DNA of 64,000 nt from Marinoscillum sp. 108 (GTDB taxonomy: Bacteria > Bacteroidota > Bacteroidia > Cytophagales > Cyclobacteriaceae): NCBI RefSeq assembly GCF_902506655.1, contig NZ_LR734808.1:992001-1056000 (forward strand), read 5' to 3'. The notes under the pieces are model-generated. The model had not been told where the DNA came from and did no database searches. It saw only the letters and a list, made by a program, of their open reading frames with translations. Below are positions 1-64,000 of the stretch, in pieces (position 1 is the first letter of the stretch; the number at the start of each line of letters is the position of its first letter). The translations under genes and the position numbers were made by a program.

Positions 1-317
1 ACACACAATGGAATTTTAAGGGCTTCAAAGGAATCCTCCGGAAAGTACTTTTTTAGCTCATGCGAAGCCCGTTCGATATTGAGCAGGCTTCGCCAGTTAA
101 ATGACGGGCGGAACGTCGTGAGGAAATTGGTTTTTTCAATAAAGCCGCATATCTCCGATGGGGTGTATCCCGCACAATAGAGACCACCGGCCAGTGCTCC
201 TGCACTGGAGCCGGAAACAATATGGAACGACAATCCCTCTTCCTCCAACGCCTGGATAATCCCTAAATGTGCGATTCCCCGGGCACCACCGCCAGATAAT
301 ACGAGACCTAGTTTCAT
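1..317 (-). CDS. Patatin-like phospholipase, N-terminal part (gene runs off the window)
   Basis: The first 105 codons of a patatin-family lipid acyl hydrolase are present; the 3' part lies beyond base 1. Reading from the ATG at 317, the oxyanion-hole motif GGGARG falls at residues 9-14 and the nucleophile elbow GSSAG at 36-40, with Ser38 as the predicted catalytic serine. The catalytic Asp (DGG/A) would lie outside the window. The N-terminus begins directly with the core beta strand and has no signal peptide, so this looks like the cytoplasmic RssA-like type rather than a secreted or outer-membrane patatin. Substrate is unknown. It lies upstream of nothing else in view and 73 bases downstream of accA on the same strand. 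Confidence 0.85.
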
Positions 318-390
318 AAAGTCAAATCGCTATAAATACCGATTTCCACCACTAACACATCCCAATACCCTGTGCGGATAATCATCTGCA

Positions 391-1335
391 TCAGGCCACT
401 ACGCCCATATTTGAAAACTTGTCGATTCGTTCGGCAATTCGTTTCTCTACGGAAAGTTTCTCCAGGCTCTTAATATGCTTCACCACTTCTTTCTTCAACT
501 CTTTTGAAGCCGCCTTCATATCTGTATGTGCTCCACCAAGGGGCTCCTTAATGATGCCATCAATCAACTTATGCTGAAGCATGTCCTTGGCAGTCAATTT
601 AAGCGCCTCTGCAGCCTGTTCTTTATAATCCCAGCTACGCCATAGAATTGATGAGCACGACTCAGGAGAGATCACCGAATACCAGGTATTTTCCATCATC
701 AATACTTTATCAGCTATGGCAATACCCAAAGCACCACCAGAAGCTCCCTCCCCAATCACTACACTTACTATAGGTACAGTGAGGGTCATCATTTCTTTCA
801 GGTTTCGGGCTATAGCCTCTCCCTGTCCACGCTCTTCTGCCTCTATACCCGGAAAAGCTCCAGGAGTATCTATCAGGGTGATCACAGGGGTATTGAATTT
901 TTCTGCCAGCTTCATCAGACGTAGGGCCTTTCGGTAACCTTCTGGATTGGCCATACCAAAATTACGTTCCTGCCGCTGCTTGGTATTGCGACCCTTCTGC
1001 TGACCGATAATCATCACCGAGAGTCCGTCTACTTTGGCAAATCCGCCTACCATGGCCTTATCGTCCTTCACCGTACGATCACCATGGAGCTCTATAAAAT
1101 CATCGGAAATTTCATAAATATAATCCAGTGTGTAAGGTCGTTCGGGGTGTCTGGATAACTGAACTTTCTGCCACCGGGTCAGGTTTTCAAAAGTATCTTC
1201 TTTCAACTTCACAATCTTTTCTTCCAATTTTGTGATAGCCGCCGACACGTCTACATCACTCTGCTGGGCCAACAGTTTCATGTCTGCCAGTTTGCTTTCT
1301 AATTCTACGATTGGTTTTTCGAATTCTAAGTGCAT
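391..1335 (-). CDS. accA: Acetyl-CoA carboxylase carboxyltransferase subunit alpha
   Basis: AccA pairs with AccD to move the carboxyl group from carboxybiotin to acetyl-CoA, giving malonyl-CoA for fatty acid synthesis in the cytoplasm. The protein shows the usual N-terminal helical region, the GDR segment (ELHGDR) and the crotonase-like core with GGFAKVDG and the [10 protein letters not shown] oxyanion-hole loop. I place the start at the ATG at 1335 ([13 protein letters not shown], 314 aa), where family members normally begin. An in-frame ATG at 1359 would add eight residues that do not look conserved. No accD is in view. The gene is monocistronic or coupled only to the patatin gene downstream. 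Confidence 0.95.
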
Positions 1336-1433
1336 GTATTGAAAAATTTTGAGGTACAAATGTAGCCATAAATACCCTTTTCAGACATTTTAACCGAATT
1401 GAAAAACACATTTAAAATATTTGAAATGAAGTG

Positions 1434-1464
1434 TTGCATTTGAAGAAGTAAGGGTATAGTTTTG
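1434..1464 (+). promoter_or_regulatory. Bacteroidota-type promoter of tRNA-Asp
   Basis: TAGTTTTG at 1457-1464 fits the Bacteroidota -7 consensus TAnnTTTG exactly. A TTG at 1434-1436 lies 20 bases upstream, as expected for the -33 element. Transcription would begin near 1470, about 13 bases before the tRNA. Confidence 0.55.
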
Positions 1465-1482
1465 CAACGCAATTGAGCAAAC

Positions 1483-1556
1483 GGTGTGGTAGTTCAGCTG
1501 GTTAGAATGCCTGCCTGTCACGCAGGAGGTCGCGGGTTCGAGTCCCGTCCATACCG
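1483..1556 (+). tRNA. tRNA-Asp (GTC)
   Basis: A 74-base cloverleaf can be folded by hand. The acceptor arm is GGTGTGG with CCATACC (one G-U pair), followed by discriminator G at 1556. The anticodon stem is CCTGC (1510-1514) with GCAGG (1522-1526), and the loop CTGTCAC holds anticodon GTC at 1517-1519. The T arm has the usual GGTTCGAGTCC. The CCA end is not encoded (CAA follows the discriminator), so the CCA-adding enzyme encoded at 19.8-21.2 kb would be needed to finish it. Confidence 0.97.
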
Positions 1557-1570
1557 CAAAAAATTGCAAA

Positions 1571-1599
1571 ACCCTCTGATTTTCAGAGGGTTTTTTTTG
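1571..1599 (+). terminator. Rho-independent terminator of tRNA-Asp
   Basis: A perfect stem of ACCCTCTGA (1571-1579) and TCAGAGGGT (1583-1591) with a three-base loop, followed by a run of T, 15 bases after the tRNA. Confidence 0.9.
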
Positions 1600-1623
1600 T
1601 TTATAGAGGTTTCGAAAGAATCA

Positions 1624-1653
1624 AGGTATAAATTCTCCTTGAAGCTTATACCT
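1624..1653 (-). other. Inverted repeat just after the LacI-family gene, possible weak terminator
   Basis: AGGTATAA (1624-1631) pairs with TTATACCT (1646-1653), with a short TTC/GAA extension inside the loop. It begins two bases beyond the stop codon of the LacI-family gene on the minus strand. There is no good T run after it, so a role in termination or transcript protection is only a guess. Confidence 0.35.
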
Positions 1654-1655
1654 GT

Positions 1656-2654
1656 TCAACTCTTATCCAAAACAGAATTTCTCTCAACCAACTTCGGCGC
1701 AATATCCAAAGCCTCTGACTCGGTTTCATTCAGTAAATCCAGAAGAGTGGTCACGGCCATGCGGCCCATTTTATTGGTGGAGTGCTCTATGCTCGACAAT
1801 CTGGGAAAGGTGTACTCACACAATGGCCGGTTGTCAAAACCCAAAACCGAAACCTCCTGTGGCACCTTCACTCCTATCACATTGAAGTGGGCAATCACCT
1901 GGGCTCCGATCAGGTCATTGTAACAAGCCACTGCATCGTATGCCCCTTCCTGCCAATATCGGTCAAGAATCTCAGAGGCAGTACCATCCGTATCCAGGAA
2001 ACTTGCCGTACAATTCGGAAGGCCGCTTTCACCCAAAGCCTTATTATATCCACTTAGTCTGGCCACGCCATTCTTTAGCGCCTGAGAGAGTCCTATAAAC
2101 AATAGCTTTCGGTGCCCCGAAGCTATTAGGTACTTACCTCCAAGGTAGCCACCTTCCTCATCATCAAATGAAATATGAGGAAAAACCTCCTGGTCTATGA
2201 TTCGATCAAAAATCACCGCGTGCTTACCCAGAGCAGGCAGGCCCTTAAGGAAATTGATGTTGTGGGTTTCCTTAGACGGAGCGATCAGAATCCCTTCTAC
2301 ATTACAAGCAATCAAAGACTTTACCAATTGATTTTCCTTCTTTTTGGATTCGTTAGACTGGCAAACCAGCAGATTGTACCCAAGTTCCTCTGAGGCTTCC
2401 TGCATACCGGATAGTATGGCAGCAAAGAAATCATCACCAATCTCAGGCACGATGATCCCAATCAGTTTCGTCTTATTGGTTCTGAGTCCTTTGGCCGCAG
2501 TATTTACCTGATAATTCAGTTTACGGGCCATGGCCTTCACCTCCTTGACCAACTGAGCATTGCTTTGGTTCTTACCATTGAGGATGCGGGATACGGTAGA
2601 GGTGGACACTTCCAGCGCACTGGCAATATCTTTGATGGTGGCGACACGTTTCAT
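1656..2654 (-). CDS. LacI-family transcriptional regulator
   Basis: A 332-residue one-component repressor or activator. Residues 5-28 (ATIKDIASALEVSTSTVSR and following) form the LacI-type helix-turn-helix, and NYQVNTAAKGLR is the hinge helix. From about residue 62 (KLIGIIVPEIGDDFF) a periplasmic-binding-protein-like sensor domain follows, which in this family binds a sugar or related ligand. It is transcribed away from the NUDIX-type regulator, with 100 bases between the start codons, so the two probably share an operator region. No sugar catabolic or transport gene is next to it, and the effector cannot be read from context. Confidence 0.93.
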   Translation of the reverse strand: MKRVATIKDIASALEVSTSTVSRILNGKNQSNAQLVKEVKAMARKLNYQVNTAAKGLRTNKTKLIGIIVPEIGDDFFAAILSGMQEASEELGYNLLVCQSNESKKKENQLVKSLIACNVEGILIAPSKETHNINFLKGLPALGKHAVIFDRIIDQEVFPHISFDDEEGGYLGGKYLIASGHRKLLFIGLSQALKNGVARLSGYNKALGESGLPNCTASFLDTDGTASEILDRYWQEGAYDAVACYNDLIGAQVIAHFNVIGVKVPQEVSVLGFDNRPLCEYTFPRLSSIEHSTNKMGRMAVTTLLDLLNETESEALDIAPKLVERNSVLDKS

Positions 2655-2754
2655 TTTGGGTATTCTGGGCTAAACGGAATTTTACATTCTCAAACTATAA
2701 ACGTAAATTTAACGCTTACAGTTGACTAACAACAATCACAAAACACGATTCATC

Positions 2755-3450
2755 ATGACTTATCAGCATCCAACCATGTGGGTTTCCATTGATTGTTTGG
2801 TGTTTGGCTATGATGTCTCCGAAGAGAACCTGAAGTTACTTTTATTTCAAAGAAAAGTAGAGCCCTTTGCTGGACAATGGTCGCTCATTGGTGGATTTGT
2901 TAACGAAAACGAAGACCTCTTGGCCGGTGCGCAGCGTGTACTGAAAACATTCACCGGGCTGGACGGTGTGTTTCTGGAACAACTTTCCACCTTTGGAAAA
3001 GCTCATCGAGATCCGGGCGGCAGAGTGGTATCGGTACTATACTGGAGTCTCATCAAACTGGATTCTATCCAAAAGGAAGTGGTAAACAGTCACGGAGCGG
3101 GTTGGTTTGATCTGGAGCAACTCCCCGATCTGGTCATGGATCACCTCGACATGACCCAGCTGGGCATGGAGCAACTACGCCGCAACGCCACAACCACTCC
3201 TATCGGTTTTGAGCTGTTGCCTGAGAAGTTTACCCTTCCGCAATTGCTGCGCCTCTATGAGGGTATCTATGGCAAAAGCATCGATGATCGAAACTTCCGC
3301 AAAAAGATACTGGCCACAGATGTATTGGTGCGGTTGGATGAAAAGGATAAATCAGGCTCCAAAAAAGGAGCCTATAAGTACATGTTTGATGAGCGTAAGT
3401 ACCATGAGCTGAAGCAACGCGGGTACCACCTGGACTTCTCCATCAAATAA
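2755..3450 (+). CDS. NUDIX-domain transcriptional regulator (NrtR/AraR-like)
   Basis: A NUDIX fold (residues 8-140) is followed by a C-terminal winged-helix domain (about 148-230, including YEGIYGKSIDDRNFRKKIL). This is the layout of NrtR/AraR-type regulators that use a NUDIX fold to sense a nucleotide or sugar ligand. The Nudix box at 47-69 keeps Gly47, Glu53, Arg61 and Gly68, but the catalytic glutamates of REUxEE are replaced (Val62, Thr65, Phe66), so hydrolysis is unlikely. I chose the ATG at 2755 (231 aa); a TTG at 2722 would add 11 residues. The ligand is unknown. In Bacteroides, related proteins control arabinose genes, but none are seen here. Confidence 0.88.
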   Translation: MTYQHPTMWVSIDCLVFGYDVSEENLKLLLFQRKVEPFAGQWSLIGGFVNENEDLLAGAQRVLKTFTGLDGVFLEQLSTFGKAHRDPGGRVVSVLYWSLIKLDSIQKEVVNSHGAGWFDLEQLPDLVMDHLDMTQLGMEQLRRNATTTPIGFELLPEKFTLPQLLRLYEGIYGKSIDDRNFRKKILATDVLVRLDEKDKSGSKKGAYKYMFDERKYHELKQRGYHLDFSIK

Positions 3451-3456
3451 AGACAT

Positions 3457-3485
3457 AAAAAAAGCCTGGCGTTTCCGTCAGGCTT
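3457..3485 (-). terminator. Terminator of the thrS-infC-rpmI-rplT operon
   Basis: AAGCCTG (3462-3468) pairs with CAGGCTT (3479-3485), with a three-base inner extension and a TTTC loop. On the minus strand the hairpin is followed by seven T residues (3457-3463 complement). It lies 26 bases past the rplT stop. It may also stop the convergent NUDIX gene, but the plus-strand side has no T run. Confidence 0.85.
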
Positions 3486-3511
3486 CTAAATCAGTAAGTA
3501 CTGTTAAACAC

Positions 3512-3856
3512 TTATTTTTTCGCTAAATCTACTACAGCTTTGAAAGCATCAGGGTGATTCATTGCCAAATCAGCAAGAACCTTTCTGTTGATCTCTACAT
3601 TGGCAGCTTTCAACTGACCCATGAATTGAGAGTATGACAAATCATATTCTCTCACGGCTGCATTGATTCTCTGAATCCAAAGTGCTCTATATTCTCTTTT
3701 CTTTACTTTTCTGTCACGGTAAGCATATTGCATACCTTTTTCGATGGCATTCTTTGCTACCGTCCAGACATTCTTTCTTCTGCCCCAGTACCCTTTGGCT
3801 TGCTTCATCGTCTTCTTACGACGAGCTCTGGATGCTACATGATTTACTGATCTCAT
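3512..3856 (-). CDS. rplT: 50S ribosomal protein L20
   Basis: L20 binds 23S rRNA early in 50S assembly. The 114-residue protein is very basic and starts [20 protein letters not shown], then [19 protein letters not shown] and [21 protein letters not shown], the standard L20 sequence and length. It is the last gene of the thrS-infC-rpmI-rplT operon and is followed by a strong terminator. In several bacteria L20 represses its own operon through an mRNA site; I could not identify such a site in the 81-base gap after rpmI. Confidence 0.98.
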
Positions 3857-3937
3857 TTGTTTTTCTTTTTTGACAATTGGCGCCAGTCATTACTGAGCTT
3901 GTGAGCCAAATTATCGGGTTAAACTATTGAACCTTGA

Positions 3938-4132
3938 TTAGAGGTTAAGCATGTGCTTAACGTTTCTCTCGTCACTTGGATGAACCAAAGTAGCGTGCGT
4001 CAGATTTCTCTTTTGCTTCGTTTCCTTTTTGGTCAAAATGTGACTCTTGAATGCGTGCTTTCTTTTGATTTTACCTGTACCTGTCAGTTTAAATCTTTTT
4101 TTAGCACTCGAATTGGTTTTTACCTTCGGCAT
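3938..4132 (-). CDS. rpmI: 50S ribosomal protein L35
   Basis: A 64-residue basic protein beginning [20 protein letters not shown] and ending with the conserved [14 protein letters not shown]-type tail of L35. It starts ten bases after the infC stop and lies 81 bases before rplT, the universal infC-rpmI-rplT order. Length is normal. Confidence 0.98.
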
Positions 4133-4142
4133 TTCCTACTAT

Positions 4143-4697
4143 TTATTTCTTACTTACTGATTTCGCTGCAATGATGATAGACATGCGCTTACCTTCCAAC
4201 TTGGGAAGTAACTCTACCTTGCCATAGTCCTCTACGGCCTGCGCAAATTTCAAAAGAAGGATTTCTCCCCGCTCTTTGAAAACGATTGTTCGACCCACGA
4301 AGTGCACATAAGCTTTCACTTTGGCGCCTTCCTTGAGAAACTTGATCGCATGATTCAACTTAAAGTTGAAATCGTGCTCATCCGTATTGGGTCCAAATCT
4401 GATCTCTTTTACGACAGTTTTCTGAGCTTTGGCTTTGATCTCCTTTTGCTTCTTCTTCTGCTCATATTTGAACTTTGAATAGTCGATCACCTTACAAACA
4501 GGCGGTTCGGCCTTGGGAGAGATCTCCACCAGGTCTAATCCTTGTTGTCTGGCTAATTCCAATGCTTTTTCGATGGGATATACATCCACTTCAACATTGT
4601 CACCAACTACCCGCACCTCGCGAGCTCTGATCTTTTCGTTCACTTTATAAGGCTCTTCTACGCGACCCCTATACGGCTTTCTGTATGGTCTACTAAT
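4143..4697 (-). CDS. infC: Translation initiation factor IF-3, AUU start
   Basis: IF-3 binds the 30S subunit, prevents 50S joining and checks the start codon. The N domain ([43 protein letters not shown]), the lysine-rich linker and the C domain ([17 protein letters not shown] to [13 protein letters not shown]) are all present. No ATG lies in frame upstream of NEKIR. The open frame runs back to a TAG and contains ATT at 4697, six bases after a perfect AGGAGG. Starting there gives 184 residues with a basic leader ([18 protein letters not shown]) typical of Bacteroidota IF-3. A GTG at 4643 would remove this leader. AUU starts in infC are known from other bacteria and allow IF-3 to repress itself. 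Confidence 0.93.
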
Positions 4698-4703
4698 TGT
4701 AAT

Positions 4704-4709
4704 CCTCCT
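4704..4709 (-). promoter_or_regulatory. AGGAGG ribosome binding site that sets the infC AUU start
   Basis: A perfect anti-16S match, AGGAGG on the minus strand, ends six bases before ATT at 4697. A second ATT at 4703 abuts it and is too close to be used. Such strong sites are rare in Bacteroidota, and this one probably compensates for the weak start codon. Confidence 0.8.
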
Positions 4710-4773
4710 TTTTTGGTTCTACCATTGAAAAATAAAACGCAAATATCGTTATTATTTCTCTTTATATAAAATG

Positions 4774-6723
4774 CTAATTTCCTTTATTTAACAGTTCTTT
4801 TACTGTGTTGTTAAAGAAATCTTTAAATTCTTCGATTTTCATACTGCCCTGGTCTCCCTTGCCATGAGCACGAACAGACACACTTCCGCTCTCTGACTCC
4901 TGCTCTCCTACTATGAGCATGTAAGGTATCTTCTTTACTTCGGCATCCCTTATCTTTTTCCCGATTTTCTCATCGCGCTCATCAATATATCCTCTAATAT
5001 CCTCCTGCTGGAGGAAAGAGTATACCGAATGGGCATAATCGTGATACTTTTCGGAGATAGGCAACACCGCAATCTGCTCAGGTGCCAGCCACACCGGGAA
5101 GTCTCCAGCCGTACTTTCGATCAGGATGGCTACAAAGCGCTCCATGGATCCGAATGGTGCCCGGTGAATCATCACCGGCCGATGCTTCTGATTGTCAGTG
5201 CCGGTGTATTCCAGCTCAAATCGCTCGGGCAGGTTATAATCCACCTGAATGGTTCCCAACTGCCACTTTCGACCCAAGGCGTCCTTGACCATAAAGTCTA
5301 GTTTGGGTCCGTAGAACGCAGCTTCACCAAGCTCTACCACGGTCTTAAGTTTCTTCTCCGCGGCTACTTCAGTGATTTCCCGCTCAGCTCTGTCCCAGTT
5401 TTCATCACTACCAATGTACTTATCAGGGTTCTCAGGGTCTCTTAGAGAAATTTGAGCAGTAAAATCTTCAAAGCCCAAGGCACTAAACACATAAAGCACC
5501 AGGTCAATGACCTTGGCAAACTCAGCCTTCACCTGATCAGGCCGGCAGAAAATATGCGCATCATCCTGAGTAAAGCCCCTTACCCTGGTGAGCCCGTGAA
5601 GCTCTCCACTTTGCTCATATCTGTAGACAGTGCCAAACTCCGCATACCTGACAGGCAATTCTTTATACGATTTCGGACTTGATTTATAGATTTCGCAGTG
5701 ATGCGGGCAGTTCATGGGTTTCAGCAAGAACTCTTCGTCTTCTGCCGGGGTGCGAATAGGCTGAAAGGAATCTTCGCCATATTTGGCATAATGACCAGAT
5801 GTCACGTACAGTTCCTTACTACCTATGTGGGGAGTCACCACCTGCTCATACCCCGCTTTTACCTGCGCTTTCTTCAGAAAGTTCTCCAGACGCTCACGAA
5901 GGACTGCTCCTTTGGGCAACCACAAAGGAAGCCCTTTCCCCACTTTTTCTGAGAAGGTAAAAAGTCCTAACTCCTTGCCAATCTTTCGATGGTCTCGCTT
6001 TTTTGCTTCCTCCAGCAGTGCGAGGTATTCGGTTAATTCCTTTTGCTTTGGGAAAGTGATGGCATACAGCCTGGTTAACTGCTTTCGCTTCTCATCACCA
6101 CGCCAGTATGCACCAGCAATACTCAGTACCTTGGCAGCTTTGATAAAACCTGTGTGAGGAATGTGTGGTCCACGACAAAGGTCGGTGAAGTTGCCTTGCT
6201 CATAAAAGGTGATGTTGCCATCTTCCAGGCCTTCAAGCAATTCGAGCTTATATTCATCCCCTTTTTTCTGATAATAATCGACCGCATCCTGCTTGCTGAT
6301 GTCTTTTCTGACATAGGGATTCTTTTCCCGGGCCAGTTCCAACATTTTGTCTTCAATGGCTTTGAGGTTTTCGGCATCAAATACCTGATTTCCGAAATCT
6401 ACATCATAGTAAAAGCCATTTTCAATCGGCGGGCCTATGCCCAATTTCACACCGGGATAGAGCGCCTCCAGGGCTTCGGCCATCAGGTGGGCAGATGAGT
6501 GCCACATGGTAGACTTCCCTTCGTCATCATTCCAGGTGAGTAGGCTGAGTGTAGCATCTTCGTTAATAGGCCGGGTAGCATCTCTTACTTCGCCATTTAC
6601 CTTGGCGGCCAGCACATTTCTAGCCAGCCCTTCGCTGATGTCCATGGCCACATCCATGGCCGTTACGCCCTTTTCATATTGCCTTTCACTACCATCCGGT
6701 AAAGTGATTTTAATTTCACTCAT
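4774..6723 (-). CDS. thrS: Threonyl-tRNA synthetase
   Basis: Class II enzyme that charges tRNA-Thr. The 649-residue protein has the TGS domain (residues 1-60), the editing domain with its HSSAHL motif, the catalytic core with [14 protein letters not shown] (zinc-binding Cys and His) and class II motifs 2 and 3 ([19 protein letters not shown] split across the core; [11 protein letters not shown]), and the C-terminal anticodon-binding domain ([13 protein letters not shown] onward). Length is normal. The ATG overlaps the end of the upstream lipoprotein gene by eight bases (ATGAGTGA). infC follows 76 bases downstream of the thrS stop, and the four genes are very probably one transcript. Confidence 0.98.
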
Positions 6724-7786
6724 TCTCAGTCTCTTTCTTTGATGAAATATCTAAAATGGGGATTCTCTTCTCTCTTTCCCTCAAACTCCGCAAATATGCA
6801 ATTTTTCGACCAACATTTCGAGCCATTTCTTCGGCAATTGAATTGGTAGAATCTTTTTCAAAAACCAATGACGAGAGGGCATAAGATTGATTCAGATAAC
6901 CCTGGTTTTCGAAGATCTCGGCTTTCGCCAGTAAAGCCCGCGATGAGCTGTCTTCCTGAATAACCAAATCGAGATAATAGGTAGCCGAATCCCACTGATT
7001 GTCCTGCTTGTACCAAATGGCACGTTGATAGTAGACCTCCAAACTGTTCAAAACCCGTAACCTGGAATGGGCCTGCTCACTCCTTCCCAGTTCATAAAGG
7101 GTCTTTGCGGCAAGTATTTGCCCCTCAGCATCATCAACATTAATCTGCAGTCGCTCCAGTACCTTACCTGCTTCTTCAAACTGGTTGTGCTCCAAAAGTA
7201 ATGGCACATAGGCATGAAGTACTGACGGATGATCGCTATTAGCTCTGGAAAGATTGCTAAATGCATACAGGGCCCTGGTAGTATCCTCCATTTTCAGATA
7301 GGTGCGTGCGGCAAAGGCCAACTTCTCAGGATCTTCCTTGCTCACTTGTATCAAATCCCACAGGTGATTTTGGGCTTCTCTCTCCCGCCCTAGGCCGGAC
7401 AAGGCAATAACCCTCCATTGAAGATTATCGCCCGAAAAACCATTCAGCTCTTCCCAATGCGCCACATAATCAAGCATTTTCTCATACAAATGGTGAGTTC
7501 TGAAATAGTCCTGTCCATAGAGATATACCTCCTGATCCAATCCGGCATTGGAAATAATAAAATTGAGGTCATCGTCTGCTTCCTCAGGCCACCTAAGCTT
7601 TTGATTGATAAATAAGCGCTTTTTCCTCAGCAATACGTCCTTGGGTTTATCCCTGATTTCCGAGTTGATAGCTTTCAAAGCAGTGAGATAATAATCAGGG
7701 CCTACCGAGACCTCTGAGATGGGATATCTCTGATGGTCTGAGCAACCTGCCAAAATAAAAATGCAAATCAGAGCTCGATATATCAC
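6716..7786 (-). CDS. TPR-repeat lipoprotein of unknown function
   Basis: A 356-residue predicted lipoprotein. The N-terminus [17 protein letters not shown] ends in a lipobox (LAGC), so it should be lipidated at Cys15 and sit in the envelope. The rest is helical, with several tetratricopeptide-like units (for example [54 protein letters not shown]), suggesting a protein-interaction scaffold. The start is a GTG whose first base is also the last base of the upstream DUF5686 stop codon; its 3' end overlaps thrS by eight bases. Tight coupling on both sides implies cotranslation with DUF5686. I do not recognise a specific family. Confidence 0.8.
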
Positions 7787-10266
7787 TATAGGATGAGTTG
7801 GATATTGAATTTCAAACCAAATTTACGAACATCCTGGCGATCGAGATAAGTGAGGCGATGAAAGGCTTCCACAGAGAAAATTTTAAAGATGTTTTCCACT
7901 CCATAACCCAGCTCCACATAGGGTCTGTTGTCTAGCTGATGGAATGGCAACACTTCTACCCCATCCACCATCTTATTTCTGGTCATGGCGAGATTGCGAT
8001 CGCTAATGTCACCATAAAGCATATTAGCACTACCAATCAAGCGCCATTTCAATTTCTTCATCAGGGGAATGGTATTGAGAATAAACCCTTCAAAGGAGTG
8101 TCGGTACCTAAATTCAATGTACTTGTCTGTACTAAACTCAAAGTAGTCCATTAGATTGTATGCAAAATCCACATAAAAGAAGGTCTCGTTACCAATGGTA
8201 TTGTACAGCAAAGTGTACGGTAGATCTCCGACTATATATCCACCGGTAAGTTTGATTTTGGACACTCCCAGGATGCCCATTTTCTGATCCTTCTCTGCCG
8301 AGAGTTTCATTTTGTGATAGTTGAAGTCGCTACCCAACACTCCCTTGAAACCATAGGTATAATCCAGGTTGAACGCTGGCCACCGGACGGTCCCCAGACT
8401 GAGTCTTTCATTGTCATTGATCACAAAAAGCTCATCCTTGGCATATCGCATCGATACGGAAGCCTCGCTCACTTTGTACATGCTTGAGGTCTCAGTGTCT
8501 CCGGGGCTACGATAGTACTGAAAATCAAAGAACGGATCGAAGGATTCGTGTTTCATTGCAAACGTCGCTCCAAACCCCGCGCTGAGCTGCCTGAAGAGAC
8601 TCAATCTGTACTTATTAATCAAAAAGGGCTGAGTAAGGGTGCCAAATCTGCTAAGGGAATAAAAGAGGCTATTAGGCTCAATCTGCTCATTGAGCAACCA
8701 GACCTGCTCCACTTCCCGCTGCTGTTCGTATTTGATGTTGGTCCACGGTTGCCTGTCTAATATCCTGTCCGCGTAAAATCGATATTTGATGCGTTCATCA
8801 TCAAACCCATACCCTAAGTGACCACCAAAGGTCCACTTCCGACTCAGATCTATGGTAGTACGACCCCCGAAACCTACCCGTACACCTTCAATATTATTAT
8901 TCCCAAAAAAAGTAGAGTAAGGTCCAACATCCATCGCACCAACCTTATAATACCCGTTCACAGCAAATTTGGCCAGATCCATATAGGTTTTGACAACCGG
9001 TATTCGTTTCATGGAATCGATCATACTGAATACATTGATCTCTGTAGGTGACAGTGAATCGTGCCGGTTTTCAGCCCAATATTGCTCATCATAATCGCGA
9101 ACGGTTTCCTCCATCACCACGGGATTCAGATAGAAGCTATTGGGCTTGGGCTGATTAACAATGTGATCTTTGGTAGAGACATAAAATTTGGCAAGCATAC
9201 CTGCCGTTTCCTTTGTGACCTGTGACACATCCACTACCACCCGTGTTTTTTCCGGCAACCAGGGACCGGCTGATGTCTTGATGAGATCCTGTTGAATCTT
9301 AATTTTCTCAATATAATTCAGATTGGCTGCCTTAGGTACGGACGCATCAATTCGTTTGAGGGCATACTCCTCTTTGGTAATCCACATCGTACCCGTAAAA
9401 GCCAAATCCTGCTCTCTCTTGGGATAAAAATCAATCCGATAGCAAAATTGGTCATTGATGTAGGCACTGTCTTCCAGATACACCTCATAATAGAGTCTCC
9501 ATCCGTCAGTGATCGGAGAAACAAACTCTTTGGTGACAATATTGAGCCAGTTCTGGTAAAAATTGTATTCCTGAAATGTGGAACCAATGACCTGAGAGGT
9601 AAGTGTGCCATCAGTGATCCCTACCCCACTTACTTTGGTTTTGATGATGTTCTCGTGCTTAAACTTGGGGTCCCTTTTGTAGTAGAAATCAGAAATCGCC
9701 TCTGAGATAAACACAGGCAAAATGGGCATCCCATCTTCACCGGCAATCTGCTCAATGCTATCCAATACGTTGGTGATTTTCTTAACAATCTTCCTGTTCC
9801 TAAACCGGTCTGAGATATTATCTACATCAAATTCAACCTTGGTATAGCTTTCATACTGGTAGGCACTCAAGCTCCGCTTGTCATTCAGGCCTTTATTGCG
9901 AATGATATTGCGCATGATCGGCCAGGCCGGATTCTCACCGGCATATACCACCACTTCGCCCAGAGTCTTCACATCCTCATCCATTTGGAAGTTGATGATT
10001 TGGTCGCGCCCTCTCTCGAGGGGTTTGGCCCGCATAATAAAACCAATATACCGCACCTCTATTGAATCGACTTTTTGAATGGTCTTGGCAATGAAATTGC
10101 CTTCAAAATCGGTGATGGTACCATCTTGTGTTCCTGTGAAAATCACATTAGCAAAAGGTATAGGCGTACCTGTAGCAGATTCAATCACTTTGCCCGAGAC
10201 CGTGGTGGTCTGTGCAAATGCAACGAGGGAAAACAAGGAAAAGACAGTAAAAAGAAACTTCTTCAA
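7786..10266 (-). CDS. DUF5686 / carboxypeptidase-like regulatory domain outer-membrane protein
   Basis: A large envelope protein. After a signal peptide (KKFLFTVFSLFSLVAFAQ) comes a CarboxypepD_reg-like beta sandwich (TTVSGKVIESATGTPIPFANV), then the DUF5686 region with alternating hydrophobic strands up to the C-terminus LKFNIQLIL, which fits an outer-membrane beta barrel. The function of DUF5686 is not established. No ATG precedes the signal peptide closely: I propose TTG at 10266, which gives a clean 826-residue preprotein. The ATG at 10368 would add 34 residues and overlap the upstream regulator gene by 26 bases. It is directly coupled to the TPR lipoprotein gene, so the two may form an outer-membrane complex. 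Confidence 0.82.
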   Translation of the reverse strand: MKKFLFTVFSLFSLVAFAQTTTVSGKVIESATGTPIPFANVIFTGTQDGTITDFEGNFIAKTIQKVDSIEVRYIGFIMRAKPLERGRDQIINFQMDEDVKTLGEVVVYAGENPAWPIMRNIIRNKGLNDKRSLSAYQYESYTKVEFDVDNISDRFRNRKIVKKITNVLDSIEQIAGEDGMPILPVFISEAISDFYYKRDPKFKHENIIKTKVSGVGITDGTLTSQVIGSTFQEYNFYQNWLNIVTKEFVSPITDGWRLYYEVYLEDSAYINDQFCYRIDFYPKREQDLAFTGTMWITKEEYALKRIDASVPKAANLNYIEKIKIQQDLIKTSAGPWLPEKTRVVVDVSQVTKETAGMLAKFYVSTKDHIVNQPKPNSFYLNPVVMEETVRDYDEQYWAENRHDSLSPTEINVFSMIDSMKRIPVVKTYMDLAKFAVNGYYKVGAMDVGPYSTFFGNNNIEGVRVGFGGRTTIDLSRKWTFGGHLGYGFDDERIKYRFYADRILDRQPWTNIKYEQQREVEQVWLLNEQIEPNSLFYSLSRFGTLTQPFLINKYRLSLFRQLSAGFGATFAMKHESFDPFFDFQYYRSPGDTETSSMYKVSEASVSMRYAKDELFVINDNERLSLGTVRWPAFNLDYTYGFKGVLGSDFNYHKMKLSAEKDQKMGILGVSKIKLTGGYIVGDLPYTLLYNTIGNETFFYVDFAYNLMDYFEFSTDKYIEFRYRHSFEGFILNTIPLMKKLKWRLIGSANMLYGDISDRNLAMTRNKMVDGVEVLPFHQLDNRPYVELGYGVENIFKIFSVEAFHRLTYLDRQDVRKFGLKFNIQLIL

Positions 10267-10342
10267 GGATAGTCGAGAGCTAGAGCTGAAACCAACGCAA
10301 ATCAAGTCTATTATTACGAAGGAGGAAAAAATGAGATGTTGT

Positions 10343-11119
10343 TTATCCGATATTTTTCTTAATCTCATTTACATCATGCTGAAGGTTCAGCACCATGCCC
10401 GCTATTTTGTCAATAGAAAGTTCATTTGCGGCTTCAGGATCAGGAAACTGTATACTTATATACGCCTTGGCTTCCCATATCTCCATTACTTCTTTTGGAT
10501 CCACTTCATATGCTGAATAGGACTTGTTGTCAGAAACCAGGTAAAGGGTCCCCTTCTCCTCTATATAGTTGAACACGCGTTTATAAACCACCCCCTCACG
10601 GTCAGTCACCAGCACATAGGTTTTACCGTTTTTGATCTCCGTAATGCTTTCAAGGTACCTACCAATGACAATGGATCCGGAAGTAATGGGCAACATAGAA
10701 TCTCCCGAAATCTCAAATGCCCTGTAAGTTGCATTCTTGGGTAGCATTGGAAGGTTGAATTTGGGAAGTTCCGAAATGTATTCAGGATCGGAATATCCAT
10801 TCATATAGCCGGCAGCTGCCTTTTGGGGTACCAATTCAATATTTTCATTATCCTCCTTGTCCACAGTAATTGACAATATTCTCACCTTATCCCGAGGTGA
10901 ACTCCCCTTTCCTGTGGTCAGGTCTGTGGCAATCAAATCGTCAGTGCTCACATTGAGTACCTCAGCGATGCTCATCAATGTCTGAAGCCTGGGTTCGGCC
11001 CTGGCTTCTTCATAGGCACCCACCACCGACCGCTTGATGCCCACCTGATTGGCAAACTGCTCTTGGGTATACCCGGCTTGCTTTCTAAGAAATTTGATGT
11101 TTTCAGCGATAATACTCAC
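10343..11119 (-). CDS. XRE-family regulator with S24 (LexA/CI-like) peptidase domain
   Basis: A 258-residue repressor. Residues 6-62 are a Cro/CI-type helix-turn-helix (FLRKQAGYTQEQFANQVG, then VVGAYEEARAEP). Residues 97-215 are an S24 self-cleaving domain with a probable cleavage bond Ala103-Gly104, nucleophile Ser141 in GDSMLP and general base Lys180 in VVYKRV; the 39-residue spacing fits LexA/CI. Such proteins cut themselves on RecA-ssDNA filaments after DNA damage, or act as stress switches. A short coiled-coil-like tail follows. It lies 48 bases downstream of a small unknown gene whose upstream region carries two inverted repeats, likely its own operators. Confidence 0.9.
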   Translation of the reverse strand: MSIIAENIKFLRKQAGYTQEQFANQVGIKRSVVGAYEEARAEPRLQTLMSIAEVLNVSTDDLIATDLTTGKGSSPRDKVRILSITVDKEDNENIELVPQKAAAGYMNGYSDPEYISELPKFNLPMLPKNATYRAFEISGDSMLPITSGSIVIGRYLESITEIKNGKTYVLVTDREGVVYKRVFNYIEEKGTLYLVSDNKSYSAYEVDPKEVMEIWEAKAYISIQFPDPEAANELSIDKIAGMVLNLQHDVNEIKKNIG

Positions 11120-11167
11120 AACTCTGCTCGATTAATGATATAGCGTAACATTTTATCCATGTGGGGA

Positions 11168-11497
11168 TCAGCTATCGAAAATAATGAAATTCATATCATC
11201 CCGTCCTGACTTGCCAATAGAATACAAATGTAAATGATGAAACTCTCTGGTCTGTCGGATGGTATGAAGTTTTTCCTTGATGGTAACCACCACATCCCGA
11301 AGGGTCTTATTCGCATCCACCAATACATAGCCGTACATGTCTTTACGCTCCCGAATGGTCGCATAAAATTTCACCTGGCACTTACCCGATTTTAATTTCT
11401 TGGAATTGAGTTTAAGCGCATACTCGTCATCAAATGACACATCCGCTGCCACGGTCAGCAGATCCTTCACTCTAAATATATTAGCATTCTTATTCAT
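11168..11497 (-). CDS. Small protein of unknown function upstream of the XRE-S24 regulator
   Basis: A 109-residue basic, cytoplasmic-looking protein beginning MNKNANIFRVKDLLTVAADV. No signal peptide or membrane segment is visible, and I recognise no family. A central stretch reads as alternating beta strands (KCQVKFYATIRERKDMYGYV), and the end is hydrophobic (DDMNFIIFDS). I chose the ATG at 11497; a GTG at 11506 would add three residues and would start inside an inverted repeat. It is the first gene of a probable operon with the XRE-S24 regulator, which hints at a damage- or stress-controlled role, but that is inference from position only. Confidence 0.65.
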   Translation of the reverse strand: MNKNANIFRVKDLLTVAADVSFDDEYALKLNSKKLKSGKCQVKFYATIRERKDMYGYVLVDANKTLRDVVVTIKEKLHTIRQTREFHHLHLYSIGKSGRDDMNFIIFDS

Positions 11498-11499
11498 AG

Positions 11500-11555
11500 C
11501 TTCCACATTATGGAAGTAAATAAGATCATTATTTTAGTAAAATGCAAATAATGAT
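11500..11555 (-). promoter_or_regulatory. Two inverted repeats, likely operator/promoter of the XRE-S24 operon
   Basis: ATCATTATTT (11525-11534) and AAATAATGAT (11546-11555) form a perfect 10-bp inverted repeat with an 11-base spacer. CTTCCA (11500-11505) and TGGAAG (11511-11516) form a second one, with a five-base spacer, right before the ATG at 11497. On the minus strand the outer arm contains a TTTG that could serve as a -33 element. Binding by the adjacent regulator is inferred from position. Confidence 0.5.
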
Positions 11556-11594
11556 GGTAAAAATACTAATAAAATGAGATATTAAAACTTCTGC

Positions 11595-12089
11595 CTATTG
11601 GCCTCCTATCCTAAAGTAGACACTCATGCCCAGATTGGACGTATTCAGCCCCAAGTCGAAGTAATCCGCCTTGAAATCATAAGAAATGCCTCCACTTCGA
11701 AGAATAACCACTGTGCTTCTGTGAACCCGATAACCCAAACCCGGGCTTATACCTGGTGCCACTCTTTCCTGATCTCCAAAACTCAAATCAAGGTAGCCAT
11801 TCAAAAGCCAGAAGAAGCTTCCTTCTATCGGGAATATCCGGGTGTAGTTGGGATGAAAAACAGCGTAGGAAACATCGGGTACAGATCGTGAAATATATCC
11901 GATTGAGAGTCCGAGTAAATCGCGATCCCCAATAGCATACCTATACTCAGGCAACAGGACAAACGCACCAGATCCGTCATTATCGCTAATATTCACGGTG
12001 CCTCCCAAAAAGTGTTCACCTTTGGATATTTGGGCATTGGCCAATCCAAACATGGACAAACAAACGACGAGTAACGCAATCTTCTTCAT
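11595..12089 (-). CDS. Small outer-membrane beta-barrel-like protein
   Basis: A 164-residue secreted protein. MKKIALLVVCLSMFGLANAQ is a signal peptide with cleavage after the Ala before Gln. The mature part alternates hydrophobic and polar residues (GAFVLLPEYRYAIGDRDLLGLSIGYIS; FFWLLNGYLDLSFGD), as in small OmpA/OmpX-like 8-stranded barrels, and it ends in strand MSVYFRIGGQ. The ATG at 12089 is chosen because it begins the signal peptide; an upstream in-frame start at 12128 adds a non-signal-like 13 residues. It lies 77 bases after the sulfotransferase gene stop on the same strand. Function unknown. Confidence 0.75.
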   Translation of the reverse strand: MKKIALLVVCLSMFGLANAQISKGEHFLGGTVNISDNDGSGAFVLLPEYRYAIGDRDLLGLSIGYISRSVPDVSYAVFHPNYTRIFPIEGSFFWLLNGYLDLSFGDQERVAPGISPGLGYRVHRSTVVILRSGGISYDFKADYFDLGLNTSNLGMSVYFRIGGQ

Positions 12090-12166
12090 AGGGTATGTTT
12101 TTCTTTCTAAATTAAATATTTCATTCAACCTAACGCAAAAACATTTCCCCTATTTTTAACTGAATA

Positions 12167-12940
12167 TTATATAACGTATTCAAAATAATCCATCAACCTT
12201 CGTATTTCAGCATTCATGGTGATTTCCTTAACCCTTTTATGATGGGAATGATCCTTCCACTTCTCCAAACCCTGGCTGTGAACCTCCTGTACCCCATCAA
12301 ACCAGGCCCGGTTATCCCTGACTGTGGCATGGTCGTACCATCTCCACATTTCCTCACTCATGGGCTCTTCTATGAAATCACAAAGCTTTCTCATTTGACC
12401 CAAATAGTCCGTCACTAAATCCTCATACTTAAGCGTAAACACCTGGTGATGGTCATACATGGCCTCTCCTGCCGAAACATCGGTGATGTACCGATCAATT
12501 GGAATCCAGTACTCATCGGGTTTTTCGGGATGAATGGAAGTGCAGACAGCACGTGGATCACGTACTATATGGATAAACCGGGCATCCGGCCCAAAGTATT
12601 CCAGTATTTCAGGAATAAACCGGACATTCGCCGGGCGCTTCTCACACCAGCGATGACACTGTTGTGGGATTTTATTGGTTAGAATGGCCCTGTAAAGTCG
12701 ATCAACGCGTGTGGGAACCAGTCCTGTGCTCCCCTGATGCCATTCTGTAAAAGCATCCAGTTCTTTAGCAAAAGCAAAAATACCTGGATGCGCAGAGAGC
12801 ATGGAAAGTAACAAACTGGTACCGGACCGCCCGCAGCCACCAATAAATATGGGAGGTCTGGTGAAGTGATTCCGTTCCCTGACCCGTCCCAGCCGATTGA
12901 TCACCGGGCTGGTAATATTGGCTTTCCACCAGGTGTTCAT
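12167..12940 (-). CDS. Sulfotransferase family protein
   Basis: Predicted PAPS-dependent sulfotransferase. The 5'-phosphosulfate loop is at residues 31-42 (IFIGGCGRSGTSLLL region), and the 3'-phosphate-binding segment is FIHIVRDPRAVCTSIH. Both are typical of the Sulfotransfer_3 group that acts on carbohydrates, lipids or proteins. No signal peptide or membrane anchor is obvious, so it is probably cytoplasmic. The substrate is unknown; no PAPS-synthesis genes are nearby. It follows the M14 peptidase gene after nine bases, so the two are probably cotranscribed, though a functional link is not evident. Confidence 0.85.
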   Translation of the reverse strand: MNTWWKANITSPVINRLGRVRERNHFTRPPIFIGGCGRSGTSLLLSMLSAHPGIFAFAKELDAFTEWHQGSTGLVPTRVDRLYRAILTNKIPQQCHRWCEKRPANVRFIPEILEYFGPDARFIHIVRDPRAVCTSIHPEKPDEYWIPIDRYITDVSAGEAMYDHHQVFTLKYEDLVTDYLGQMRKLCDFIEEPMSEEMWRWYDHATVRDNRAWFDGVQEVHSQGLEKWKDHSHHKRVKEITMNAEIRRLMDYFEYVI

Positions 12941-12949
12941 TGGCAGGGA

Positions 12950-15457
12950 CTAATTTCCAACATAGAATATGGCGTTGGTAAAAAGCAACTTCCCGTTTTG
13001 CCAAAAAGATCTGAATAATGGATTGTCGGCCATATAGATCATGTGTCCTGCACCGATAGACTCTACCCCAAATACCAATGAGCTCCCCACCCTGCTCCTG
13101 ACCAATTGACCTGCAAAACCGCTCAAATGATCTTCCGGAGACTTGATGACTCCTACATTGCCAGAGGATAAATAGCCGTATCGGGAGGCTGAGGTTTTCA
13201 GTGAAAAATATGAATCACCATACCCAAAAGCCAAAGGGTGGGTTTTATCCAGATGGACCTTAAATACAGCACCCGCGACATACTCGCGGATATCATAGCG
13301 TTCTCTGTCTGCATGAGGCACCAGTTTCAATTCTTCTTTTACCAAATCATCCTTATCCTCAAATGCCCCTTTCTCTGCTTCTGAATTGAAGGCACTCAAA
13401 CCGCTGTAATCACTGTCTGCTAACTTATTCAGTGCGCCCTGCACGGCAATCAACGTACCTCCATCAGCCACCCAGTCACTTATTTTGTTCATAGTATTAG
13501 CTCCAAAATCGCTGTACCAACCATTTTGCATGATGAGCACATCATATTGGCTCAAATCCACTCGATCGAAATATTCAGTAGAAAGTGTGGTGACGGGATA
13601 CCTCAGCTCCTGCTCGAAAAAATGCCAGGTAGCGCCGAAATCAAGTGAGGACGTCCCAGGCCCACCGATCAGAGCCACTTCTGGTGCCCGAAGAAACCGA
13701 ACATCAGCAGACCCAATATCTGGTCCTGCAGATACAAACCCGGAAGCAATCGGAGTAGCCTGACGTCCGTACTGAGTGCTCAGGTTGCTCACGAAATTAG
13801 TAAAATCACGGATTTTGGCATTGTCGCGTTGAGTAACCAGAAAAGAACCCTGATTAAAGACTTTGTCCTCCAACTGGATGGGTTGAGTAGTGAAACGTAC
13901 CTGCACCTTCTCCTTCAGCATGGCTGTCAGCAATCGGGCATCCTGCATATTCTCCCATTTAAAAATATATCCGTAAGCCGGAGAAAGCTGTATGAGCTCT
14001 GAAGATGTGGTCTTGCTGGCACCCACCGAAAGCACCGCACTCGTGGCATAGGCCTCCACCCCATAAGCGTAAGGCACTGCCCAGGCTGTAATGTCATAGG
14101 TAAGTGAATCGGAGAGTTTAGTTTTCGGCTCAAACAAGACAGAGGTAAGAACCGACTTGGGCTGATCCGTAGAGATCACGATATCCTCAGCCACGATAGA
14201 AAAGCTCTTTGTTTTCCCAGAACCATAATGATAGCCACTGAGTGGTTTAGAAACACTGGCAGACCCATAGCGGATCCCTTGCGTGTCTAACCATCCCTTA
14301 AGGGCATCAAACTTTCCCTGGTTACCGTCATACTTCAGGACATAACTCTTATAATTTGAAGGGGCTTTTTGCTTGAAAAACTTCGTGAACTCACTGAGCA
14401 CCTTTTCATTATTCCTGGAGGTAATCTCTATAGTAGACAATCCCGTGGTATAATGATGAGCTATGCGGTCTTTCAGTGTGAGTGTATCTCCCTCTTCTTT
14501 GATCACACCAAGGCCGGCCCTTCCAGAGCCACCCTGCTCGTAGGTCATCCCAATGGCACCGTTGTAAATCGGATAGGTGTCGCCATAGCTCGGGTAGAGC
14601 AAATCAAAATACTGCTTGGTGAAGTAGAACCAGTTGTTGGCATCAAAATACTTTGAGTGATTTTTACCGATCTGCGTCTGAAAATCACGCTGCCAGTCGG
14701 TAATCAGCTCATGAAAGGGCTCTGCCGCTGGAGCAAAATAATAGGGCTCATTGATTCCCTGCTCATGAAAATCCACATGAATCTGGGGAAGCCATTGATT
14801 ATAGACGGCCATTCGCTGCTGACTTTCCACCTGTGTCTGCCAGGCCCAATCCCGGTTCAGGTCAAACAGGTAATGATTGGCTCTACCCCCAGGCCATGAC
14901 TCATGATGCTCCCAGGAGTCTGGGTTGGCATTGTAGGGCTGATTGGCGTATTGCCAGTAAAAATTCACATAGCGTTCCCTGCCATCAGGATTCACGCACG
15001 GGTCCATGACGATGAGCGTATTTTCGAGCCATTCAGCCTTATCAGAGCCACTTCTCACCAATTCATACAAGGTAGTCAGGGCCGCTTCTGTTGATACTGA
15101 TTCATTTCCATGCACATTGTAACTGAGCCAAACCACGCTGATGGACAACTCAGGAGAGCCATTCAATAATCCTGCACGTTTGAGGTTATCTGTGCGAATG
15201 GTTTCCAGCTTGTCCAGGTTTTCTTTGGTGGACACAAAGACCAGATATAGAGGACGCTTTTCATAAGACTCGCCGTACTGCTGAAGCACTACCTGAGGTG
15301 AAACCTCGGCTACATGCTGAAAGTAGTCCACCACCTGATGATGCCGACTAAACTGCTCTCCCGGCTCATAGCCCAAAAAGCTGGCTGGAGATTTCAACTG
15401 ACTATGGCCGCCAAGCATACTACCTAAAGCCAGAAGTACTACTATATATTTTTTCAT
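12950..15457 (-). CDS. Secreted M14-family zinc carboxypeptidase
   Basis: An 835-residue exported metallopeptidase. MKKYIVVLLALGSMLGGHSQ is a signal peptide. The M14 domain covers roughly residues 35-360: the zinc motif HxxE is His116-Glu119 in NVHGNES, a third histidine lies in HVDFHEQG (227 or 231), DPCVNPDGRER is the family's substrate-binding stretch, and a Glu in STIEITSRN is a candidate general base. The remaining half, with FDRVDLSQYDVLIMQNGWY and GGTLIAVQGAL, resembles a class I glutamine-amidotransferase-like fold, seen in many long Bacteroidota M14 proteins. It probably degrades peptides in the periplasm or outside the cell. Confidence 0.9.
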   Translation of the reverse strand: MKKYIVVLLALGSMLGGHSQLKSPASFLGYEPGEQFSRHHQVVDYFQHVAEVSPQVVLQQYGESYEKRPLYLVFVSTKENLDKLETIRTDNLKRAGLLNGSPELSISVVWLSYNVHGNESVSTEAALTTLYELVRSGSDKAEWLENTLIVMDPCVNPDGRERYVNFYWQYANQPYNANPDSWEHHESWPGGRANHYLFDLNRDWAWQTQVESQQRMAVYNQWLPQIHVDFHEQGINEPYYFAPAAEPFHELITDWQRDFQTQIGKNHSKYFDANNWFYFTKQYFDLLYPSYGDTYPIYNGAIGMTYEQGGSGRAGLGVIKEEGDTLTLKDRIAHHYTTGLSTIEITSRNNEKVLSEFTKFFKQKAPSNYKSYVLKYDGNQGKFDALKGWLDTQGIRYGSASVSKPLSGYHYGSGKTKSFSIVAEDIVISTDQPKSVLTSVLFEPKTKLSDSLTYDITAWAVPYAYGVEAYATSAVLSVGASKTTSSELIQLSPAYGYIFKWENMQDARLLTAMLKEKVQVRFTTQPIQLEDKVFNQGSFLVTQRDNAKIRDFTNFVSNLSTQYGRQATPIASGFVSAGPDIGSADVRFLRAPEVALIGGPGTSSLDFGATWHFFEQELRYPVTTLSTEYFDRVDLSQYDVLIMQNGWYSDFGANTMNKISDWVADGGTLIAVQGALNKLADSDYSGLSAFNSEAEKGAFEDKDDLVKEELKLVPHADRERYDIREYVAGAVFKVHLDKTHPLAFGYGDSYFSLKTSASRYGYLSSGNVGVIKSPEDHLSGFAGQLVRSRVGSSLVFGVESIGAGHMIYMADNPLFRSFWQNGKLLFTNAIFYVGN

Positions 15458-15801
15458 TGGGTCATTTCATTGAATACTGAATGCTGCTAAAATAACTCAA
15501 ATCAACCGACTAACATGACATACTTATATAGACGGTTGGCCGGACAAATAACCAAAGGGAACAACATCCCGAAATAAGTGGGCTTCAAAAAAAATGTTAA
15601 ATAAAGCCCGTAAGTGTAACTTTTTAAACCCCGGAATTTCGGGCAAGTGTTCAGAAATGTGAACATCTAGATCCGATCATGAACACCAGATGAAATTCAA
15701 AACATTCTTAAATAGCTATTTATCAGATAGTTACAATTTTGGCACAGAATTGATATCCTGAGATTTCGATTATTTAATTCTCAACTATAAAAACAACAGG
15801 T
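15458..15801. other. 344-base intergenic region with an inverted repeat
   Basis: Separates the divergent M14 peptidase and small TPR genes and contains no convincing ORF. TGTTCA (15648-15653) and TGAACA (15660-15665) form a 6-bp inverted repeat with a six-base spacer. A short CCCG/CGGG hairpin with an AT-rich loop lies just before it (15630-15643). Either may be a regulator site for the TPR gene. No repeats or RNA motifs were recognised. Confidence 0.4.
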
Positions 15802-16197
15802 ATGAAATCGATTCAAAGAATGATGGGAGTAGCAGCACTGATAATGATTTTCACGTACAACACTCAGGCCGCTCCTGATGACAGCAATGCAGTAAAAAAA
15901 GCGAAGGATGCTGTGGAAGGCGCAGCTCCTTATGACTGGAAGACTATGGCTCAGAGTGCCAAGGTGTGTTTTAGAAAACAGGAAAATGTGGAGCAGGCCC
16001 TGGAGTGGATCAATAAATCCATAGAAATCAACAAAGACCCCTTTAATCTGGAAATAAAAGCCGACTACTATCGAGACAAGGGCGAAAAGGATGAGGCCTT
16101 AAAACTATATTCCGAAGCATTGAAGGTAGGCAAAGAACAAAACTTCTGGTTTGATGGCACTGACATTCAGGCGAAAATCTGGAAACTCCGAGAGTAA
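15802..16197 (+). CDS. Small secreted TPR-like protein
   Basis: A 131-residue exported protein. The N-terminus MKSIQRMMGVAALIMIFTYNTQAA is a signal peptide. After it come about two tetratricopeptide-like units (NVEQALEWINKSIEINKDP and KGEKDEALKLYSEALKVGKEQ). Proteins of this sort in Bacteroidota are often unannotated periplasmic helpers. It stands alone with its own long upstream region and a strong terminator, so it is probably an independently regulated gene. Function unknown. Confidence 0.7.
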   Translation: MKSIQRMMGVAALIMIFTYNTQAAPDDSNAVKKAKDAVEGAAPYDWKTMAQSAKVCFRKQENVEQALEWINKSIEINKDPFNLEIKADYYRDKGEKDEALKLYSEALKVGKEQNFWFDGTDIQAKIWKLRE

Positions 16198-16214
16198 TAC
16201 TCACTTCTAAACGG

Positions 16215-16245
16215 AAAGGGCCTCAAGATTGAGGCCCTTTTTTTT
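16215..16245 (+). terminator. Rho-independent terminator
   Basis: AAAGGGCCTC (16215-16224) pairs with GAGGCCCTTT (16231-16240) around a six-base loop, followed by a T run. It lies 17 bases after the TPR gene stop. The converging msrA gene ends four bases away and may use the same stem. Confidence 0.92.
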
Positions 16246-16248
16246 AGA

Positions 16249-16782
16249 TCAATCTTTTTTCAGCTTATCAGCAAAGACCTCCTTGAATTTCTTCACCTTG
16301 GGAGCCACTACAAATTGGCAATATGGCTGGCTACCGTTCTCGTTGAAATAATCCTGATGGTAATTTTCAGCCGAGTAAAACACTTCAAACGGGGTAATTT
16401 CAGTTACAATCGGGTCACCCCATGCTCCCGATTCATCCAGCGCCTTTTTCAATCGCTCGGCCACCTCCTTCTGTGCCGAATCATGGTAAAATATTGCCGA
16501 TCTGTACTGAGTACCTACGTCATTTCCTTGTCTGTTGAGTGTAGTGGGGTCATGCGTCTTCCAAAACACTTCCAAAATTTCCTCCAGACTGATCACTGCC
16601 GGATCAAAGGTCACCTGTACTACTTCCGCATGGCCGGTCCTGCCTGTGGTCACTTCTTTATAGAAGGGGTCTTTGGTCTTCCCTCCGGAATAACCAGACA
16701 CTGCAGACTCTACTCCATTAAGACGCTGAAAAACAGCCTCTGTACACCAGAAACACCCTGAACCTAACGTTATTTTTTCCAT
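16249..16782 (-). CDS. msrA: Peptide-methionine (S)-S-oxide reductase
   Basis: MsrA repairs oxidised methionine (the S-sulfoxide) in proteins using thioredoxin. The catalytic motif GCFWC is at residues 9-13, with Cys10 as the nucleophile, followed by GVESAVSGYSGG, the TGRTGHAEVVQVTFDP block and the YHQDYF motif near the C-terminus, all standard. At 177 residues it is a single-domain MsrA without a fused MsrB. No signal peptide, so it acts in the cytoplasm. Its start faces the 389-base region before the MATE gene. Confidence 0.96.
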   Translation of the reverse strand: MEKITLGSGCFWCTEAVFQRLNGVESAVSGYSGGKTKDPFYKEVTTGRTGHAEVVQVTFDPAVISLEEILEVFWKTHDPTTLNRQGNDVGTQYRSAIFYHDSAQKEVAERLKKALDESGAWGDPIVTEITPFEVFYSAENYHQDYFNENGSQPYCQFVVAPKVKKFKEVFADKLKKD

Positions 16783-17171
16783 TGTTTATTTGAGAAAATT
16801 TGGTGAGAATAACCTCCCGATCACTCAAAAGGTTCACGAAATAAACAACATTTTATCTCGTTCACAAATACCTCCTTAAATCAACCTGTACTTGCTCCTT
16901 TCAAAGGATCTATATCCCTCAGCCCCCGGTTTCAAGATTGTATTTTAGTAGCATCGATTGCCTTGTGAATATACAATTGCTTCATTTTGGCTAATATTAA
17001 CATTAACCCAACGTTTATGAATGTCTGACAACTTTTTGTGATATGATAAACTTTAAGGGCGCCAGGGAGTTGGTCTGAGGTATGAAATCAATTCGGCAGA
17101 GCAAATAGGAATTCATACGAAACATACCCGTACCTGACCAATAGTTTCTACATCTACATGAATTAAGTCTA
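16783..17171. other. 389-base intergenic region, no gene recognised
   Basis: Lies between the divergent msrA and MATE genes. I find no plausible protein or RNA gene. ATTAACATTAAC near 16994-17006 is a short direct repeat of a kind sometimes bound by regulators, but it is too simple to call. Both genes' promoters must lie here. Confidence 0.5.
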
Positions 17172-18530
17172 TTGAAAGCACATAAAAAAGACCTTACCAC
17201 CGGATCTATTCCTAAGAAATTAATTGGCCTCACTCTGCCCATGATGATGGGAATCCTGAGCATGGTGGCTTTCAATCTCGTGGATACTTATTTTGTAGGA
17301 AAGCTTGGGAGCCTGCAGTTGGCAGCACTCAGTTTTACTTTTCCGGTAATCCTGGTGATCTTCAGCATTATTCAAGGTCTGGGCATCGGAGCTACGGCAT
17401 TGATCTCCAGATCCATCGGCAGGAATGATCGACAAAAAGCCGCCCGCGAAACGACTGATAGCCTGGTGCTTTCGGTATTAATAGCCGGAGTGTTTATTGT
17501 CATCGGGCTATTCACCATTACCCCTACCTTCAGGCTGCTGGGAGCCAGTGACGAGATTCTGCCATATGTGATCGAGTACATGTCTATCTGGTACCTGGCT
17601 TTGTTCTTCGTGATTATCCCGTTCGTTGGTAACAGTGCTATCCGTGCGACTGGCGATACCCGAACACCCAGTTTGATCATGATTTTTGCGGTACTGGTCA
17701 ATGCAGTACTTGATCCTCTTCTGATCTTCGGTTATGGTCCCTTCCCGGAGCTGGGGATGAAAGGCGCCGCTATAGCCACCGCCATCTCCCGAGCCATGAC
17801 CATGGTACTCTCACTTTGGGTGCTGGCCAGGAGAGAAAAGCTGATCGTCAAAACTATCCCTGCCTGGAAGACCCTGCTTGGATGTTGGAAGGCCATCCTC
17901 CACATTGGTATTCCTTCAGGCCTGAGTAAAATGATTGTACCGATCACTACAGGCGTGATTACCGCGCTTCTCGCTGGCTATGGGGACTTTATGGTTGCCG
18001 GCTATGGAGTGGCTACCAGGATAGAGTTTCTCTCGATGAGCATCCTTTTCGCCCTTTCTGCCTCCATAGGTCCATTTACAGGACAAAACTTTGGTGCTTA
18101 CCATTTTGACAGAATACGTATTGGTGTTTTTTATGCCAATGTATTTAGTGTGACCTGGGGCTTGGGCATGGCGCTGATCCTGTACCTGCTGAATGATCCT
18201 ATTGCCAGCATCTTTACCGACAACCCTGAAGTGATCCGATCCACCAAAATGTACCTGACCATCGTATCATTTTCCTTCGGGTTTCAGGGGATTGTACAGG
18301 TGGTAAACAGTAATATCAATACCCTCAGCAAACCTCTGGCAGCATCGCTGATCGTATTTGTGCAAATGCTTATTATATGCATTCCATTGCTTTATCTGTT
18401 GGAATATTCTTTTGGTGTTGCTGGTATTTACTCTGCCGTAGCCATCACCTATGTTACAGGTGGCCTTATTTCCGCGTTTTTCAACCGAAGAATTGTGGCC
18501 CAAATGCAAACTGACTATGCCGAAACATAA
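17172..18530 (+). CDS. MATE-family multidrug/organic cation exporter
   Basis: A 452-residue inner-membrane antiporter with about twelve membrane segments in two related halves. The first helix region (LIGLTLPMMMGILSMVAFNLVDTYF is its core) and PFVGNSAIRATGDTRTPS match the MATE pattern. Family members exchange cationic drugs or metabolites for Na+ or H+. The best start is a TTG at 17172, giving KAHKKDLTTGSIPKKL just before the first helix; no in-frame ATG lies close upstream. The SRPBCC gene follows after 79 bases. Substrate is not predictable from sequence. Confidence 0.92.
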   Translation: MKAHKKDLTTGSIPKKLIGLTLPMMMGILSMVAFNLVDTYFVGKLGSLQLAALSFTFPVILVIFSIIQGLGIGATALISRSIGRNDRQKAARETTDSLVLSVLIAGVFIVIGLFTITPTFRLLGASDEILPYVIEYMSIWYLALFFVIIPFVGNSAIRATGDTRTPSLIMIFAVLVNAVLDPLLIFGYGPFPELGMKGAAIATAISRAMTMVLSLWVLARREKLIVKTIPAWKTLLGCWKAILHIGIPSGLSKMIVPITTGVITALLAGYGDFMVAGYGVATRIEFLSMSILFALSASIGPFTGQNFGAYHFDRIRIGVFYANVFSVTWGLGMALILYLLNDPIASIFTDNPEVIRSTKMYLTIVSFSFGFQGIVQVVNSNINTLSKPLAASLIVFVQMLIICIPLLYLLEYSFGVAGIYSAVAITYVTGGLISAFFNRRIVAQMQTDYAET

Positions 18531-18609
18531 TGCGGCACCATAGATCGGAAAACGCTTTGGTAATCCATCTAAAATCGTAAATTTACCAAGAAGCACTAGA
18601 CGCCACCTT

Positions 18610-19062
18610 ATGAAGATTTTAGCACCACTAGCCGAAAACGGAAGAATTAATCCTGATGCAAGCATTAGAGACAGCCAATCTGTCATTATCAATGCGCCGA
18701 TTCAAAAGGTATGGGAGGTGCTGATCGATATGTCCCGCTGGCCAGAGTGGAATGGAGACATCAAATCAGTAAAAGTGGATGAGGTAAAAGACGGAGCTGA
18801 ATTTCGCTGGACCCTTAATGGCTCCACCCTCACCTCCACCATTCGAAAAGTGCAGGCTCCTGAGCTCCTGAGCTGGACTGGTTCTACCAAAGGCATCAAA
18901 GCCATCCAGGTGTGGCGATTGGAAGATTCAGGAGATAATCAAACCATTGTATCTACAGAAGAATCACTCCAGGGCTTTCTCACCCTCTTTTTCAGCCATC
19001 AGAAGTTGCACACCACGCTGCTCAAGTGGCTGGAGCGACTCAAGCAACGTGTTGAACAATAA
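18610..19062 (+). CDS. SRPBCC (START-like) family protein
   Basis: A 150-residue small hydrophobic-ligand-binding-fold protein. The segment VIINAPIQKVWEVLIDMSRWPEWNGDIKSV is the usual START/Bet v 1 beginning (first strand, helix, and WPEWN), and LLSWTGSTKGIKAIQVWRLE matches the later strands. Such proteins bind lipids or polyketide-like ligands or act as stress proteins (AHSA1/polyketide-cyclase type). No signal peptide. It is close to the MATE gene on the same strand and converges with the next gene, ending nine bases from it. Confidence 0.82.
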   Translation: MKILAPLAENGRINPDASIRDSQSVIINAPIQKVWEVLIDMSRWPEWNGDIKSVKVDEVKDGAEFRWTLNGSTLTSTIRKVQAPELLSWTGSTKGIKAIQVWRLEDSGDNQTIVSTEESLQGFLTLFFSHQKLHTTLLKWLERLKQRVEQ

Positions 19063-19071
19063 TATCTGCTA

Positions 19072-19767
19072 TTACTTCTTGTCGAGTGCTGCGATCTGTT
19101 CTTTGAGCATGGCAAACTCCGGCTCCATGTCAAGAGCTTTTTGAAACAGTTCCCTGGCCATTGAGGTATTGCCCTTATCCGCTTCGATCATTCCTTTCAT
19201 TCGAATAGTGGCTGCTTTGAGCGAAATCTCCTGAGTTCTTGAATTATCTATTGGGAAAACCAATTTAAGTTGGTCTGACTTAGGAGAAGCTATGATGATA
19301 TCGGCATTGTTAATGGCTTCACCATGTCGCTTGAGCTCTAGCTGCAAAAACGCAATTTTGTAGAGCGTGCCCAAATCATTATTTGCCAGGTATAACTTTT
19401 CGTAGTTATTGACAGCTCTGGTTTTCACCCCCAGGTTATCAAAAGCCACGGCAGCCACTTCTGTAGCAAACAGATCATTCGGATCAACCTTCATGGCATC
19501 TTGCGCCACAAGCGCTGCAGATGCATACTGCTGATAATCGAAGTAAAGTAAAGCCAGTGAATCAAGCACTGCACTGCTATTGGGGTTGGTGGCAATCAGA
19601 TTGTAGAGTGCCATCCTTGCTACATCCGGATCATTGTACTTTTTGGCAAGGGTGTAGATATATGCCTGTTTTCTCAGCTCATAAGGAATACTATCCTTGG
19701 GAGCCTGCTGCTGTGCGGATGCTGAGATTGCACAAAGGGCAATCAATAAAGTGGCAAGGTATTTCAT
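19072..19767 (-). CDS. Periplasmic TPR protein of unknown function
   Basis: A 231-residue exported protein. MKYLATLLIALCAISASAQQ is a signal peptide. The mature chain is helical, with tetratricopeptide-like repeats (ALYNLIATNPNSSAVLDSLAL, YASAALVAQDAMKVDPNDL, TRAVNNYEKLYLANNDLGTL, NTSMARELFQKALDMEPEF). It lies downstream of cca on the same strand with a 46-base gap, so the two may be cotranscribed. Nothing in it suggests an enzyme. Confidence 0.75.
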   Translation of the reverse strand: MKYLATLLIALCAISASAQQQAPKDSIPYELRKQAYIYTLAKKYNDPDVARMALYNLIATNPNSSAVLDSLALLYFDYQQYASAALVAQDAMKVDPNDLFATEVAAVAFDNLGVKTRAVNNYEKLYLANNDLGTLYKIAFLQLELKRHGEAINNADIIIASPKSDQLKLVFPIDNSRTQEISLKAATIRMKGMIEADKGNTSMARELFQKALDMEPEFAMLKEQIAALDKK

Positions 19768-19813
19768 GTTATTTGTTTAGTGTGAAATTTTCAAGAAGTT
19801 GCAAAAATAGAAA

Positions 19814-21247
19814 TTACTTTGATTTGACAGTCAGCCCTTTGGCTTTTCCTATCTCCAGCATCAAATCATACGCCTCTGCGGGATCATTTTTGATCTGTCC
19901 CTCCAGAATGGCTTCTTTGATGGCGTTTTTGATTTCGCCCACAATTACCGAAGGCTTTATATCAAACGTTTCAATAATGGTTTCCCCTGATACCGGAGGC
20001 TGAAAGTTGCGAAGATGGTCTCTTTCTTCTACTTCCCTGATCTTATTCTGCACATTGATAAAGTTGGCTAAATAGCGCCGCACCCTATCCATGTTTTTGG
20101 AGGTAACATCCGCCCTGCACAGGGTCATCAGGTCTTCTATATCATCACCTGCTTCATAGAGCAATCTTCTGATCGCTGAATCAGTCACCTTCTCATTGAC
20201 CAAAGCGATGGGCCTCAAATGAAGCCTCACGAGCTTTTGCACATACTTCATTTTATCATTCAGAGGGAGCTTCAGGTTTTTGAAGATCTTCGGCACCCAC
20301 CGGGCACCCATATCTTCATGCCCATGAAAGGTCCACCCTGCTTTGTCATGAAAGCGCTGTGTGGCGGGCTTGGCAATATCATGAAGAATGGCCGACCATC
20401 TCAACCAGAGATCATCAGTGTCCTCACTGATGTTGTCCAGTACCTGAAGGGTATGATAAAAATTGTCCTTGTGGGATTTTCCATTTACTTTCTTCACGCC
20501 CTGAAGTCGGGCCATTTCCGGGAAGATTATCTCTAATAAACCTGAGGAAAACAAGAGTTTGAAACCATAGGAAGGTGTATCTGCCAGAATGATCTTGTTG
20601 AGCTCGTCGGTGATGCGCTCCTGAGAAATGATTTTGATCCGCTCTTTTTGAGTGACAATGGCATTGAAAGTATCCGGGTCTATGTCGAATTTGAGCTGTG
20701 TGGCAAATCTGATGGCGCGCATGATCCTAAGCGGATCATCTGAGAAAGTCACCTCAGGTTCCAAAGGAGTTTTGATCAGTTTCTGACCCAAATGCTCTAC
20801 CCCACCAAAGGGGTCTATCAAGGTTCCAAAATCGTGTTCATTCAGGCTGATGGCCAGTGCATTGATGGTGAAATCCCGTCTGTTTTGATCGTCCTCCAGG
20901 GTGCCATCTTCTACAATGGGTTTCCGGGAATCCGCTCGGTAGCTCTCCTTTCTGGCTCCTACAAACTCCAGCTCGTATCCACCATAAGTGATGGCTGCCG
21001 TGCCAAAGTTCTTATATACGGCTAGTTTGGCTTCCTTACCAAGCTCCTTCTTCAACTGCTCTGCCAGCCGGATACCACTTCCCAAACATACAAAGTCGAT
21101 ATCCTTGGAATTTCTACCCAGAATAAGATCCCGCACATAACCGCCCACTATATAAGCTGAAACACCCAAACCTGTCGCCACCTGACCCACACGGTGAATC
21201 AATGGATGAAAATCCACTTGCTTATCCAAAACCTCCGTTACCATCAT
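19814..21247 (-). CDS. cca: CCA tRNA nucleotidyltransferase (poly(A) polymerase family, HD domain)
   Basis: Adds the 3' CCA to tRNAs. The 477-residue protein has the class II nucleotidyltransferase head (AYIVGGYVRDLILGRNSKDIDF, with metal-binding DID), the RRDFTINALA loop, the RIMRAIRFATQL neck motif and a C-terminal HD phosphohydrolase domain (HDIAKPATQRFH; metal-binding His-Asp). It could alternatively be a dedicated A-adding enzyme or poly(A) polymerase; those cannot be separated by eye. Need for it is visible here, since tRNA-Asp lacks an encoded CCA. Start is one of two adjacent ATGs. Confidence 0.93.
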   Translation of the reverse strand: MMVTEVLDKQVDFHPLIHRVGQVATGLGVSAYIVGGYVRDLILGRNSKDIDFVCLGSGIRLAEQLKKELGKEAKLAVYKNFGTAAITYGGYELEFVGARKESYRADSRKPIVEDGTLEDDQNRRDFTINALAISLNEHDFGTLIDPFGGVEHLGQKLIKTPLEPEVTFSDDPLRIMRAIRFATQLKFDIDPDTFNAIVTQKERIKIISQERITDELNKIILADTPSYGFKLLFSSGLLEIIFPEMARLQGVKKVNGKSHKDNFYHTLQVLDNISEDTDDLWLRWSAILHDIAKPATQRFHDKAGWTFHGHEDMGARWVPKIFKNLKLPLNDKMKYVQKLVRLHLRPIALVNEKVTDSAIRRLLYEAGDDIEDLMTLCRADVTSKNMDRVRRYLANFINVQNKIREVEERDHLRNFQPPVSGETIIETFDIKPSVIVGEIKNAIKEAILEGQIKNDPAEAYDLMLEIGKAKGLTVKSK

Positions 21248-21390
21248 TGCCTCAAAATTATAACAATCAATCCAATGCAGTTTGTAGGCATCAGAATAAA
21301 AACGCTGTAGAAAGGAAAATCATTACCCCAAAATGTCAAACTCGCTGACAATAAACCACCAGTACACCTCGGCTTATTTGTACTACTTAT

Positions 21391-23469
<2,079 letters not shown>

Positions 23470-23470
23470 C

Positions 23471-23983
23471 ATGCTAAAGAAAGCCATTCTGAATTTTAAA
23501 GCGAAGCGGATTTTGAAAAAGAGGTCCCAGGAGCTTATGACCGATTTCAAATCGAGCCAGAAAATAGCGATCATCTACTCAGACCTCTTTGAGAATGAAA
23601 AGCAAATAAGTGAGATCGTCAACGAGCTCAAAAAGGAAGGGAAAGAGATCAGTATGATGGTATACTGTCACAGCATTAAGAAAAAGACCACCGCTCTCCC
23701 CCATTTTCATTCTAAGGAAATCTCACTGACCGGCGAAATCAAAAGCGAAGACCTCAATTTTTTCCTTCGCCAGAGCTACGATTTTGCATTATGTTTCGAT
23801 CAGTCACGGCATTTCATCATTGACTATGTATTTTCGCAAGTGAAAGCCAAATGCCGTGTTGGCATTAGGACACCTTCGCGAGACCATCTCTTTGAGATGA
23901 TGATTCAGGCTGATGATCAGCAAACCCCACTGAGTAGTGAAGTATTAAGATATTTAAAAATGATTCAATCTTATGAATACTGA
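23471..23983 (+). CDS. DUF6913-like conserved protein
   Basis: A 170-residue cytoplasmic protein found in many Bacteroidota next to dapA. It begins with a basic helix (LKKAILNFKAKRILKKRSQ) and continues with an alternating alpha/beta region (KIAIIYSDLFENEKQISEIV; ISMMVYCHSIKK; YDFALCFDQSRHFIIDYVF). The DUF number is from memory of the family and not checked. It starts one base after ligA and its last 11 bases overlap dapA, so it is translationally coupled to both. Function is unknown. Confidence 0.75.
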   Translation: MLKKAILNFKAKRILKKRSQELMTDFKSSQKIAIIYSDLFENEKQISEIVNELKKEGKEISMMVYCHSIKKKTTALPHFHSKEISLTGEIKSEDLNFFLRQSYDFALCFDQSRHFIIDYVFSQVKAKCRVGIRTPSRDHLFEMMIQADDQQTPLSSEVLRYLKMIQSYEY

Positions 23984-24848
23984 AATTTTTAAAGGTACCG
24001 GAGTGGCCTTGATTACCCCATTCAATAAAGATCAAAGTATTGACTTTGACGGTCTGAAAGCGGTAATAGATCACGTAAGTGAGGGAGAAGTGGATTACCT
24101 GGTCATTCTGGGTACAACTGGCGAGGCACCTACCATCACTGCGGAAGAGAAGAATCAGGTAACCGAATTCGTCATTGCCAATAACCCCCGGAATTTGCCA
24201 ATCGTATATGGTCTGGGTGGAAACAGTACCAAATGGGTGACCGATCAGCTTGATCTGATCAAGGACTACCCTCTGGCGGCTATCCTGAGCCTTAGTCCTT
24301 ACTATAACAAGCCATCACAGGCAGGCATTGTACAGCACTATGAGGCCATTGCCGACGCAAGTCCCTTTCCGGTGATATTGTACAACGTACCCGCCAGAAC
24401 CAGCTCTAACATCACCACTGAGACCACTGTAACGCTTTCAAAACACCCTAATATCATTGGAACCAAGGAAGCTTCTGGAAACCTCACACAGTGCATGGAA
24501 ATCAGAGCCAACACAGATGAGGACTTTCTATTGATATCAGGTGATGATGCACTCACCCTTCCGATGATGTCCTTTGGTTGTGTGGGTGCCATTTCTGTCA
24601 TTGCCAATCTGCAGCCGGCGGCATTTTCACGAATGGTCAAACTAGCACTTGCCGGTGATTTCAAAGGAGCATCCAAGCTCCACTTTGAGCTATTGCAGGG
24701 CTACGAACTGGTCTCAGCAGAAGGCAACCCGGTTTCTGTTAAATCCGGTCTGGATGCTTTTGGACTTATTCAAAACACCGTACGATCGCCTCTTTATGCA
24801 GGTAGCAAAGAACTCATCAGACATTTCAAAATGTATCTGAATAAATAG
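23973..24848 (+). CDS. dapA: 4-hydroxy-tetrahydrodipicolinate synthase
   Basis: First committed enzyme of the lysine/diaminopimelate pathway, joining pyruvate and aspartate semialdehyde. The 291-residue TIM barrel has GTTGEAPT (residues 47-54), the tyrosine of YYNKPSQ and YNVPART, and the Schiff-base Lys165 in GTKEASGN. All key residues are present and the length is standard. It overlaps the previous gene by 11 bases and is followed by a strong terminator. Diaminopimelate also feeds peptidoglycan synthesis. Confidence 0.97.
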   Translation: MNTEIFKGTGVALITPFNKDQSIDFDGLKAVIDHVSEGEVDYLVILGTTGEAPTITAEEKNQVTEFVIANNPRNLPIVYGLGGNSTKWVTDQLDLIKDYPLAAILSLSPYYNKPSQAGIVQHYEAIADASPFPVILYNVPARTSSNITTETTVTLSKHPNIIGTKEASGNLTQCMEIRANTDEDFLLISGDDALTLPMMSFGCVGAISVIANLQPAAFSRMVKLALAGDFKGASKLHFELLQGYELVSAEGNPVSVKSGLDAFGLIQNTVRSPLYAGSKELIRHFKMYLNK

Positions 24849-24864
24849 GAGATACGCTTTTAAC

Positions 24865-24905
24865 AAAAAAGCCAGATACTCAACTTTAAAGTATCTGGCT
24901 TTTTT
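24865..24905 (+). terminator. Terminator of the ligA-dapA operon
   Basis: A long perfect stem, AAAAAAGCCAGATACT (24865-24880) with AGTATCTGGCTTTTTT (24890-24905), around a nine-base loop, 16 bases after the dapA stop. Confidence 0.95.
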
Positions 24906-24936
24906 ATGCTCAGCGCTCTGAAAGGGCTAAGACAAT

Positions 24937-24959
24937 AAAAAAGGGGCTTAAAAGCCCCT
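24937..24959 (-). terminator. Terminator of the histone H1-like gene
   Basis: GGGGC/GCCCC stem (24943-24947 with 24954-24958), extended by AT pairs. On the minus strand it is followed by six T residues, 23 bases after the gene's stop codon. Confidence 0.88.
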
Positions 24960-24982
24960 CTCTTATTTTATAATCTTTTGGA

Positions 24983-25159
24983 TTATGCTTTGTTTTTCAT
25001 GTCCTGCACTTCGATTCTGATCTCTTGTGAGAGGTTCTTCAGCTCTTGCATTCCTTTTCTAACTCTTGTTCCTGCTGCAGAGTTTTCTTTGTCATAAAAT
25101 TTGCTGAAATCTGCTTCAAGAGAATCTACTAATTCTTTAAGTTGTTCGAATCTTTTCAT
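24983..25159 (-). CDS. Histone H1-like (Hc1-like) small DNA-binding protein
   Basis: A 58-residue gene with its own terminator. The protein starts MKRFEQLKELVDSLEADFSK and contains AAGTRVRKGMQELKNLSQE, the pattern of short Bacteroidota histone H1-like proteins related to the chlamydial Hc1 N-terminal domain. These lack the long lysine-rich tail and may help organise the nucleoid; their role is not well settled. The protein is helical with mixed charge. Start is the only ATG in frame. It is transcribed after the acyltransferase gene on the same strand, but a hairpin between them suggests its own promoter. Confidence 0.85.
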   Translation of the reverse strand: MKRFEQLKELVDSLEADFSKFYDKENSAAGTRVRKGMQELKNLSQEIRIEVQDMKNKA

Positions 25160-25217
25160 ATTGATAAATCTTTAAGGTTACTGATAATTATTCGATGAGG
25201 CAATTTATATAAAATGT

Positions 25218-25256
25218 TCAAAAACCAAGCATATTGAGCTAAAAAAGCTAAATATG
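25218..25256 (-). terminator. Probable terminator of the acyltransferase gene
   Basis: CATATTGAGCT (25230-25240) and AGCTAAATATG (25246-25256) pair at 10 of 11 positions around a five-A loop, starting two bases past the stop codon. The downstream T run on the minus strand is interrupted (CTTGGTTTTTG), so it may be a weak terminator. Confidence 0.45.
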
Positions 25257-25258
25257 AC

Positions 25259-26515
25259 CTAAAGTTGTGCCAAAGTGGCACCCTCTACTCCTGCTTTTTT
25301 GTACACTCCATCATCCAGCTTTTTCTTAACTGCCTCAAAAGCTGTGATCGTCTCTGCCACATCATCCAAACTATGCACTGCTGTTGGGATGATCCTCAGA
25401 ATAATGGTACCCTTAGGCACCACTGGGTACACCACCACAGAACAAAATATGCTATGCTCCATTCGGAGATCCTTTACGAGGTTTACTGCCTCCATGGTGT
25501 CTCCATTCATGACCACAGGAGTCACCGGAGACTGTGTAGTGCCTATTCTGTAGCCTTTTTCTCTGAAGCCAGACTGAATGGCATTTACTATGGTCCAAAG
25601 GTTTTCTTTCAACTCAGGCTTAGTTCTGAGAAGCTCCAAACGCTTGAGGTTACCGATCACCAGTGGCATTGGCAACGACTTGGCAAAAATCTGAGACCTC
25701 ACATTGTATTTAAGTACATCGATGATCGCTGCATCTCCGGCAATAAACGCCCCAATGCTGGCCATAGACTTGGCGAAAGTAGAGAAGTAAATATCAATAC
25801 CATCCTGCACGCCCTGCTCCTCACCTGCTCCTGCTCCGGTAGCTCCCATGGTACCAAACCCGTGAGCATCATCTACCAACAACCTGAAATTAAATTTCTC
25901 TTTCAACTTCACGATAGAGGCCAGATCTCCCATGTTACCAGACATCCCGAAGACACCCTCAGTAATCACAAGGATACCTCCTCCAGTTTCTCCTACGAGT
26001 CTCTCAGCACGCTTCAACTGCTTCTCGAGATTCTCTATGTCATTGTGAGGATAAACAAAACGCTTACCCATGTGCAATCTCAAACCATCAATGATACAGG
26101 CGTGAGACTCAGCATCATACACAATCACATCTTTTCTATCCACCAAAGCATCAATCACGGACATTACACCCTGATAGCCAAAGTTCAAAAGCATGGCTGA
26201 ATCCTTTTGCACAAAGGCCGCCAGCTCTCTCTCTAACTGCTCGTGGTACACGGTATTTCCCGTCATCATCCTGGCTCCCATAGGGTAAGCCATTCCCCAT
26301 TCCGCAGCTGCCTCGGCATCTGCCTTTCTTACTTCAGGATGGTTAGCCAAACCCAGGTAGTTGTTCAAACTCCAGGTCAACACTTCTTTCCCCCTAAACT
26401 TCATTCGGGGAGCGATCTCACCCTCCAGTTTTGGGAACATATAAAAGTTATCATCAAAATAAGAATGCTGTCCTAGCGGCCCCCTATCCTGTAGCAATTT
26501 TTCAAATAAATCCAT
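25259..26515 (-). CDS. PLP-dependent alpha-oxoamine synthase, serine palmitoyltransferase-like
   Basis: A 418-residue fold-type I PLP enzyme that condenses an amino acid with an acyl-CoA or acyl-ACP. It shows NNYLGLANHPEV near the substrate site, VDDAHGFG (Asp216, His218 contact the cofactor) and FSTFAKSMAS with PLP-binding Lys249. In Bacteroidota this group includes serine palmitoyltransferase, for sphingolipids, and the cysteate acyltransferase that starts capnine/sulfonolipid synthesis. The substrate choice cannot be read from sequence by eye. 8-amino-7-oxononanoate synthase and Kbl are less likely, because no biotin or threonine genes are near. Probably cytoplasmic. Confidence 0.82.
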   Translation of the reverse strand: MDLFEKLLQDRGPLGQHSYFDDNFYMFPKLEGEIAPRMKFRGKEVLTWSLNNYLGLANHPEVRKADAEAAAEWGMAYPMGARMMTGNTVYHEQLERELAAFVQKDSAMLLNFGYQGVMSVIDALVDRKDVIVYDAESHACIIDGLRLHMGKRFVYPHNDIENLEKQLKRAERLVGETGGGILVITEGVFGMSGNMGDLASIVKLKEKFNFRLLVDDAHGFGTMGATGAGAGEEQGVQDGIDIYFSTFAKSMASIGAFIAGDAAIIDVLKYNVRSQIFAKSLPMPLVIGNLKRLELLRTKPELKENLWTIVNAIQSGFREKGYRIGTTQSPVTPVVMNGDTMEAVNLVKDLRMEHSIFCSVVVYPVVPKGTIILRIIPTAVHSLDDVAETITAFEAVKKKLDDGVYKKAGVEGATLAQL

Positions 26516-26654
26516 CTAACGTGTATTAATAAACCTTACCAATTTGGAAATACAAAACTAACACTTATTAAAGATTGGACAAATGTTATACAGGCATTTA
26601 ACCTGCAGTCATTTTTTGTAAATATTCATTAGCATTGTGTCATAACCCAAAAAA

Positions 26655-28148
26655 ATGAAAATCAAGAAAATACTCATAGCCAACAGAGGCGAAATCGCCA
26701 TAAGGGTGATGCGCTCTGCAAAAGAAATGGGGATAAAAACCGTAGCGGTATATAGCGAAGCTGACAAAGCAGCAGCGCACGTACTCTACGCCGACGAAGC
26801 TGTATTGATCGGGCCACCCCCCTCCGCTCAGTCCTACCTGGTCGCTGACAAAATCATTGAAGCATGCAAACTCACGGGTGCTGATGCAGTGCACCCCGGA
26901 TATGGATTCCTCTCTGAAAATGCCCAGTTCGCGGAGAAAATAGCTCAGGCCGGGATCATTTTCATTGGACCATCCGTAGAGGCCATCAAAGTAATGGGCG
27001 ACAAACTAGCCTCCAAGCAAGCAGTAAAATCATTTGATGTACCCCTCGTGCCTGGGATGGATGAGCCTATCAGCGATGTAGAAAAAGCAAAGGCCGTGGC
27101 ACAGAAAATCGGCTATCCGGTGATGATCAAAGCAAGTGCCGGCGGTGGTGGAAAAGGCATGAGGATAGTGACCGACCCCAAAGACTTTGATGAGCAAATG
27201 ACGCGAGCAGTTAGTGAAGCACGCAGCTCTTTTGGCGATGAGGCGGTTTTTATCGAGAAATTCATTACTTCCCCCAAACACATTGAGGTACAGATACTTG
27301 GTGACCAATATGGCAATATTGTCTACCTTTTTGAAAGAGAATGTAGCATACAGCGAAGAAATCAGAAAGTAATAGAGGAGGCTCCCTCTGCTGTACTGTC
27401 CCCCGAGCAACGAAAGCGATATGGAGAAGCTGCAGTAAACGTGGCCAGATCATGCAACTACTATGGAGCCGGCACGGTGGAGTTCATCGCAGATGCTCAT
27501 CTGGATTTCTATTTTCTGGAAATGAACACCCGCCTGCAGGTGGAGCACCCCGTCACAGAACAGATCAGCGGCGTGGATCTGGTGAAAGAACAAATCAAAA
27601 TCGCTCAGGGTGAAGCCATCTCCTTTACCCAGGAAGACCTTCAAATCAACGGACACAGCATAGAAGTGCGTGTGTATGCGGAGGATCCTGAAAACAATTT
27701 CTTACCCGACACAGGCACCTTAAGTACCTACAGACGTCCACAAGGAGCGGGTGTAAGAGTGGATGATGGCTACGAAGAAGGAATGGAGATTCCTATCCAC
27801 TATGACCCAATGATCGCAAAGCTCATTACCCACGGCAAAGACCGGGCAGAGGCCATTGAAAGGATGAAAAGAGCCATTTTTGAATACAAAATTATTGGCA
27901 TCAAAACTACCCTGCCTTTTTGCGAATTCGTTCTGAACCACCCCGATTTCATCGATGGGTCTTTTACAACGAAGTTTGTGGAAGAGCATTTCACACCGGA
28001 TCATGTGAGAAAAGAGCCTTCTGAAGACCTGGAGCGGGTAGCGGCCATTTTTGCTTTTGAACAATACAAAGCCAAAAAAGAGCGGCTTCAGTATACCCCT
28101 GCTGCCAGTCAGAAATCTGGGTGGAAAAGTCGGATTAAGCGCGACTAG
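26655..28148 (+). CDS. Biotin carboxylase subunit of an acyl-CoA carboxylase
   Basis: ATP-grasp enzyme that carboxylates biotin. The 497 residues show KILIANRGEIAIRVMRS at the start, the glycine-rich ATP loop (KASAGGGGKGMRIV), the EKFITSPKHIEVQILGD and FLEMNTRLQVEHPVTE motifs, and the C-terminal domain. There is no fused biotin carrier domain and no accB next to it. The N-terminal sequence resembles the Bacteroidota paralogue often linked to propionyl-CoA carboxylase rather than the AccB-paired AccC, so I leave the symbol blank. The DUF1015 gene begins one base after the stop. Confidence 0.9.
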   Translation: MKIKKILIANRGEIAIRVMRSAKEMGIKTVAVYSEADKAAAHVLYADEAVLIGPPPSAQSYLVADKIIEACKLTGADAVHPGYGFLSENAQFAEKIAQAGIIFIGPSVEAIKVMGDKLASKQAVKSFDVPLVPGMDEPISDVEKAKAVAQKIGYPVMIKASAGGGGKGMRIVTDPKDFDEQMTRAVSEARSSFGDEAVFIEKFITSPKHIEVQILGDQYGNIVYLFERECSIQRRNQKVIEEAPSAVLSPEQRKRYGEAAVNVARSCNYYGAGTVEFIADAHLDFYFLEMNTRLQVEHPVTEQISGVDLVKEQIKIAQGEAISFTQEDLQINGHSIEVRVYAEDPENNFLPDTGTLSTYRRPQGAGVRVDDGYEEGMEIPIHYDPMIAKLITHGKDRAEAIERMKRAIFEYKIIGIKTTLPFCEFVLNHPDFIDGSFTTKFVEEHFTPDHVRKEPSEDLERVAAIFAFEQYKAKKERLQYTPAASQKSGWKSRIKRD

Positions 28149-28149
28149 T

Positions 28150-29454
28150 ATGGCGGAAATCAGACCATTTGCTGGCTGGAGGTACCATCAAAAGCATACT
28201 CAAAATATCGATAGACTTACCTCACCACTCTTTGATGTGGTCTCAAATAAACAGCGGGAAGTGCTTTATCAAACCGAGTATAACAGCATTCACCTTTCGG
28301 TACCCCAAGGAGAACATCCTGCCGAACTGGCCAAAAAAAAACTGAGCAAATGGAAGCAGGATGGGGTAATCGTTCAGGATCAGCTGCCAGGAATCTATGT
28401 CTACTTTCAGCATTTTTCATTGGCAGGCAGAGACCAGACCTACATCCGAAAAGGCTTCATCTGCAACATTAGAATTTACGAGTGGGGCGAAAAGGAAATC
28501 CTGAGGCATGAGAGTACCATGCCATTTTCAGTAGATGATCGCATGCAGCTTCTCCATGAAACCCAACTCAATGTGTCCCCTACCCACGGGCTCTATACCG
28601 ACCCGAATGCAGAAATAGAAAAGTACCTGGATGAAAGCATGCTGGCGCCCATCTATGAGTCAGAAGATTATCAGGGAGTAAGAGACGTACTTTCCGTCAT
28701 CCATGATGCCAAAATCATAGGCAGGATTCAGGAAATCATTAGGGAGAAGAAAATCATACTGGCAGATGGTCATCATCGCTACGAGGGTTCACTCAACTAC
28801 ATGCAGCAGCGCCGAAAGGAGAATCCAAAGCATACCGGACAGGAAGGGTACAACTACCACATGATGATGCTCACCAATACCGAGGCGGATGATCTGAGAA
28901 TACTGCCCACCCACCGGGTGGTGCGTGATCTGGATAACTTCTCCGAAGAATGGCTCCTAAACCAACTGGAAGAGGATTTCACCATCAAAACGGTGGAAAA
29001 TGCACCGGATGTCAATGAGATCATTTTGGGCAAACAGTGGGCTTTCGGGCTTTTGATAGGTGATAATGCTTATAAAATTCGTCTAAAGCCGGAAAAAATC
29101 AACGAGATCAAATGGAATTTCCCAGATGAAGTGAAAGCCCTGGACCTGACGGTAATGCATTATTTTATATTTGAGAAAATCCTGGAAATCCCCGGCCAGA
29201 AACAGGTGAATGCCAGAAACATTACCTTTCAACGAAACTTCACAGAGTGCCTAAGGGAGGTGCTCAAAGGTGAAGCACAGTTTGCTTTAATTACCAAGGA
29301 TATTTCAATTGAAACTGTCAAGCAAGTATGCTACAGTGGATTCACAATGCCCCAGAAATCAACCTACTTTTACCCTAAAGTCATTAGTGGTTTCGTATTT
29401 AGTTCCATAGACGATCATGAGTTTCAGACACCCTTTGATTCTTGCTTCCAATAG
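28150..29454 (+). CDS. DUF1015 family protein
   Basis: A 434-residue cytoplasmic protein. MAEIRPFAGWRYHQKHTQNIDRL, then DGHHRYEGSLNYMQ and the late FPDEVKALDLTVMHYFIFEKIL are typical of the DUF1015 (YbaR-like) family. Its enzyme activity is not established here; the repeated HH motif suggests metal or phosphate handling. The ATG at 28150 is chosen because it follows the biotin carboxylase stop by one base and starts the conserved region; upstream in-frame codons overlap the previous gene. Its last 38 bases overlap maf. Confidence 0.85.
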   Translation: MAEIRPFAGWRYHQKHTQNIDRLTSPLFDVVSNKQREVLYQTEYNSIHLSVPQGEHPAELAKKKLSKWKQDGVIVQDQLPGIYVYFQHFSLAGRDQTYIRKGFICNIRIYEWGEKEILRHESTMPFSVDDRMQLLHETQLNVSPTHGLYTDPNAEIEKYLDESMLAPIYESEDYQGVRDVLSVIHDAKIIGRIQEIIREKKIILADGHHRYEGSLNYMQQRRKENPKHTGQEGYNYHMMMLTNTEADDLRILPTHRVVRDLDNFSEEWLLNQLEEDFTIKTVENAPDVNEIILGKQWAFGLLIGDNAYKIRLKPEKINEIKWNFPDEVKALDLTVMHYFIFEKILEIPGQKQVNARNITFQRNFTECLREVLKGEAQFALITKDISIETVKQVCYSGFTMPQKSTYFYPKVISGFVFSSIDDHEFQTPFDSCFQ

Positions 29455-29998
29455 TCCACGGCGCCAGGAGCTGCTGAAACAAGCTGGCTTTAGCTTCGAC
29501 GTGTTTGTCCGGGATTTTGACGAAAGTTATCCCGAGGAGCTTCCTGCCGAACAGGTGGCAGAATTTTTGGCAGTAAAGAAAAACAAAAATTACCGTGAGC
29601 TGCTTTCCGATCAGGTAGTGATTACTGCTGATACTACAGTCGTATTAGGCCATTTGGTACTCAATAAGCCAGCGGATCATGCGGAAGCTTTCAGCATGCT
29701 AAAATCCCTGTCGGGTCGTACTCACCGGGTGATCTGTGGGGTTTGTATCTCCTCGCCCAAGAAGCAAGTGGCCTTCACGGAAATTACAGAAGTCACCTTT
29801 GGGCACATGACCGACGAAGAAATCAACTTTTACATTGAAGAATATCAACCATTCGACAAGGCGGGTGCTTACGGTATTCAGGAATGGATCGGACAGACGA
29901 AAGTAGTGTCTATCAAAGGATCTTACTTCAACGTGATGGGCTTACCTACTCACAGGGTTTATGAAGTTTTAAAATCTGAATTTCAGGACGATATTTAA
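29417..29998 (+). CDS. maf: Maf family nucleotide pyrophosphatase
   Basis: Maf proteins hydrolyse dTTP, UTP or modified nucleotides and are linked to septum formation. The 193 residues begin HPLILASNSPRRQELLKQAGF, with the SNSPRR motif. They contain ITADTTVVLGHLVLNKP (catalytic Asp and Lys region), GRTHRVICGVCI, and the FDKAGAYGIQEW segment. Complete and normal length. The gene starts inside the 3' end of the DUF1015 gene (38-base overlap), so it is cotranslated, and a strong terminator follows. Confidence 0.93.
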   Translation: MSFRHPLILASNSPRRQELLKQAGFSFDVFVRDFDESYPEELPAEQVAEFLAVKKNKNYRELLSDQVVITADTTVVLGHLVLNKPADHAEAFSMLKSLSGRTHRVICGVCISSPKKQVAFTEITEVTFGHMTDEEINFYIEEYQPFDKAGAYGIQEWIGQTKVVSIKGSYFNVMGLPTHRVYEVLKSEFQDDI

Positions 29999-30001
29999 CA
30001 C

Positions 30002-30026
30002 AAAAGGGGCTCACAAGCCCCTTTTT
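30002..30026 (+). terminator. Terminator after maf
   Basis: AAAAGGGGCT (30002-30011) pairs with AGCCCCTTTT (30016-30025) around CACA, three bases past the maf stop. It is symmetrical enough to serve the converging efflux-adaptor gene as well. Confidence 0.9.
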
Positions 30027-30053
30027 AGTGTTTTATCATATTTCAGAAGGCTC

Positions 30054-31400
30054 TTATTCTTCCGAATCTCCTTCCTTCTTTTCTTCTTTTTTAGCTTCGA
30101 TACCATCTCCATCCTTCAATCGCTTAGATACGGCCAGGAATGGGCCTGAAACCACTTCATCCCCTTCTTTCAATCCTTCCACAATTTCGATGCGCTCGAA
30201 ATCACTAATTCCGGTCTTCACAATGGTTTTCACTGCTTTTCCGTCAGCTACTGTAAATACCACCTCATCCAGTTCCTGATCCAGTGAGGTCTCTGAGTCT
30301 TCAGCATCCTCTTCTCCTTCACTGTTAGCTTTTCGGGTAGTCACAGCAGAAAGTGGCACTGTGAGGATGTCGCGTTTGGTTTCGGTAATAATATCCACAC
30401 TGGCGGTCATTCCTGGTCTGAAGGGGTACTTCATTCCGTTTTCCTTAATCAGGTCCTGATAAGAAGAATTCAAAATTTTAATCCTTACCTCAAACTCAGT
30501 CACTGCATCTGACGACACTTTGGTATTGGCAGAGTTGGCAATCTGCGTGACCACTCCCTTAAAGGTTTTATCCATATAGGAATAAGAATCCACATCGATA
30601 ATCGCTGTATCACCCTCTGAGATGCGTATGATGTCATTTTCATTTACATCCACCCTCACTTCCATATTGGAAAGGTCCGCGATACGCAGCATCTCCGTAC
30701 CCTGCATCTGTGAGGTACCGACTACAGTCTCTCCCTCTTCCACATCCAACTTAGAAACAATTCCACTCATTGGCGCTTCAATCTCCGTGAGACGAAGGTT
30801 TTCAAGTGCCTCATTTACCGAGGCCTGAGAGCTCTGCACTATGTATTTCGCAGCTTCCACATTTTGAGTAGCGGATTCCAGATCCTGAAGAGCGACATTA
30901 TAATTGGCTTCTGAAAGCTGAAAATCGGCATCTGAAATCACCTTCTCGGCGTACAACTTCTTTTGTCTTTCATACTCGAGCTCTGCTCGCTTATAGTTGG
31001 CTTTTGCACGAGCTTCTCTTGCTTTGGCATCGGCCAGGTTGGCTTTTTGTTGATTCAGGTTGGCCCTGGTTCGCTCCAGCACAGACATGAAATTGTCCGG
31101 TCTGATTTTCAACAGAAAATCTCCCTTGGTTACAGAATCTCCTTCTTCGATGGACAGCTTAATGATCTCGCCGGGCACTTCCGGGCTGATTTTCACTTCT
31201 ACCACAGGCTGTACGGAGCCTGAGGCACTCACCTTCTCTACAATAGTAGCTTTCTCCACCTTGCCAAACTCTACCTCAATGGCCTTTTTCTGTCCTACCC
31301 AACCCTGGGATTTACCAACCATCGCAAACACGATGAGCAACACAACAACCCCGATCAGGATATATAATATCTTGTTATTTGATTTTTTCTTTTTGGCCAT
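30054..31400 (-). CDS. Periplasmic adaptor (membrane-fusion) subunit of an efflux pump
   Basis: A 448-residue MacA/HlyD-type adaptor. A single membrane helix (residues 9-28, ILYILIGVVVLLIVFAMV) is followed by the lipoyl half (VSASGSVQPVVEVKISPEVPGEI), a long coiled coil of Ala/Glu/Lys repeats (about 95-200), the second lipoyl half and beta-barrel domains. A highly acidic insert (EGEEDAEDSETSLDQELDE) near 365-385 and a charged tail are unusual. It bridges an inner-membrane transporter and TolC. The TolC gene lies five bases upstream, but no permease gene is next to it. Confidence 0.92.
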   Translation of the reverse strand: MAKKKKSNNKILYILIGVVVLLIVFAMVGKSQGWVGQKKAIEVEFGKVEKATIVEKVSASGSVQPVVEVKISPEVPGEIIKLSIEEGDSVTKGDFLLKIRPDNFMSVLERTRANLNQQKANLADAKAREARAKANYKRAELEYERQKKLYAEKVISDADFQLSEANYNVALQDLESATQNVEAAKYIVQSSQASVNEALENLRLTEIEAPMSGIVSKLDVEEGETVVGTSQMQGTEMLRIADLSNMEVRVDVNENDIIRISEGDTAIIDVDSYSYMDKTFKGVVTQIANSANTKVSSDAVTEFEVRIKILNSSYQDLIKENGMKYPFRPGMTASVDIITETKRDILTVPLSAVTTRKANSEGEEDAEDSETSLDQELDEVVFTVADGKAVKTIVKTGISDFERIEIVEGLKEGDEVVSGPFLAVSKRLKDGDGIEAKKEEKKEGDSEE

Positions 31401-31405
31401 GGTGA

Positions 31406-32875
31406 TTAGAATGATAAGGAGTTACCCTGATAAAAGTCTAAGATTTTTTTCTTGAAAATGAAGTCAAATTTAGCGCGAACAAGATCCGATTTGGCACGAA
31501 ACAAGTTATTAGATGCCACCTGATAGTCCGTGAAATTCGCAGCCCCTAAGTTATACTGGTTTTCCACAGAACGAAAAGTTTCTTCTAATGCTTCCACTTG
31601 TCGTGATGAAGCAGCGTAGGTTTTGGACGCAGCAAAAGCGTCATTGTAAGCCGTTTCAATAGTTTGTCTCAGTAAGTTCTTTTGCTCTAGTACCGTGATC
31701 TCTGCCTGCTGCAAATTGATCCTTGCGTTTTGAACGCTGGATTTGGCCTGGAGGTTATTGAAAATAGGAATAGACAAATTCAAAGTCAGCGATTTACTGA
31801 AGTTTTGGTTCATCTGATCCCCGAACCCTACGGTTTCCAGCGAGCCATTAGGTGAAATGGATATTTCCTCGACAGGGGTGCCGTCATTAGTTTGATAAAA
31901 GGTGGGGTTGGTGATGACATTCCCGCTGGCATCCCTATTGATTGTATAGGGATTATCCTCATCAATGTTGTACTGCTTATAAGCATCCGAATAGTTGGAC
32001 CGGAAGCTGCCGTTCAGAGAAAGCGTGGGTGCATACCCTGATTCTGCCACCTTCACTCCCATCAGGGCACTTTGCACCTGCAGTTCGGCGCTTTGTATCT
32101 CTGGCATGGACGCTACTGCTGCCTCAAAGACCTCATCAGAACTTATTGTGAGGTCGGCCTCTCCTTCCAGCGTCAGATCCGGGATAATCAGCTCAATGTC
32201 CTGAGAAGTAGGAATCAACATGGCCTGTTTCAGGCTCAGCAAGGCAAGGTCCAGGTTATTTTGAGCGGTCACCAGCTGTACCTCGTTGGTAGCCACCTGA
32301 GAGATCAGCTCCAACTCATTGGTGCGGGGCAGCGCTCCTCCTGCTACCAGCTTTTTGGTACGCTCCAGCTGCTCCTGACTGGACCTTAGCTGGTATTCGG
32401 CATTTTCAAAGAGTTCACGGTTGAAAATCACATTCAGGTAAAACGTAACCACATTTAACGAGATGTCATTCTCCGCTTTATCCACCGCATACTGTGACGA
32501 TTCCAGACTCATCCGGTTTTGCTTGATGGTATTGGTGATTCTAAACCAGTTAAACAAGGTCATATTGGCAGTGCCGCTCACCCCAGTAAAGTTAATCTGC
32601 TGAGTAATGAATGAGTTGGTGGTAGGATCAATGGATCTACCCCAGTTGTAGCCATAATTTCCTCCCACATTCAGGCTCGGGAGCTGACTGGCCCTGGATT
32701 GGTTCAGATTGACCTGAGCAAGCTGCTCCTGGAGGTTGCTGCGCCTCACAGACAGGTTATTTTCTATGGCAATGTCGATGCACTGCTGAAGATCTAATAC
32801 ATAAAGTGAATCACTTTGGGCAAAGGCGGTAAAAGTAAAGAAGAGAATCAGTAGGGTTAGGTTCAGTTTTTTCAT
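31406..32875 (-). CDS. TolC-family outer-membrane efflux channel
   Basis: A 489-residue TolC-like protein. MKKLNLTLLILFFTFTAFAQ is a signal peptide; two OEP repeats follow, each with long helical coiled coils and beta strands (SLYVLDLQQCIDIAIENNLSV at the start of repeat 1; the second begins near ADLTISSDEVFEAAVASMPEIQ). It forms the trimeric exit duct of an efflux pump. The ATG at 32875 is used because it starts the signal peptide; the in-frame codon at 32911 would run into the previous gene. It lies four bases downstream of sdaAB and five before the adaptor gene. Confidence 0.92.
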   Translation of the reverse strand: MKKLNLTLLILFFTFTAFAQSDSLYVLDLQQCIDIAIENNLSVRRSNLQEQLAQVNLNQSRASQLPSLNVGGNYGYNWGRSIDPTTNSFITQQINFTGVSGTANMTLFNWFRITNTIKQNRMSLESSQYAVDKAENDISLNVVTFYLNVIFNRELFENAEYQLRSSQEQLERTKKLVAGGALPRTNELELISQVATNEVQLVTAQNNLDLALLSLKQAMLIPTSQDIELIIPDLTLEGEADLTISSDEVFEAAVASMPEIQSAELQVQSALMGVKVAESGYAPTLSLNGSFRSNYSDAYKQYNIDEDNPYTINRDASGNVITNPTFYQTNDGTPVEEISISPNGSLETVGFGDQMNQNFSKSLTLNLSIPIFNNLQAKSSVQNARINLQQAEITVLEQKNLLRQTIETAYNDAFAASKTYAASSRQVEALEETFRSVENQYNLGAANFTDYQVASNNLFRAKSDLVRAKFDFIFKKKILDFYQGNSLSF

Positions 32876-32879
32876 GAGA

Positions 32880-33557
32880 TCATTGATCAATGTCGGGTAT
32901 GTAGAGGACACTCCTCACCCAGTTAAGGTTACGTAAATATTCTAAAGTGATGGTTTTTATGCCTGAGTCCATTTCAAAAACCAGGCAGGCCAGATCGTTC
33001 TTTCCTTTTCTGGAAACAGTCATGGTAGCGATGTTGCAATCGTCATGTGAAAGCACATCTGAAATGAAGGCGATGCTTCCCTTCTGGTCATCGGCATGAA
33101 TGATGAGTGTGTGGGCACTGGCCGTGAAATTGCAGTCAAAGCCATTGACTTCACGGATTCTGATCACCCCACCACCTCGGCTCTCTCCTACCACTTCGGC
33201 CTGATTGTCCTTGGAGGTAAGGTTCAGCCTTACCGTATTGGGATGAAGCGTAGAAGCATTGCCTATAGACTTAAACTTGTACTCGATACCAGCATCTTTC
33301 GCCAGCTCCAGCGCACCTTTGATGCGCTCATCATCCGTAGGAAAATCCATGAGACCGGCCAAAATAGCTCGGTTACTCCCATGTCCTTCATAGGTTCTGG
33401 CAAAAGAATTATAAAAGGTAATGATGGCCTTGGTGGGTTTGTCTTTCAGAATTTTACGGGCCACCCTGCCTATACGTACCACTCCAGCTGTATGCGAGCT
33501 GGACGGGCCTATCATCACAGGGCCTATCATATCAAATACACTGCTTCTTTCAGACAT
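32880..33557 (-). CDS. sdaAB: L-serine ammonia-lyase, iron-sulfur dependent, beta subunit
   Basis: The beta subunit of the two-part L-serine dehydratase that turns serine into pyruvate and ammonia. The 225 residues carry GPVMIGPSSSHTAGVVRIGR, which contains the conserved SSSHT, and a C-terminal ACT domain (HTLIIHADDQKGSIAFISDV) that in this family senses serine. The [4Fe-4S] alpha subunit is not encoded nearby and must lie elsewhere. The gene is four bases from the TolC start, so the transcript may join serine breakdown and efflux, but no functional link is evident. Confidence 0.9.
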   Translation of the reverse strand: MSERSSVFDMIGPVMIGPSSSHTAGVVRIGRVARKILKDKPTKAIITFYNSFARTYEGHGSNRAILAGLMDFPTDDERIKGALELAKDAGIEYKFKSIGNASTLHPNTVRLNLTSKDNQAEVVGESRGGGVIRIREVNGFDCNFTASAHTLIIHADDQKGSIAFISDVLSHDDCNIATMTVSRKGKNDLACLVFEMDSGIKTITLEYLRNLNWVRSVLYIPDIDQ

Positions 33558-33625
33558 ATCAGGAAATTAAACGATTAAAGAACTAATACGATACTTTAAA
33601 ATGTCACTTATTGTAAAAAGTTGAC

Positions 33626-34420
33626 TTAAACTGCCACCTGGGCCTTGATATGAGGGTGTGGATCGTAGTTTTCCAGTGTAAAATCCTCAATGGTGAAGGA
33701 AAAAATGTCTTTCACGTCAGGATTTAGTCGCATAATCGGAAGAGGCCTTACTTCACGAGAAAGCTGAAGACGCGCCTGCTCCAAATGATTGGAATAAAGG
33801 TGTGTATCCCCAAACGTGTGTACAAAATCTCCATATTCCAGCCCACACACCTGCGCTATCATCATCGTGAAGAGTGCATAGGAGGCAATATTAAAAGGTA
33901 CCCCCAAAAACACATCAGCACTGCGCTGATACAGCTGACAGGAAAGCTTACCATCGGCTACATAAAACTGAAACAAGGTATGACATGGTGGCAAAGCCAT
34001 TTTTTCTATTTCGCCCACATTCCAGGCACTGATGATCATTCTTCGTGAATTGGGATTGTTTTTAATGGTGTCGATCAAGCCCGAAAGCTGGTCTACCGTG
34101 GTGCCATCGCTCTTGGGCCAGCTGCGCCACTGCACCCCATAGACAGGGCCTAGTTCACCATTGGAATCTGCCCATTCGTCCCATATGGTCACCTTGTTAT
34201 CATTTAGATACTTGATATTGGAATCTCCTTTGATAAACCAAAGCAGTTCATGTATGATCGATCGGAGGTGCACTTTTTTGGTGGTAACAAGGGGGAAACC
34301 ATCCTGCAAATTGAACCTCATCTGATGTCCGAAAATGCTCAGGGTACCTGTGCCTGTTCTGTCTCCCTTTTCCACACCGTGGTCCAGGATATACTGCATC
34401 AAATCGAGGTATTGTTTCAT
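33626..34420 (-). CDS. thyA: Thymidylate synthase
   Basis: Methylates dUMP to dTMP with methylene-tetrahydrofolate. The 264-residue protein matches the short bacterial form in length. It shows [12 protein letters not shown], the active-site Cys146 in [29 protein letters not shown] and [13 protein letters not shown] at the end. All landmarks are in place. It lies 68 bases upstream of sdaAB. dfrA, its usual partner, is not in view. Confidence 0.98.
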
Positions 34421-34551
34421 GATTAATCGTTTTTGATTGGCTACTTTCGTAAAGGATAACGCTAAATTAAGACCTAAAAAGTAGAAACCTGAACGCTTTA
34501 CTAAATAAGTACTTTGGAAATTTCAGGAGTGGTAAATTCCGCTTTTTACTG

Positions 34552-36735
34552 GTGAGCCTATGGGTGGTTATCACCATTTTCTTTGCGTATCACCTGCAGT
34601 TTCTCAAAGCGGATTTTGAATTCGAGAAGTTTTTCCCTCTTGATGATCCAGACATCACTTTTTATGAAAATCACCTAAACCATTTTGGCTACGACAATGA
34701 CTATCTCCTGATTATTCTGGAAAATAACAATGGAGTATTTCGTCAGGACTTTCTTAAAAAAATCGCTCAGCTAACGGCCAGTATCAAATCAGAAGAGGGC
34801 GTAATTCAGGTTGGCTCTCCGCTCGATTTTCAACAGCCCATTAAAGCTCCTCTTGGGGTAACACTTGTTCCGCTCATTCATCTGGAGAACCCGGAACTAT
34901 ACCCACAAGACAGTGCAAGAATGTTTGCTCACCCTATCTACAGGTACTTCTTTGGTATTGATGGCAGGTCTTTACTCGTACAGGTTACCCATCAGCATTT
35001 CGAAGACCCCGTTTCCGCTGATCTACTGGTCAATAACCTGAACCAGTTACTCACCCAGGAGCATTTTGATCACTTCCGACTGGCGGGAAAACTTGTGGCT
35101 CAAAAGGCATTCATCGGATACATTCAGAGCGATTTTATTCTCTTCATCGCATCAGCACTCGTGGTGAGCTTTCTTCTTCTTACCCTCGTCTTTCGCTCAC
35201 TGAAAGTATCGCTCATGCCCTACCTCATCAGTGTCACCAGTCTTATCTGGTTGCTGGGACTGATGGCCTTGCTGGGGCAGACCATTACCATTTTGGGTTC
35301 GCTAATTCCTCCTGTTATTCTATTTGTATCCACCTCTGATGCCATTCACCTCATCAATGCCTTCAGGGCAGACGAACAACCCGATTTTATCACCAGGTTA
35401 AAGACAGCCATCCATAAGGTGCTCACACCTACTTTTCTCACCTCGGTCACCACTGCTATTGGTTTTTTTAGTCTTGTGACCATCGATACAGAACCTATTC
35501 GCTTTCTGGGGATTTTCTGTGGGATTGGCATTCTGCTCTCTTTTATCATCACTTTTGCTTTTGGACCATTGCTGATCCATCAAAGCTACGCGCCACGCAA
35601 ATCAGGTACAGCCACAAGGTACCTGGCCATCTGGGTGATCCGGCATTTCAGAGTCGTTCTCGCTGGCACCACACTCCTGGTGATCTTATCTGTGGCAGGA
35701 CTTTATCTCCTCAAAACCGATGCTCGCCTCCTGGATGATCTTCCTGCGGACTCAGAAGTCAGGCAGGACTTTGAATTTGTGGACATTCACTACGGAGGGT
35801 CCAAGCCCTGGGAAATGGCCTACTGGCCTAAAGATCCCAATGGCAGCATTTGGGAGGAGGAGGTCATGCGAGAGGCTCACAAGATTCATCAGTACTTACT
35901 AAAGGAGTATCCCATGGAGCGACTTTGGTCACCGGTCACCTTTGCCATGTATGGCCATCAAATGATCAATGGAGGAAGCTCTGCAGCATTTGAGATGCCT
36001 GATACACAAAATTACCATAGAGCCATTCGAACCATACGCCCTTACACCCGGAAGCCTGAAGTCCCCAGCCTGATCGGCAAAAATGAGCATTATGCCCGCT
36101 TTACGGGTTTCATTCCTGAATATGGATCATTTGAAACCATCCGAAAAGATCAGGAGCTCCTTTCCTACCTCGATGCCCACATTAATCATGATGTCATTGA
36201 GTACCGACTCACTGGCACCACTTACCTGATCGACAAAAGCCATGGAATGCTCTCCGCTAACCTGATGCGTGGACTTCTAATCGCCATTTCAGTCATTTCT
36301 TTAATACTTGGGATTTATTTTCGTTCGCTTAAAATCCTGTTGATCAGCCTAATTCCCAATATCATACCCCTTTTAGCCACGGCCGGGTACATGGGGCTTG
36401 CAGGAATTTCGTTAAAACTCACAACCTCCATTATATTTGCTGTTGCATTCGGTATTGCAGTGGATGACACCATTCATTTTATATCAGTGTACCGAAGGCA
36501 AAAAGCTAGAAATAGGATATACAGAATGATCAATACTTTTCAGACTGCTGGTAAGGCCATGAGCATTACCACACTGGTAATTGTTTCGGGTTTCGTTTTA
36601 TTCCTTTTTTCCTCATTTGGAGCTACTTATTACCTGGGCTTGTTTTTGTCCTTGTCCCTGACAATAGCCCTGATCATTGATCTAACCCTACTTCCGCTAC
36701 TCCTTCATTTTACAAAAAACAAGAACAGTTTATAG
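34552..36735 (+). CDS. MMPL/RND-superfamily membrane transporter
   Basis: A 727-residue inner-membrane protein with two repeats, each a periplasmic domain followed by about five to six helices. The first helix is FFAYHLQFL-like near the N-terminus; the helix blocks at about 200-345 and 565-720 carry FVSTSDAIHLINAFR and FGIAVDDTIHFISVYRR, the conserved MMPL/RND transmembrane motifs. It may export lipids, hopanoids or similar compounds. The listed start is GTG at 34552. Coding-like sequence continues upstream in frame to 34471 without an ATG (a CTG lies at 34489), so the true start may be earlier and non-standard. Confidence 0.87.
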   Translation: MSLWVVITIFFAYHLQFLKADFEFEKFFPLDDPDITFYENHLNHFGYDNDYLLIILENNNGVFRQDFLKKIAQLTASIKSEEGVIQVGSPLDFQQPIKAPLGVTLVPLIHLENPELYPQDSARMFAHPIYRYFFGIDGRSLLVQVTHQHFEDPVSADLLVNNLNQLLTQEHFDHFRLAGKLVAQKAFIGYIQSDFILFIASALVVSFLLLTLVFRSLKVSLMPYLISVTSLIWLLGLMALLGQTITILGSLIPPVILFVSTSDAIHLINAFRADEQPDFITRLKTAIHKVLTPTFLTSVTTAIGFFSLVTIDTEPIRFLGIFCGIGILLSFIITFAFGPLLIHQSYAPRKSGTATRYLAIWVIRHFRVVLAGTTLLVILSVAGLYLLKTDARLLDDLPADSEVRQDFEFVDIHYGGSKPWEMAYWPKDPNGSIWEEEVMREAHKIHQYLLKEYPMERLWSPVTFAMYGHQMINGGSSAAFEMPDTQNYHRAIRTIRPYTRKPEVPSLIGKNEHYARFTGFIPEYGSFETIRKDQELLSYLDAHINHDVIEYRLTGTTYLIDKSHGMLSANLMRGLLIAISVISLILGIYFRSLKILLISLIPNIIPLLATAGYMGLAGISLKLTTSIIFAVAFGIAVDDTIHFISVYRRQKARNRIYRMINTFQTAGKAMSITTLVIVSGFVLFLFSSFGATYYLGLFLSLSLTIALIIDLTLLPLLLHFTKNKNSL

Positions 36736-36749
36736 TTGTTAACAACACA

Positions 36750-37214
36750 ATGAATAAAGGATTAAAAATAGGCGATGACATTCCTGAAGTAACCCTCAAA
36801 GATCAGGAAGGCCATCTGATTGATTTAACCTCGTTCAAAGGGAAACATTCTTTGGTGGTATATTTCTATCCAAAGGACGATACTCCGGGGTGTACCCTGG
36901 AAGCTTGCAGTTTCAGAGATCGATATGATGAATTTGAAGAGGCCGGCGCCAAGGTGATCGGTATCTCAGGAGATTCTGTAGGTTCCCACAGCCGTTTTGC
37001 TTCGCGTCACGGTCTCAATTTCATGTTATTGAGTGATATCAACAGAGTCGCTGAAAAGGAATTTGGGGTGCCGAGAAACCTGTTGGGGTTATTACCAGGT
37101 AGGGTCACCTACGTCTTTAACAAGGAAGGAAAGCTGGTATCCACCTTCAGTTCGGCGGTGAAGGCCACCAGACACATCAAGGAGTCGCTGAAAGCGCTAT
37201 CCACCTGTCAATGA
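36750..37214 (+). CDS. bcp: Thioredoxin-dependent thiol peroxidase (BCP type)
   Basis: A 154-residue peroxiredoxin that reduces hydrogen peroxide and organic peroxides with thioredoxin. YPKDDTPGCTLEACSFRD holds the peroxidatic Cys48 and resolving Cys53, typical of the alpha-2 helix Cys pair of BCP. The GISGDSVGSHSRFASRHGLNF block is also conserved. It starts 14 bases after the MMPL gene, so they may be cotranscribed. Its 3' end overlaps the convergent plsC by 18 bases. Confidence 0.95.
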   Translation: MNKGLKIGDDIPEVTLKDQEGHLIDLTSFKGKHSLVVYFYPKDDTPGCTLEACSFRDRYDEFEEAGAKVIGISGDSVGSHSRFASRHGLNFMLLSDINRVAEKEFGVPRNLLGLLPGRVTYVFNKEGKLVSTFSSAVKATRHIKESLKALSTCQ

Positions 37215-37901
37215 GGCTACTGGCTTATTAGCCAGTAGAGCTACCTTTTCCCTGACCTGCTCCACCACTTCGGCACTTCCATCGCAGGTGATCGGAGCAG
37301 ATACGCTCACTACCATCTGGGTACTGCTCCATTTGCCCCAGGTAAAGGACTTTCCGGTCTGCCTGATGCCTATGGGAAGGATCGGCACATTGGCCTCTTT
37401 GGATAAAATAAAAGGACCTTTTTTGAAATGAGCGATCTGATGATCCACTGTGCGTGTGCCTTCGGGAAACATCAACACTGATTTTCCCTGATTAATCAGT
37501 TTAGCTGATCGCTTCAGACTCTCCATCGATTTCTTCCGATTGGACCGATCGATAAAAATCATGCCCGTGGCCATCATGTACCACCCAAGGAATGGGATGA
37601 TTCTCAACTCTTTCTTTGCCACAAAGTACAGGTTGGCAGGAATCGCCCGAAAAAGAATGGGTATATCCAAATACGACTGATGATTACAGACAAACACATA
37701 GGGTTTGTCTCGCTCAATGACTTCCATCCCACTCTTTTCTATTCGGATGCGAAAAGCCCACAAAATACCCGGAGCCCAGCAGCTACGGGCCATCGCCACA
37801 GGTATGGCTGTGCGAAAAGTGAATAGATAGATAATGAGCGACAGGCTAATCCAAAAGATGCTCCAAACCGCACAAAAGAAAACTCTTAAAAATACCAGCA
37901 T
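37197..37901 (-). CDS. plsC: 1-acyl-sn-glycerol-3-phosphate acyltransferase
   Basis: Makes phosphatidic acid by acylating lysophosphatidate at the inner membrane. The 234 residues carry a hydrophobic N-terminal segment (FFCAVWSIFWISLSLIIYLF), motif I NHQSYLD (73-79), motif III FPEGTR (145-150) and a Pro-rich LPIGI-type motif IV. Length is normal. Its terminal 18 bases overlap the end of bcp on the other strand. Its start faces the 130-base gap before leuS. Confidence 0.93.
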   Translation of the reverse strand: MLVFLRVFFCAVWSIFWISLSLIIYLFTFRTAIPVAMARSCWAPGILWAFRIRIEKSGMEVIERDKPYVFVCNHQSYLDIPILFRAIPANLYFVAKKELRIIPFLGWYMMATGMIFIDRSNRKKSMESLKRSAKLINQGKSVLMFPEGTRTVDHQIAHFKKGPFILSKEANVPILPIGIRQTGKSFTWGKWSSTQMVVSVSAPITCDGSAEVVEQVREKVALLANKPVASLTGG

Positions 37902-37998
37902 TCAATCAATCAAAATTCTCCTCAAAGCTAAGCACTCTCCCATAAAATGGTACCCACTTAAAAGCTTTGATTTAATACTCGTTTTTCAGGGCATCGTT

Positions 37999-38006
37999 TA
38001 ACTTTG
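37999..38006 (+). promoter_or_regulatory. Bacteroidota -7 box of leuS
   Basis: TAACTTTG matches TAnnTTTG exactly, 25 bases before the leuS ATG. I do not see a good -33 element at the expected spacing. Confidence 0.45.
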
Positions 38007-38031
38007 CGCACTTTATAAAAATCGAGAATCA

Positions 38032-40806
38032 ATGGCCGAGTACAAACATCTGGAGGTAGAAAAAAAATGGCAACAATACTGGCAGGAAAACAAGATCTAT
38101 GAAGTAAGCATAGATCCTTCCAGGCCCAAGTATTACATCCTGGATATGTTTCCGTATCCTTCAGGTGCCGGACTACACGTAGGCCACCCACTTGGCTACA
38201 TTGCTACAGACATTATTTCTCGTTTCAAACGACTCAAAGGGCACAATGTGCTTCACCCGATGGGTTTTGATGCCTTTGGCCTACCGGCTGAGCAGTATGC
38301 CATCCAGACCGGTCAGCATCCGGCCATTACCACGGAAACCAACATCACCCGCTACAAAGAACAGCTCACCAATCTGGGATTTAGCTATGACTGGTCTCGC
38401 GAGGTGCGTACTTCAGAACCCTCCTACTACAAATGGACCCAATGGATCTTCAAGCAGCTATTTAACAGCTGGTACAACAAAGACTCAGACAAGGCAGAGC
38501 ATATCGACACATTGATCTCAGCTTTCGCCGAAAGCGGAAATCAGTCTATCAATGCCGTGTGTGATGATGACGTGCCTGCATTCAGTTCAAGTGATTGGAA
38601 TAGCTGGTCTGAAGAGGCACAGCAAAAAATGTTGCTCAAATACCGACTGACCTATATCGCAGAAACCACCGTAAACTGGTGTCCGGCTTTAGGTACTGTC
38701 CTTTCCAACGATGAAGTAAAAGACGGATTTTCGGAGCGGGGCGGCCACCCTGTCGTGAAAAAGAGCATGGCGCAATGGAGCATGCGCATCACGGCCTATG
38801 CCGACAGACTGATTTCCGGGCTGGATAAAATTGACTGGCCAGAGCCTATCAAAGACATGCAACGCAACTGGATCGGCAAATCCTATGGCGCTGAAGTAGA
38901 TTTTGCCATTGAAAACTCAGATAAGAAGATCAGGGTCTTTACCACCAGAATTGACACCATCTATGGGGTGAGCTTCATGGTGGTGGCACCTGAAGCCGAA
39001 ATCGTACAGCACCTGACCACTCCTGAGCAAAAGCAAGAGGTTGAAGATTATATTGCCGTGGCCAAAAACCGCTCTGAGCGTGAGCGAATGAGCGACGTGA
39101 AGACCGTTTCCGGGGTGTTTACCGGGAGTTATGTGATCCATCCATTTAGCGGAGAGAAAGTACCTGTCTGGATTGCCGACTATGTGTTGGCAGGATACGG
39201 TACCGGAGCAGTGATGGCCGTGCCCAGCGGAGACCAAAGGGATTTTGACTTTGCCAAGCACTTTGACCTGCCGATAGTACAAATAATCGATTCGCAAAAG
39301 ATTACCGAAACGGAAGCTGATGCCACCAAAGAGGGCAAAATGATCAATTCTGGTATTCTGAATGGACTTACTCCACTTGAGGCCATCGATAAGGCCATTG
39401 CTGAGGTGGAGAAAAAGGGAATTGGGGTTAGAAAAGTGAACTACAGATTGCGTGACGCCATCTTTGGTCGCCAGCGCTACTGGGGTGAGCCTATTCCGGT
39501 TCACTTCAAAAATGGTATCCCCTATCTACTGGAAGACAGCGAACTGCCACTCAATCTTCCCGAGGTAGATAAGTATCTCCCCACAGAAGACGGTGCCCCA
39601 CCACTGGGCCGTGCGGACAACTGGCAGTATAAGGATGGTACTCCCTATGAGCTGACCACCATGCCTGGTTGGGCCGGATCCAGCTGGTACTTTTTCAGGT
39701 ACATGGACCCGGACAATGATCAGGAATTTGCGTCTGAAAAAGCCCTTGACTACTGGCAGCAGGTGGACTTCTATATGGGCGGCAGTGAGCATGCCACCGG
39801 TCACCTCCTCTACTCCCGTTTCTGGACCAAATTCCTCTACGACATGGGATTCATCAAAGTAGATGAGTATGCTAAGAAGCTGGTGAATCAAGGAATGATT
39901 CAGGGCCGCTCAAACTTCGTTTACCGGGTAAAAAATGAGAACAAATATGTGTCCTTTGGACTGAGAAAGGAATTTGATACTTACCCGGTGCACGTGGATG
40001 TCAACATTGTAAAAGATGATATTCTGGACCTGGAGGCGTTTAAGTCATTCAGACCAGACGCAGAAGATGCAGAGTTTGTATTGGAAAACGGCAAATACGT
40101 CTGTGGCTGGGAAGTAGAAAAAATGTCCAAATCCAAGTACAATGTGGTCAATCCGGATGATCTGGTGGAGAAATACGGTGCTGATACACTCAGAATGTAC
40201 GAGATGTTTCTTGGACCTATAGAGCAGAGTAAGCCCTGGAACACCAATGGCATAGAGGGTGTTTACAAATTTCTCAGGAAATTCTGGACGCTCTTCCACA
40301 ACAACCGGGAGGATCTCCTGGTGGTCTCAGAGGAGCCCGCCACCAAAGAAGAGCTAAAGGTGCTCCACGGTCTTCTAAAGAAAATTGAGGAAGACATAGA
40401 GCGCTTATCACTCAACACCTCAGTGAGTAATTTCATGATCGCCGTGAACGAACTGGGGGCACTCAGCTGTAACAAGCGGGCTATACTGGAGCCAATGGTT
40501 ATCGCCCTGGCCCCTTTCGCTCCACACCTTTCTGAGGAGCTCTGGTCACTTCTCGGACATGAGGAAAGCATTTTTAATGCCTCCTTCCCTGTATTTGATC
40601 CCACTCATCTGGTAGAGGATAGTTTTGAGTACCCGATCATGGTGAATGGAAAAATGAGAGCGAAAATTCAATTGGGAGCGGATCTGTCCAAAGAAGAAAT
40701 CGAGTCGCAGGCACTGGCTCACCCCAATGTACAGAAATGGACTGAAGGTAAAGCGCCTAAAAAGGTAATCGTAGTACCTAAAAAGATCGTCAATGTGGTG
40801 GTATAA
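38032..40806 (+). CDS. leuS: Leucyl-tRNA synthetase
   Basis: Class I enzyme that charges tRNA-Leu. The HIGH-type motif reads HVGH at residues 49-52 and KMSKS is at 697-701. The CP1 editing domain (with TTRIDTIYGVSFMVVAPE and the GTGAVMAVPSGDQRDFDFA catalytic block), the WAGSSWYFFRYMDP segment and the C-terminal anticodon region are all present. At 924 residues it is longer than the usual 860-880, with extra stretches near 150-195 (between NSWYNKDSDKAEH and TVNWCPALG) and 620-690 that resemble the insertions known in Bacteroidota LeuRS. Complete. Confidence 0.98.
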   Translation: MAEYKHLEVEKKWQQYWQENKIYEVSIDPSRPKYYILDMFPYPSGAGLHVGHPLGYIATDIISRFKRLKGHNVLHPMGFDAFGLPAEQYAIQTGQHPAITTETNITRYKEQLTNLGFSYDWSREVRTSEPSYYKWTQWIFKQLFNSWYNKDSDKAEHIDTLISAFAESGNQSINAVCDDDVPAFSSSDWNSWSEEAQQKMLLKYRLTYIAETTVNWCPALGTVLSNDEVKDGFSERGGHPVVKKSMAQWSMRITAYADRLISGLDKIDWPEPIKDMQRNWIGKSYGAEVDFAIENSDKKIRVFTTRIDTIYGVSFMVVAPEAEIVQHLTTPEQKQEVEDYIAVAKNRSERERMSDVKTVSGVFTGSYVIHPFSGEKVPVWIADYVLAGYGTGAVMAVPSGDQRDFDFAKHFDLPIVQIIDSQKITETEADATKEGKMINSGILNGLTPLEAIDKAIAEVEKKGIGVRKVNYRLRDAIFGRQRYWGEPIPVHFKNGIPYLLEDSELPLNLPEVDKYLPTEDGAPPLGRADNWQYKDGTPYELTTMPGWAGSSWYFFRYMDPDNDQEFASEKALDYWQQVDFYMGGSEHATGHLLYSRFWTKFLYDMGFIKVDEYAKKLVNQGMIQGRSNFVYRVKNENKYVSFGLRKEFDTYPVHVDVNIVKDDILDLEAFKSFRPDAEDAEFVLENGKYVCGWEVEKMSKSKYNVVNPDDLVEKYGADTLRMYEMFLGPIEQSKPWNTNGIEGVYKFLRKFWTLFHNNREDLLVVSEEPATKEELKVLHGLLKKIEEDIERLSLNTSVSNFMIAVNELGALSCNKRAILEPMVIALAPFAPHLSEELWSLLGHEESIFNASFPVFDPTHLVEDSFEYPIMVNGKMRAKIQLGADLSKEEIESQALAHPNVQKWTEGKAPKKVIVVPKKIVNVVV

Positions 40807-40837
40807 TCGTGGCATTATTTGTGCAATCAACCACCAC

Positions 40838-41281
40838 ATGAAAAACGCAATAATCGTAGCGACTTTGCTCTTTCTGGGAGCTTGCACGCGACCCGAAAAT
40901 GCTCCACAGTTCATAGGGATAGAGAACATTGAAGTCTCAAAAATCATGGGCACCAATGCCGTGCTTAAAGCAGAAGCTATTTTTTACAACCCCAATGATG
41001 TAAAAATGAAGCTGCGCAAAGTGAACATTGATATCGAGCTGGAAGGGAAGAAAATCGGAGTGATCAACCAGGAATTTACGACCAAAGTACCTGCTCTTTC
41101 CGAATTCAGGGTGCCATTGAATGCCAGTTTTGATATAACAGAAATCGGACTACTCAATGGCATCATCAGCATCCTGGGTGGGAAAAAGGTGGTAGTCCAT
41201 TATAAGGGGTTTGTGAAAGTCTCCGTGCACGGTTACCCGGCCACTGTTCCTATTGACTTTGAAGAGGAAGTAAGGATGTGA
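40838..41281 (+). CDS. LEA14-like (LEA type 2) lipoprotein
   Basis: A 147-residue lipoprotein. MKNAIIVATLLFLGACTRPE ends in a lipobox (LGAC), giving lipidation at Cys16. The mature part (GIENIEVSKIMGTNAVLKAEAIFYNPNDVKMKLRKVNIDIEL is its core region) is the water-stress-type LEA-2 beta sandwich. The family's role in bacteria is unclear; it may bind lipids or stabilise the envelope. I chose the ATG at 40838, which starts the signal; an in-frame ATG at 40793 would overlap the leuS 3' end and push the signal sequence inward. Confidence 0.82.
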   Translation: MKNAIIVATLLFLGACTRPENAPQFIGIENIEVSKIMGTNAVLKAEAIFYNPNDVKMKLRKVNIDIELEGKKIGVINQEFTTKVPALSEFRVPLNASFDITEIGLLNGIISILGGKKVVVHYKGFVKVSVHGYPATVPIDFEEEVRM

Positions 41282-41369
41282 CAGATAAATACTTAGACAA
41301 AAATCCCTAAAACGTGGTATTGAACTGGATTTGGCTTTTGGCTAGCTTTATGCAATAATTAGCACAAAA

Positions 41370-41486
41370 ATGAAACGCCTTATCTCCACCGCCCTGATTC
41401 TTCTGATTTCCAGCCTTTTTGTTTTATTGGGATTCAAGAAATTTCGTCCTTCCGTACAGAAACCCTCTTCGAAGCTTTTTGTCTGA
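41370..41486 (+). CDS. Possible 38-residue single-pass membrane protein
   Basis: A short ORF beginning MKRLISTALILLISSLFVL and continuing GFKKFRPSVQKPSS: one hydrophobic helix of about 17 residues and a basic tail, fitting a type II or N-in membrane micropeptide. A near-consensus -7 sequence (TAGCTTTA) lies shortly upstream. It ends five bases before the convergent VOC gene. No homology can be judged by eye; it may be chance. Confidence 0.35.
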   Translation: MKRLISTALILLISSLFVLLGFKKFRPSVQKPSSKLFV

Positions 41487-41491
41487 CCTGA

Positions 41492-41875
41492 CTAAACCGT
41501 CAGTTCAATGATGTTTCCCTCGGGATCCAGTATGACGCTTTCGTAATAGCCGTCACCTGTAGTTCGTGGTTCGCTGTGAATGGTGATGCCCGCACGTCTG
41601 AATCGTTCTGTGTACTCATCCACGGCCTCTCTGCTTCCCAGACTTAGCGCCATATGAGCCCAACCCAATTGAGTAGAGATCCCCTTTTGGTGATGGTCTG
41701 GTTGCTGCATCAGTTCCAGGCGCGTATCCCCATCTGCAAAGGTTAAAAAATAGGATTTGAAGTTCTTCTTAGGGTTGTGATAAAGATCGGAGGCAATGGC
41801 TCCGAAATACTTCACATAGAATGATTTGATGGCTTCCAGGTCACCAACCCAGATTGCCAGGTGTTCTACTTTCAT
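41492..41875 (-). CDS. VOC-family (glyoxalase/dioxygenase fold) protein
   Basis: A 127-residue single vicinal-oxygen-chelate domain with two beta-alpha-beta-beta-beta units. Likely metal ligands are His4 (VEHLAIWV), a Glu in TRLELMQQ, His in WAHMALSLG and the last Glu in GNIIELTV. It resembles lactoylglutathione-lyase-like proteins, but the substrate is unknown. It follows the 276-residue lipoprotein gene after two bases and is therefore probably cotranscribed with it. Confidence 0.88.
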   Translation of the reverse strand: MKVEHLAIWVGDLEAIKSFYVKYFGAIASDLYHNPKKNFKSYFLTFADGDTRLELMQQPDHHQKGISTQLGWAHMALSLGSREAVDEYTERFRRAGITIHSEPRTTGDGYYESVILDPEGNIIELTV

Positions 41876-41877
41876 AT

Positions 41878-42708
41878 TTAAAATCCGGAATTGGGATCTT
41901 CTTTTATGGCGTCATCCAAGGAGGGTTCTACCTCAACCTCCTGTATTATGGGGTCTGATTTAACCTTTTTCCCTTTAAAGAGGCCTTTAAAAAAGCCTCC
42001 GGAAGACACTGAATCCGCAGGGTTATCAGGCAGCGGCTCTGAGACCTCCTCCTGTATGGGCACTCTGGTATAGAGATACTGTCCAAAATGCTTATTGTAA
42101 TACGCCTGCTCCACATTCAATGCCTTGTCATTTGGATCATACCTATAGAGGTATTTGAGTTCCGTTTTAGGCTTGGCCGGCTCCACTATCGCCAACGTAG
42201 GAATATCGAGGGTATCCTCTTCGGAAGAAACAATGGTAGCTGTAGAGTCAATCACCACAGTAGCCGAATCAGAAAAATCACTGGCAATAAATTCACCAAC
42301 ATCCTCCACCACAGGAGGCTCTTCAATAGGCTCTGGTGCTAGTATATTCTCCTTAGGGGCGGTCCTGAGTTCGTAGTTCTTCAGCCAATAAGGTTCATAT
42401 TTAACGATTCCAAACTTGGTCTTCTTCACCTCATCCGGGGTAACCACATAAGGCTCTACATAGGCAAAATAATCAATCCCTTTGCCAACAGACGCCACCA
42501 CCGCTCCCGCACTATCCAGCGATACCGGCTTCTGACTCGCCAGATATTTTAGGCGCTCATCCTTGTCTATTTTCCAGAGGTAAGAGTAGTAGGCCATCCG
42601 CACCGAATCATCCAGAATATAGGTACTCTGAAAAGCCGGACAAATGATCTTGTCACGACAGGAGGCCAGGCATAAGATGATGATAATAACAGCGGAAAGT
42701 TGCCTCAT
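41878..42708 (-). CDS. Predicted lipoprotein of unknown function
   Basis: A 276-residue protein with a lipobox signal (MRQLSAVIIIILCLASCRDK; lipidation at Cys17). It begins with a compact region (FQSTYILDDSVRMAYYSYLWKIDKDE), then has a long, acidic, low-complexity middle rich in Val, Glu, Ser and Thr (about 115-175), and a C-terminal lysine-rich and acidic tail. The ATG at 42708 is chosen since it starts the signal peptide. I recognise no family. Similar proteins are common in Cytophagales. Confidence 0.7.
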   Translation of the reverse strand: MRQLSAVIIIILCLASCRDKIICPAFQSTYILDDSVRMAYYSYLWKIDKDERLKYLASQKPVSLDSAGAVVASVGKGIDYFAYVEPYVVTPDEVKKTKFGIVKYEPYWLKNYELRTAPKENILAPEPIEEPPVVEDVGEFIASDFSDSATVVIDSTATIVSSEEDTLDIPTLAIVEPAKPKTELKYLYRYDPNDKALNVEQAYYNKHFGQYLYTRVPIQEEVSEPLPDNPADSVSSGGFFKGLFKGKKVKSDPIIQEVEVEPSLDDAIKEDPNSGF

Positions 42709-42797
42709 AAATATGGCTATCGGCGAATACAACCCCTAAAATAGGATTATTTTAATTATGGTAAAAGTTTGTAGGGCAGAAAGAAAGTGTTTCAATA

Positions 42798-43583
42798 TCA
42801 CTCATCTAAGATTTCCAGTGCGTGAGGAAGGATCATTTGCACCCATGCCGCATACATTTCTCCTGACGGGTGGAGGCCATCTTCAGCCACATATTCGGGC
42901 TTGGTGGCAGCTTCCCTGGATATAGGTGTGATATTGAAAAATGTCACACCGTAAGCCTCCGAAAAGCCTTTGGCCATATTGTTATAATCGTCTATCTCAC
43001 GAGCGATTTTAGCCCGATCACTATTGGCCGCAAAGGGTGTTACTCCATAGTCAGGAATACTCACCACGATCACCCTACGCTTGTCGCCTCCGGCAAAGTC
43101 AATGGCCTGTTGTAGAAGGGACTCAAACTCGGTCCGATAAATAGATATGCTGTAGCCACGATACTGATTATTCACTCCTATAAGCAACGAAACCCAATCA
43201 TAAGGCCCTTTAACCTCGGAATTGTCGATACCACCTTGAAGCTCCGCTGTGGTCCACCCTGTCCTGGCAATGATCTCGGGATCTTTCATCTCCACACCCC
43301 TTTCACGGAGCTCTGTGACCAGCTGTACAGGCCATCTTTCTGCTATTTCCACACTTTCTCCAATGGTGTATGAGTCACCCAAAGCGAGAAAACTTATGCT
43401 TCCATTTGTCATAGTAGTATCCTCATTATTTTCTTCATTTTCAGAACTTTCCTCACCTTCTGGCTCAGAATCGTCATTAGCAGGCGTTTCATCCTTTGTT
43501 TTCTCCTCATTTTCAGGGCGGTTATCATCTGCCTCCATACAGGAAAGTGGGAAAATCAAGCAAAACAAATAAATCAACTTCAT
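42798..43583 (-). CDS. SGNH/GDSL-family hydrolase, lipoprotein form
   Basis: A 261-residue secreted esterase-like enzyme. MKLIYLFCLIFPLSC is a short lipoprotein signal (Cys15). A strongly acidic linker (about 17-55, nearly all Glu, Asp, Asn, Ser and Thr) comes before the SGNH domain. Catalytic blocks are GDSYTIG (Ser71), GVNNQ (block III Asn) and DGLHPS (Asp/His). The substrate may be an acyl group on sugars or lipids. The gene overlaps its upstream neighbour, the YjbR gene, by four bases (ATGA), so it is translationally coupled to it. Confidence 0.88.
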   Translation of the reverse strand: MKLIYLFCLIFPLSCMEADDNRPENEEKTKDETPANDDSEPEGEESSENEENNEDTTMTNGSISFLALGDSYTIGESVEIAERWPVQLVTELRERGVEMKDPEIIARTGWTTAELQGGIDNSEVKGPYDWVSLLIGVNNQYRGYSISIYRTEFESLLQQAIDFAGGDKRRVIVVSIPDYGVTPFAANSDRAKIAREIDDYNNMAKGFSEAYGVTFFNITPISREAATKPEYVAEDGLHPSGEMYAAWVQMILPHALEILDE

Positions 43584-43933
43584 AGGTTCTTCAGTTCTGC
43601 TTTCAATTTGGCCGGTAGGCCGGAGACTACCAGATCATATGAATCATCCACCCACTCCCGTATTTGCTGGTCAGAAAGAATCCCAACTGCCATCACGGTA
43701 TTCCAGTGTTTCTTGTTCATGTGATAGCCCGGCAGCACATCCTCAAACTCCTCTCGCAGCCTGATGGCTTTCTCTGGATCACACTTCAGGTTGACACTGA
43801 CAAAATCTTCTACATTGGCCAGCGCAAACATTTTGCCCATCACCTTAAATACCAATGTATCGGCATCAAAAGGAAACTCCTCAGTCACTCCTGGCTTGAC
43901 AATGCAGTGATTTCTCAGATCTTCGATGTTCAT
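43580..43933 (-). CDS. MmcQ/YjbR family protein
   Basis: A 117-residue cytoplasmic protein of the YjbR fold, a double-wing DNA-binding-like domain of uncertain role. Landmarks are the N-terminal GVTEEFPFDADTLVFKVMGKMFAL and the central CDPEKAIRLREEF, followed by GYHMNKKHWNTV and the WVDDSYDLVVSGLP tail. Complete at the usual length. It overlaps the SGNH gene by four bases and lies 26 bases after the small membrane-protein gene. Confidence 0.86.
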   Translation of the reverse strand: MNIEDLRNHCIVKPGVTEEFPFDADTLVFKVMGKMFALANVEDFVSVNLKCDPEKAIRLREEFEDVLPGYHMNKKHWNTVMAVGILSDQQIREWVDDSYDLVVSGLPAKLKAELKNL

Positions 43934-43959
43934 AGATTACAGAATATACGATGTAAAAA

Positions 43960-44172
43960 CTATGACCGGATGATGTACCTCACAATGATGACAATCACGC
44001 AGATCAAAAACATGATCATGGAAATCTTATTGATTCCATGCATCATCTTAATACTCGTATTGGTCGGTCGAGAAGGGTCTTTTTTTCTGAAAAAATAGGT
44101 TAATACTTCTTTGAAATTGAAATAGTAACCAGCATCATTTTTCTCTTCGCTCTGGTTTTGTTTTTCTGACAT
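43960..44172 (-). CDS. Small single-pass membrane protein (DUF6728-like)
   Basis: A 70-residue protein with a soluble N-terminal half (residues 1-45, including FNFKEVLTYFFRKKDPSRPT) and one C-terminal membrane helix (KISMIMFLICVIVIIVRYII). The pattern FFRKKDP, followed by NTSIKMMHGINKIS, matches a small Bacteroidota family I recall as DUF6728; the number is unverified. It begins 18 bases after ispG on the same strand and is probably in its operon. Function is unknown. Confidence 0.72.
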   Translation of the reverse strand: MSEKQNQSEEKNDAGYYFNFKEVLTYFFRKKDPSRPTNTSIKMMHGINKISMIMFLICVIVIIVRYIIRS

Positions 44173-44190
44173 GGTCTTCTATTTGAATCG

Positions 44191-46176
44191 TTACAGGACA
44201 GCCTGTGGCTCTGTCCATTTGCCATCTTCCTTGATTAACTCTATCAATTCATCCAGGGCACGTGCAGAAGGCACTCCCCGCTTCATTACTTCTTTGCCTT
44301 TATACAAAGTGATCTTCCCCTTACCAGACCCCACATAACCATAATCTGCATCTGCCATTTCCCCCGGGCCATTCACTATACAACCCATGATACCGATTTT
44401 CACACCTTTCAGATGGTCGGTGCGCTTCCTGATCATGGCAGTAGTCTCCTGCAGGTCAAACAAAGTACGCCCGCATGAAGGACACGAAATATACTCTGTC
44501 TTGGTGATCCTGGTTCTGGCCGCCTGCAATATCCCGAACACGGTGCTATTATACAGTTTGGCTTTAGCCAATCTCTCTGACCTGTCCCTTTTTACCTGAG
44601 CCATGCTCAGAAGTGCTCCATCTCCAAAACCATCAATGAGCAAACCACCAATGTCGGTGGCAGGATACATCATCATGGCATCTGCATTGAGGTCAGGAAA
44701 AGATCGCTCAATCACCACCGGTATACTCACTCCGGCATTGACCAATCCAACGAATGACTGACGCAAATCTGCATAAGCATGCTGATTATTTGTTTTGAGA
44801 ATCAACACAGCGTTGGTCATCTGTCTGATCTTTTCGATCACAGATGGCGTGAGCTCCGTAGTAGATAGCTGTATAAAAATACACTTTGAATCAATAGGTT
44901 TATCTATCTCATTTACAGTAATTAATGGGTACTTGTTTGCGTCTGAATTGACCGTCAACCAGGTGTCATAATCAAGTATTTCTTTAAGTCCATTGGGTAA
45001 CATAAAGGGGATTGGGCGGGTACCGGTATAAATGTAATCGCACCCCAAATCATTCATCGTCCACTTGTCCAATTCCGGCAGGTAGAAGTGCCCAATTGCT
45101 TTGAGGTCTTTCATTTCTACAGACTCAATATCAGAAAAATCCGCAATCACCCTGGGGACATTCCCTCCACCAAAATTGATCACCTCATTAGTCTGACGTT
45201 TCTGATATTCATAGGGATGATAAGCGCTAAAATCACAGTTGGCAATTGGCGCATGTCCTTGCCTCCCAGCGAGCCTATCAACAAGGATTTGCCCTACAGG
45301 GGCTTCTACTTCAGGTGCTTCGGTGAGAGAGACACGCACGGTATCTCCCAATCCATCCTCCAGCAGCACACCTATTCCAAGGGCACTCTTGATTCGGCCA
45401 TCCTCTGCTTCGCCTGCTTCCGTCACACCCAGGTGCAATGGATAAGGCTGTAGTCCTTCCTCATCCAACTTCTGAACGAGCAGTCGATAAGCCTGCACCA
45501 TCACTTGTGGATTGCTGGACTTCATAGAGATCACAATATCAAAGTATTCCAGCTCTTCGCAAATCCTGATAAACTCCAGTGCTGACTCCACCATTCCTAA
45601 TGGGGTGTCACCATATCGACTCATGATCCTATCAGACAATGAACCATGATTGGTACCAATGCGCATAGCTGTACCGTATTCCTTACAAATCTCCACCAGG
45701 GGTGTAAACTTTTCGCGAATGCGCTGCAGTTCGGCATTATAAGTCGCGTCCGTATATTCTATCTCCTCAAATCGCTTTTTATCGGCATAGTTTCCCGGAT
45801 TCACCCTTACCTTCTCCACGATGGTAGCAGCAAGTTCTGCTGCATTCGGAGTGAAGTGAATATCAGCCACCAGCGGCACAAAGCATCCCCTTTTGCTCAA
45901 CTCACTTTTAATCTCGCGGAGGTTCTCGGCTTCTTTGATACTGGGCGCCGTAATACGCACATACTCGCACCCACTCTCCACCATTCTCAATACCTGCTCC
46001 ACCGAACCCTGTGTGTCCATGGTGTCGACGGTGGTCATGGATTGTACCCTGATGGGGTTATCCCCACCCATGGGTACGTCCCCAACATACACTTCGCGGG
46101 TCTTTCTCCTTTTATATTGAGTGAGGCTATCGCAAAAATTGACCTTTCCGGTCAGGAGCTCATCGGCAGGGTTCAT
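44191..46176 (-). CDS. ispG: (E)-4-hydroxy-3-methylbut-2-enyl-diphosphate synthase, large form
   Basis: Penultimate step of the MEP isoprenoid pathway: makes HMBPP from MEcPP using a [4Fe-4S] cluster. The N-terminal TIM barrel (VYVGDVPMGGDNPIRVQSMTT region, then KVRVNPGNYADK) and the C-terminal cluster domain are present, with cluster cysteines in CPSCGRTLFD and GCIVNGPGEMADADYGYVG. At 661 residues it is the large type with an extra domain between the two halves, as in Bacteroidota, Chlamydiae and plants, rather than the roughly 370-residue type. It heads the run toward the DUF6728, YjbR and SGNH genes. Confidence 0.97.
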   Translation of the reverse strand: MNPADELLTGKVNFCDSLTQYKRRKTREVYVGDVPMGGDNPIRVQSMTTVDTMDTQGSVEQVLRMVESGCEYVRITAPSIKEAENLREIKSELSKRGCFVPLVADIHFTPNAAELAATIVEKVRVNPGNYADKKRFEEIEYTDATYNAELQRIREKFTPLVEICKEYGTAMRIGTNHGSLSDRIMSRYGDTPLGMVESALEFIRICEELEYFDIVISMKSSNPQVMVQAYRLLVQKLDEEGLQPYPLHLGVTEAGEAEDGRIKSALGIGVLLEDGLGDTVRVSLTEAPEVEAPVGQILVDRLAGRQGHAPIANCDFSAYHPYEYQKRQTNEVINFGGGNVPRVIADFSDIESVEMKDLKAIGHFYLPELDKWTMNDLGCDYIYTGTRPIPFMLPNGLKEILDYDTWLTVNSDANKYPLITVNEIDKPIDSKCIFIQLSTTELTPSVIEKIRQMTNAVLILKTNNQHAYADLRQSFVGLVNAGVSIPVVIERSFPDLNADAMMMYPATDIGGLLIDGFGDGALLSMAQVKRDRSERLAKAKLYNSTVFGILQAARTRITKTEYISCPSCGRTLFDLQETTAMIRKRTDHLKGVKIGIMGCIVNGPGEMADADYGYVGSGKGKITLYKGKEVMKRGVPSARALDELIELIKEDGKWTEPQAVL

Positions 46177-46225
46177 AAAATAACATTTATGGTCTAAACA
46201 CCATACAAAGATAAAAGTTGCGGGA

Positions 46226-46942
46226 TCATAAATCGCCTAATTGTGGTCTGATTACCAGGTCCTCCACCACGGTCCGGTCACTGAGCTGATAAGTGGTGAA
46301 AATCATCTCTGCCACATCTTCCGGTTTCATAAAGCGATCTTCAGGCAAGTCCACCCCTTCCCAACTGGCAGTAAAGGTAGCTCCGGGCATCACTGAGGTC
46401 ACCCGGATTTGATCTACTTTCAATTCCTCTCTCAATACTTTACTCATTCCATACATCGCAAACTTGGAGATGCAGTAAGATCCACCATTGGTGTAAGCGG
46501 TAATGCTGGCAGTGGAACAGATATTGAATATATGCCCTTTTTTCCGCTTCTTCATTTCAGGGATTAGTCCTCTGCTGAGTCTATAAGCACTATACAGGTT
46601 GGTTTCAATCTGCGACTCCAATACGCCCTCTTCTTCTGTGTGTACCTGACCAGGCACAAACTTTCCAGCATTATTGACCAAAACGGCCACAGGCTTACCC
46701 GTCAATCGGATAAACTCAATAAAGTCATTCACCTCTGCTTTCCTGGACACATCAGACACATTCACCAGCACTTTGTTGCCGTACTTGCCCTCTATAGATT
46801 TCTTCAGATCATCCAGGTCGGTCTCATTTCTGGCGCAGGTCGCTATGGTATAGCCGGCTTCAGAAAATTTTTCTATGATGGCCCGGCCGATACCTTTGGT
46901 GCCTCCAGTTACCACAACTAATTTATCTTTCAGATCACCCAT
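46226..46942 (-). CDS. Short-chain dehydrogenase/reductase
   Basis: A 238-residue classical SDR. The cofactor loop TGGTKGIGRA, the NNAG motif, catalytic Ser in CSTASITA and YxxxK (SYCISKFAM) are all present. The acidic or basic choice for NADH versus NADPH is not clear from CARNETD. Members reduce ketones or acyl chains; the substrate here is unknown. I chose the ATG at 46942 (MGDLKDKLVVVTGG); the TTG at 46957 adds five residues. It runs divergently from mlaE. Confidence 0.92.
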   Translation of the reverse strand: MGDLKDKLVVVTGGTKGIGRAIIEKFSEAGYTIATCARNETDLDDLKKSIEGKYGNKVLVNVSDVSRKAEVNDFIEFIRLTGKPVAVLVNNAGKFVPGQVHTEEEGVLESQIETNLYSAYRLSRGLIPEMKKRKKGHIFNICSTASITAYTNGGSYCISKFAMYGMSKVLREELKVDQIRVTSVMPGATFTASWEGVDLPEDRFMKPEDVAEMIFTTYQLSDRTVVEDLVIRPQLGDL

Positions 46943-47086
46943 AATTCTATAAAGCAACCAGAAACCACATTGTTATTTAAGAAAACAAAATCTTCATTTT
47001 GTCCTTTAGTTGGTCAAACGGTTTGTGTTTGCTTCGTTCTTATTAATTTCGGCAAAGCTAACACATCTGACGCAAGAGAATACTTC

Positions 47087-47818
47087 ATGAAATCACTAGG
47101 TAAATTTTTGATTTTTGCTGGTCAGCTTTTCGTAAGACGCGAAAGTTTTTCCACCTACGTTTCCCTGACCATCGATGAGTGCATCAAGGTGGGGTATAAT
47201 TCTCTTTTTATTGTGACCATTGTCTCGGTATTCATGGGTGCGGTTACTACCATCCAGACGGCCTATAACCTGGTAAGCCCCTTCATTCCTGATTACGTGA
47301 TTTCACTGGTAGTACGGGATATGACCGTTTTGGAATTAGCTCCTACCATTATGGCCATTGTATATGCAGGAAAGGTAGGATCTAACATAGCCGGTGAACT
47401 CGGAACCATGCGAATCACAGAACAAATTGATGCTTTGGAAGTGATGGGCATTAACTCTACTTCCTATCTGGTGCTTCCTAAAATCATCGCTTCTATGCTT
47501 ATGTATCCGATGCTGGTGGTGCTTTCGGCATTTTTGTCCATCTATGGTGGCTACCTCACCAGCCTGGCCACAGGCATTATCTCTGGCCATGATTATATCT
47601 ACGGTATTCGATATGACTTCATTGAGTTCAATATCGCATTTGCTCTCATCAAGGCATTTGTTTTTGCTTTTCTGGTAGCTGCCATTTCTGCTTACAAGGG
47701 ATACTTCACTTCAGGCGGAGCACTGGAGGTGGGCCAATCGTCTACTGCTGCCGTCACCAATAGCTGTATTGCCATTTTGCTGGCAGATTATCTACTCGCT
47801 CAACTACTACTCGGATGA
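47087..47818 (+). CDS. MlaE-type ABC transporter permease
   Basis: Inner-membrane permease of an Mla/MCE-type lipid transport system. The 243 residues contain about five helices and the conserved MlaE stretch (VVRDMTVLELAPTIMAIVYAGKVG, then AGELGTMRITEQIDALEVMG), typical of the family that moves phospholipids between the membranes. The ATG at 47087 starts the usual short N-terminus; an in-frame upstream ATG at 46970 would add 39 mostly hydrophobic residues that look less like the family. It overlaps the ATPase gene by four bases. Confidence 0.92.
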   Translation: MKSLGKFLIFAGQLFVRRESFSTYVSLTIDECIKVGYNSLFIVTIVSVFMGAVTTIQTAYNLVSPFIPDYVISLVVRDMTVLELAPTIMAIVYAGKVGSNIAGELGTMRITEQIDALEVMGINSTSYLVLPKIIASMLMYPMLVVLSAFLSIYGGYLTSLATGIISGHDYIYGIRYDFIEFNIAFALIKAFVFAFLVAAISAYKGYFTSGGALEVGQSSTAAVTNSCIAILLADYLLAQLLLG

Positions 47819-48558
47819 TCGAAATCAACAACATAAAGAAGTCTTTTCAGGGCAAAGAAATCCTAAAGGGTATCAACGGCACTTTTGAGCCGGGCAAATG
47901 TAATCTGATCATTGGGTCCAGTGGAACCGGAAAAAGTGTGCTTCTGAAGTGTATTGTGGGGTTATTTAAGCCCGACGAAGGAGACGTACTCTATGATGGC
48001 CGTGACTTTTCTCACGGTGACAAAGAGGCCCAAACGGAAATAAGGAGGGAAATAGGAATGCTTTTTCAGGGCAGCGCACTGTTTGACAGCAAGAATGTAG
48101 AGCAAAACGTGATGTTTCCGCTGAACGTGCTCACAGATATGAGCAAGGAAGAAAAGATAGAGCGCGTGAACTTTTGTCTACAACGTGTGGGGCTGGAGAA
48201 TGTGAACAAAAAAATGCCCTCTGAGATCAGTGGAGGCATGAAAAAACGTGTGGGCATAGCACGTGCTATTGTCAACAAGCCCAATTATCTTTTTTGTGAT
48301 GAACCCAACTCCGGGCTGGATCCACAAACTAGTATGGTCATTGATGAACTTATTGACGAAATCACGCAGGAGTACCAGATGACTACTACCATCGTCACTC
48401 ATGATATGAATTCGGTGATAGAAATAGGTCAGAAAGTAATGTATCTCTACAAAGGTGAAAAATTATGGGATGGCACTAACAAAGACATCACCCACTCAGG
48501 TGTGAAGGAATTGGATGACTTTGTCTTTGCCAACAGAATGATGAAGGAGTTCAGATAA
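47815..48558 (+). CDS. MlaF-type ABC transporter ATP-binding protein
   Basis: ATPase of the same lipid transporter. The 247 residues show Walker A GSSGTGKSV, the signature SGGMKKRVGIARA (the KKR form of MlaF proteins), Walker B YLFCDEPNSGLDP and the H-loop VTHDM. It overlaps mlaE by four bases, so they are cotranslated. In other bacteria MlaD and further partners complete the system; no MlaD (MCE) gene is next to it here. The next gene, a permease fusion, starts 36 bases later. Confidence 0.94.
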   Translation: MIEINNIKKSFQGKEILKGINGTFEPGKCNLIIGSSGTGKSVLLKCIVGLFKPDEGDVLYDGRDFSHGDKEAQTEIRREIGMLFQGSALFDSKNVEQNVMFPLNVLTDMSKEEKIERVNFCLQRVGLENVNKKMPSEISGGMKKRVGIARAIVNKPNYLFCDEPNSGLDPQTSMVIDELIDEITQEYQMTTTIVTHDMNSVIEIGQKVMYLYKGEKLWDGTNKDITHSGVKELDDFVFANRMMKEFR

Positions 48559-48594
48559 AGCAGAAGCATCATCAAAAACCACTAGTTTTAGGGG

Positions 48595-51500
48595 ATGAAG
48601 GAATGGATGAACTGGCCATGGACTGAAATGTTACTTGCCTGTACGGTGGTTCACGGCATCATTGCAGGAGTGCTGCTTCTTTTCAATAAGTTCCCTGCGA
48701 GTCAGTTTTTGGCACGACTACTCCTGAGTACGCTCATCTTTCTCTCCAGCAGCTTTGCCCCTTCCGGTTTGTTCCTGGATCAATTTGCCCTGGCTCTGGT
48801 GGCTATTAGCCTTTTTCTCTACACCAGGTCATTTTTCACCCAAAAAACCCGTAACAACAATAAGCACCTGCTACCGTTGGTGCTTCCAGCGCTTTTCACA
48901 TCTGCTTCGGTGATGGGAGTTGATTTCGAATATGGCTTCATTATTCGGGAAGGAACCCTAATCGCCATTGTGGTTATATACCTCCTTTCTGCCCTCAGGA
49001 CGGCACAGAGAGAAGCAGTCCAGCGTGGGATCTACTGGTTTCAAAACCCGGGAAGCCGCCTGTTATGGTTTAGAAATTTTCTCCTTTTTTCGGTACTCCT
49101 TATTACCTATTGGCTCCTTGCCGGCAATACCCTCAGTGTTTGGGAGACTTCCCTGGGTATTCTGATTTTCAGCTACTTTATCTATTTTCAAGTCTTTAAG
49201 GAATCTAACTTCCTATCCCCAATTCCTCTGGGAAATAAGTATCAGAAATCAACCCTCACTCCCGGGCAGAAAGCGGCCATCCTGGAACGTCTGGATGATT
49301 TGCTGCAAAAGGATAAATTTTACCTCCAAAGCACCATATCCCTCAGTCAGTTGTCGGATCAACTGCACACCACCACCCATCACCTTTCCCAGGTGATCAA
49401 TGAAACCAAAAGCACCTCCTTTCAGGAGCTGATCAGTCAGTACAGAGTGCGTGAAGCCAAGCACTTGCTGAAGGCACCGGAGCAGCAGCAAACCAAAATA
49501 GAGAACATCGCTGCCATGGTTGGGTACAACTCTAAATCGGCCTTTAACACAGCTTTTAAAAAGTATACAGGGCTCACACCGTCAGAATTTAAGGATACCA
49601 AGGGTGTTCGATCCTATCGGGAAGAACGTCTGCCCGGCCAGAAAAAACCATTCTTTCAATACTTAGGCCTTAGTTCGTACCATGTTTTACCAAACCTCAA
49701 AACAAACATGGTTAGCAACTTCCTGAAAATCTTCTATCGCAGAATGGTGAGAAACAAAGTGTTTTCTGCGATCAATCTATTTGGGCTCACTGTTGGGTTT
49801 TCCTGCAGTATCCTGATCTACCTATTCATCACCGACCAACTCTCCTACGATAAGGAGCTCGAGGATAGCGAGAGAATCTATCGCATCGCGTGGATGAGTG
49901 ACAACCCCCAGACGCGCACCCCACACCCCATGGCCCAGGCCATGGCCAGAGATCTGCCAGAGGTAGAGGCTGCCACCAGTCTTTCACCATGGAATGGTGT
50001 AGGGCAAAGCAATGAGACTGTGAAAGTAGAAAATGTGGAGGCTGAAATTCTGTTTCAGGAGCCCAATTTCTTCTTTGTGGATTCTACCTTTCTGGATGTC
50101 TTTCAGCTAGAGGTAGTAGCCGGCGACAAAGACGCACTCAGGAAACCATGGAATCTGGTCATCACCGACAAGATGGCCAAAAAATACTTTGGTAATGAAG
50201 ATCCCATAGGGCGGGAACTAAACGTAAACGACATGCCTGTGGAAATAGCTGCAGTCATCAAAGGGATGCCCGATAAATCCCATTTTCACATCCAAGGCTT
50301 GGTCTCCTATGTGACCATCAAAAACATTAACCCCAGTAACCCCTGGTTCACCTGGGAGGACTTTGGACATTTTAATTACATCAAAACCAAATCTGGTGTG
50401 GACCCCGCCAAGTTGGAAGCCAAAATCCCCGAATGGGTCCTTTCATACCTCAACTGGCCACAGTCTTACAGAGCCTCTCTGCTGGAAGGTGATTATCAGT
50501 TCGCTTTGCAACCAATAGAAGAAATACACCTCTCGTCACATCTGCGATGGGAGCTGGAAAACAATGGCAACATCCTGTATGTATATATTCTTACTGGCAC
50601 CTTGATCTTCTTGCTCCTCATTGTGTGCATCAACTACATTAATCTGACTACCGCTAAGTCATTGGAAAGAGCCCGGGAGGTGGGAATCAAAAAGACACTT
50701 GGTGCCTATTCGGGAAATCTTACCCTGCAATTTTACCTGGAGTCACTCATATTTTGTCTACTGGCCTGGATTCTTGCCCTCCTTCTTGCGGTATTGTGTC
50801 TAGACACTTTCAATTACCTGTCCGGTCAGGCATTCGAGCTTTCAGACATCTTTAACAGCTCTTTTCTGCTAAAATCTATGGGTTTGTGTCTTGCTCTGGC
50901 ACTTCTGGCTGGTTTTTACCCCGCTTTCACCTTGTCTTCATTTATTCCCATGGAAGTGCTGAAAGGCAAGTTCTCTTCCTCATTCCAGGGAAGACAAGTG
51001 CGAAATGGATTGGTGGTCTTTCAGTTTTGTATCTCCAGCATTTTGATTATTTCCAGTCTGATCATCGTGAAGCAGATCAACTTCATGAAAAACACATCGC
51101 TGGGTTTTGATCATGAGGCGGTCATATCCATCCGCGTACACCCAAGTGTAGAAATCGGTGGAATCGATCTACGACAGGTCGAGACCTTCAAAGAACAATT
51201 TGGCAATATCCCCGGAGTGCTCAATACAGGTTCCATTTCCAACCTGCCCGGTGGTCAGTTTAATCAAAATGCTATTTTTCTGGAGGATAGTCCCGAGAAT
51301 CGGGTAGATGCTTCTGAGCTATATGTAGACTATGGTACGGCGCCATCTTTGGGTCTGTCTATGGCCATGGGAAGATACTTTGACCCTACCTATGCAGCAG
51401 ATTCTGCCGGGACCACGTTTATAATTAATGAAAGCGCTATGTCTGCCCTCCGTCTGGAAGATCCCATCGGGAAAAGCCTGACATGGGATAGCGATCCGGT

Positions 51501-52137
51501 AGCCCAAAAAGGAACCATCGTAGGGGTCGTTAAAGACTTCCACTACCAGTCATTGCATGAGGCCATTCAACCATTGATCATCCAGCTCAATCCCGAATAT
51601 GCCAATCACCTCCTGGTGAAAATGGAGGGTAAGAACTTTCAGCAAACACTGAACGACATACAAATCAGCTACCAGAATATTGAGAGTGAGTTACCCTTTA
51701 GCTATCGCTTTTTGGATGAGCAACTGGCCAATCTCTACCTATCTGAAGAACGCACGCTCAATGTCTTTTCCATTTTCGCCGGATTGGCTTTGTTTCTGGC
51801 CTGCCTGGGATTGCTCGGCCTGGCTCTGGCTCTACTCAATCAAAAAGCAAAAGAAGTAAGCATACGGAAAATTATGGGTGCTACACCCAATCACATTTTA
51901 GCTATGGTGTTTTCTCAGTTTGCTCGACTGCTCGGGCTGGCACTCTTGCTGGGGCTACCTACTGGCTATTTTCTGATGCAAAGATGGATTGGAGAATTTT
52001 CTTACCAGGTAACATTGGGAGTAACCCCCTTCTTACTGGCATCCGCTCTCCTGCTTCTCGTGGCCCTTGGCAGTGTGAGCTTGGTAGTATTGAAAATCTC
52101 CCGGGCCAATCCTGCAGATAACCTGAGGTATGAATAG
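48595..52137 (+). CDS. Membrane AraC-type regulator fused to an FtsX/MacB-like ABC permease
   Basis: An uninterrupted 1180-residue frame with two unrelated parts. Residues 1-205 hold about six to seven membrane helices. Residues 245-333 form an AraC-type double helix-turn-helix (ISLSQLSDQLHTTTHHLSQ, then IENIAAMVGYNSKSAFNTAF and KKYTGLTPSEF). After a linker (334-371) Met372 opens a complete two-module FtsX permease (SNFLKIFYRRMVRNKVFSAI, INLFGLTVGFS), with MacB-like periplasmic domains and helices near 400, 680, 740, 800, 1050 and 1110-1170. Each part is normal alone; the fusion is unusual. It could tie transport state to gene control, but no assay exists here. A lost stop codon or annotation artefact between two genes remains possible. 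Confidence 0.85.
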   Translation: MKEWMNWPWTEMLLACTVVHGIIAGVLLLFNKFPASQFLARLLLSTLIFLSSSFAPSGLFLDQFALALVAISLFLYTRSFFTQKTRNNNKHLLPLVLPALFTSASVMGVDFEYGFIIREGTLIAIVVIYLLSALRTAQREAVQRGIYWFQNPGSRLLWFRNFLLFSVLLITYWLLAGNTLSVWETSLGILIFSYFIYFQVFKESNFLSPIPLGNKYQKSTLTPGQKAAILERLDDLLQKDKFYLQSTISLSQLSDQLHTTTHHLSQVINETKSTSFQELISQYRVREAKHLLKAPEQQQTKIENIAAMVGYNSKSAFNTAFKKYTGLTPSEFKDTKGVRSYREERLPGQKKPFFQYLGLSSYHVLPNLKTNMVSNFLKIFYRRMVRNKVFSAINLFGLTVGFSCSILIYLFITDQLSYDKELEDSERIYRIAWMSDNPQTRTPHPMAQAMARDLPEVEAATSLSPWNGVGQSNETVKVENVEAEILFQEPNFFFVDSTFLDVFQLEVVAGDKDALRKPWNLVITDKMAKKYFGNEDPIGRELNVNDMPVEIAAVIKGMPDKSHFHIQGLVSYVTIKNINPSNPWFTWEDFGHFNYIKTKSGVDPAKLEAKIPEWVLSYLNWPQSYRASLLEGDYQFALQPIEEIHLSSHLRWELENNGNILYVYILTGTLIFLLLIVCINYINLTTAKSLERAREVGIKKTLGAYSGNLTLQFYLESLIFCLLAWILALLLAVLCLDTFNYLSGQAFELSDIFNSSFLLKSMGLCLALALLAGFYPAFTLSSFIPMEVLKGKFSSSFQGRQVRNGLVVFQFCISSILIISSLIIVKQINFMKNTSLGFDHEAVISIRVHPSVEIGGIDLRQVETFKEQFGNIPGVLNTGSISNLPGGQFNQNAIFLEDSPENRVDASELYVDYGTAPSLGLSMAMGRYFDPTYAADSAGTTFIINESAMSALRLEDPIGKSLTWDSDPVAQKGTIVGVVKDFHYQSLHEAIQPLIIQLNPEYANHLLVKMEGKNFQQTLNDIQISYQNIESELPFSYRFLDEQLANLYLSEERTLNVFSIFAGLALFLACLGLLGLALALLNQKAKEVSIRKIMGATPNHILAMVFSQFARLLGLALLLGLPTGYFLMQRWIGEFSYQVTLGVTPFLLASALLLLVALGSVSLVVLKISRANPADNLRYE

Positions 52138-52140
52138 GTT

Positions 52141-55100
52141 CTAGAAATAAGCGGTCACCTGCACCGATCCTGTATGTACAGCCGCACTTTCTGCAGATTT
52201 TCTACCAAAGTATTGAAGCGAAAGCTGCAACCCTTTGCCCAGGGACTGCTGCCAGTTGATATTCCACTTCTGGTTAGTCCCTGGCTGGAGGGCTTCAAGT
52301 AGCTCATAGCCCAGATACGAGTTGATTTCCCCTTCGAATTGAATTTCCAGCCAAGTGAAGGAAGCATTCAGGTTACCTTGCCCCGACCTGACCCATGTGG
52401 CTTCCAGCTTATATTCATTGATCTGGGTATTCTCATCTCCCTCCGCCAACCTTTGTTTGTCTCTTCTGCCATAGCCCGTGATGAGTCTGAAGGTATTCAG
52501 TGGCTGCCAGACCACCTCGCTTTCAATGGTTCTTCTCCCAAGGCTAAAATTCCTGCTTTCCAGAAAATCCGAATGATTAACCGTTTCGCCCAGCCCACCA
52601 CGGCCTCTCAAAGTAACCACTGACCCAAATCCAATGCGGTAGGCAGCGAGCCAATCCTGCTTCTCTCTAATCTCAAATCCCCCACTGAGCAATGATTTAC
52701 TACTCTGCCCTGAACGCGTGACATCCAATCCAAAGCCCGGAGCATTCCTGTTGTAGAAAAGGGTATGACGATAGAGGTTCCTTGCTGAAACAACTTTCTC
52801 ATCACTGAGGTCCACAGAGAAGGGATCCAACCTTGACATCAAATCCTGCGAAGTGGTTTTGAAGTCATATTTCAGGTTGGTATTGAAAGACACCCGGGAC
52901 AACACGGGTAAAATCCCGCTTTCATCACGCCAGCCCTCGGGCATTTTCACATCCAGCGTGTGTATGTAAGTAGACTGGTAGGCATTGATGTACTCATCTG
53001 TGGGTGTGAATAATTTAATGAAGGTCTTCTCATCTGGATTAATAGCTTCATAAAATTCATTGATATCCTGTATTCCATCTTCATTTTCGTCCCGCCAGGT
53101 ATGAGTCCCCTCTCCCGTAGCTACATTCAAAAAAACAAATTCCCGCTTCAGCTCACGAATGTTTGCCGTCGCAAAAGTAAGGTTACTGGTAATGTGCCGC
53201 TTCGCAAAATGTCCCAACCAGGATACCCTACCAAGTATATTCTCATCTGTATCCCTGTCACCAATCTGTTCTTTCACCTTCCGGTAGTTGAGCTGAGCAC
53301 CCACCTGATGATTCGTCAGGCTTTTGGAATTCATCGTGAACCGGTATTCCTCGGCTTCTGTATAGGGACTCAGTGTGCCATCTACAGGGAGTTTGTCCTT
53401 TCTGAGGATATAGTCTGCTCTAAAGGTGGTTTTCAATGAATCTCCGCTTTCGACGAAAAAATCATGAGCATCAAAATACATCAATGTACTCAACACTTCT
53501 TCGGTGTCCACATCAGTGGTTGTGTTGTGATCCAATGAAAAATGATAGCCCGGTCGAAGTACCCAATCCACGAGCTGAATCTGTTGGCTGGACCGGAGCC
53601 ATTCGGAGTGATATCCCGTGGGTTGATTGGTCATAAGGAAATTACTGGACTTCACCTCCATTGGGCCAATCCTGTGACCAAGATTTAACTCCTGCTGGAC
53701 ACCCGCAACAACCTGAGCCCTATTCCTCACGGTGAGGCCATATTGACCACCATTGCGGTCGTCTTTTCTTAATCCAACCTGCGCAGAAAAAATCTGATCC
53801 TGCCGGGTCTTCAGGGTATCTGCAAATACATCGTAACCCCAGTCCCGATCGTAATCGGCACTTCTAAATCGATCAATAAAGGTGAAATACCTGCTATCAA
53901 ACTCATAAGTCAGCTCTGCATTGACCGGATAGCCCGCTAAAAATGAAATCTCACGACCCGAAGACACCACCCCTCCTTTCCATGCAAAGCCGCTGTTGTC
54001 AGCATCGTCTATGGGAGAATACAGATTTTGATCCAGTGTGGATATGGCCAGCTCCTGATAGACCTGTTCATAAGCCCCTATTTTGGCCCGCAAACCTGAA
54101 ACAAACATTCGCTTCTGATTGGGTGTGGGGATGACCTGTATAGGCGCATAACTGCCAGCACCGGTCCCTACCCATTCATAAATCCGTCCATTTGAAGTAG
54201 TATTTGCGAGCATGTAGTCTCCGTTGCCTGTACCCACTTCAGAAAAACTAATCCTGAATACAGCGACTTCCGGGTCAGTGCTTTGCTGGAAGATGCTGAT
54301 CTGCGCACCTTCTGCATTGACCGTATCCCGCTTTTGATATAGGACAGCATTTTCAATGTATGCAGTAGAGTCCACACCAGAAATACTCGCGACACCACCA
54401 TTGTCGCCTGCTGCTCTAAGGTTCAGCACATCGGATTCGTTCAGGTCAAAGGCCAGGGTATTGGATGGATTATCCTTTTCCTGATAATAATTAAAGTACA
54501 CCGATAAGTGCTCATTGCTGAGCTGCTGAGTGGCAGATAGGTTGGTTCTGGTATAGAACTGATTGGCAAACTCATAATCCACACGAATCCTGGAAAATCG
54601 GGTGATGATGACCGCACTACTGAAGGTAATTTCTCCAAGATTATAATCGATCACATAATCCCGATCAAATCCCCGCTCCAGCAACCTTCCGTCCAAATAG
54701 ACCCGCTCGGAGTTAGCCATCACGATGATAAATCGCTCTCCATTGGCTCCTCGCAATTTATAGGGGCCCTGTACACCCTCCTGCGGCTGAATCACCGCCG
54801 AGGTAAACTGACCCTTGGCCAGCGCCCCGGACACCTGAGAAGTGGATTTCCAATCTTTGCCCACAGATGTGTGAGCCTTCATGGCCAGCCCTTGCACATT
54901 CTTATAGTATTTTAGAAAATAGCTCTCCTTCACCGGGTTCTGCAGTACAATATCCCCAGCAATCACTTCAAACTGGTCATTGTATAACTTGATAAACACA
55001 TTATCAAAATCTCTGATTTGCTGCGTGTTACCTTCTGGTTGATAAGGGATATTCTGATCCGTAATGACAGCACTCACCTTCAGGTCTTCGCTAAGATTGC

Positions 55101-55629
55101 CTTCCATTTGGAGGTTAAGAGCTGAATTAACAAAGACATTCTGGCGGTTGCCGAAGGTGACTCCACGGGTGATCGCCCCAAAGGTGCTAACCGTCCCAAA
55201 AGAAAAGATCTCTTCCTCTTTGATCGGTGAAAGGGCTGTACCTCTTTCTCTCAGTGCACCGGCAGTGTATCTATTCACATCTCTGTTGAACACCGGCCTG
55301 TGTATGACTTCAGAAACGGAACGGAAACAAATCTCCACTGAGTCCTGAGGGAGCGTCTCCAAAAAGGTGATGGTGCGATGATCGGGTTCGAGGCGAAATG
55401 CCACATCGGGATTGATAGAAACGCTGGAAGCTTCTACTGGCAAGGTGTCCAGCAAAACAGTTTCTCCAACCAAATAAGTGGAGCACTTAAACGACTGAGA
55501 ATGGGCTGTCAGGACGATCAACCCAAACAGCAAAATCAGGCTATACCGAATAGACAGGTAATGAGATGTAGAAGGTAGTACCTTTCCCCTGCTCCGATTC
55601 AAACCATATGTTACCTCCGGCGTTTTCAA
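52141..55629 (-). CDS. Giant outer-membrane beta-barrel protein of unknown function
   Basis: A protein of up to 1162 residues. A signal-like helix (SIRYSLILLFGLIVLTAHSQ) precedes a region of beta-rich repeats; the second half is strand after strand (GYHFSLDHNTTTDV, YRIGFGSVVTLRGRG) up to a final Phe (GSVQVTAYF), which fits a BAM-inserted barrel. No TonB box or plug is evident. The listed ATG at 55629 overlaps the upstream kinase gene by 89 bases, and a CTG at 55557 would put the signal first. Length and overlap suggest it is made with the kinase. I do not recognise the family. Confidence 0.75.
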   Translation of the reverse strand: MKTPEVTYGLNRSRGKVLPSTSHYLSIRYSLILLFGLIVLTAHSQSFKCSTYLVGETVLLDTLPVEASSVSINPDVAFRLEPDHRTITFLETLPQDSVEICFRSVSEVIHRPVFNRDVNRYTAGALRERGTALSPIKEEEIFSFGTVSTFGAITRGVTFGNRQNVFVNSALNLQMEGNLSEDLKVSAVITDQNIPYQPEGNTQQIRDFDNVFIKLYNDQFEVIAGDIVLQNPVKESYFLKYYKNVQGLAMKAHTSVGKDWKSTSQVSGALAKGQFTSAVIQPQEGVQGPYKLRGANGERFIIVMANSERVYLDGRLLERGFDRDYVIDYNLGEITFSSAVIITRFSRIRVDYEFANQFYTRTNLSATQQLSNEHLSVYFNYYQEKDNPSNTLAFDLNESDVLNLRAAGDNGGVASISGVDSTAYIENAVLYQKRDTVNAEGAQISIFQQSTDPEVAVFRISFSEVGTGNGDYMLANTTSNGRIYEWVGTGAGSYAPIQVIPTPNQKRMFVSGLRAKIGAYEQVYQELAISTLDQNLYSPIDDADNSGFAWKGGVVSSGREISFLAGYPVNAELTYEFDSRYFTFIDRFRSADYDRDWGYDVFADTLKTRQDQIFSAQVGLRKDDRNGGQYGLTVRNRAQVVAGVQQELNLGHRIGPMEVKSSNFLMTNQPTGYHSEWLRSSQQIQLVDWVLRPGYHFSLDHNTTTDVDTEEVLSTLMYFDAHDFFVESGDSLKTTFRADYILRKDKLPVDGTLSPYTEAEEYRFTMNSKSLTNHQVGAQLNYRKVKEQIGDRDTDENILGRVSWLGHFAKRHITSNLTFATANIRELKREFVFLNVATGEGTHTWRDENEDGIQDINEFYEAINPDEKTFIKLFTPTDEYINAYQSTYIHTLDVKMPEGWRDESGILPVLSRVSFNTNLKYDFKTTSQDLMSRLDPFSVDLSDEKVVSARNLYRHTLFYNRNAPGFGLDVTRSGQSSKSLLSGGFEIREKQDWLAAYRIGFGSVVTLRGRGGLGETVNHSDFLESRNFSLGRRTIESEVVWQPLNTFRLITGYGRRDKQRLAEGDENTQINEYKLEATWVRSGQGNLNASFTWLEIQFEGEINSYLGYELLEALQPGTNQKWNINWQQSLGKGLQLSLQYFGRKSAESAAVHTGSVQVTAYF

Positions 55630-58600
55630 TTCCTTTTTTAGCTACAGCTAAACCTATCCCACTTCCTTTAGATTTAGTACTAAAATAGGGAGTAAATACT
55701 TTTTCTTTTTGCTCATCAGAAATTCCCATTCCCGAATCCGCCACAGACAGGATCATTTTATCACCGCTCACACGCACGCCTACCTTTATTTTGTGCGTTT
55801 CGGGGGTCTCCTTAGACTGTATGGCATTGAGTAAAATATTGGTAATAACCCGACTGAAAATCTTCGGATCCAGATAAACCATAACAGACTTCACCTCATA
55901 GTCTTTCTTCAATGCCACTTCATTGCTTTGGTAGAGATCAATAGTCTTATTCAATAGACCTATCACTTCCACCGGCTCATTATTAGGTGCGGGCATTTTG
56001 GCAAACTCTGAAAAAGAGTCTGCTATGCTGCTGAGAGAATCCACCTGACTGATCAGCGCTTCGCAAGTCTTATATTCCTTGCTTTCTGTTTCGAATGATC
56101 GCATCATCTGCTGGATCTTCAGTCGCATAGGTGTCAGTGGGTTTTTGATTTCATGTGCCACCTGACGGGCTATTTCATTCCAGGCCGACTCCTTCTGTAT
56201 AGCCGCCAGTGCCTCCTTGCTCTCTTCCAGCTTCACCAGCATGATATTGTATTCTTTGACCAGACTCCCAATCTCATCTTGTGCTTCATAGTGAATAGGC
56301 TGGTTGGTCTCCTCAAGGCTGATTTTTCTGATTCGCTCACCAATCTTCTTCAGTGGCCTCACCAGCTGACCGACAATCACATTCCCTCCAAGCAGTGATA
56401 TGAGGAATATGATTGAAAAAATAACCACGAGGCTATTAAATACCTCTACCTGCTGCTGGCGCAAGTGATTTTTAGAATCGAAATAAGGCATAGATAAGAA
56501 AGCCATAAGGCGGCCGTCTTTGTAGGACCTGAGCGCCGTATAGGAAGTTTTGAAATCTAACTTTCCAATGGTTTCATCTAATATGATGTTCTGCTCTCGC
56601 TTATTTTTGATCTGGTAATATGCTTTTGTATCCAGCAGCCTGGAAAGTAACCCGAGCCTGAAGATCTCCGGCTGACTGGTAATGACCAACCGTCCATTGA
56701 TATCATAGATATTGAGGTCAGACTGAGCAAGGGTAGCAGCTTCCACAATTTCGTTGGCATATTCATCGATATTGATCTGATTAGAGAAAAACATTTCAGA
56801 CTGATCCAGGATATTCTCTGCGATATTATAGCTCCTCTTCTGAAAATTACGATCAATCTCCTCACGGTAGGAAGAATTCAATGTATTAATCAAGGCAACG
56901 CTCACCACCAGCATAGGCAGTAAAAAGGACAAACCCAGGTAGACCTGAATCTTGGTAGACAGATTGAACTGAGCTCCAGATACAAAAATGCGGGCGCCAA
57001 GAAACAGGAATCCTGTGAAGAAAACCAATAGCAAAAACATAAAACTTGAATTGGCCAGGATCGCCTGAGTCTGATAAGTCGGAGACACTATAATCACCGT
57101 GCGGTTGTCTACAGTCTTTAGACCAAAGTAGTGATACCCCCCTTTCTCCAACCCATTATCATACAGCTCTTCATCCTGAAACTCAGCACTCGAAAGCTTA
57201 TTTTCAAAGCTGTAGCGGCCCTGCTTGTAGAGCATCTCACCGTTCTTATACACGGCATAGTCAAACTCTACTTTACTTCCCAGATAATATTTACTCTCCA
57301 GAAGCAATTCAGGAAACACACTGGATGGGATGTACTTCTTCAGCGTAAGGTCGAGTAAAATATAGCCTACCTGACGACCATATGCCGAAATCTCCAGAAA
57401 GCATAAGTATTTGTTTCTGACGTTCTCTTCCCGATCTTCCATGAAATAAATGCCCTCATAATCGGTATAATATTCAGGAATGGCATACTCCTGCTGCCAC
57501 GCTTTATATGACTTGGTCGAAACGTCAGGCTGCAGAGATTCACCCGCAGCATCAAATAAATAAACATCTATGTCGTACTTCTTAAAATAGGATGCCAAAA
57601 ACTGTCTCTTGATCTTCTCCCTGATGTTTTGTCGGGCCAGAATCTTGCTCATAAGACGGGTTCTTACGTATCGATCCTGAGAAATCTCCTGGATGATTTC
57701 ACTGAGATAATACTCCCCTATAATGTCATTTCTAATCAGAAGTCTGTTAGCAAACTTCTCTTTAGCTACTAAATCATCCTTCTCGTGATGCTTGTAAACT
57801 GCCAGAGAGCTCACAATGGATGTGGTTGCGAAAACCATGACCAGAAAGATGAAAGTCTGGTAACGAAGCCTGTTGATCGCTTTACTAAACTTCCAGAAGT
57901 CAACCAAACAGGAAAGTAGCACAAATGCACTCGCATACCCCAGACCAGGACCAGGCAATACAATAGTTAGGGGGAGCGCACTCACCATAAGAATGTATTT
58001 CAGCACTTTATTTACAGGAAGGACAAACAGAGTCAATTGGCAAATGCTGAAAATCAGCATCACTGATAGCCCTATCAATATCAAAAATGCATATGCACTG
58101 ATCCTTAACTCATTAAAAACGATAGAGCTACTGATGTCCAACTCAACCTGCGAATGCTCTAAAAGCAGCCAGGTAGATCCGTAGACCAGCCAAGCCACCA
58201 TCACAATCATTAGTGAAAGGAGTACCCCTATCCCGATAGCCCCTGGACGAGACAATTTGCTCACCCAATCTGACAGGTCGCTCACCACGGCGCTGTACAC
58301 AATGGCAGATATGATGAAAAGCACAAATCCATTCACAAGTAAGTCCCCCAAGGTGGGGTTGATCAGATCTGCTGCAAAAAATACCGGATTGAAGAGGTCC
58401 CAATCACCAACGGCTGTCTGTGTATACCAAAAAAGCAGCAGCCTCCATCCCACAATAATCATGATCAAAAGTCCTGATCTTTGGAGTTTGGAATAGGAAG
58501 ATCTCCCAAGAGCGCTTATGACAAACCAAACACACAGCAACCCCGCCAGAATCAAAGCCACTAATCCCATCCACTCACCATTTGGATGGCCCTGTTCTGA

Positions 58601-59146
58601 AATAACTGCCGTAAATAAGGGAATACCGTTGAATGAAAAAGTATGTGGGCCACTGTCCGTAATTCTCAGTTCATAAGCCTCGAAAATTTCGCTATTGAGC
58701 CGATCAGATAGGTACTGGTTTTTGACCGGAGGACTTTCATAAAGCGTAACCATTGAGAAAATTTCGATCAGATCCCGATCGGTTACCACCTGCCTCCCTT
58801 TGACAATCCGTACTCCAAAGTCATCCTTTATGGTATAAAGGGTGTCTGACTTTTTTAAAGCGCCATATTCAGGATAAAACTGATTGTCAGTCCAGTAGAC
58901 CAATCCCCCATTAACAAAGACCCGCTTGCTAAAACGAGCATTGTCTTTAATGGAAAAAGGGTTGGTATAGACAGCCAATTCATTCTCAAATTGATCTATG
59001 TCTTGCTGTTGGGCCCTAAGTACGGTTTGTAAATTAGTGGATATTACCTGAGCAATCGTCTCGGGTTGTCGATTGCTGGTTATCCCATAGAAAAGGACAG
59101 CCAGAAGAATTAGTAGAAAGAGAAAAAAGCTGAATTTTAGCCGCAT
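55541..59146 (-). CDS. Large sensor histidine kinase (NtrY-like)
   Basis: A 1201-residue membrane kinase. The N-terminal 400 residues contain many membrane helices, followed by a large extracytoplasmic domain and a further helix near 740. HAMP (about 905-965), HisKA with the phospho-acceptor His998 in VAHEIKNPL, and an HATPase_c domain (NILLNAIQ, DSGMGISDEQ, GSGIGLAVAK) form the output. The KNPLTPMRLKIQ stretch resembles NtrY kinases. No response regulator lies next to it. It begins 27 bases after the DUF983 gene, so it may be the tail of the oxidase-biogenesis operon; its 3' end overlaps the outer-membrane protein gene. Confidence 0.9.
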   Translation of the reverse strand: MRLKFSFFLFLLILLAVLFYGITSNRQPETIAQVISTNLQTVLRAQQQDIDQFENELAVYTNPFSIKDNARFSKRVFVNGGLVYWTDNQFYPEYGALKKSDTLYTIKDDFGVRIVKGRQVVTDRDLIEIFSMVTLYESPPVKNQYLSDRLNSEIFEAYELRITDSGPHTFSFNGIPLFTAVISEQGHPNGEWMGLVALILAGLLCVWFVISALGRSSYSKLQRSGLLIMIIVGWRLLLFWYTQTAVGDWDLFNPVFFAADLINPTLGDLLVNGFVLFIISAIVYSAVVSDLSDWVSKLSRPGAIGIGVLLSLMIVMVAWLVYGSTWLLLEHSQVELDISSSIVFNELRISAYAFLILIGLSVMLIFSICQLTLFVLPVNKVLKYILMVSALPLTIVLPGPGLGYASAFVLLSCLVDFWKFSKAINRLRYQTFIFLVMVFATTSIVSSLAVYKHHEKDDLVAKEKFANRLLIRNDIIGEYYLSEIIQEISQDRYVRTRLMSKILARQNIREKIKRQFLASYFKKYDIDVYLFDAAGESLQPDVSTKSYKAWQQEYAIPEYYTDYEGIYFMEDREENVRNKYLCFLEISAYGRQVGYILLDLTLKKYIPSSVFPELLLESKYYLGSKVEFDYAVYKNGEMLYKQGRYSFENKLSSAEFQDEELYDNGLEKGGYHYFGLKTVDNRTVIIVSPTYQTQAILANSSFMFLLLVFFTGFLFLGARIFVSGAQFNLSTKIQVYLGLSFLLPMLVVSVALINTLNSSYREEIDRNFQKRSYNIAENILDQSEMFFSNQINIDEYANEIVEAATLAQSDLNIYDINGRLVITSQPEIFRLGLLSRLLDTKAYYQIKNKREQNIILDETIGKLDFKTSYTALRSYKDGRLMAFLSMPYFDSKNHLRQQQVEVFNSLVVIFSIIFLISLLGGNVIVGQLVRPLKKIGERIRKISLEETNQPIHYEAQDEIGSLVKEYNIMLVKLEESKEALAAIQKESAWNEIARQVAHEIKNPLTPMRLKIQQMMRSFETESKEYKTCEALISQVDSLSSIADSFSEFAKMPAPNNEPVEVIGLLNKTIDLYQSNEVALKKDYEVKSVMVYLDPKIFSRVITNILLNAIQSKETPETHKIKVGVRVSGDKMILSVADSGMGISDEQKEKVFTPYFSTKSKGSGIGLAVAKKGIENAGGNIWFESEQGKGTTFYISLPVYSV

Positions 59147-59173
59147 ACCTTAGATAATCACTCCCAAGATACA

Positions 59174-59557
59174 CTATTTCGATTTTTTCGGATCGTAAGT
59201 GACTCCTCCGAAAACATAGGTAAATATGATCCTGGAATACCTGAAGGTGAAGGGGTACAAAAGCAGTGCCACAGCCGATATACTGATAATATAAGTTTCG
59301 AGTGACGGATCCCCCACAAAAACATATAAGACAAACACAGTAGCTAAAAAAATACCGACTGAGAGCGCATAACTCACATACATGGCACCATAGTAAAAAC
59401 CGGGCTCCTGCTCAAAGCGATGGCCACAATGAGGGCAGTTTTCGTGCATGGCTCCAAACTTTCTCAAATTCGAAATGGGATACAGAAACATATTCCCTTC
59501 CCTACATCTGGGACACTTACCTTCAATTATTGCCTTCAAAGGCCCTTTTTTTGCCAT
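59174..59557 (-). CDS. DUF983 family membrane protein with zinc-ribbon cysteines
   Basis: A 127-residue membrane protein. CPRCREGNMF and CPHCGHRF form a likely four-cysteine zinc ribbon at the N-terminus, followed by two to three membrane helices (YVSYALSVGIFLATVFVLYVF; YIISISAVALLLYPF). This is the DUF983 family, which in Bacteroidota and Alphaproteobacteria lies in cytochrome c oxidase gene clusters. I use the ATG at 59557, which precedes the conserved start. It overlaps the 85-residue gene by 35 bases. Confidence 0.88.
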   Translation of the reverse strand: MAKKGPLKAIIEGKCPRCREGNMFLYPISNLRKFGAMHENCPHCGHRFEQEPGFYYGAMYVSYALSVGIFLATVFVLYVFVGDPSLETYIISISAVALLLYPFTFRYSRIIFTYVFGGVTYDPKKSK

Positions 59558-59780
59558 TAACTTTCGCATTACGATACCAGATGAACGCCACTAGTCCAAT
59601 AATAAGATATGGGGCGCAGAATAAATAGAGGATCCCGAAATTCAGACCTGCAGCCAAGGCAGTGTCACCATGACTCACATTATTCACCACTTGGGTCCTA
59701 CACATGGCACATTGCGCATGAGTAAGCACTGGCATCATGAATAAAGCAACCAATGAAAGTAAATATCTAACTTGTTTCAT
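59523..59780 (-). CDS. Small secreted membrane protein with a CxxC motif
   Basis: An 85-residue protein: signal peptide (MKQVRYLLSLVALFMMPVLTHA) followed by QCAMCRTQVVNNVS, then one membrane helix (LNFGILYLFCAPYLIIGLVAF) and a basic tail. The two cysteines four apart at the start of the mature chain could bind copper or form a disulfide; this is inference. It lies between the DUF420 and DUF983 genes in an oxidase biogenesis cluster and is a frequent neighbour of these genes in Bacteroidota. Function unknown. Confidence 0.75.
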   Translation of the reverse strand: MKQVRYLLSLVALFMMPVLTHAQCAMCRTQVVNNVSHGDTALAAGLNFGILYLFCAPYLIIGLVAFIWYRNAKVNGKKRAFEGNN

Positions 59781-59811
59781 GCCTGGAAAACAGCCTCGTA
59801 ATTGATTAGGT

Positions 59812-60396
59812 TCAAAGGTAATAAGGACTAATCATAAGATAAACGATCACCCCAGTAACAGATACATACAACCACACTGGAAAGGTATACTTTACAATCC
59901 TTACGTGCTTCACAAACTGACCTGTGAGCGCATAATAGAAAGCGAAAAGGACAAATGGAACCACCACGATTGACAAAGCGATGTGTGAAAGCAGGGTAAG
60001 CAAATAGACCGTTCGATAACCCCCTATTTCAGCGCGTTCTGCTTCACTCAACACCCCATCGTGATTGATGTCCCCATAAACCGTGGAAACCGTAGAGGCA
60101 TGATATAAAACATATGAGAGCAGGAAAAGAGTCCCTAGTCCCAGAGCCGTCATCATGAGGTTCCGATGCAGGGTGGTACGCCGGGTCTTTATGGCTGCCA
60201 ATGCCGCAAGCAATAGTACAGCGGTAGCGCTGTTGATCACAGCATTTAAAGTAGGCAATAGCTGTATCCACCCGCCGTTCTCAAATGACAGCTTAACAGG
60301 AGCAAACAATAGAACGGCTACCACTACCGGGATCGCCACAGAAACTACCGTTATCCACTTAGAGTATGACTTACTGGTTTGAATAATCTGTTCCAT
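59812..60396 (-). CDS. DUF420 membrane protein with an EF-hand-like loop
   Basis: A 194-residue protein with about five membrane helices. Histidines at 77, 99, 138 and 164 lie at helix ends, as in the DUF420/YozB family linked to cytochrome c oxidase assembly. Between helices 3 and 4 is DINHDGVLSEAE (residues 109-120), which fits the 12-residue EF-hand calcium loop (D-x-N-x-D-G-x-L-S-x-x-E) exactly. The gene overlaps the 3' end of the SCO-like gene by 26 bases. Confidence 0.88.
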   Translation of the reverse strand: MEQIIQTSKSYSKWITVVSVAIPVVVAVLLFAPVKLSFENGGWIQLLPTLNAVINSATAVLLLAALAAIKTRRTTLHRNLMMTALGLGTLFLLSYVLYHASTVSTVYGDINHDGVLSEAERAEIGGYRTVYLLTLLSHIALSIVVVPFVLFAFYYALTGQFVKHVRIVKYTFPVWLYVSVTGVIVYLMISPYYL

Positions 60397-60790
60397 TATC
60401 TAGGTTTAGTAAATAAATATCAATTTCGGCAAGCAGCCTATCCACTTCCTCACGGTTTAACTCGAATTCCCCACGGATCATTCGCCCATTGTCAACTAAA
60501 TAAATTGAGCCGGGCAAGCCGCAGGAATCCAGCGGATATTCGTGGTAGTTCATTTTTTGGAGGTCTTTCATTTTGGCTATAATCCGATTTCGTTCATTCA
60601 CAAAATCCATAGCCAAATTAGCATCCAGCACAACGAAGCTACTGTCGTTGATACAGGTGGTATTCCATTCACCTAAAACAGGTAAGTCAAAACGATTCTC
60701 ACCAAAGGCTTGTAAGAAGAAATACCATGCGATAGGTAGCCCAAAAACTATCACAAAAAAGACAATAACAATCGGCCTGCTTTTGTTCAT
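60371..60790 (-). CDS. SCO-like protein lacking the thioredoxin/copper core
   Basis: A 139-residue protein in the slot where Bacteroidota oxidase clusters carry an SCO copper chaperone. It keeps the usual N-terminal membrane helix and FFLQAFGENRFDLPVLGE, and the C-terminal SIYLVDNGRMIRGEFELNREEVDRL part. The middle is shortened: no CxxxC copper motif and no conserved distal His region. The only cysteines are Cys46 and Cys90. It is therefore either a degraded SCO or a re-purposed one. The ATG at 60790 is preferred; another at 60796 is nearly adjacent. A terminator-like hairpin ends just upstream. Confidence 0.75.
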   Translation of the reverse strand: MNKSRPIVIVFFVIVFGLPIAWYFFLQAFGENRFDLPVLGEWNTTCINDSSFVVLDANLAMDFVNERNRIIAKMKDLQKMNYHEYPLDSCGLPGSIYLVDNGRMIRGEFELNREEVDRLLAEIDIYLLNLDNGTDYSNQ

Positions 60791-60798
60791 AATCATTC

Positions 60799-60835
60799 AA
60801 AAAAAAATCATGCCCAACTAACTCAGGCATGATTT
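60799..60835 (-). terminator. Terminator or attenuator between subunit IV and SCO-like genes
   Basis: AAATCATGCC (60805-60814) pairs perfectly with GGCATGATTT (60826-60835) around an 11-base loop. On the minus strand a run of T follows, ending at 60799, just before the start codon of the SCO-like gene (60796 or 60790). It lies 22 bases after the subunit IV stop. Confidence 0.85.
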
Positions 60836-60857
60836 AAACATTCATTTCTTCGGAAAG

Positions 60858-61181
60858 TTATTGAAGGACTTCCAAAATGGCCGCTCCCTGATACATCAAG
60901 ATGAAAATCAGGAAAACGATAAATATGATCGGAAGTAAAATGGACAACTTCAACGATTTCTTCTCATGCCCCAGGTGCATGAACTCAGCCACAATGTAAA
61001 AAGCCTTCACAATGGTCAGAATGATAAACACTGACGTTCTGAATACTCCTGCTGGTACTGTAAAAGCAATTACGAACTCGATGGCCGTAACCACGCCCAA
61101 AATCAAGGCTACTTTTAATATCTTATTTATCTTGGACTTATCTTCAGGGATTACCTGAACTTCTGTAGTTTCTAATTCCAT
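60858..61181 (-). CDS. Cytochrome c oxidase subunit IV (CyoD/CoxD type)
   Basis: A 107-residue protein with three membrane helices (ILKVALILGVVTAIEFVIAF; FRTSVFIILTIVKAFYIVAEF; LKLSILLPIIFIVFLIFILMY) and the EFMHLGHEKK loop, typical of prokaryotic subunit IV of haem-copper oxidases (COX4_pro). It is the third oxidase subunit gene downstream of cyoE and is followed by a terminator. It supports assembly or stability rather than catalysis. Confidence 0.9.
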   Translation of the reverse strand: MELETTEVQVIPEDKSKINKILKVALILGVVTAIEFVIAFTVPAGVFRTSVFIILTIVKAFYIVAEFMHLGHEKKSLKLSILLPIIFIVFLIFILMYQGAAILEVLQ

Positions 61182-61200
61182 GTTTGTGTCTATTTAAAAA

Positions 61201-61947
61201 TCAGATAAGGTAAAAGAACGTAAATACGAATACCCAAACCAAATCAACAAAGTGCCAGTAGAGACCTACTTTCTCCACCATTTCATAATGTCCCCTTCTT
61301 TCGAAAACGCCAATTACTGCCTGGTAGAATATAATAAAATTGAACATCACTCCACTAAAAACGTGAAACCCGTGAAACCCTGTGATGAAAAAGAACAAGG
61401 CAGCAAAATTGGATGGACCATATTGATTCATAGTCAAACTGGCCCCTTGTAGAATATTGGAACCTACATTTTTGCTCAAATCCGTACCATGGATAAAGTG
61501 TGACCACTCCCATGCCTGACATCCAAGAAAAGCAAAACCACCAACAATGGTCCACAACATCCACTTCTCAACACCCTTCCTATCCATTCTGTGACCTGCT
61601 TCTACAGCCAGCACCATGGTTACACTACTCAATATGAGCACAAAGGTCATGATCCCCACGAAAACCAATGGAGCCGTCACGCCGTGCAAAAAGGGCACTG
61701 CATCAAATACTTTTTCAGGGATTGGCCAATACTCCTGTGAGAATGCAAAATCAGCAACAGCTCCATCATATGCCGGGTGACTGTATCTGATCATCCCGTA
61801 TGTAATCAGGAGAGCCGAAAACGTGAAAGCATCCGAAAGCAAGAAAAACCACATCATGAGCTTTCCATAGCTCGCCTTCATTGGAGCCACTCCACCACCC
61901 CAGGGGTTGCTGGTGCTTTCATCTACTATAACTGCTGTGTTTGCCAT
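61201..61947 (-). CDS. Cytochrome c oxidase subunit III
   Basis: A 248-residue subunit III with about five to seven helices. WFFLLSDAFTFSALLITYGMI near the start and FHGFHVFSGVMFNFIIFYQ toward the end are the conserved membrane motifs. Subunit III stabilises the oxidase core and may hold oxygen-channel lipids. The 193-residue homologue ends nine bases upstream of its start. Subunits I and II are not in the window and presumably lie beyond base 64000 or elsewhere. Confidence 0.93.
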   Translation of the reverse strand: MANTAVIVDESTSNPWGGGVAPMKASYGKLMMWFFLLSDAFTFSALLITYGMIRYSHPAYDGAVADFAFSQEYWPIPEKVFDAVPFLHGVTAPLVFVGIMTFVLILSSVTMVLAVEAGHRMDRKGVEKWMLWTIVGGFAFLGCQAWEWSHFIHGTDLSKNVGSNILQGASLTMNQYGPSNFAALFFFITGFHGFHVFSGVMFNFIIFYQAVIGVFERRGHYEMVEKVGLYWHFVDLVWVFVFTFFYLI

Positions 61948-61956
61948 AGCGCGTGT

Positions 61957-62538
61957 CTAATTGTTTAAAATCAAAAATAAGTATAAATACAACCAAAGTC
62001 CACCCAGATAATGCCAGTAAGTAAGACACATTTCTATCTGTGCCAGACTCTTTGAGTGTACTTTATATCTAAAAGCGTTCACTAATACGATTGCTAAGAA
62101 AACAACTCCGCCGATTAAATGCAAAGCGTGCAATCCCGTAAAAACATAAATAAAAGAACCGGCAGGATTACCTACAAAATAGACATCTTGGCTAACTAAC
62201 TGACTCCAAGAGAGGTACTGACCAATCACAAAGCCTGATGCCAAAAGCCCGGACAATATCAGGTTCAATCTTAACCAAAATAAATTATTCTTTTTCGCAA
62301 AAATATATGCCAGTTGCATGGTTACACTGCTCAACACGATCAACACGGTAGTCACATTGAACAATGACGGAAACTCGATAAGTGGCCAGTTTCCTTCAGC
62401 TCTCTTCACTATATAAGCACTTGAAAGCGACACAAAAATCATTGTCACCGTAATGATGAAAAGCCACATGGCAAACTTCTTTGGGTGCATCGACCTCACC
62501 CTCACATTTCCTACTGGTATATCTGCTGCTTTATCCAT
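61957..62538 (-). CDS. Cytochrome c oxidase subunit III (short, second copy)
   Basis: A 193-residue five-helix subunit III homologue (KKFAMWLFIITVTMIFVSLSSAYIV; LHALHLIGGVVFLAIVL; YWHYLGGLWLYLYLFL). Two successive subunit III genes of differing length are usual in Bacteroidota oxidase clusters, the short one corresponding to the CyoC-type core. It starts two bases downstream of cyoE and is nine bases upstream of the longer copy. Confidence 0.92.
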   Translation of the reverse strand: MDKAADIPVGNVRVRSMHPKKFAMWLFIITVTMIFVSLSSAYIVKRAEGNWPLIEFPSLFNVTTVLIVLSSVTMQLAYIFAKKNNLFWLRLNLILSGLLASGFVIGQYLSWSQLVSQDVYFVGNPAGSFIYVFTGLHALHLIGGVVFLAIVLVNAFRYKVHSKSLAQIEMCLTYWHYLGGLWLYLYLFLILNN

Positions 62539-62539
62539 T

Positions 62540-63427
62540 TCACACCTTATCTAATAAATACGCTATCTGCACAATCGGCAAATAAATAAAGGACCCAAAC
62601 ATAATTTTCAATGCCGACTTACGTGAATAATCCTTCATCAATGAGAATGTCTGACTCAAAAACAGGGCTCCACAAACTGTAGCCACTACCCCACTGGTAA
62701 TTCCGACCAACCCAAAATAAGTAGGAAGCAGGCCCAAAGGCAGTAAAAACAGCGTATAGATCATTATGTTGATCGCCGTGTTAAGGTCTTGCTTTCCTCC
62801 ACCTGGAAGAAGTTTAAAGCCTGCTCTTTTATAATCTTCATCGGCCACCCAAGCTATTGCCCAAAAATGCGGAAATTGCCAGATAAATTGGATTCCGAAA
62901 ATAATCAAGGCTTCGTGTGATATGCTTCCTGTGGCAGCCACCCATCCAAGCAATGGAGGTAAGGCACCAGGTATAGCTCCCACAAATACAGCTATTGGCC
63001 CCACTCGTTTCAATGGTGTATAAACAAAAGAATATAGCACCATCGACAAAAAGGAAAGCGACACGGTCAGGATATTGGTCTGCCAAACAAGGATACCAAA
63101 ACCCAAAGCACCAATCAAAAGTGCATATTGAACAGCTTCATTTACAGAAAGTCTTCCGGTTGGTAAAGGTCGGTTTTGAGTCCGCTTCATCAGCTTATCC
63201 AGATCCTTCTCAATAATCTGATTAATAACAATTGAAGTACCGGAAATCAGAAAACCTCCGAAGACCAACCAGCCAAAATGAATCCAGTCTATGTGCCCCT
63301 GATTCCCAAGTAAATAGCCGAAACCACAGGAGAAGGCTACTAAAAAGGACAGCCTAAACTTCAGAAGCTCATAAAACGCTCTGACCTTTTCTGTGAATGA
63401 AATGCTATGTAGTTCAATGGATTGCAT
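62540..63427 (-). CDS. cyoE: Protoheme IX farnesyltransferase (haem O synthase)
   Basis: Adds a farnesyl tail to haem b, making haem O for the oxidase. The 295 residues contain nine membrane helices. The first aspartate-rich motif is in NQIIEKDLDKLMKRTQNRPL and the second in WVADEDYKRAG. The start is the ATG at 63427, whose A is also the last base of the ctaA stop codon (TGATG); in-frame codons upstream overlap ctaA. Coupling to haem A synthase upstream gives haem b to haem O to haem A in one operon. Confidence 0.94.
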   Translation of the reverse strand: MQSIELHSISFTEKVRAFYELLKFRLSFLVAFSCGFGYLLGNQGHIDWIHFGWLVFGGFLISGTSIVINQIIEKDLDKLMKRTQNRPLPTGRLSVNEAVQYALLIGALGFGILVWQTNILTVSLSFLSMVLYSFVYTPLKRVGPIAVFVGAIPGALPPLLGWVAATGSISHEALIIFGIQFIWQFPHFWAIAWVADEDYKRAGFKLLPGGGKQDLNTAINIMIYTLFLLPLGLLPTYFGLVGITSGVVATVCGALFLSQTFSLMKDYSRKSALKIMFGSFIYLPIVQIAYLLDKV

Positions 63428-64000
63428 CAACTCTTTTGGGCATTTGAATTTGCGTACAAAAATAGGTAAAATATAACTCCGAAGGCCATTGTTCCAAGAA
63501 GCAAATGTAGTGGCTGAGCAAACGCAGGAAAGCTGAAATACGCCATGATCACACCTAAACCGATCTCTATACAAATGATAACAACCAGAGACTTCAAAAA
63601 GGCAGAAACAGTTCGGTGCTTCCAGTTTAAATAAACCACATAACCCACTATGGCGGTTAGCAATAAGGAATATGATCTATGCACATAAAACAACAAGCCC
63701 AATTGGTCCAACCAACCCGAGCGATCTATGTCCGTCCCATGTTTGATCACATCTATCTCCTCCCGAACCTGAACGCCAAAAATGATCTGAATGGTAAATA
63801 GCACGAGCAGCACAAGCAACCAGCCACCACCTGTCACCCGGTGCTCATCCCGTGAAGACATCAGATACCGCTGTGTGAGCAACAAAGCCACCAGCAACAA
63901 AGCCAGGATCATGTGGAAAGAAATGAACCCCGGAAGCAGATTAGTAGAAACGACTAAAGAGCCTATCCAGCCCTGAAAAATCACCAATACAAAGGACAAA
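63427..64000 (-). CDS. ctaA: Haem A synthase (COX15/CtaA), C-terminal 190 residues
   Basis: Oxidises the methyl of haem O to make haem A. Only the C-terminal part is in the window; the gene continues past base 64000. Visible are GWIGSLVVSTNLLPGFISFHM (with the His ligand region), VQVREEID, YVHRSYSLLLTAIVGY and the late QPLHLLLGTMAFGVIF, all typical of the COX15/CtaA family. The stop codon overlaps the cyoE ATG by one base. Confidence 0.92.
   Translation of the reverse strand, partial: LSFVLVIFQGWIGSLVVSTNLLPGFISFHMILALLLVALLLTQRYLMSSRDEHRVTGGGWLLVLLVLFTIQIIFGVQVREEIDVIKHGTDIDRSGWLDQLGLLFYVHRSYSLLLTAIVGYVVYLNWKHRTVSAFLKSLVVIICIEIGLGVIMAYFSFPAFAQPLHLLLGTMAFGVIFYLFLYANSNAQKS

Follow-up and report, generated by a model that had tools for sequence, protein, structure and literature searches.

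An AraC-type membrane regulator fused to an FtsX/MacB-type permease in Marinoscillum sp. 108, with a candidate operator-promoter in the coding linker

Can one gene hold a transporter permease, the transcription factor that controls it and the site through which that control is exercised? The question is raised by positions 48595-52137 of a 64,000-nucleotide stretch of Marinoscillum sp. 108 (contig NZ_LR734808.1; hereafter the window), where a first-pass annotation saw a membrane AraC-type regulator joined to a complete permease. Here we report that the fusion is genuine and conserved, and that comparison of sequences makes it fairly probable that the gene is a self-contained transporter-regulator whose coding linker harbours a promoter. 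The gene and its protein domains are as follows.

48595..52137, + strand: fused regulator-permease gene (single ORF, 1180 aa; Pfam domains; full-length orthologs)
48619..49203, + strand: seven-helix membrane domain, residues 9-203 (AlphaFold2 helices)
49351..49593, + strand: AraC-type HTH (HTH_18), residues 253-333 (Pfam; invariant residues in 28/28 fused sequences)
49708..52137, + strand: complete two-module MacB/FtsX-type permease, residues 372-1180 (Pfam, AlphaFold2, fold matches)

The single frame of 1180 residues described by the first-pass annotation was borne out: it opens with the ATG at 48595, its stop ends at 52137, and there are zero internal stops. The six to seven helices proposed there appear in the AlphaFold2 model (mean pLDDT 77.2, pTM 0.58) as seven long ones (residues 9-29, 34-52, 58-82, 89-106, 114-143, 154-179 and 182-203), and the proposed 38-residue linker and start at Met372 agree with our boundaries within a few residues. 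The AraC-type HTH was recovered by Pfam as HTH_18 (253-333, 65.5 bits, cut-off 33.6) and HTH_AraC (292-332, 39.7 bits, cut-off 26.6), both above the curated cut-offs for the AraC/XylS domain, and the N half has no other Pfam domain. Across all 28 fused sequences, 13 N-half residues are invariant, and twelve of these fall within the HTH or next to it, those of the HTH being H262, S265, N269, F276, R284, G310, S313, K314, F317, F321 and P329. The model has the HTH helices at 223-336 and two permease modules from about residue 370, and would thus place the DNA-binding domain between two membrane parts, in line with its proposed position at the membrane. The permease is complete, as had been claimed: MacB_PCD (391-612, 92.4 bits) and FtsX, matched twice with the best stretch at 1060-1173, mark it together with its fold as MacB/FtsX-type, the leading Foldseek match being YbbAP (E 1.4e-16), followed by MacB, LolCDE and BceAB.

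Relatives are not always split, the outcome that had been named as telling against the fusion: it is present in at least 25 of 390 sampled genomes of the family, in orthologs that cover the full gene length and span the joint. Three further fused proteins, which branch elsewhere, were found in 2 of 395 genomes of a phylum sample and belong to another family. Identity to the window permease is 36-59% for main-clade permeases (70% for that of locus L164, over its 97 residues) and 27-30% for those of the other family. A further suspected case (G046:C30) yielded no fusion within the stretch examined. As the first-pass annotation had supposed, our literature search found no account of an AraC-permease fusion, although one of its queries is a weak negative that mostly caught arachidonic acid papers; it likewise returned no description of the seven-helix AraC regulator type.

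The surroundings of the gene bear on which ATPase it might use.

46970..47818, + strand: MlaE-type permease gene, upstream neighbour (PF02405, 221.5 bits)
47815..48558, + strand: MlaF-type ABC ATPase gene, upstream neighbour (PF00005)
55541-59146, - strand: histidine kinase gene (HAMP, HisKA, HATPase_c), two genes from the fusion

The genes adjoining the fusion are that of MlaF and an ORF without Pfam match. The MlaF-type gene does lie 36 bases upstream, as had been noted, but its role as partner is unsupported: among the nine loci L051-L059 (L059 being a short contig), MlaE and MlaF stand beside the fusion in L053, L054 and L056 only. Since MlaF is not a conserved neighbour, it was rejected on synteny as the permease's ATPase, as was the idea of the fusion as a conserved Mla neighbour and likely Mla subunit. 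The histidine kinase has no match in L051-L059 and is therefore not a conserved neighbour either, and no BceS-type kinase and response regulator are encoded with the fusion at this locus. No adjacent cognate ATPase was found, the MlaF-type protein being the only one nearby; all 22 unfused paralogous permeases of the same genome also lack a PF00005 match within 5 kb, the nearest lying at 5053 bases. The ATPase would be supplied in trans.

The case for a promoter inside the gene centres on the DNA that encodes the linker.

49600..49707, + strand: linker, residues 336-371, proposed embedded operator-promoter (codon constraint; low pLDDT)
49603..49646, + strand: proposed operator with two half-sites (49615-49624; 49636-49645) at 21-bp spacing
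49670..49677, + strand: proposed -7 box, TTAGTTCG (consensus TAnnTTTG; window match weak)
49708..49710, + strand: ATG of Met372, where a stand-alone permease is proposed to start (Met in 28/28)

No stretch of the gene is under stronger synonymous constraint than the linker, even though the model is largely disordered there (pLDDT below 50 for residues 346-371). In a codon-window scan of 25 main-clade fused sequences, with the pair L053-L054 left out, all of the 25 best of 1162 15-codon windows fell within residues 333-374, and the best had an observed/expected ratio of 1.83 (mean 0.99, sd 0.13). In subclade scans of 12 and 7 rows, the best window outside 325-385 reached 1.26 and 1.33, respectively. 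The linker ratio was at least 1.49 in each of ten main-clade pairs that share no sequence, and exceeded every other window in six of them. The pair L092-L163 is a counter-case, its membrane part having a lower dS (0.455) than its linker (0.530), and the f22 fusions, with linker ratios of 1.90, 1.26 and 1.09, have no clear constraint. Codon comparison thus shows selection on the linker DNA at the nucleotide level, from which we infer a regulatory function.

Half-sites of AraC lie about 21 bp apart; our literature search on AraC spacing found no paper. In the window the second half-site is weak (4/10 matches). Among 33 spacings, 21 bp came out on top in fused clade 1 (14 rows), fused clade 2 (10), the split sisters with L179 (3) and the gaps between AraC and acyltransferase genes (11), and was not first in three other sets; L053 was left out of the fused and linked sets and of the box score below, and significance is overstated here, in the held-out test and for the box, as the shuffles keep base composition only and rows within sets are related. 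Because 21 bp was first spotted by eye in some of these sets, 20 held-out loci provide the real test: the spacing ranked 1 of 33 in the nine with an acyltransferase gene and 21 in the eleven without. Under an automatic criterion, strong repeats at 21 bp turn up in three of nine held-out and three of eleven first-set acyltransferase loci, and most lack one. The proposed operator is the sole copy in its own genome, where a regulon scan (up to 3 mismatches of 23 nt) matched nothing except the linker itself. A matrix of 13 rows, including the window, L177 and L178 (L057 contributed nothing), matched L057 (59.4), L164 (27.0), L034 (21.8), L171 (21.6) and copies outside its training rows, and had no match above 17 upstream of a fused gene among the analysed loci; matches in L177 and L178 are not independent tests, since both rows helped to build it. 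In L177, a split sister, the first half-site overlaps the stop codon of the regulator, so that site is not wholly non-coding. By association, we infer that the HTH binds the linker site.

Downstream of the operator, TTCG follows in the window, 38 nt from where half-site 2 starts, a weak match to the -7 consensus TAnnTTTG (excerpt of PMC7366714). Of 23 fused linkers (21 of the 25 main-clade linkers plus L092 and L163; L053 and L173 left out), 22 place TT[TC]G 38-39 nt beyond the start of half-site 2; the figure is 38 nt in the split sister L177 and 39-40 nt in seven acyltransferase loci. The anchors were picked by eye (acyltransferase loci anchored: 4 of 11 first-set, 5 of 9 held-out), and equal spacing within one clade is partly inherited, as linker lengths are equal. 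The distance from box to ATG varies from 20 to 58 nt, the latter in L028 (box at 2292, ORF start at 2350). The score of the TTTG-like box was reached by 0 of 1000 shuffles. The layout is misfitted by L178 (box spacing 16), L179 (43), L051 (no TT[TC]G) and L170 (no half-site match), and L188 and L199 do not match it. A related layout occurs between regulator and permease in the split sister and after stand-alone regulators adjoining an acyltransferase gene.

The ATG of Met372 marks the position where stand-alone permeases begin, and this residue, invariant in 28/28 fused sequences, is the sole invariant one among the 23 methionines of the window protein. An internal start argued from Met372 alone was set aside, and our case does not rest on it, because Met is also retained at this place in 29 of 33 rows of permeases whose prefix is unrelated (some genomes counted twice). 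Initiation only at 49708 had been named as evidence against the fusion. An internal start there is favoured, but exclusive initiation is not: the question is not either/or, because the linker DNA resembles an operator-promoter that runs up to that ATG, and the data favour two putative products, a long regulator-permease and a short permease.

A plain fusion, which makes the long protein only and whose HTH acts on other genes or on the operon as a whole, is the strongest competing account, and an unlikely one. Under it, the conservation of the linker would reflect something else, such as translation speed or the site of another regulator. It accords with the linker frame being open in every fused sequence, with the Met retained by prefix-type permeases and with the 36-base distance to mlaF, from whose operon the gene could be read; it leaves unexplained why the half-sites and box recur in gaps without an encoded linker (L031, L034, L190) and why the distance from half-site to box is constant at 38-40 nt while that from box to ATG is not.

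In some of the closest unfused relatives, regulator and permease are encoded by adjacent genes, and the split pairs belong to the group that is sister to the main fused clade. Together with the invariant internal ATG and the disordered linker of the model, this would suit a long frame that is mere read-through of a two-gene unit, in which only the short permease and the regulator matter. We consider this quite improbable: the linker frame has a stop in 0/28 fused sequences, which is not chance because the +1 and +2 frames have stops in 25/28 and 28/28, respectively, and the linkers come in lengths of 102, 108 and 111 nt, which are multiples of 3 apart.

Inverted repeats in the linkers (CGTTCG-N12-CGAACG type) raise the question of an RNA element (attenuator, pseudoknot or translation-coupling structure) in place of a DNA operator. 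This is highly improbable in view of the RNAalifold result for 12 linkers (-2.92 kcal/mol, covariation term 0.01), the absence from 46900-52300 of any Rfam match with E up to 1, and the first rank of the direct 21-bp spacing in both fused clades. An assembly or gene-calling artefact has a negligible chance, given the many fused loci in two families and the divergence of their permeases.

The reading that we prefer, a transporter-regulator gene with an internal promoter, can be laid out as a sequence of steps. A regulator gene would have preceded a permease gene whose promoter lay at the 3' end of the regulator, and the two were probably fused by loss of the stop and matching of the frames. The sequences show the seven-helix AraC-type regulator fused in frame to the permease, with the frame kept open over deep divergence, and the linker DNA is laid out as an AraC-type site, with half-sites 21 bp apart, a -7-like box and the ATG of Met372. 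The HTH would bind this site and activate the internal promoter, yielding a short stand-alone permease besides the fusion. More tentatively, since regulator and permease are joined, the activity of the regulator may report substrate or the transport cycle and so provide need-based feedback, and the HTH may sense the permease directly. We give even chances to the full version, a one-gene feedback device in which a sensor, transcription factor and transporter in one chain switches on a separate copy of its transporter half via the operator-promoter of its own linker, with protein linker and promoter selected jointly on shared bases across many genera.

If true, this would be a compact form of transporter-based sensing that needs neither kinase nor response regulator, in a permease group without linked ATPase or assigned substrate in this genome, and a promoter would be kept inside a protein linker under double selection, a situation that would escape gene annotation. 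A seven-helix AraC regulator type would also gain a candidate target site.

The fusion shares the HTH_18 domain type with AraC/XylS regulators such as AraC of the arabinose operon (I1 + I2), for which adjacent operator sites near a promoter are described (excerpt of PMC4486848), but it is predicted to be membrane-anchored by seven helices, has a transporter attached, and carries its proposed site inside its own coding sequence. Its permease fold is related to that of the Bce modules. In BceAB-BceS-BceR, the permease has been proposed to signal transport to a regulator, which then raises expression of the transporter (excerpt of PMC10314905), much as suggested here but with several proteins; in the fusion, a DNA-binding domain in the same chain would replace kinase and response regulator, and no cognate ATPase is adjacent. 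ADOP permeases and prefix permeases have the two-module MacB/FtsX permease in common with the fusion, and the paralogs in its own genome likewise lack a nearby ATPase, but the fusion is extended by a membrane AraC protein instead of a short prefix; the gene scored below the cut-off of the ADOP family (TIGR03434; 297.5 versus 622.3 bits). The genes beside prefix permeases are presumably PadR-like, judging from how the proteins read. A related regulator half occurs in the pairs of membrane AraC and acyltransferase-3 genes, where the genes are separate and the partner is an acyltransferase, and where the gaps of several loci have a 21-bp repeat and TTTG box as in the fused linkers. Because related regulators adjoin acyltransferase-3 genes, the comparison hints at an envelope lipid or glycan as substrate, and in L159 and L177 permease and acyltransferase are found within one cluster.

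The gene at 48595-52137 (plus strand) is a single frame of 1180 residues, open throughout, in which Pfam matched HTH_18 (residues 253-333), MacB_PCD (391-612) and two FtsX domains. An AlphaFold2 model (mean pLDDT 77.2, pTM 0.58; input alignment of 22 rows, of which 8 fused) contained seven long helices within residues 9-203 and HTH helices reaching residue 336, followed by a stretch with pLDDT below 50 (346-371), after which the permease begins; its Foldseek matches were E. coli YbbAP, MacB, LolCDE and BceAB(S). The open frame, domains, model and structural matches bear out the first-pass annotation, which had read an AraC HTH, a linker and a two-module permease in one frame.

The fusion is real and conserved. 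A scan of genome contigs returned 41 loci, nine of which (L051-L059, the last on a cut contig) matched both the N-terminal regulator half and the permease, with 50-56% identity to the window protein; in the others the match was confined to the permease half, a few including the linker end. The family's genomes were searched with a profile spanning the HTH, the linker and the beginning of the permease, with at most six candidates scored per genome. This yielded no fewer than 25 fused loci, the window's counted in and two broken by contig ends, in 25 of 390 genomes. Run on a phylum sample of 395 genomes, the profile detected, beyond the own genome, three fused proteins from a different family, f22, encoded by two genomes (G507 twice, G617). 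The linker frame was open in all 28 fused sequences, and the alternative frames had stops in 25 and 28 of them. No description of this fusion was found in a search confined to open-licence literature.

Codon comparisons indicate that the linker (49600-49707, residues 336-371) is constrained as DNA. Its dS was 0 to 0.59 in nine pairs, most other regions being saturated or higher, one exception being L092-L163, in which the membrane part had a dS below that of the linker. When identical codons were scanned given identical residues, the 25 best of 1162 windows all lay within residues 333-374. The observed/expected ratio of the linker was at least 1.49 in all ten pairs of the main clade (the family's own fusions; no sequence used twice) and was unmatched by any other window in six, while in L092-L163 it was equalled or exceeded by 23 other windows and in L166-L172 by 29. 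For the three f22 pairs the ratio was 1.90, 1.26 and 1.09.

The 24 fused rows of the main clade grouped as one clade (support 98) in a permease-half tree built from 121 rows by a quick method with LG+G4. The sister group comprised split pairs of regulator and permease genes (L177, L178) and permeases with a short N-terminal prefix (L065, L066, L082). The AraC gene of L177 and L178 lies on the same strand upstream of the permease, with 68 and 392 bases between, and a related AraC gene (L179, on the contig of L066) is separated by 2.6 kb from the prefix permease downstream of it. The f22 fusions were placed elsewhere, so that the fused label requires three changes on this tree. The N-half tree (79 rows, many long branches) again united the main-clade rows (25; support 99), which share half of the tree with the split-sister regulators and several acyltransferase-neighbouring regulators (support 88, drawn open). 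L180 carries two adjacent fusions (264-3923 and 4314-7979) with closely related regulator halves and permease halves on different branches, a pattern that attachment of the regulator module to a second permease would give. Prefixes of about 70-100 residues occur in L065-L067, L165, L167, L168, L171 and L177-L179, with Met at the Met372 position in 29 of 33 rows; the protein of about 115 residues often preceding these permeases is presumably a PadR-like regulator.

None of 46 ABC ATPase matches lay within 5 kb of the 22 unfused paralog permeases of the own genome (nearest, 5053 bases). Among L051-L059, MlaE and MlaF adjoin the fusion in L053, L054 and L056 only; in a set of fused loci that includes L165 and L171, a search with MlaF gave no ATPase next to the fusion, the matches being 4.6 kb (L171) and 5.3 kb (L165) away. 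An acyltransferase-3 gene (PF01757) comes after the fused gene of L159 and after the split permease of L177 (order AraC, permease, acyltransferase), and lies near stand-alone membrane AraC regulators, several times directly downstream, in 11 distinct loci (L026/L094, L027/L131, L028, L029, L031, L034, L038, L128, L135, L137, L146). The single acyltransferase relative in the own genome (35%; G000:C1:2751402-2752430) is far from the fusion. Two genes from the fusion, a histidine kinase of 1201 residues (55541-59146, minus strand; HAMP, HisKA, HATPase_c) has no match in L051-L059; in L164 (899-3117), response regulator and histidine kinase genes lie upstream of the fused gene with one ORF intervening.

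The following elements are proposed in the linker DNA of the window:
49615-49624, plus strand, half-site 1
49636-49645, plus strand, half-site 2, weak (4/10 matches)
49670-49677, plus strand, box TTAGTTCG, a poor fit to the TAnnTTTG consensus

The adjacent sites I1 and I2 of AraC are spaced 21 bp apart. When spacings of 8 to 40 were ranked against 100 shuffles in sets that contain related sequences, 21 ranked first in fused clades 1 (14 rows) and 2 (10), exceeding all shuffles in both, in AraC-acyltransferase gaps (11; tying the shuffle maximum) and in the split sisters with L179 (3; equal to the shuffle 95th percentile). Other spacings came out ahead of it in three sets: the remaining AraC loci (6), the f22 fusions (3) and the remaining split pairs (3). 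This spacing had been spotted by eye in some ranked sequences beforehand, and 20 regulator loci fetched afterwards served as a held-out set: 21 ranked first in the nine with acyltransferase (score 7.78 vs. shuffle 95th percentile 7.00) and only 21st in the 11 without. An automatic rule (8/11 matches) called a strong repeat in three of these nine, in three of the 11 first-set acyltransferase loci and in one of the 11 without acyltransferase; TT[TC]G followed 34-44 nt past the start of half-site 2 in all six acyltransferase loci and was absent there from the remaining one.

The -7 consensus is given as TAnnTTTG in a source that was unable to find a -33 motif in Flavobacterium johnsoniae (PMC7366714). 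When the best box score within the 60 nt preceding the ATG was averaged over 27 rows, none of 1000 shuffles attained the mean. TT[TC]G lay 38-39 nt past the start of half-site 2 in 22 of the 23 fused linkers examined, L051 being without the box, 38 nt in L177, and 39-40 nt in L028, L031, L034, L128, L190, L191 and L193 (anchors picked by eye); L178 (16), L179 (43), L188 and L199 did not fit. The interval from box to ATG varied: clade 1 had 37 or 34, clade 2 and L164 had 27, L177 had 20, six of the acyltransferase loci had 20 to 30, and L028 had 58. A constant operator-to-box spacing together with a variable box-to-ATG spacing would be expected of a promoter. L177 has its first half-site overlapping the regulator stop codon and its second within the gap; the proposed site of L034 and L190 begins immediately past the stop. 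In L191 and L193 the stop TAA falls within the first half-site, so that the proposed operator overlaps coding sequence even in unfused genes. A similar motif in L179 (6244-6430; box spacing 43) lies between the regulator gene and a 530-residue ORF with a lipoprotein-like start.

Under the mechanism best supported by these sequence patterns, the linker DNA would contain a promoter that the regulator half activates, yielding a short permease alongside the long fusion. The 23-nt core has one copy in the own genome at up to three mismatches, the linker itself, so control by the site is probably local. Occupation of two half-sites would resemble AraC, described as binding the adjacent sites I1 and I2 (PMC4486848). 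In a sensing step modelled on BceAB-BceS, for which the proposal is that transport switches on the kinase and increases expression of the transporter (PMC10314905), transport activity might be reported to the regulator half.
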